This document shows, piece after piece, positions 1-16,523 of a DNA stretch of 16,523 nucleotides (positions are counted from its first letter, which is position 1; the number at the start of each line of letters is the position of its first letter). This DNA is from an uncultured Salinimicrobium sp. GTDB taxonomy: Bacteria > Bacteroidota > Bacteroidia > Flavobacteriales > Flavobacteriaceae. Location: positions 1 through 16,523 of the forward strand of contig CAMPJY010000043.1 in NCBI GenBank assembly GCA_946887025.1, written 5' to 3'. The position numbers were made by a program, and so were the translations under genes. The notes under the pieces are model-generated. The model had not been told where the DNA came from and searched no databases. It saw only the letters and a list, made by a program, of their open reading frames with translations.

Positions 1-309
1 GAGGCTTTGCCTTTCGGGGAATTGCTGGAGGGGGTGGCCCAACTGCTGTCTGAAAATGGAAAATTTAATGTGATAATTCCCAGAGTGGCTGAGGAGGAGT
101 TTTTGAAACTGGCCCAGTCTCATTCCCTCTTCCCTTCCCGCATCACGAGAGTCAAAGGAAATCCGGAAGTACCTGAGAAAAGAAGTCTGCTGGAACTGGG
201 ATTTCGAGAGGGGCCTGTGGAACCTGCGGTTCTGGTGATTGAAACCGCCCGGCACGATTATACCACTGAATACATCGCTCTTACCAAAGATTTTTATCTG
301 AAAATGTAA
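1..309 (+). CDS. trmN6: tRNA1(Val) (adenine(37)-N6)-methyltransferase, C-terminal part (partial)
   Basis: This is the last 102 codons of a gene that begins before the window; the frame is open from base 1 to the TAA at 307-309. The protein matches my memory of the C-terminus of TrmN6/YfiC-type SAM-dependent methyltransferases: a 'GKFNVIIP' strand, a 'RITRVKGNPEVPEKRSLLEL' stretch, and the ending 'DYTTEYIALTKDFYLKM', where the family typically finishes with Y-T/S-x-x-x-x-A-L-T-x-x-F-Y-L. The enzyme N6-methylates the adenine at position 37 of tRNA1(Val) in the cytoplasm. The catalytic NPPY motif would lie upstream and cannot be seen. The next gene starts 24 bases downstream on the same strand, so co-transcription is possible. 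Another YfiC-like N6-adenine methyltransferase is the main alternative. Confidence 0.72.
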   Translation, partial: EALPFGELLEGVAQLLSENGKFNVIIPRVAEEEFLKLAQSHSLFPSRITRVKGNPEVPEKRSLLELGFREGPVEPAVLVIETARHDYTTEYIALTKDFYLKM

Positions 310-332
310 CTTTACCTTTTAAAGAATATCCT

Positions 333-1136
333 ATGTCCCCACGTCTTTTTGTGTTCGCCTCCAGTATTCTCCTGATATTTTTAAGCTGTTCGGGCGGAAA
401 GCTTTCTCAACAGTCCCGGGAGAAGGAACTTCGAGTGATGAGCTACAACATCCATCATGCCAATCCGCCATCACAGCAGGATTCCATCGATATTCCGGCC
501 ATCGTGAGAGCAATAGCCTCGCAGCAACCCGACCTGGTGGCCCTGCAAGAGGTGGATGTGAACACCGGACGCTCGGGAAAGGGGAACCAGGCGGAACTGA
601 TTGCGGAAAAGCTGGGGATGTATGCGTATTTCGGAAAGGCCCTGGACTTCGACGGAGGGGAATTCGGCACGGCCATACTCTCCAGATTTCCTATTACCGA
701 AACCATCACTTATCTCCTGCCTGATAGGGGAGGAAAGGGAAACGAACAGCGTATCCTCACCACTGCCAGGATACAGCTTCCTTCAGGTAAGACAATCATT
801 TTTGGCAGCACTCACCTTGACCACAGGGGCGGTCCGGAGAGCAGGATGCTTCAGATAAAGGAGCTCCTGAATCTGGCCGAGGAAGAAAATCTGCCAATGA
901 TCGTGGCGGGAGATCTCAATGCAAGGCCGGATTCTAAAGAAATACAGCTTATGAAGACTGGGTTCAATCATAGCTGTACCGACTGCCCCAACACTTTTCC
1001 GGCAGAACATCCTGATCGAAGTATTGATTACATTGCCTATTCCAAAGGATTTGAAACCTTATCACACATGGTAATAGATGAGGATTATGCCTCAGACCAC
1101 AGGCCGGTGATGGCGGTATTGGAGATGAAAGATTGA
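333..1136 (+). CDS. Endonuclease/exonuclease/phosphatase-family lipoprotein
   Basis: 267-residue exported member of the EEP (DNase I-like) fold. The N-terminus is hydrophobic (residues 5-17) and followed by Ser18-Cys19-Ser-Gly-Gly, a typical Bacteroidota lipoprotein signal, so the mature protein is probably membrane-anchored from Cys19. The family motifs appear in order: 'VMSYNIHHA' (Asn39), 'LQEVD' (metal-binding Glu73), 'GSTHLDHR' (His161), 'AGDLNARPD' (Asp194, Asn196), 'SIDYIAY' (Asp232) and 'ASDHRP' (catalytic Asp255-His256). All residues needed for Mg2+-dependent phosphodiester cleavage are therefore present. The substrate is open: nucleic acid, a phospholipid head group (sphingomyelinase-like) or an inositol phosphate are all possible. 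The gene converges on the haemoglobin gene with an 18-bp gap. It shows no evident link to the respiratory genes. Confidence 0.88.
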   Translation: MSPRLFVFASSILLIFLSCSGGKLSQQSREKELRVMSYNIHHANPPSQQDSIDIPAIVRAIASQQPDLVALQEVDVNTGRSGKGNQAELIAEKLGMYAYFGKALDFDGGEFGTAILSRFPITETITYLLPDRGGKGNEQRILTTARIQLPSGKTIIFGSTHLDHRGGPESRMLQIKELLNLAEEENLPMIVAGDLNARPDSKEIQLMKTGFNHSCTDCPNTFPAEHPDRSIDYIAYSKGFETLSHMVIDEDYASDHRPVMAVLEMKD

Positions 1137-1154
1137 CCAGGAATTTGTCCGGAT

Positions 1155-1544
1155 TTATTCCTGATGCCGATGTTGGTAAACAGCCATGAAAAGGTTGGAA
1201 GCCATATTGCGGGCCCTGTTCTTGGCAATGTTGGCGCGGTCTCCTTCAAACAGTTCGTCAATCGTCTCGAACCACATATTGAGCCATTCCCCAAAATGTT
1301 TCTGCTCCAGGGTATTATTGAAATGCTGGTCGACCTCCACGTGTGCTTTCATGGGATTCCCCCGGAATTTACTCACGAAGAAGAGGTTGGTTTCCCAGAA
1401 ATCAGTCAGCTTTTCAAGATGAGAGGGCCAATCCTGGATGATCTCATTAAAAACATAGCCAATCTGGTCATTGTTCCGCACCTTGGCGTAAAAGGTGGAA
1501 ACCAGTTTAAAAACGTCCTCCCTGTTCCGGATATCCTGCTTCAT
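1155..1544 (-). CDS. Group III truncated haemoglobin
   Basis: 129 residues, the usual length for a class III (P-type) truncated globin. Recognition rests on 'LTDFWETNLFF' (residues 46-56), 'RGNPMKAHVEVD' (61-72) and 'KHFGEWLNMWFETIDELFEG' (82-101). The last contains the proximal haem ligand His83 in the family-typical H-F-x-x-W-L setting. It is a cytoplasmic haem protein. Relatives bind O2, NO or other small ligands, but class III function is not well established; NO or nitrite chemistry is an inference from context. The gene is second in a two-gene unit, 2 bases after the small membrane protein. It is transcribed from a promoter with an Fnr-type palindrome like those in front of nirK and the cbb3 operon. 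The 18-bp gap to the convergent upstream gene shows no terminator. Confidence 0.88.
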   Translation of the reverse strand: MKQDIRNREDVFKLVSTFYAKVRNNDQIGYVFNEIIQDWPSHLEKLTDFWETNLFFVSKFRGNPMKAHVEVDQHFNNTLEQKHFGEWLNMWFETIDELFEGDRANIAKNRARNMASNLFMAVYQHRHQE

Positions 1545-1546
1545 AT

Positions 1547-1840
1547 TTAAACGTACCTCATTGCAACATTAAGAATCAGCAAAATGCTGCTGGTTGCAAG
1601 GCTCAAAATTAGGGAATTAAAGACAAACCTGGGCTTCATCTGTGCCAGAAATGAAGAGTTATAGCCCATGGCCACCACTACGATCAGGAACAGCTGGACC
1701 ATCTGCGTGAAATCGTGTCCGTTCATCAGTACCACCATGGCTGCTGCGGATCCTAAACAGCTGGAAAGAATGATCCCCAGGGTGGAATAGCCTAGGTACA
1801 ATTGCTCAAAATCTTCGTACAGGTTTTTGTAAAGTTTCAT
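1547..1840 (-). CDS. Small three-helix membrane protein, function unknown
   Basis: 97-residue protein that I cannot assign to a family. About the first 16 residues are polar ('KLYKNLYEDFEQLYLGY'). Three hydrophobic segments follow, near residues 18-38, 46-66 and 72-93, the last ending close to the C-terminus, with a single basic loop 'QMKPRF' between helices 2 and 3. No signal peptide, haem-binding CxxCH or metal motif is visible. It is the first gene after a promoter with an Fnr-type operator and is followed after 2 bases by the truncated haemoglobin gene, so the two are almost certainly co-transcribed and probably act in the same response. A membrane anchor or partner for the globin, or a small-molecule sensor, are guesses only. 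The ATG lies about 20 bases from the predicted transcript start. Confidence 0.75.
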   Translation of the reverse strand: MKLYKNLYEDFEQLYLGYSTLGIILSSCLGSAAAMVVLMNGHDFTQMVQLFLIVVVAMGYNSSFLAQMKPRFVFNSLILSLATSSILLILNVAMRYV

Positions 1841-1865
1841 AATTCGGTGTGTTTGATTTATGAAG

Positions 1866-1909
1866 CAAAATTAGGTGAGTGGTGTCGGGAGAAATATGAC
1901 TGAAGTCAT
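1866..1909 (-). promoter_or_regulatory. Fnr/NnrR-type operator plus -7 element of the globin unit
   Basis: A perfect 14-bp palindrome ATGAC-TGAA-GTCAT lies at 1896-1909. A perfect Bacteroidota -7 element, TAATTTTG on the minus strand, lies at 1873-1866. The palindrome centre (1902.5) is 36.5 bp from the outer G of the -7 box, which puts it near -41 if transcription starts about 5 bases further on. The 22 bp between them contain no TTG -33 element, so the promoter should depend on the activator. The start codon is at 1840. Confidence 0.8.
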
Positions 1910-2028
1910 AAAACGCAGGATTTGATGTGGAGGGGTTTTAATAACAGGTTGATTACCAGTCTGAACTGTATATTTCTGAAGCTTGTCTGAAAAGGCAGCC
2001 TCGAATATTTATCTCTGTTTTTGGATTG

Positions 2029-2158
2029 CCCCGCCTTTCAAGGCGGGGATTGGAAATCATCTATTCTTATTGGGCTTTAGCCCAACTGCGATCTTGACTA
2101 AATTGGGCTAAAGCCCTTTCAAAAATATCTCCCGGGGACCCGGACTTAAAAGTCCGGG
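2029..2158. repeat. REP-like array of four GC-rich hairpins
   Basis: Four near-perfect palindromes, each with a 2-base centre, fill this stretch. They are CCCCGCCTT-TC-AAGGCGGGG (2029-2048), TTGGGCT-TT-AGCCCAA (2070-2085), GGGCT-AA-AGCCC (2105-2116) and CCCGGACTT-AA-AAGTCCGGG (2139-2158). Copies two and three are in opposite orientation to each other over TTGGGCTxxAGCCC. The array ends 11 bases past the stop codon of the Crp/Fnr gene. It resembles extragenic palindromes mobilised by RAYT (IS200-type) transposases, and may also shield or terminate the minus-strand transcript. The rest of the 329-base gap 1841-2169 holds only the globin promoter; 1910-2020 shows nothing I can name. Confidence 0.75.
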
Positions 2159-2169
2159 CAATTGAAGAT

Positions 2170-2766
2170 CTACCTAAACGCCTTCCGCTGTTTTATTAAA
2201 AGCTCCCCCTTTTTCTCCAGCCCCTTCATTGCCCTGATTACCGTCTCCACCCGGAGCCCGGTGAGATCGGCGATCTGCTGGCGGGTGAGGTCCACCTTGA
2301 AGGCGTACCGGCCTTCGAGCTTGTGTACGTGTTTCTTCAGATAATCCAGCACCCGCAGGATGCGGTGCTCCGGCTCCTGACTGGAAATCTCGGAAACCAT
2401 GATGGCCTTGTAAAACAGCCTTTTTGCGAGGGTTTCGGTGATTTCCAGATGGTGGTCAGGGTGTTTTGTCAAAAGCTCCAGAAATCGCTCCTTATGCAGC
2501 TGTAGCACCTTGGCATCGGAGGTCGCTTCGGCATTGGCGGGATATTTTACGTTGGCAAACAAGGGAGGCTCCCCGAAACTTTGGCCGGAAGCAAAAAAGC
2601 CCTGGATGAATTCCTTGCCATCGGCGTTGTAATTGTTCATCTTGATCTCCCCTAAGGAAACCTGATAAAAGTTCAGGGCGCTGTCGCCTTCAGAAAAGAG
2701 GCGGTCGCCTTTGGAATAGGTAGCTCTCTTTGCTCCGAAATCCAGCAGAAGGTTTTCCGGGATCAT
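2170..2766 (-). CDS. Crp/Fnr-family transcriptional regulator (candidate NnrR/Fnr-like activator)
   Basis: 198 residues. An N-terminal cyclic-nucleotide-binding-type beta-roll (about 10-110, with 'FSEGDSALNFYQVSLGEIKM' and 'GQSFGEPPLF') is followed by a dimerisation helix and a C-terminal winged helix-turn-helix, 'LTRQQIADLTGLRVETVIRAMKGLEKKGEL' spanning 160-189 (read as two halves: LTRQQIADLTG and LRVETVIRAMKGL). There is no cysteine anywhere, so it cannot carry an Fnr-type 4Fe-4S cluster. The position of Crp's cAMP-binding Arg-Ser reads 'YPANAEA', arguing against cAMP. The recognition helix keeps Glu174 and Arg178, the pair that reads the TGA part of Fnr/Crp half-sites, with Ile177 where Fnr has Ser. 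This is compatible with the ATGAC half-sites found upstream of nirK, cco and other units. It is the last gene of a YceI-like/thioredoxin/regulator unit, 12 bases after thioredoxin. NO or redox sensing, possibly through haem, is inference. Confidence 0.85.
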   Translation of the reverse strand: MIPENLLLDFGAKRATYSKGDRLFSEGDSALNFYQVSLGEIKMNNYNADGKEFIQGFFASGQSFGEPPLFANVKYPANAEATSDAKVLQLHKERFLELLTKHPDHHLEITETLAKRLFYKAIMVSEISSQEPEHRILRVLDYLKKHVHKLEGRYAFKVDLTRQQIADLTGLRVETVIRAMKGLEKKGELLIKQRKAFR

Positions 2767-2778
2767 TAGGTTGTCGGT

Positions 2779-3078
2779 TTATTGATGGGTGCGTATAAGT
2801 TGTACGAGTTCGTGTTTGGGAACCACGCCCGACTGCCGCCATAGCTGATTTCCGTTCTTGAAAAGGATTAGAGTAGGGACCCCCTGTACCTGATACTTAC
2901 CTGCCAAGGCCTGGTTCTTGTCCACATCTATCTTGACAATTTTCACCCCTTCCCCCAGTTCTGCTTTTGCATCCTCAAGAATAGGAGCCAGGGCTTTACA
3001 GGGGCCGCACCAGGTGGCGAAGAAATCCACCAGCACCGGCTTTTCATCGTTTATGATCTGGCTGAAACTGCTTTTCAT
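2779..3078 (-). CDS. Thioredoxin
   Basis: 99-residue single-domain thioredoxin with the canonical active site W-C-G-P-C-K (Cys24, Cys27), the preceding '[20 protein letters not shown]' strand-helix, and the cis-proline motif '[12 protein letters not shown]' (Pro68). There is no signal peptide, so it should be cytoplasmic and reduce disulfides. At 99 residues it is slightly shorter than E. coli TrxA (about 108), mostly at the N-terminus. It sits between the YceI-like gene (30-base gap) and the Crp/Fnr regulator (12-base gap) on the same strand, which implies one transcript. Thioredoxin genes beside such regulators may supply reducing power during the shift between oxic and anoxic growth, but no specific partner can be named. 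The ATG at 3076-3078 is preceded by an A-rich leader. Confidence 0.92.
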
Positions 3079-3108
3079 GGTTTTCTGTTTAAGGTTTGCT
3101 GCCCTAAT

Positions 3109-3696
3109 TTAATCAATTTTACCGGACTCCGCCACCGCTAAATTGAAGCTTATCACGATATCTTCCTTTACCTTGATCAGCCCGAAGGCTTTCTTTGGAG
3201 GTTCCAGGCCGAAATCCTTTATATCCAGTTTCAGTCTGCCTTCAAAGCAGGTGACGGGACTGCTCAGCAGCTTCACCGGAAGATCATACAGCTTTTCATT
3301 TCCCGCTATTCTTATGCTTACACTGGCTATGGCTGAGGTAGCCGATTTCAGAAGTATTTTCTTCAGCTCCAGTTCTATCGAGGGATGTTCCCCGGTCTGC
3401 AGCAGGGCGTGGAAATCCTTGTTGATCTGTTTGTTTCCGCAGTCGAAGCCCCTGTTGTTAAGGACCAGGATTGCATTGCTGAAAGCAATCATGTCCCCTT
3501 TTTCTGAATAGGTGACTGCACAGTTGGTGGGTAACATCCCGGGTTCGAAGTTACACCCGAAATCACTGATGTTGGTATCTCCCGAAATCAGTAACTGACT
3601 CTGGGGCAGGATATACAGGGTTTTCTGCCTGAAGCCGTTCTGCCCAAAGGCAAGGCCTGTAAAAGAAAGGATCAGATAGAGGATTATTTTTTTCAT
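3109..3696 (-). CDS. YceI-like periplasmic protein with four cysteines
   Basis: 195 residues with a clear signal peptide (MKKIILYLILSFTGLAFGQ, cleavage near Gly-Gln-Asn). The mature part follows a YceI-like beta-barrel plan: an early strand 'LLISGDTNISDF', a middle 'NKDFHALLQTGEHPSIELELKKI', a late 'GRLKLDIKDFGLEPPKKAFGLIKVKEDIVISFNL'. YceI domains bind amphiphilic or polyisoprenoid molecules in the periplasm. Unlike the other YceI protein in this window it carries four mature cysteines (in DFGCNF, PTNCAV, FDCGNK and VTCFEG), enough for two disulfides. It is the first gene of a unit with thioredoxin and the Crp/Fnr regulator. Only 61 bases separate it from the porin-like gene, and a terminator occupies the middle of them. 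Cellular role unknown. Confidence 0.7.
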   Translation of the reverse strand: MKKIILYLILSFTGLAFGQNGFRQKTLYILPQSQLLISGDTNISDFGCNFEPGMLPTNCAVTYSEKGDMIAFSNAILVLNNRGFDCGNKQINKDFHALLQTGEHPSIELELKKILLKSATSAIASVSIRIAGNEKLYDLPVKLLSSPVTCFEGRLKLDIKDFGLEPPKKAFGLIKVKEDIVISFNLAVAESGKID

Positions 3697-3705
3697 GGCT
3701 TAAAG

Positions 3706-3736
3706 TAAAAAATGGGGAGAAGCTGCTTCTCCCCAT
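3706..3736 (-). terminator. Intrinsic terminator of the YceI-porin unit
   Basis: On the minus strand an 11-bp perfect stem ATGGGGAGAAG/CTTCTCCCCAT (3736-3726 with 3722-3712) closes a 3-base loop and is followed by a run of six T residues (3712-3707). It begins 22 bases past the stop codon of the porin-like gene at 3758. This is the clearest Rho-independent terminator in the window and separates the porin unit from the YceI-like/thioredoxin/regulator unit. Confidence 0.85.
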
Positions 3737-3757
3737 CTGGCTAATTAAAACAGGTTG

Positions 3758-5017
3758 TCAGAAACTTATCACCGCTTCCAGAACGAAGCCGTTGAACTGG
3801 CCATGGTTCCTGATATCGGTAAGCGGGAAGTCGTTGTATTCCTGGTTCACATACTCCAGTTTTGCAAGTATGTTTCTGGTCATGAACCAGCCGGCTGCAA
3901 GGTTGTATCTGGTAATGTCGATCTCGTTTCCACCAGCCATCTCACCTTCCACCAGATTATAGCGTCCTCCCAGGTAGAAGTTTTCAGCCTGCCCGAAGCG
4001 GTAGATCAATTCCCCTGCATACTGGCTGAAGCTCCTTTCATCCTGTTCGGCAGCCGCTTTCCCTGTAGCCCTTTCATAGGTTCCGAAGAATTCGAGACCC
4101 TGATACTTGATGAAAGGATTGATCATGAAGGCTGTCAGCTCGTTTCTGAGGCCGGGATTGAATCTTCCTGAGGTGAAGTTGGCTGCAGCGGTGGCTTCGG
4201 GATTCTCCATCACGAAATAGTATCTTGATCCGGCCCGGTCGGCACTGTACAGGTAGGCGTTGGCGCTTTTATTGGTGTGATAAACAGAGCCGGTCAGCCT
4301 GAACCTGAAGTCGTCGTTAAAATAGCTGTCGTAGCCTATTTTTGCCAGGTAAGAAGGAGCGGTGGCCTCAGGATTATTCACTCCCTGGTTCAGTTTCCCG
4401 TTGGTCATCCCGACCATCCCAATGAAGCCATTATCCCTGTAGTACACTTCTCCACCCACCTCGGTAGTAAAGGCATCCATGATCAGGTTGCCAACAAAAG
4501 GGTTGTAAAGTGTCATGGCGTTATCGCTTCTTCTGAAATGGGCGTCGCCGTAGTTATTTTCCATGTGCCCGATCTTGATGGTCACCTTGTTCATCAGGTC
4601 TTCCATAAAACCTTCACTGATGAAGTCAAGTTTATCGATCTGGATATATCCCCCTTTCACATAAGGCTCGGGGTGGTGACGAGAAGAAAGGTAGGTCCTG
4701 AGGTGCAGGTTTACCCCGTCGTACAGTTCCACATCAAGATCAAGGTTGGCAGTGGGCAGGTTAAAGTTATCCCCAATCGGGATCAACGGAAGTTCTCCTG
4801 AGTTCTCGTGGTCCAGGGCCTGGAACTGGATGGCAAATGCCCCTCCGACCTTCACGTCGACGCCATCGAAGGAGGTCAGCGTGTCCTTGGGAGCTTCAAA
4901 CTGGTCGATGCCCTGCTGGTCGGGAAATCGATAGTTGTCAAGAGCATTCTGGGCCTGCAGCTGGAAAGCCAGCAGGGAAGGAAAAAGTATAACGAAAAAT
5001 CTATAAGCAGTTTTCAT
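3758..5017 (-). CDS. Outer-membrane porin-like beta-barrel protein
   Basis: 419 residues with a signal peptide (MKTAYRFFVILFPSLLAFQLQAQ, cleaved near Ala-Gln). The mature chain is made of alternating amphipathic strands typical of a beta-barrel: 'DVKVGGAFAIQFQAL', 'ANLDLDVELYDGVNLHLRTYLSS', 'TTEVGGEVYYRDNGFIGMVGMTNGKL', 'YNLAAGWFMTRNILAKLEYVNQEY'. It ends in '...FVLEAVISF', with the C-terminal Phe used in outer-membrane insertion. The layout resembles phosphate-selective porin O/P or DcaP-type channels, though I cannot fix the subfamily or substrate. It is 23 bases downstream of the classical YceI gene, whose promoter carries an Fnr-type site, and is followed by a strong terminator. Passage of an anion such as nitrate or nitrite is conceivable given the setting but is inference. 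Confidence 0.78.
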   Translation of the reverse strand: MKTAYRFFVILFPSLLAFQLQAQNALDNYRFPDQQGIDQFEAPKDTLTSFDGVDVKVGGAFAIQFQALDHENSGELPLIPIGDNFNLPTANLDLDVELYDGVNLHLRTYLSSRHHPEPYVKGGYIQIDKLDFISEGFMEDLMNKVTIKIGHMENNYGDAHFRRSDNAMTLYNPFVGNLIMDAFTTEVGGEVYYRDNGFIGMVGMTNGKLNQGVNNPEATAPSYLAKIGYDSYFNDDFRFRLTGSVYHTNKSANAYLYSADRAGSRYYFVMENPEATAAANFTSGRFNPGLRNELTAFMINPFIKYQGLEFFGTYERATGKAAAEQDERSFSQYAGELIYRFGQAENFYLGGRYNLVEGEMAGGNEIDITRYNLAAGWFMTRNILAKLEYVNQEYNDFPLTDIRNHGQFNGFVLEAVISF

Positions 5018-5040
5018 TTTGGATATTGTTTAATGTTGTA

Positions 5041-5643
5041 TTACTGGATGTTGTTGTTGGTAAATGTGGCTTTCAGGCTCACAGTTACGGCATCTCCCGT
5101 TGTAATGGCGCCTAACATGGCGGTGGGGGGATCCACTTTGTAGTCGGTCATCTTGATTTCCTTGCTTCCGGTAAGTATGATTTTGTCTGCAGATACCTTT
5201 GCTTCAAAAATTACATCCACCGGTTTTCTGGTACCTGCAATGGTTAAGTAACCGCTGGTGCTGATCTTACACTGGCCTGCGGCGTTGCAGTCCAGGGTTT
5301 TAACTTTTTCGAGTTTATAGATGATGTTCTTATGGGTTTTGGTATTTAAGGCTTTATAAGTGTTCTTGTCCATTCCGCCTTTCCCGCTCTTCAGGTTTTC
5401 AGCGGGAACGCTGAATTCCAGGGTTTCGAGCCTGACCAGTTTTCCGTTTTCAAAGCTGGCGGTAAGGCTGCCCTGGAAGCTTTCAGAAATGATGGTCCAG
5501 TCGTGAACGTTGGAGCTGCCGTCGACTTTGATGGTAGAGTTGGTTTTCTCAACAGTGAAGGTCTGTGCGGTGATGAGTTGGGTGAAGAAAAACACCAGGG
5601 CCAGTGTTCCGAGTGCCAGTTTTATTGTTTTAAGCGTCTTCAT
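5041..5643 (-). CDS. YceI family periplasmic protein
   Basis: 200 residues from the ATG at 5641-5643. The frame stays open further upstream to 5742, but that extension would place 33 charged, non-conserved residues before a perfect signal peptide (MKTLKTIKLALGTLALVFFFTQLITAQ) and would cover the operator, so the internal ATG is preferred. The mature protein has YceI hallmarks: 'TIKVDGSSNVHDWT', 'LETLEFSVPAENLKSG', 'KNIIYKLEKV', 'GYLTIAGTRKPVDVIFEA' and the ending 'DYKVDPPTAMLGAITTGDAVTVSLKATF'. YceI proteins are lipocalin-like periplasmic barrels that bind isoprenoid-type ligands in structures solved for the family. It heads a two-gene unit with the porin-like gene and is probably activated by the Fnr-type site about 52 bases upstream. 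Its contribution to respiration is unknown. Confidence 0.88.
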   Translation of the reverse strand: MKTLKTIKLALGTLALVFFFTQLITAQTFTVEKTNSTIKVDGSSNVHDWTIISESFQGSLTASFENGKLVRLETLEFSVPAENLKSGKGGMDKNTYKALNTKTHKNIIYKLEKVKTLDCNAAGQCKISTSGYLTIAGTRKPVDVIFEAKVSADKIILTGSKEIKMTDYKVDPPTAMLGAITTGDAVTVSLKATFTNNNIQ

Positions 5644-5664
5644 GGTTATTGTTATTTGTTGTAG

Positions 5665-5708
5665 TAAAGTTGCGACAGAATAAGGGGTGGAAGTATGACG
5701 GGAATCAG
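5665..5708 (-). promoter_or_regulatory. Degenerate Fnr/NnrR-type operator plus weak -7 element of the YceI-porin unit
   Basis: ATGAC-GGGA-ATCAG at 5695-5708 matches the ATGAY-N4-RTCAT palindrome except for the last base. At exactly the same 36.5-bp spacing as in the three stronger promoters lies CAACTTTA (minus strand, 5672-5665), which keeps four of the six fixed bases of TAnnTTTG. No TTG -33 element is present in between. The start codon is at 5643. The fixed geometry supports the call more than the individual matches do. Confidence 0.58.
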
Positions 5709-5877
5709 GAAAGCCGCAGAATTTCGACAGGGAAAATGGCATATGAATATAATCGGGAGCTGATTTTGGTCAGTTTTTATCGATCCCGGAATTTATAGCT
5801 TGTAAAATGAGAATATGGCAATCTGAAACCAGAAGGAGGGGTTGTTTCAGGTTGATTATGAGGGGGTTGAAAACATT

Positions 5878-5963
5878 GCGACCTGATCAGGGGATCAGGT
5901 CGCAACGGGAATCTGGAGATTCCCACTCGTTTGCGCTCCGATCTGGAGATCGGGCGCAGCGAG
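5878..5963. repeat. REP-like array of three palindromes
   Basis: Three palindromes follow one another: GCGACCTGATC-AGGG-GATCAGGTCGC (5878-5903), GGGAATCT-GG-AGATTCCC (5907-5924), and a longer bulged one at 5926-5963 whose core is CCGATCT-GG-AGATCGG with outer arms CTCG...TGCGC and GCGCA...CGAG. The second and third share the core ATCT-GG-AGAT. The array begins 30 bases past the stop codon of the CoA-transferase gene, downstream of the long cco unit. This and its internal similarity suggest a REP/RAYT-type mobile palindrome. The rest of 5644-5992 contains the YceI promoter and otherwise nothing I can assign. Confidence 0.72.
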
Positions 5964-5992
5964 TTTGGCCAGCGATTACGGAAATGAGGTGT

Positions 5993-7270
5993 TTACGAGT
6001 AGTATCGCTGATGGGCTTCCTTTTCCAGAGCTTCCCGATGGTCGGGGTGGGCAATAGATATAAGTTCCTTGGCCCGCTGTTTCAGGTTCTTTCCGTATAG
6101 GTTCACAACACCGTATTCAGTGGCGATATAATGCACGTGGGCCCTGGTGGTGGTTACCCCGGCGCCTTCCTTCAAAAATGGAACTATTTTGGACACCCCT
6201 TTATTGGTCACCGAAGGCAAAGCGAAAATGGCTTTTCCACCTTCAGAAAGCGAAGCTCCACGGATAAAATCCATCTGTCCCCCTACACCGGAATACTGAT
6301 ACTTCCCAATGGTGTCGGCACAGATCTGTCCGCAGATATCGATTTCTATTGCGGAGTTGATGGCTGTCACTTTTGGGTTCCTCCTGATGATGGCGGTATC
6401 ATTGGTGTAGGCCGCTTCCTTAAAATGCACCAGGGGGTTGTCGTTTACGAAATCATATAAGTCCTGGGAGCCGACCGCAAAGGAGGTTACAATTTTCCCG
6501 GTCTTGACCTGCTTCTTCTCTCCCGTAATCACTCCTGATTTCACCAGCGGCAGGATCCCGTCAGAGAACATTTCCGTATGTATCCCCAGGTGTTTATGGT
6601 TCGTAAGATTGGAAAGCACCACATTGGGAATACCCCCAATTCCCATTTGCAGGGTGGCTCCATCTTCAATAAGGTTGGCCACGTGATATCCGATCTTCTT
6701 CTCGATTTCTGAAGGGCTGCTGAGGGCGTGGCCATGGATCGGTTCATTCACCTCAATGGCAGCGGCAATCCTGCTTACGTGAAGGATTCCATCCCCATGG
6801 GTCCTTGGCACGTTCGGATTCACCTGGGCAATAATGGTTTTGGCAGTTTCAATGGCGGGAAGAGTGACATCTACTGACACCCCAAGCGAACAGTACCCGT
6901 GTTTATCCGGAGGGGATACCTGTACGAGCGCCACATCCAGGGGCAGGATCTTTCTCCTGAAAAGCAGGTGTACCTCGCTGAGAAAAATGGGGATATAGGC
7001 GCCGTGTTCTGAATTGACATTGCGTCTGACATTCCCTCCTACAAAACAGCTGTTTACGTGAAATGCCTCGTTAAATGGTTCCTGCGTGTAGATGGCTTCG
7101 CCTTCGGTGTGGATGGAAAAGATCTCCACCTCCTTCAGCTCCTTGTAGCGTCGGCACATGGCATTTGTCAGGGTCACCGGCGTCATGGCAGCGCCCTGAA
7201 TAAAGACGCGGTCGCCGGATTTTACAAGGTTTACTGCCTGGTCCTGGGTAACTATATGTATTCCGTTCAT
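5993..7270 (-). CDS. Acetyl-CoA hydrolase/CoA-transferase family protein (4-hydroxybutyrate CoA-transferase-like)
   Basis: 425 residues from the ATG at 7268-7270; an upstream in-frame TTG (7291) is less likely because the ATG follows an A-rich leader and directly begins the conserved 'IHIVTQDQAVNLVKSGDRVFIQG'. Typical family I CoA-transferase elements are 'GDGILHVSRI', 'LIEDGATLQMGIGGIPNVVL', 'HLGIHTEMFSDGILPLVKSG' (Glu233 sits where related enzymes carry the glutamyl-CoA-forming residue, an assignment made from memory), 'AINSAIEIDICGQ' and 'GVGGQMDFIRGA'. The length fits 4-hydroxybutyrate or acetate CoA-transferases (about 430). It is a cytoplasmic enzyme that moves CoA between carboxylic acids such as acetate, succinate or 4-hydroxybutyrate; the physiological pair cannot be read from sequence. 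It lies 77 bases after the sulfite-exporter-like gene on the same strand, so it may be read from the cco promoter or its own. No Fnr palindrome was found in that gap. Confidence 0.88.
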   Translation of the reverse strand: MNGIHIVTQDQAVNLVKSGDRVFIQGAAMTPVTLTNAMCRRYKELKEVEIFSIHTEGEAIYTQEPFNEAFHVNSCFVGGNVRRNVNSEHGAYIPIFLSEVHLLFRRKILPLDVALVQVSPPDKHGYCSLGVSVDVTLPAIETAKTIIAQVNPNVPRTHGDGILHVSRIAAAIEVNEPIHGHALSSPSEIEKKIGYHVANLIEDGATLQMGIGGIPNVVLSNLTNHKHLGIHTEMFSDGILPLVKSGVITGEKKQVKTGKIVTSFAVGSQDLYDFVNDNPLVHFKEAAYTNDTAIIRRNPKVTAINSAIEIDICGQICADTIGKYQYSGVGGQMDFIRGASLSEGGKAIFALPSVTNKGVSKIVPFLKEGAGVTTTRAHVHYIATEYGVVNLYGKNLKQRAKELISIAHPDHREALEKEAHQRYYS

Positions 7271-7347
7271 GTTGGTGTTGTTGTTTTTCAATTGAGGATA
7301 AGAAGTTACTAATTCAAGCAGGGATTTTTCAAAAAATTATATTAATA

Positions 7348-8049
7348 CTAATGACAGCTGGCTCCTGCAGTCACCATCTCCATTACCGGGGCGGGGGAGA
7401 TGTAGGGGATGCCAAGTCCCAGGCCTCTGAGAATAAACAGCATTCCCACCAGGAGCACAAAAATCGGCACCAGTTTCCTCACCCTTTGCCGGGGCACCCG
7501 GTTGAGAAGACCTCTGGAATAGACCGCAGTGGTCATCAGGGGAACAGTCCCAAGTCCGAACAGAAACATATACAAACTTGCTTCCCATAACGCGGTGGTG
7601 GCAACGGCTCCAAGAACAGCCAGGTATACCAGTCCGCAGGGCAGCAATCCATTGAGAAAACCTATAGTGAAAAAGGTATCGGGGGTTTTTCTTTTCAGGG
7701 CCTTCCCCAGGGATGACTGAACCTTATGTACCAGCCGGAGCCAGGGGTTGCTGAATTTTGGAGCCTTGAATTTCAGAAGTGGGAGGAGCACCACCAGGAT
7801 CATCAGGATCCCCATACCGACAGACAGTTGTTGCTGAAAACCAAACAGGTTCAGGCTTTTTCCCACCAGCCCGAATGCCAGCCCGATAATGCTGTAGGCC
7901 AGCAGTCGCCCGCTGTGGTACAGCAGGATCTGAAGGAATTTCTTCAGCTGATTGTCCCGTGATACCGGAAGCATAAAAGCTATGGGACCGCACATTCCCA
8001 CGCAGTGGAAGCTTCCCAGGAGTCCGAATATCAGGGCGGAATAGAGCAT
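7348..8049 (-). CDS. Sulfite exporter TauE/SafE-like membrane protein of the cbb3 cluster
   Basis: 233-residue polytopic membrane protein with about six hydrophobic segments in two halves, each beginning with a cysteine motif: 'GSFHCVGMCGPIAFM' (Cys16, Cys20) and 'GFLNGLLPCGLVYLAVLGA' (Cys138). This arrangement recalls the DsbD/CcdA-related transporters that carry reductant or metal ions, and this subgroup (also called UreH-like) is commonly encoded in cbb3 oxidase clusters of Bacteroidota. The C-terminus ends in 'GASCH', a possible metal ligand. Its start overlaps the stop codon of ccoH by one base (TGATG), so the two are translationally coupled. A role in copper handling or cytochrome c maturation for the oxidase is plausible, especially as no CcoI copper ATPase is encoded beside these genes. 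Sulfite export itself is unlikely to be its task. Confidence 0.82.
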   Translation of the reverse strand: MLYSALIFGLLGSFHCVGMCGPIAFMLPVSRDNQLKKFLQILLYHSGRLLAYSIIGLAFGLVGKSLNLFGFQQQLSVGMGILMILVVLLPLLKFKAPKFSNPWLRLVHKVQSSLGKALKRKTPDTFFTIGFLNGLLPCGLVYLAVLGAVATTALWEASLYMFLFGLGTVPLMTTAVYSRGLLNRVPRQRVRKLVPIFVLLVGMLFILRGLGLGIPYISPAPVMEMVTAGASCH

Positions 8050-8495
8050 CAGTAGGTAAGTTTCTTTTGAAAGAAATAGGCTTCCTGCCCGTATTGCCAG
8101 TCAATTTCAATGTTCCAGCGGCCACCGACCAAACGTTTGTCAGGTACGAGCAATGTATGAGTGGAAAGGGAAACGGGAATTTCAAAATCCAGCTGCTTGT
8201 TCGATGGCCTGTATAGGAACATTTTTCCTTTGATCTTTTCTATGTCGAAATCCTCCGGGAAACGAACGAGGAAGCCGGCCTCCGTTTTTTCCACGCTAAG
8301 GTCCTCCATCAGTTGCTGTGCGTTGCGCTCGTTGTCCAGCTGCTCCTGGAATTCCAGTTCCTTTTTGTAATATTCTTCCACAACAAGGTCATGGTCCAGC
8401 TCCTTATTGGTGGTCATGCTGATGACCAGGAATAGGATGAAACTGATGAAGGCGGCCAGCGCCAGTACAATACCGGTTCCCCAGGAAATTTTCAT
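8049..8495 (-). CDS. ccoH: FixH/CcoH family cbb3 oxidase assembly protein
   Basis: 148 residues with one N-terminal transmembrane helix (about 5-27, 'WGTGIVLALAAFISFILFLVI') preceded by MKIS, then a short polar link 'TTNKELDHDLVVEEYYKKELEFQEQLD' and a periplasmic beta domain with 'FRPEDF'-like and 'YRPSNKQLDFEIPV' strands, closing in 'GRWNIEIDWQYGQEAYFFQKKLTY'. The motif D-H-D-L-V-x-x-x-Y-Y-x-x-E is characteristic of Bacteroidota FixH. In other bacteria CcoH stabilises the CcoN-CcoO-CcoP complex during assembly. It is 5 bases after the cupin gene and overlaps the next gene by one base, so it belongs firmly to the cco operon. Confidence 0.87.
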   Translation of the reverse strand: MKISWGTGIVLALAAFISFILFLVISMTTNKELDHDLVVEEYYKKELEFQEQLDNERNAQQLMEDLSVEKTEAGFLVRFPEDFDIEKIKGKMFLYRPSNKQLDFEIPVSLSTHTLLVPDKRLVGGRWNIEIDWQYGQEAYFFQKKLTY

Positions 8496-8500
8496 AGCTG

Positions 8501-8809
8501 TTATTCTGTTAAATGGCCCTTTATCACAAGAATGATGCTTTCTTCTGAAGCTTCAACCCAATGAGGTTCATCCACCGGGATCTCATACTCGTCGTAAAGT
8601 CCAAGTCTGTTGGCCCCTTCGGCGTTGTTGTAAACCACTTCCCCTTTAATGACCAATAACCTGGCAGGCAGGCTGCTGGTGTGTTTTGGAAGGAGCATAT
8701 CTTTTTTGAAGCCGATGGCCAGCACGTGAAAGCCTTCGCCTTTACGAAGCATTTTGCCTACCGGCTTTTCTGAGGTTTCCAGTTCTTTTAGGATGTTTTT
8801 GATTACCAT
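8501..8809 (-). CDS. Small cupin-fold protein within the cbb3 operon
   Basis: 102 residues, no signal peptide, predicted cytoplasmic all-beta single cupin. Cupin motif 1 is recognisable as 'LPKHTSSLPARLLVIKGEVVYNN' (residues 40-62, read in pieces around the V-I-K-G-E turn), and motif 2 as 'YEIPVDEPHWVEASEESIILVIKG'. Only one histidine is left in each (His43 and His83), so the usual His-x-His/Glu/His metal set is incomplete and metal binding is doubtful. It lies 114 bases after ccoG and 5 bases before ccoH on the same strand, inside the oxidase operon. No established cbb3 assembly factor of this type is known to me; an auxiliary or sensory role is inference. Confidence 0.72.
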   Translation of the reverse strand: MVIKNILKELETSEKPVGKMLRKGEGFHVLAIGFKKDMLLPKHTSSLPARLLVIKGEVVYNNAEGANRLGLYDEYEIPVDEPHWVEASEESIILVIKGHLTE

Positions 8810-8833
8810 AGTATTGTTATTTTGGTTTTTTGG

Positions 8834-8882
8834 GCAACGAATTCACGAATATTTTTTCTGTTTTAATTCATGGAATCGTGGC
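8834..8882. repeat. 49-bp imperfect palindrome, copy 1 (3' of ccoG)
   Basis: Left arm at 8834-8850 (begins GCAACGAATTCACG) pairs with right arm at 8866-8882 (ends GAATCGTGGC) in 13 of 17 positions around an AT-rich 15-base centre. Its left arm matches that of the copy at 10363-10411 in 15 of 17 positions, and both elements are exactly 49 bp. It fills the gap between ccoG and the cupin gene. Such intergenic palindromes may affect mRNA stability between the core oxidase genes and the accessory genes. Confidence 0.68.
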
Positions 8883-8923
8883 GTTTTACATGTTTTATTT
8901 TACGTAGTTGGATTTGTGGCATA

Positions 8924-10345
8924 TTACCTGAAACTTCTGGGGCCCATAAAATTGGTCTCCGTAGTTTCTATCAATTTCTCTCCGCTGAAGATCCCTATCT
9001 CCACTTCCTCCTTTTCTCCATTGAGGATTGCCTGGTTTATTTCGATAAACAGGGAACCTTCGGCCAGACCTTTCCCCGGAACCGCAAGCCGCTCATGCGT
9101 CACCGGCTCAATGGAACCCTTGTGGGAAAGCAGCCTGAAGTGAACATCGGGTATTTCATCATTGGTCTTGTTGATCAGCTTAAAGGTGTACACATTGCTG
9201 ATAAGGTTGTTATCCTTATGCTCGTATAACTGTCCGGGCAGTCGCAACACGGTGGCCTCCACATCGCTTCTCAGGAAAAGCATACCTGACATGAGTCCAA
9301 TAAGTACAAACATCACGGCGGCCACGCCCTTCATTCGGGGGGTTATGCTGAAGCCTCTTTCCTTCTCAATATCCTCTTCAGAATAATATCCTATGAGCCC
9401 TTTAGGCAGGTCCACCTTCATCATCATGTCGTCACAGGCATCGATACAGGCAGTACAGTTGATGCATTCCAGCTGAGTCCCGTTCCTGATGTCAATCCCC
9501 GTGGGGCAAACGTTCACACATTGATTGCAGTCGATACAATCCCCCAGCCCCAGGACCGACCTGTCTTCATTTTTTCTGAATTTGGCGCGTCCAGACTGCT
9601 TTTCTCCGCGTTTGCGGTTATAAGCCACCACCACCGATTTATTATCCAGCAGAACGCTCTGTAAGCGCCCGTAGGGGCAGGCGATGGTACAGACCTGCTC
9701 CCGGAACCAGGCAAAGATGAAATAGAAGACCCCGGTGAAGATCAGCACCCCGAAAAAGGTTCCCAGATGTGCTGCCGGCCCTTCGATGATATATTGCAAT
9801 AGCCTTTTGCTGGTGACCAGATAGGAAAGGAAAACATTGGCAATGACAAAGGAAATGATGGCGAATAAAAACCACTTGATCCCCTTCTTCCGGATCTTTT
9901 CTGCATTCCACTCCTGCCTGTCGAGCCGCATCTGTGCTCCGCGGTCACCCTCAACCCAGTATTCGATCTTTCTGAAGACCATCTCCATAAAGATGGTCTG
10001 GGGGCAGATCCATCCGCAGAAGATCCTTCCGAAGGCGGCGGTGAAGATGGTGATCAGCACCACAGCGATGATCATGCCCACCACTCCCAAATAGAAATCC
10101 TGGGGCCAAAAAGGAAATCCGAAAATATTGAATTCCCTTCCCGCGAAATTGAACAAAAACAGCTGGTTTCCGTTGATGTGGATGAATGGTCCCGACAACA
10201 GCACCGCCAGAAGCAAATAAGTGAACCAGGTGCGGTAGGTGTAGAACCGCCCGCCGGGTTTTTTTGGATATACCCAGGCCCGTTTCCCTTCCCTGGTCAT
10301 GGTGCCGATGAGGTCGCGATAGTCTGTTTCCGGTTTTTTTGCCAT
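8924..10345 (-). CDS. ccoG: CcoG/FixG cytochrome cbb3 oxidase accessory iron-sulfur protein
   Basis: 473 residues, normal for CcoG. Order: a conserved N-terminal segment 'KRAWVYPKKPGGRFYTYRTW', transmembrane helices near 41-57, 84-104, 158-176 and 196-213, the membrane-proximal cysteine motifs 'FCGWICPQ' (Cys110, Cys114) and 'VCTIACPYGRLQS' (Cys219, Cys223), and two ferredoxin 4Fe-4S motifs (Cys270/273/276/280 and Cys294/297/300/304). Then come a last helix near 340-357 and a periplasmic Ig-like FixG C-terminal domain. CcoG has been shown in other bacteria to act in copper reduction and delivery for cbb3 assembly. It lies 73 bases after ccoP and 114 before the cupin gene, each gap holding a copy of the same 49-bp palindrome. 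Confidence 0.96.
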   Translation of the reverse strand: MAKKPETDYRDLIGTMTREGKRAWVYPKKPGGRFYTYRTWFTYLLLAVLLSGPFIHINGNQLFLFNFAGREFNIFGFPFWPQDFYLGVVGMIIAVVLITIFTAAFGRIFCGWICPQTIFMEMVFRKIEYWVEGDRGAQMRLDRQEWNAEKIRKKGIKWFLFAIISFVIANVFLSYLVTSKRLLQYIIEGPAAHLGTFFGVLIFTGVFYFIFAWFREQVCTIACPYGRLQSVLLDNKSVVVAYNRKRGEKQSGRAKFRKNEDRSVLGLGDCIDCNQCVNVCPTGIDIRNGTQLECINCTACIDACDDMMMKVDLPKGLIGYYSEEDIEKERGFSITPRMKGVAAVMFVLIGLMSGMLFLRSDVEATVLRLPGQLYEHKDNNLISNVYTFKLINKTNDEIPDVHFRLLSHKGSIEPVTHERLAVPGKGLAEGSLFIEINQAILNGEKEEVEIGIFSGEKLIETTETNFMGPRSFR

Positions 10346-10362
10346 TTTATGTTATATGTTTT

Positions 10363-10411
10363 GCCACGAATTCACGAGTAATTATATTTTTCTCATTCCT
10401 GTGTTCGTGGC
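10363..10411. repeat. 49-bp imperfect palindrome, copy 2 (between ccoP and ccoG)
   Basis: Left arm 10363-10379 (begins GCCACGAATTCACG) and right arm 10395-10411 (ends GTTCGTGGC) pair in 13 of 17 positions. The element has the same 49-bp length and orientation as the copy at 8834-8882. It separates the core oxidase genes (ccoNO, ccoQ, ccoP) from ccoG and occupies most of the otherwise long 73-base gap. Confidence 0.68.
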
Positions 10412-10418
10412 TGCTTTT

Positions 10419-11294
10419 TTATTCCTGAACCCAGATATCCCCCTCCGCCGCTTTGGGGCTGGCGGGACTGCTGCCCTGAAGGCTCAGTACATAACTCGCC
10501 ACCTGCTGGATCTCCGTAGGTTTCAGGGTGGAATTCCAGGCCACCATCCCTTTCCCGGCACGGCCTCCTTCACTAATTGTATGGAATACATTCTTGATTC
10601 CTCCTCCAAGGATCCAGTGCTCATCCGTTAGGTTGGGCCCGATTCCCCCACCTCCATCGGGTGCGTGGCAGGCCATACAGTTGGATTGGAAGATGGCGGA
10701 GCCGCTTTCCAGATCCCCGGCCTCCGTCAGCAACACCACGCTTTCCGCATCCACCAGGTCGGGCGCGTTTTTCTTGTATTCCTCCACGGCTAATTTCGCT
10801 TCTGCCAGTTCTGTTTCGAGTTCCTCATATTGATTGTCCCCATCCAGTGCGTGATAATAAATCAGGTATCCGGCTGCAAATACTATGGAAGCATAAAAGG
10901 AGTAAAGCCACCAGGGGGGAAGGGTATTGTCCAGCTCCTTGATCCCGTCGTAATTGTGGTCCAGCTCGATATCCCTTTCTTCGGAAAGGGGACGGGAGCC
11001 CATGGCTTTGTTATAAATGCGCTTCAGATCGAAACGGCTCATCCGCTCTTCCCGGACCCTGAGATAACGTTCCCTGGAATCGGAATCCAGGGTCTGGAAC
11101 ATGATGTTCTCAATGGCATTCAGGATGATCTCCAAAGCGATCAGGAACAGCAGTGCCATCAGGACCACGGGAATGAGGACCGGGTATTCCATCAGGGCAC
11201 ATTGGCCTTCTGAATCGATAAAATATTCCAGGGTTGCTACTATCAGCACCATGGCTGCAGGGATGCGGATCCATGCGGGAATTATATGTCTCAT
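10419..11294 (-). CDS. ccoP: Cytochrome c oxidase cbb3-type subunit III (monohaem CcoP)
   Basis: 291 residues. The N-terminal half has hydrophobic segments near 9-23, 38-60 and 127-147, followed by a charged, probably coiled-coil linker ('YEELETELAEAKLAVEEYKKN', residues 156-176) and a single C-terminal cytochrome c domain. The haem-binding motif is CMACH (Cys206, Cys209, His210) with 'GGGGIGPNL' after it and 'GKGMVAW' as the likely Met axial ligand. Proteobacterial CcoP usually carries two haems; one haem and the longer N-terminal region are what I expect for Bacteroidota. It accepts electrons from soluble donors and passes them to CcoO. Its ATG overlaps the ccoQ stop by four bases (ATGA), showing translational coupling. 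Confidence 0.94.
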   Translation of the reverse strand: MRHIIPAWIRIPAAMVLIVATLEYFIDSEGQCALMEYPVLIPVVLMALLFLIALEIILNAIENIMFQTLDSDSRERYLRVREERMSRFDLKRIYNKAMGSRPLSEERDIELDHNYDGIKELDNTLPPWWLYSFYASIVFAAGYLIYYHALDGDNQYEELETELAEAKLAVEEYKKNAPDLVDAESVVLLTEAGDLESGSAIFQSNCMACHAPDGGGGIGPNLTDEHWILGGGIKNVFHTISEGGRAGKGMVAWNSTLKPTEIQQVASYVLSLQGSSPASPKAAEGDIWVQE

Positions 11295-11476
11295 GATCTG
11301 TCCTGGTTTTCGGGTTCTAAGGGAATATTACTCATCGAATCGACATAATCCTTTTTGGCGGTGACCACCCACCAGAACAGGAGCACAAAGAAGATGAAGA
11401 AGATCAGCAGGGAGATCATCGGGTAGATTTCCACTCCCGAGATGCTCTCCATATGGCCTTTTACGAATTTTAGCAT
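11291..11476 (-). CDS. ccoQ: Cytochrome cbb3 oxidase small subunit CcoQ
   Basis: 61-residue protein with one transmembrane helix (about 17-39, 'EIYPMISLLIFFIFFVLLFWWV') followed by the diagnostic 'WWVVTAKKDYVDSMSNIPLE', the form of CcoQ/FixQ found in Bacteroidota. CcoQ stabilises the assembled oxidase in species where it has been tested. It is 6 bases after ccoNO and overlaps ccoP by four bases. Too short for strong domain statistics, but the position and the K-K-D-Y motif make the call firm. Confidence 0.9.
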   Translation of the reverse strand: MLKFVKGHMESISGVEIYPMISLLIFFIFFVLLFWWVVTAKKDYVDSMSNIPLEPENQDRS

Positions 11477-11482
11477 GATGTA

Positions 11483-13681
11483 TTAGTTTGAAGAGGTTGA
11501 GGTTTCAGGATCCTTTATTTTTATGTCTGTTCCAAGTCGCTGGATGTAGGCGATGAGTGCGACGATCTCCCGGTCCCTCATTTCCACGAATTCCAGTCCG
11601 TTTTCCTGTGCGTACTCCTTGTCGGCTTCATAGGTTTTTACAAAGTCAGGGTCGTTGTAGAGGTTCTGCTCTATTTTCGTGGCCTGCCCGTCCATCAGCT
11701 GCTGGGCATTGGCGATTTCTTCTTCTGAATAGGGCACACCCAGTTCCACCATGGCCCTCATTTTTGCCTCGGTATCCGTCCTGTTGTGTTCATCAGTAAT
11801 CAGCCATTTATAACCTGGCATGATGGATCCTGAGGAAGTGCTCTGCGGATCGTACATATGGTTGAAATGCCAGTTATCAGAATACTTTCCGCCTACCCGC
11901 AGCAGGTCGGGCCCGGTGCGCTTGCTTCCCCAGAGGAAGGGGTGGTCATAGACGAATTCCCCCGCCTTGGCAAATTCCCCATAGCGTTCCACCTCACTTC
12001 GGAAAGGACGTACCATCTGGGAATGACAGGAAACACAGCCTTCACGGATGTAGATGTCACGGCCTTCCAGCTCCAGCGGGGTATAAGGTTTCACGCTGGT
12101 AAGGGTGGGTACGTTGGATTTCACCAGAATTGTTGGCACGATCTGAATAATCCCCCCAATAAGGATGGCTACCGTGGCAAGTACTGTCAGCTGCACCGGT
12201 TTACGCTCCAGCCAGGTATGCCAGGCTTCCCCCATCATTCTTTTCCTCGGAATCCTTTGAAGGGCGGCGGCTTCGGCCAGCTCGTCGGTCACTTTGCTTC
12301 CCTGTTTTGCGGTCCTGTAGACGTTGTAGATCAGGATCACCAGTCCGATGAGGTAAAGGGTACCCCCTATAGCCCTCATGGCGTACATCGGGATGATTTC
12401 AGTAACTGTTTCCAGGAAGTTTCCGTAGGTCAGGGTCCCGTCGGGATTAAACTGTTTCCACATGGAAGCCTGAACAAATCCTGCCACGTACAGAGGGATG
12501 GCGTAGAGCATGATCCCCAGCGTTCCTATCCAGAAGTGCAAGTTGGCCAGTTTCTTCGAATAAAGCTCTGTTTTGAACAATCTCGGCACCAGCCAATAGA
12601 TTACCCCAAAGGCGAGGAATCCGTTCCATGCAAGGGCTCCCAGGTGGACGTGCGCAATGATCCAGTCGCTGAAGTGGGCAATGGCGTTTACGTTCTTCAG
12701 CGAAAGCATGGGGCCTTCAAAAGTAGCCATCCCATATCCCGTAAGGGCAACCACCATGAACTTCAGGATAGGATCCGATTTCACCTTATCCCATGCGCCC
12801 CGAAGGGTAAGCAGTCCGTTGATCATCCCTCCCCAGGATGGCATCAGCAGCATCACGGAGAAGGCAACCCCGAGGTTCTGTGCCCATTCCGGTAAGGCAG
12901 AATATAAAAGGTGGTGCGGTCCTGCCCAGATGTAAATGAAGATCAGGGACCAGAAGTGGATGATGGACAATTTATAAGAATATACAGGCCTGTTGGCTGC
13001 CTTGGGAATGAAATAATACATCAGCCCCAGGAAAGGGGTGGTAAGAAAGAAAGCCACGGCATTATGCCCGTACCACCACTGTACCAGCGCATCCTGTACC
13101 CCGGCATATACCGAATAACTCTTCATTCCGGATACAGGGATCGCAAGGCTGTTGAAGATGTGCAGCACGGCTACCGTCACGAAGGTGGCGAGGTAAAACC
13201 ACAGGGCCACGTAGAGGTGGCGCTGCCTTCTTTTCAGCATGGTCCCGATGAGGTTCCATAATCCGATCACCCATACCACTGCTAGGGCAATATCCAATGG
13301 CCATTCCAGTTCGGCGTATTCCTTGGAACTGGTAAAACCCATGGGCAGGGTAATGGCGGCGCCTACGATGACGGCCTGCCAGCCCCAGAAGTTGATCTTG
13401 CTCAGGGTGTCGCTGTACATCCTGGTTTTCAGAAGACGCTGGGTGGAATAATACATCCCCGCAAAAAAGGCATTCCCCACAAAGGCGAAGATCACCGCAT
13501 TGGTGTGAAGCGGACGAAGCCTTCCAAAGCTCAGCCAGGGGATCCCGTCCGTGAGGTTCGGGAACAGAAATAAAAAGGCCAGCAAGAGGCCCACCGACAT
13601 TCCCACAGCCGCCCAGAAGAGGGTGGCGTAGAGGAAGTTTCTTACGATCTTGTTGTCGTAGTAGAACTGCTGCAATTCCAT
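11483..13681 (-). CDS. ccoNO: Fused cbb3 cytochrome c oxidase subunits I and II (CcoN-CcoO)
   Basis: 732-residue natural fusion. Residues about 1-480 are the CcoN haem-copper core with some twelve or more helices. They show 'RLRPLHTNAVIF' (haem ligand His59), 'WWYGHNAVAFFLT' and 'WAGPHHLLYSALPEWAQ' (CuB histidines), and 'HVHLGALAWNG' (haem ligands). Residues about 500-732 are CcoO: one anchor helix ('LTVLATVAILIGGIIQIVP'), then a monohaem cytochrome c with 'GCVSCHSQMVRPF' (Cys549, Cys552, His553) and 'SGSIMPGYKWL' as the Met ligand region. The complex reduces O2 to water with high affinity at the inner membrane. Separate ccoN and ccoO genes are usual in Proteobacteria; the fusion is typical of Bacteroidota. 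It starts 2 bases after ccoS and is followed after 6 bases by ccoQ. Confidence 0.96.
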   Translation of the reverse strand: MELQQFYYDNKIVRNFLYATLFWAAVGMSVGLLLAFLFLFPNLTDGIPWLSFGRLRPLHTNAVIFAFVGNAFFAGMYYSTQRLLKTRMYSDTLSKINFWGWQAVIVGAAITLPMGFTSSKEYAELEWPLDIALAVVWVIGLWNLIGTMLKRRQRHLYVALWFYLATFVTVAVLHIFNSLAIPVSGMKSYSVYAGVQDALVQWWYGHNAVAFFLTTPFLGLMYYFIPKAANRPVYSYKLSIIHFWSLIFIYIWAGPHHLLYSALPEWAQNLGVAFSVMLLMPSWGGMINGLLTLRGAWDKVKSDPILKFMVVALTGYGMATFEGPMLSLKNVNAIAHFSDWIIAHVHLGALAWNGFLAFGVIYWLVPRLFKTELYSKKLANLHFWIGTLGIMLYAIPLYVAGFVQASMWKQFNPDGTLTYGNFLETVTEIIPMYAMRAIGGTLYLIGLVILIYNVYRTAKQGSKVTDELAEAAALQRIPRKRMMGEAWHTWLERKPVQLTVLATVAILIGGIIQIVPTILVKSNVPTLTSVKPYTPLELEGRDIYIREGCVSCHSQMVRPFRSEVERYGEFAKAGEFVYDHPFLWGSKRTGPDLLRVGGKYSDNWHFNHMYDPQSTSSGSIMPGYKWLITDEHNRTDTEAKMRAMVELGVPYSEEEIANAQQLMDGQATKIEQNLYNDPDFVKTYEADKEYAQENGLEFVEMRDREIVALIAYIQRLGTDIKIKDPETSTSSN

Positions 13682-13683
13682 AC

Positions 13684-13866
13684 TTAGTCTAATTTGTCTT
13701 TAGGTTTTATTGATTCAGGTTTCACGAGTTCGTCCTCGAAGAGCATCCGCACAGAGGGGGTATAGCCGTCGTCAAACTGACCACTCCTCACTGCTGCGAT
13801 AAAGGCTATGAAAAACACTACCGCCACCAGGATGCTGACAGCCAGTAAGATGAAAATGACACTCAT
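13684..13866 (-). CDS. ccoS: cbb3 oxidase maturation protein CcoS
   Basis: 60 residues: an N-terminal helix (about 2-25, 'SVIFILLAVSILVAVVFFIAFIAAV') then 'RSGQFDDGYTPSVRMLFEDE', the characteristic CcoS motif S-G-Q-F-D-D-x-x-x-P-S/A-x-R-M-L. CcoS is needed in other bacteria for cofactor insertion (haem b and copper) into the oxidase. It is the first gene of the cco operon here. In many Bacteroidota a ccoI copper-ATPase gene stands directly upstream of ccoS, but here that place is taken by the divergent nirK. The start codon lies about 15 bases from the predicted transcript start, so the leader is short. Confidence 0.92.
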   Translation of the reverse strand: MSVIFILLAVSILVAVVFFIAFIAAVRSGQFDDGYTPSVRMLFEDELVKPESIKPKDKLD

Positions 13867-13885
13867 GGGATTTACTAATATGGCG

Positions 13886-13929
13886 CAAAACTATCAGCTG
13901 TTTCCCTGGCGAAATATGATTTTAATCAT
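13886..13929 (-). promoter_or_regulatory. Fnr/NnrR-type operator plus -7 element of the cbb3 operon
   Basis: The perfect palindrome ATGAT-TTTA-ATCAT lies at 13916-13929 and a perfect -7 element TAGTTTTG (minus strand) at 13893-13886. The palindrome centre (13922.5) is 36.5 bp from the outer G of the -7 box, near -41 of the inferred start. No TTG -33 element occurs between them. The flank GAAAT before the palindrome is the same as at the globin promoter. The site also lies about 53 bp from the nirK palindrome, so two dimers could occupy the divergent region. Confidence 0.82.
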
Positions 13930-13968
13930 GTTTTGAAGACTGGCCTTTTTTTGAAAATTTTAACGGAT

Positions 13969-14012
13969 ATGACCTCAGTCATTAAAATCCCTTCAGTTCG
14001 TCCGCATCTTTG
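13969..14012 (+). promoter_or_regulatory. Fnr/NnrR-type operator plus -7 element of nirK
   Basis: The perfect palindrome ATGAC-CTCA-GTCAT lies at 13969-13982 and CATCTTTG at 14005-14012 matches TAnnTTTG in five of six fixed bases. The centre-to-G distance is again 36.5 bp. No TTG -33 element is present. The nirK start codon at 14048 would leave a leader of about 30 bases that is AT-rich, as is usual in Bacteroidota. Confidence 0.82.
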
Positions 14013-14047
14013 TACCTGTATTTCAAACACTAATAATTGAATTTATC

Positions 14048-15511
14048 ATGAAAGCAGTTAACAGAATATCAATGAGAATATGTGTTCAGTTCTTCGTTAT
14101 GTCTGCCCTGATCCTGGGAACCTTCACTTCCTGCGAAAAAGTGGTGGCCGCCAAGGAGGATCCTGAAATGATGAAGGTCTATGGAGAAAGCCTGGCCGAA
14201 CTTACCGCCCCTCCTTTTGTTCCAAGACCTGTTGGAAAAAGAGCCGCTACCAAATTGATCGTCAATATGGAAGTGATAGAGAAGGAAATGGAAATGGCCG
14301 ACGGAGTTACCTATAACTACTGGACCTTCGACGGAACCGTACCCGGAAGCTTTATCCGTGCAAGGGTAGGGGATGAAATCGAATTCACCCTTAAAAACCA
14401 CCCTGACAACAAACTTCCCCACAACATCGACCTTCACGCGGTGACCGGTCAGGGGGGAGGAGCCGAGGCTACTTTTGTGGCTCCGGGACGCCAGGCTACC
14501 ATGACTTTTAAGGCAATGCAACCCGGACTATATGTATACCACTGTGCCACTGCCCCTGTGGGAATGCACATCGCCAACGGAATGTATGGTTTAGTCCTGG
14601 TGGAGCCTGAAGGAGGATTGCCTCCGGTGGATAAGGAATTCTACGTGATGCAAGGGGATTTCTATACCGAAGGCAGCTATGGAGAACAAGGGCTACAGGC
14701 CTTCGATATGAACAAAGCCGTAGAGGAAGATGCTGATTACGTGGTGTTCAACGGAAAAGTAGGTGCCCTTACCGGTGAAAATGCCATCCATGCTGAAGTA
14801 GGTGAAACCGTAAGGATCTTCTTCGGAAACGGGGGGCCAAACCTTACTTCTTCCTTCCACGTCATCGGGGAGATCTTTGACAGGGTACTTGTGGAAGGTG
14901 GAGAACTGGTAAACGAAAACGTACAGACTACCACCATTCCTGCCGGAGGTACTGCCATCGTGGAGTTCAAAGTGGATACTCCTTCGGAACTTGTACTGGT
15001 CGACCACGCCATCTTCAGGGCCTTCAACAAAGGTGCCCTGGGTATCCTGGAAGTGGAAGGACCAGAAAACCCTAAAGTATTCGGAGGTCAGATTGAGGAA
15101 AAAGCTTACCAGCCTGTGGAAACAAAAACTCCTATAGACGGAGCTAAAATCGAGAATGAAGGCGAAGTGAAGATCACCTCCCTGAGCGAGAAAATGGAAA
15201 GAGGGAAGACCATTTACAACCAGAACTGTATGGCCTGCCACCAGACTACCGGAAGCGGTATCCCCGGAGCTTTCCCTCCACTTGCAGGCTCCGATTATCT
15301 GAACGCCGATGTACACAGAGCCATTGGAATCGTGAAGCGTGGGCTCTCAGGTCCTATCACGGTGAATGGAAACGCCTACAACAGCATGATGCCTCCACAG
15401 GCCATTTCTGATGAGGATATCGCAAACGTACTGACCTACGTATATAACAACTGGGGCAACAACAAGACTGAAGTCACCGAGGAAATGGTGAAGGAAGCCC
15501 TGAAAAAGTAA
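14048..15511 (+). CDS. nirK: Lipidated copper nitrite reductase with C-terminal cytochrome c domain
   Basis: 487 residues reducing nitrite to NO outside the inner membrane. The signal ends in 'GTFTSC' with Cys29 as the probable lipid anchor. Two cupredoxin domains follow (about 65-340). The type 1 copper ligands are His125, Cys166, His174 and Met179, the type 2 ligands His130, His165 and His320, and the catalytic pair Asp128 and His271. The spacing H-x-x-D-x-H (125/128/130) is as in Alcaligenes NirK. The short ligand loop 'YHCATAPVGMHIANGMYG' is of the AniA (class II) type. After a linker (about 345-380) comes a cytochrome c domain with CMACH (Cys394, Cys397, His398) and Met447/448 as axial ligand candidate, which can feed electrons directly to the type 1 copper. 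It diverges from the cbb3 operon and has an Fnr-type operator. Confidence 0.96.
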   Translation: MKAVNRISMRICVQFFVMSALILGTFTSCEKVVAAKEDPEMMKVYGESLAELTAPPFVPRPVGKRAATKLIVNMEVIEKEMEMADGVTYNYWTFDGTVPGSFIRARVGDEIEFTLKNHPDNKLPHNIDLHAVTGQGGGAEATFVAPGRQATMTFKAMQPGLYVYHCATAPVGMHIANGMYGLVLVEPEGGLPPVDKEFYVMQGDFYTEGSYGEQGLQAFDMNKAVEEDADYVVFNGKVGALTGENAIHAEVGETVRIFFGNGGPNLTSSFHVIGEIFDRVLVEGGELVNENVQTTTIPAGGTAIVEFKVDTPSELVLVDHAIFRAFNKGALGILEVEGPENPKVFGGQIEEKAYQPVETKTPIDGAKIENEGEVKITSLSEKMERGKTIYNQNCMACHQTTGSGIPGAFPPLAGSDYLNADVHRAIGIVKRGLSGPITVNGNAYNSMMPPQAISDEDIANVLTYVYNNWGNNKTEVTEEMVKEALKK

Positions 15512-15578
15512 TGAAGTAATGAAGTGATGAAGTGATGGGGTGACGAAGCTAATTCAACATAACAACGTCACTTCATCA
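15512..15578. repeat. 8-bp tandem repeat with downstream inverted copy (possible nirK 3' hairpin)
   Basis: Directly after the nirK stop codon the 8-mer TGAAGTGA is repeated with variation: TGAAGTAA, TGAAGTGA, TGAAGTGA, TGGGGTGA, CGAAGCTA (15512-15551). The segment TGATGAAGTGA (15525-15535) has a perfect inverted copy TCACTTCATCA at 15568-15578, giving an 11-bp stem with a 32-base loop. It could slow or protect the transcript end between nirK and the nirV-like gene; there is no T-run, so it is not a standard terminator. Confidence 0.6.
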
Positions 15579-15594
15579 CAGCGTCACAGCTTAA

Positions 15595-15626
15595 AACTCT
15601 TAACTCATAACTCTTAACTCATAACT
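15595..15626. repeat. Tandem 14-mer repeat upstream of the nirV-like gene
   Basis: Two exact tandem copies of AACTCTTAACTCAT (15595-15608 and 15609-15622) plus the first four bases of a third. The block ends one base before the ATG at 15628. The reverse complement of the same unit is found right after the gene's stop codon. Confidence 0.85.
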
Positions 15627-15627
15627 A

Positions 15628-16413
15628 ATGAAAGCTATACTATCCGGATTGGCAATATGTTTCGCGGTACTTTTCCAGAGCCAGGCCTTTAGCCAGTCTG
15701 GGGAAATGGCAAACATTAAAGGAGGGGAGTTTGTTCCTCTGTACGGAACCGGGGACCCTGTGGTGATCGAAGATTTTAAAATGGATGTTTATCCCGTCAC
15801 CAATAAAGAGTTCCAGCAGTTTCTTCAGAAGAATCCTCGTTGGAGACGTTCAGAAGTAAAGAAACTCTTTGCTGACGAAGGATATCTGGCAAGCTGGAAA
15901 AGCGATCTGGACTTCGGAAGTGAAAACCTTGCCAAGGCGCCCGTGACCAATGTGTCATGGTACGCTGCCAAGAATTACTGCGAATGCGAAGGCAAGAGGC
16001 TTGCTACCGTTGATGAATGGGAATATGTAGCCATGGCCAACGAAGATCAGGCGGATGCGCGCGAGCTGAAGGATTACAACCAGTACATTCTGGGATGGTA
16101 CGAAACCCCCAACACCTTCAATAACAAGGTGGGGAGTACCTTCAGAAACTATTATGGGGTGTACGATCTTCACGGGCTGGTGTGGGAATGGACCCTGGAT
16201 TTCAACTCGGTGATGGTTACCGGGGAATCCAGAAAGGGATCCACCGGAGACAACAATATGTTCTGTGGGGCGGCCGCCGTTGGGGCGACAGATTTAATGA
16301 ACTATGCCGCCTTTATGCGCTACGCCTTCAGGGGCAGCGTTAAAGCCAATTATGCAATTAAAAACCTGGGGTTCCGATGTGTTCAGGACATGAATGCGAA
16401 AATGAACCTGTAG
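15628..16413 (+). CDS. nirV: NirV-like SUMF1/formylglycine-generating-enzyme-domain protein
   Basis: 261 residues with a signal peptide (MKAILSGLAICFAVLFQSQAFSQ). The whole mature part is one SUMF1 (FGE-sulfatase) domain: 'IKGGEFVPLYG', 'DFKMDVYPVTNKEFQQFLQ', 'APVTNVSWYAAKNYCECEGKRLATVDEWEYVA' (106-136, read in blocks), 'GVYDLHGLVWEWTLDF' and the closing 'NLGFRCVQD'. In denitrifiers a protein of this kind, NirV, is commonly encoded just after nirK; its biochemical role is not settled and formylglycine formation has not been shown for it to my knowledge. It starts 116 bases after nirK on the same strand, so co-transcription is likely. The gene is bounded on both sides by inverted copies of one 14-mer repeat. 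The symbol follows context and domain and is less certain than the domain itself. Confidence 0.85.
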   Translation: MKAILSGLAICFAVLFQSQAFSQSGEMANIKGGEFVPLYGTGDPVVIEDFKMDVYPVTNKEFQQFLQKNPRWRRSEVKKLFADEGYLASWKSDLDFGSENLAKAPVTNVSWYAAKNYCECEGKRLATVDEWEYVAMANEDQADARELKDYNQYILGWYETPNTFNNKVGSTFRNYYGVYDLHGLVWEWTLDFNSVMVTGESRKGSTGDNNMFCGAAAVGATDLMNYAAFMRYAFRGSVKANYAIKNLGFRCVQDMNAKMNL

Positions 16414-16448
16414 ATAAGTTAAGAGTTTAGAGTTATGAGTTAAGAGTT
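16414..16448. repeat. Inverted 14-mer repeat downstream of the nirV-like gene
   Basis: Beginning with the first base after the stop codon: ATAAGTTAAGAGTT (16414-16427, one mismatch), a 7-base TAGAGTT, then ATGAGTTAAGAGTT (16435-16448), which is the exact reverse complement of the 14-mer at 15595-15622. The end also forms a small hairpin AAGAGTT-A-AACTCTT (16442-16456) without a T-run. Confidence 0.8.
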
Positions 16449-16479
16449 AAACTCTTCAGTCAATAAAAAAGCAACAACA

Positions 16480-16523
16480 ATGAAAAAACTGATCACAATA
16501 CTCGCAATCCTCGGAACCTTCAC
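16480..16523 (+). CDS. Start of an exported protein, cut by the window end
   Basis: An ATG at 16480-16482 after an A-rich leader (CAATAAAAAAGCAACAACA) opens a frame that reads MKKLITILAILGTFT up to the window edge. Two lysines followed by a hydrophobic run is the beginning of a signal peptide or lipoprotein signal. It lies 66 bases past the nirV-like gene on the same strand and may belong to the nirK unit. Nothing more can be said from 14 codons. Confidence 0.55.
   Translation, partial: MKKLITILAILGTF

Follow-up and report, generated by a model that had tools for sequence, protein, structure and literature searches.

Four promoters in the window (the whole 16,523 nt stretch of DNA analysed) are most probably class II promoters of a low-oxygen and nitrogen-oxide regulon. 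Their readers here would be a receiver-Crp fusion protein, the Crp/Fnr-family regulator encoded in the window (the window Crp), or both. Each promoter has the operator ATGAY-N4-RTCAT, referred to as the box. The box together with a TAnnTTTG -7 element at a fixed gap is referred to as the module. The features are listed in Table 1.

Table 1. Boxes, -7 elements and genes of the window
Feature	Position	Strand	Remarks
Operator of mem97-globin unit, ATGACTTCAGTCAT	1896..1909		exact; centre -41.5; sequence read in promoter direction
-7 element of mem97-globin unit, TAATTTTG	1866..1873	-	0 mismatches to TAnnTTTG
Operator of YceI-porin unit, CTGATTCCCGTCAT	5695..5708		1 palindrome mismatch; conserved in L201-L203
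-7 element of YceI-porin unit, CAACTTTA	5665..5672	-	2 mismatches
Operator of cbb3 operon, ATGATTAAAATCAT	13916..13929		exact; read in promoter direction
-7 element of cbb3 operon, TAGTTTTG	13886..13893	-	0 mismatches
Operator of nirK, ATGACCTCAGTCAT	13969..13982		exact; read in promoter direction
-7 element of nirK, CATCTTTG	14005..14012	+	1 mismatch
Group III truncated globin	1155..1544	-	PDB 2ig3, E 1.7e-13
mem97, small predicted membrane protein	1547..1840	-	no Pfam family
Crp/Fnr-family regulator, 198 aa, cysteine-less, last gene of YceI-porin unit	2170..2766	-	PF00027 + HTH_Crp_2
Thioredoxin	2779..3078	-	PF00085
YceI protein 2	3109..3696	-	PF04264
Porin-like protein	3758..5017	-	no Pfam/NCBIfam family; named from its sequence and the sequence-only reading
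YceI protein 1	5041..5643	-	PF04264
Acetyl-CoA hydrolase/transferase, end of cbb3 operon	5993..7291	-	PF13336, PF02550
cbb3 oxidase operon: ccoS, ccoNO fusion, Q, P, G, 102-aa protein, H, TauE-like	7348..13866	-	collinear in L201-L203
NirK, copper nitrite reductase with C-terminal cytochrome c-like domain	14048..15511	+	TIGR02376
FGE-sulfatase-like protein after nirK	15628..16413	+	PF03781

The palindromes and -7 elements lie where the sequence-only reading had placed them, and its mismatch counts against TAnnTTTG hold for each element. The gap between palindrome and -7 element is 22 nt in 4/4 promoters, which puts each operator centre 36.5 bp from the final -7 base, the spacing given by that reading. 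The F. johnsoniae -7 element, TANNTTTG, spans -12 (T) to -5 (G), with the start site 4 or 5 nt further, in the available part of its description (PMC6847099). Because the G of the flavobacterial element is -5 and each operator centre is 36.5 bp from this G, the four centres fall at -41.5. The dyads thus have the class II position, with the start predicted from the -7 register. From the coordinates, the predicted leaders are 21 nt (mem97), 17 nt (YceI), 15 nt (ccoS) and 31 nt (nirK). The bases directly 3' of the palindromes are ATTT, ACTT, ATTT and TAAA, and a TTG at -33 is not found after any of the four, as had been noticed before. The -33 motif is hardly evident or weak in F. johnsoniae promoters in general, again in the available part of that source (PMC6847099), and the missing TTG is therefore weak evidence.

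The globin unit consists of mem97 and a group III truncated globin. The YceI-porin unit has the order YceI, porin-like protein, YceI, thioredoxin and Crp/Fnr regulator. The cbb3 operon and nirK are divergently oriented around a shared intergenic region with two boxes 53 bp apart. Residues 383–470 of NirK give a ccoP-like match. No curated NCBIfam name above cut-off was obtained for the window regulator, the globin, mem97, the porin-like protein or the YceI proteins.

In class II promoters of the E. coli CRP/FNR type, a dyad of two 5-bp half-sites with a TGA core is centred at -41.5, where the regulator contacts the polymerase. The window boxes have in common with these the two 5-bp half-sites, the TGA core and the -41.5 centre. 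They differ in the half-site itself, which is ATGAY here and TTGAT for E. coli FNR, and in the -7 element TAnnTTTG, which stands in place of the E. coli -10 element TATAAT. By analogy, a Crp/Fnr-family dimer would bind ATGAY-N4-RTCAT at -41.5, just upstream of the would-be -33 element, contact RNA polymerase and recruit it to the TAnnTTTG -7 element. Activation by the bound regulator is suggested by position and conservation.

The exact palindrome is present three times in the window compared to a mean of 0.06 expected, and three or more were reached in 0/200 shuffles. Five matches to the whole module (up to three mismatches) are present vs. a mean of 0.48, with five or more in 0/200 shuffles. 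One of these five is the palindrome at 1896 in the opposite reading direction. The YceI site has three mismatches in total; it is weak, would not stand alone and relies on its conservation in three relatives.

The named relatives of the window regulator are from Salinimicrobium, Antarcticibacterium, Gillisia and Salegentibacter, with 76–80% identity among the best 120 of 5363 matches. The cluster is collinear in three genomes (G249, G401 and G015), with the order globin-mem97-[site]-Crp-Trx-YceI-porin-YceI-[site]-cbb3-[site][site]-nirK-FGE. Unlike in the window, the acetyl-CoA hydrolase gene is placed between Trx and YceI. All four sites are kept in each of these genomes (12/12), at gap 22 and with two or fewer mismatches per site. 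The YceI -7 element is CATCTTTG or CAACTTTG in these relatives instead of CAACTTTA.

The cbb3 loci scanned are the 80 best out of 590 or more, from many Bacteroidota and a few other phyla. The exact palindrome combined with the exact -7 element is found 52 times at gap 22, compared to 0–8 times at each of the other gaps between 5 and 59. When the half-site was permuted, 58 of the 59 other permutations together gave one match; the remaining one, AYGAT, which overlaps ATGAT, gave 23. Oriented palindromes number 222 with a centre of four bases, and 10–38 with centres of 2, 3 and 5–8 bases. In eight whole genomes, 35/49 matches have gap 22 where 31 gaps were allowed.

With two mismatches allowed, a site at gap 22 or 23 is present in 24/30 nirK loci (control mean 1.95) and a site is present in 59/79 cbb3 loci (control mean 5.25; one locus with too little upstream DNA, L029, was dropped from the 80). 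Between the window-type regulator and mem97/globin a site is found in 23/24 loci (control gap pairs mean 2.1), the exception being L092. These 24 are from 30 regulator loci, the other six showing neither gene within the 1.5 kb examined. The background at two mismatches is sizeable, and the largest counts at other gap pairs are 21/79 for cbb3, 7/24 for mem97/globin and 6/30 for nirK. At one mismatch, gap-22 sites are present in 21/30 nirK loci, with two or fewer at other gaps, and in 46/79 cbb3 loci, with 10 or fewer at other gaps. No site within two mismatches was found in 20/79 cbb3 loci and 6/30 nirK loci, one of the latter (L146) being almost without upstream DNA. Four loci (L037, L055, L061 and L072) have two palindromes exactly 22 bp apart before ccoS. 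Among the matches at gap 44 or 45 before ccoS, seven are TAGGTATG from the start-codon region and are considered an artefact.

The spacing is thus conserved in relatives and above controls. The module (one mismatch or fewer) is present 1891 times in 160 genomes vs. 114 times for the reversed pattern. The 12 genomes closest by window regulator have 164 modules vs. seven reversed-pattern controls, with 3 to 25 modules per genome. The sequence-only reading had proposed a local regulon. The joining of globin, membrane protein, YceI protein and porin with respiratory genes is upheld, but the regulon is genome-wide in relatives and not local. That the four sites are a chance resemblance picked after the fact can be dismissed for practical purposes. 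Its one foothold is the three mismatches of the YceI site taken by itself, and the shuffles, the reversed patterns, the permuted half-sites and the conservation all oppose it. Chance is refuted for three sites and, by conservation, is unlikely for the fourth.

The genes behind 100 sites at gaps 21–23 in the 80 cbb3 loci are ccoS (40), a ccoI-like ATPase (23), hemN (13), Usp (5), Crp/Fnr (3), CBS proteins (3) and RIC-like proteins (2), the rest being single or paired; one site has no frame within reach. Target names other than ccoS and Crp/Fnr were assigned by reading the sequence. In the three collinear genomes, 51/60 sites were read for targets, the others being in the cluster or after a receiver-Crp gene, and one member per target family was tested. 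All three genomes have hemN and an Rrf2 regulator as targets, and two have citrate synthase and formate-tetrahydrofolate ligase. Targets in one genome each include nrfH, a NarK-like transporter (below the family cut-off), a 2-oxoacid:acceptor oxidoreductase and a ccoI-like ATPase. Many further targets are seen singly, some perhaps by chance. The genes ccoS, ccoI, hemN, Usp, nirK and nrfH are typical low-oxygen targets.

In 106 sites compared before mem97/globin, nirK and ccoNO, the outer base on the promoter side is T 105 times, while that on the distal side varies (77 A, 23 C, 4 G, 2 T). The stricter promoter-proximal half is a difference from E. coli class II CRP/FNR sites. A T-rich stretch directly follows the palindrome. 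This asymmetry fits a polarity of the putative activator toward the polymerase. Position 5 of the half-site (C vs. T) was considered as a code parting nirK (DNR-like) from cbb3 (FNR-like) sites and was rejected as not significant (p = 0.30).

In 16/30 off-gap matches the -7 element near the palindrome, at 8–13 nt, belongs to the cysteine-type Fnr gene. Toward ccoI, most of these 16 also show a -7-like element on the opposite strand, at gap 22. Much of the off-gap remainder is thus not noise. A box at this distance from the Fnr gene's own -7 element would fit autorepression of Fnr. It looks repressive there, and palindromes alone are silent on the sign of regulation. That the four window palindromes are likewise repressor operators is nevertheless improbable, in that gap 22 is found in the great majority of sites and repressor sites need no fixed distance. 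The polarity of the outer bases also argues against it.

Three Crp/Fnr clades are candidate readers of the box. Each forms one branch in the tree (support 0.94, 0.97 and 1.0) and each is found beside a box. The recognition helix has the motif E-x-x-I-R, with E, I and R invariant in 42/42 proteins compared (21 Fnr, 7 receiver-Crp and the 14 of 31 window-type proteins extracted by the filter). Their distribution was determined in 397 genomes of the family, i.e., the group around Arenibacter genome L001, which we take to be Flavobacteriaceae. Iron-sulfur-type Fnr is found in 247/397 (E 1e-45) and the window-type cysteine-poor Crp in 61/397 (E 1e-25). The two overlap in 27 genomes, which is below expectation (odds ratio 0.42, p = 0.002), and nirK is present in 24/61 window-type genomes vs. 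73/397 overall (p = 2e-5); the genomes are related and some are incomplete, and these p values are only a guide. NirK is present in 12/34 genomes with the window type only, 43/220 with Fnr only, 12/27 with both and 6/116 with neither.

One possible but unlikely reading gives all four boxes to an iron-sulfur Fnr whose gene would lie in the same genome outside the window; in most of the family this Fnr is probably the reader. The protein is widespread, has Cx2C and two further cysteines in 21/21 loci read, and its gene adjoins the ccoI box and has the palindrome close to its own -7 element as described above. However, a search at E 1e-45 did not find it in G015, G249, G265 or G401, whose regulators are the four most similar to that of the window, and it is absent from 8 of the 12 closest, although present in the fifth closest (G108). 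Most of the closest genomes without Fnr keep many boxes (7–25), and the low co-occurrence with window-type Crp also speaks against it. The sequence-only reading had suggested an Fnr-type reader; the Crp/Fnr character of the site is sustained, but with iron-sulfur Fnr missing from the four closest genomes another paralogue may read it.

The window Crp contains no cysteines, and the 14 window-type proteins compared contain 0–4. With the N-terminal and internal cluster cysteines absent, it was ruled out as an iron-sulfur Fnr, and it misses the curated score for cAMP-CRP (NF008732, 65.9 bits vs. a cut-off of 266). Relatives of the regulator were not found in viral contigs. In common with DNR, NnrR and HcpR it is without the Fnr cysteine motif, is near nitrogen-oxide genes and has a glutamate at the CRP-181 position, as far as the available part of the comparison extends (PMC1274295). 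The Bacteroides HcpR2 motif in the same material, GTAACnnnnGTTAC, differs from the window box (PMC1274295). A Crp/Fnr meta-regulon study covering Flavobacteriales assigns a homologue to MalR in its available part (PMC8510549).

The company of globin and nirK makes the window Crp a protein that may be DNR/NnrR-like and bind NO or haem. It is doubtful that as an NO-responsive activator of this type it reads the four boxes alone. The absence of cysteines, the E-x-x-I-R helix, its conserved place beside the mem97-globin box and the nirK enrichment are consistent with this. As the cause of all boxes it was rejected, since boxes are equally common in genomes without window-type Crp (medians 12, 13.5 and 12) and are present before nirK in 18/22 loci of such genomes. 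In addition, G094, which has window-type Crp and neither other regulator found, has only three boxes.

The third clade is the receiver-Crp, a fusion of Response_reg, cNMP_binding and HTH_Crp_2 domains. Its gene adjoins that of a histidine kinase with a PAS domain for which DosP and FixL give the best alignments. In L215 the haem-pocket residues, an axial histidine and a distal arginine, are aligned with their counterparts in FixL 8js5 and DosP 9cdr. They are also present in seven stretches found by a search, where the search pattern partly required these surroundings. A box follows the receiver-Crp gene, before a Usp-like gene, in 8/10 loci. In 60 of the 116 genomes with neither Fnr nor window type, the median is 12 boxes where receiver-Crp is present (n = 23) and one where it is absent (n = 37). 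Receiver-Crp is present in 19/20 window-type-only genomes tested, G094 being the exception, and is presumably also encoded in the genome of the window. Box number does not always follow regulator content. Three of the 37 genomes in which none of the three regulators was found (G246, G155 and G056) have 12–21 boxes. Fnr and window type are both present in G108 and G034, with only three and two boxes, and 5/46 Fnr-only genomes have three or fewer.

The preferred reading is thus that receiver-Crp, the window Crp or both act on the four boxes. In the window lineage the oxygen signal would most likely pass from the FixL-like PAS kinase to receiver-Crp, with the window Crp probably a second input for nitrogen oxides or redox state. 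The window Crp is the last gene of the box-bearing YceI-porin unit; one candidate reader is therefore itself under a box, and may amplify its own expression.

The rhizobial FixL-FixJ-FixK cascade has a haem-PAS kinase, a receiver domain and a Crp-type DNA-binding domain near cbb3-type targets. A haem-PAS-like kinase, a receiver and a Crp-type DNA-binding domain near such targets are found here too, but receiver and Crp parts are one protein, so two proteins would replace three. If this is correct, FixL-like haem kinase and receiver-Crp fold the cascade into two proteins.

A literature search, with most subscription journals outside its reach, revealed no paper on this box. Across the family the same -41.5 box may be read by an iron-sulfur Fnr, a globin-tied cysteine-poor Crp and a kinase-switched receiver-Crp. 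Fnr would have been lost in the window lineage with operators and spacing kept, so that one oxygen sensor would have replaced another while the regulon stayed the same. We consider the case for and against this whole reading, three sensors on one operator included, evenly balanced. This is a case in which different sensors may share one operator. The regulon gains the globin, mem97, both YceI proteins and the porin-like protein. For a large family of marine bacteria, the module offers a regulatory code of low-oxygen and nitrite respiration that is concrete and can be tested.

The palindrome ATGAY-N4-RTCAT also occurs in pairs. Upstream of ccoS in four of the compared loci (L037, L055, L061 and L072), one -7 element (TAnnTTTG) is preceded by two palindromes spaced exactly 22 bp apart, with centres at -41.5 and -63.5. 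Upstream of ccoS in L060 and L063, a palindrome is present at -63.5 only.

The order of NirK, with its C-terminal cytochrome c-like domain, and the FGE-sulfatase-like gene downstream is the same in L021, L027, L051, L201–L205 and L207 as in the window. The acetyl-CoA hydrolase/transferase gene sits between Trx and YceI in the clusters of three collinear relatives (L201–L203); its position within the cluster differs between these and the window. Several intergenic inverted repeats, e.g., near GGGCTTTAGCCC, look like repeat elements or terminators.

Coordinates of features in the window
Feature	Positions
Intergenic inverted repeats	2020-2160
Intergenic inverted repeats	5880-5970
Acetyl-CoA hydrolase/transferase gene, end of cbb3 operon	5993-7291
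NirK, then FGE-sulfatase-like gene	14048-16413

The receiver-Crp fusion is adjoined by a FixL-like PAS histidine kinase in L213–L222, and in 8 of these 10 loci a box and a Usp-like gene lie behind the fusion. Genomes G246, G155 and G056 have 12, 17 and 21 boxes (palindrome plus -7 element), respectively, and no Fnr, window-type Crp or receiver-Crp was found in them; this may reflect a fourth reader of the box or incomplete assemblies.

A single palindrome is shared in the intergenic regions between the Fnr gene and ccoI, e.g., in L010, L017, L026, L038 and L040. It is at the activating distance toward ccoI and lies 8–13 nt from the Fnr gene's own -7 element (16 cases). This arrangement predicts activation toward ccoI and autorepression toward the Fnr gene.
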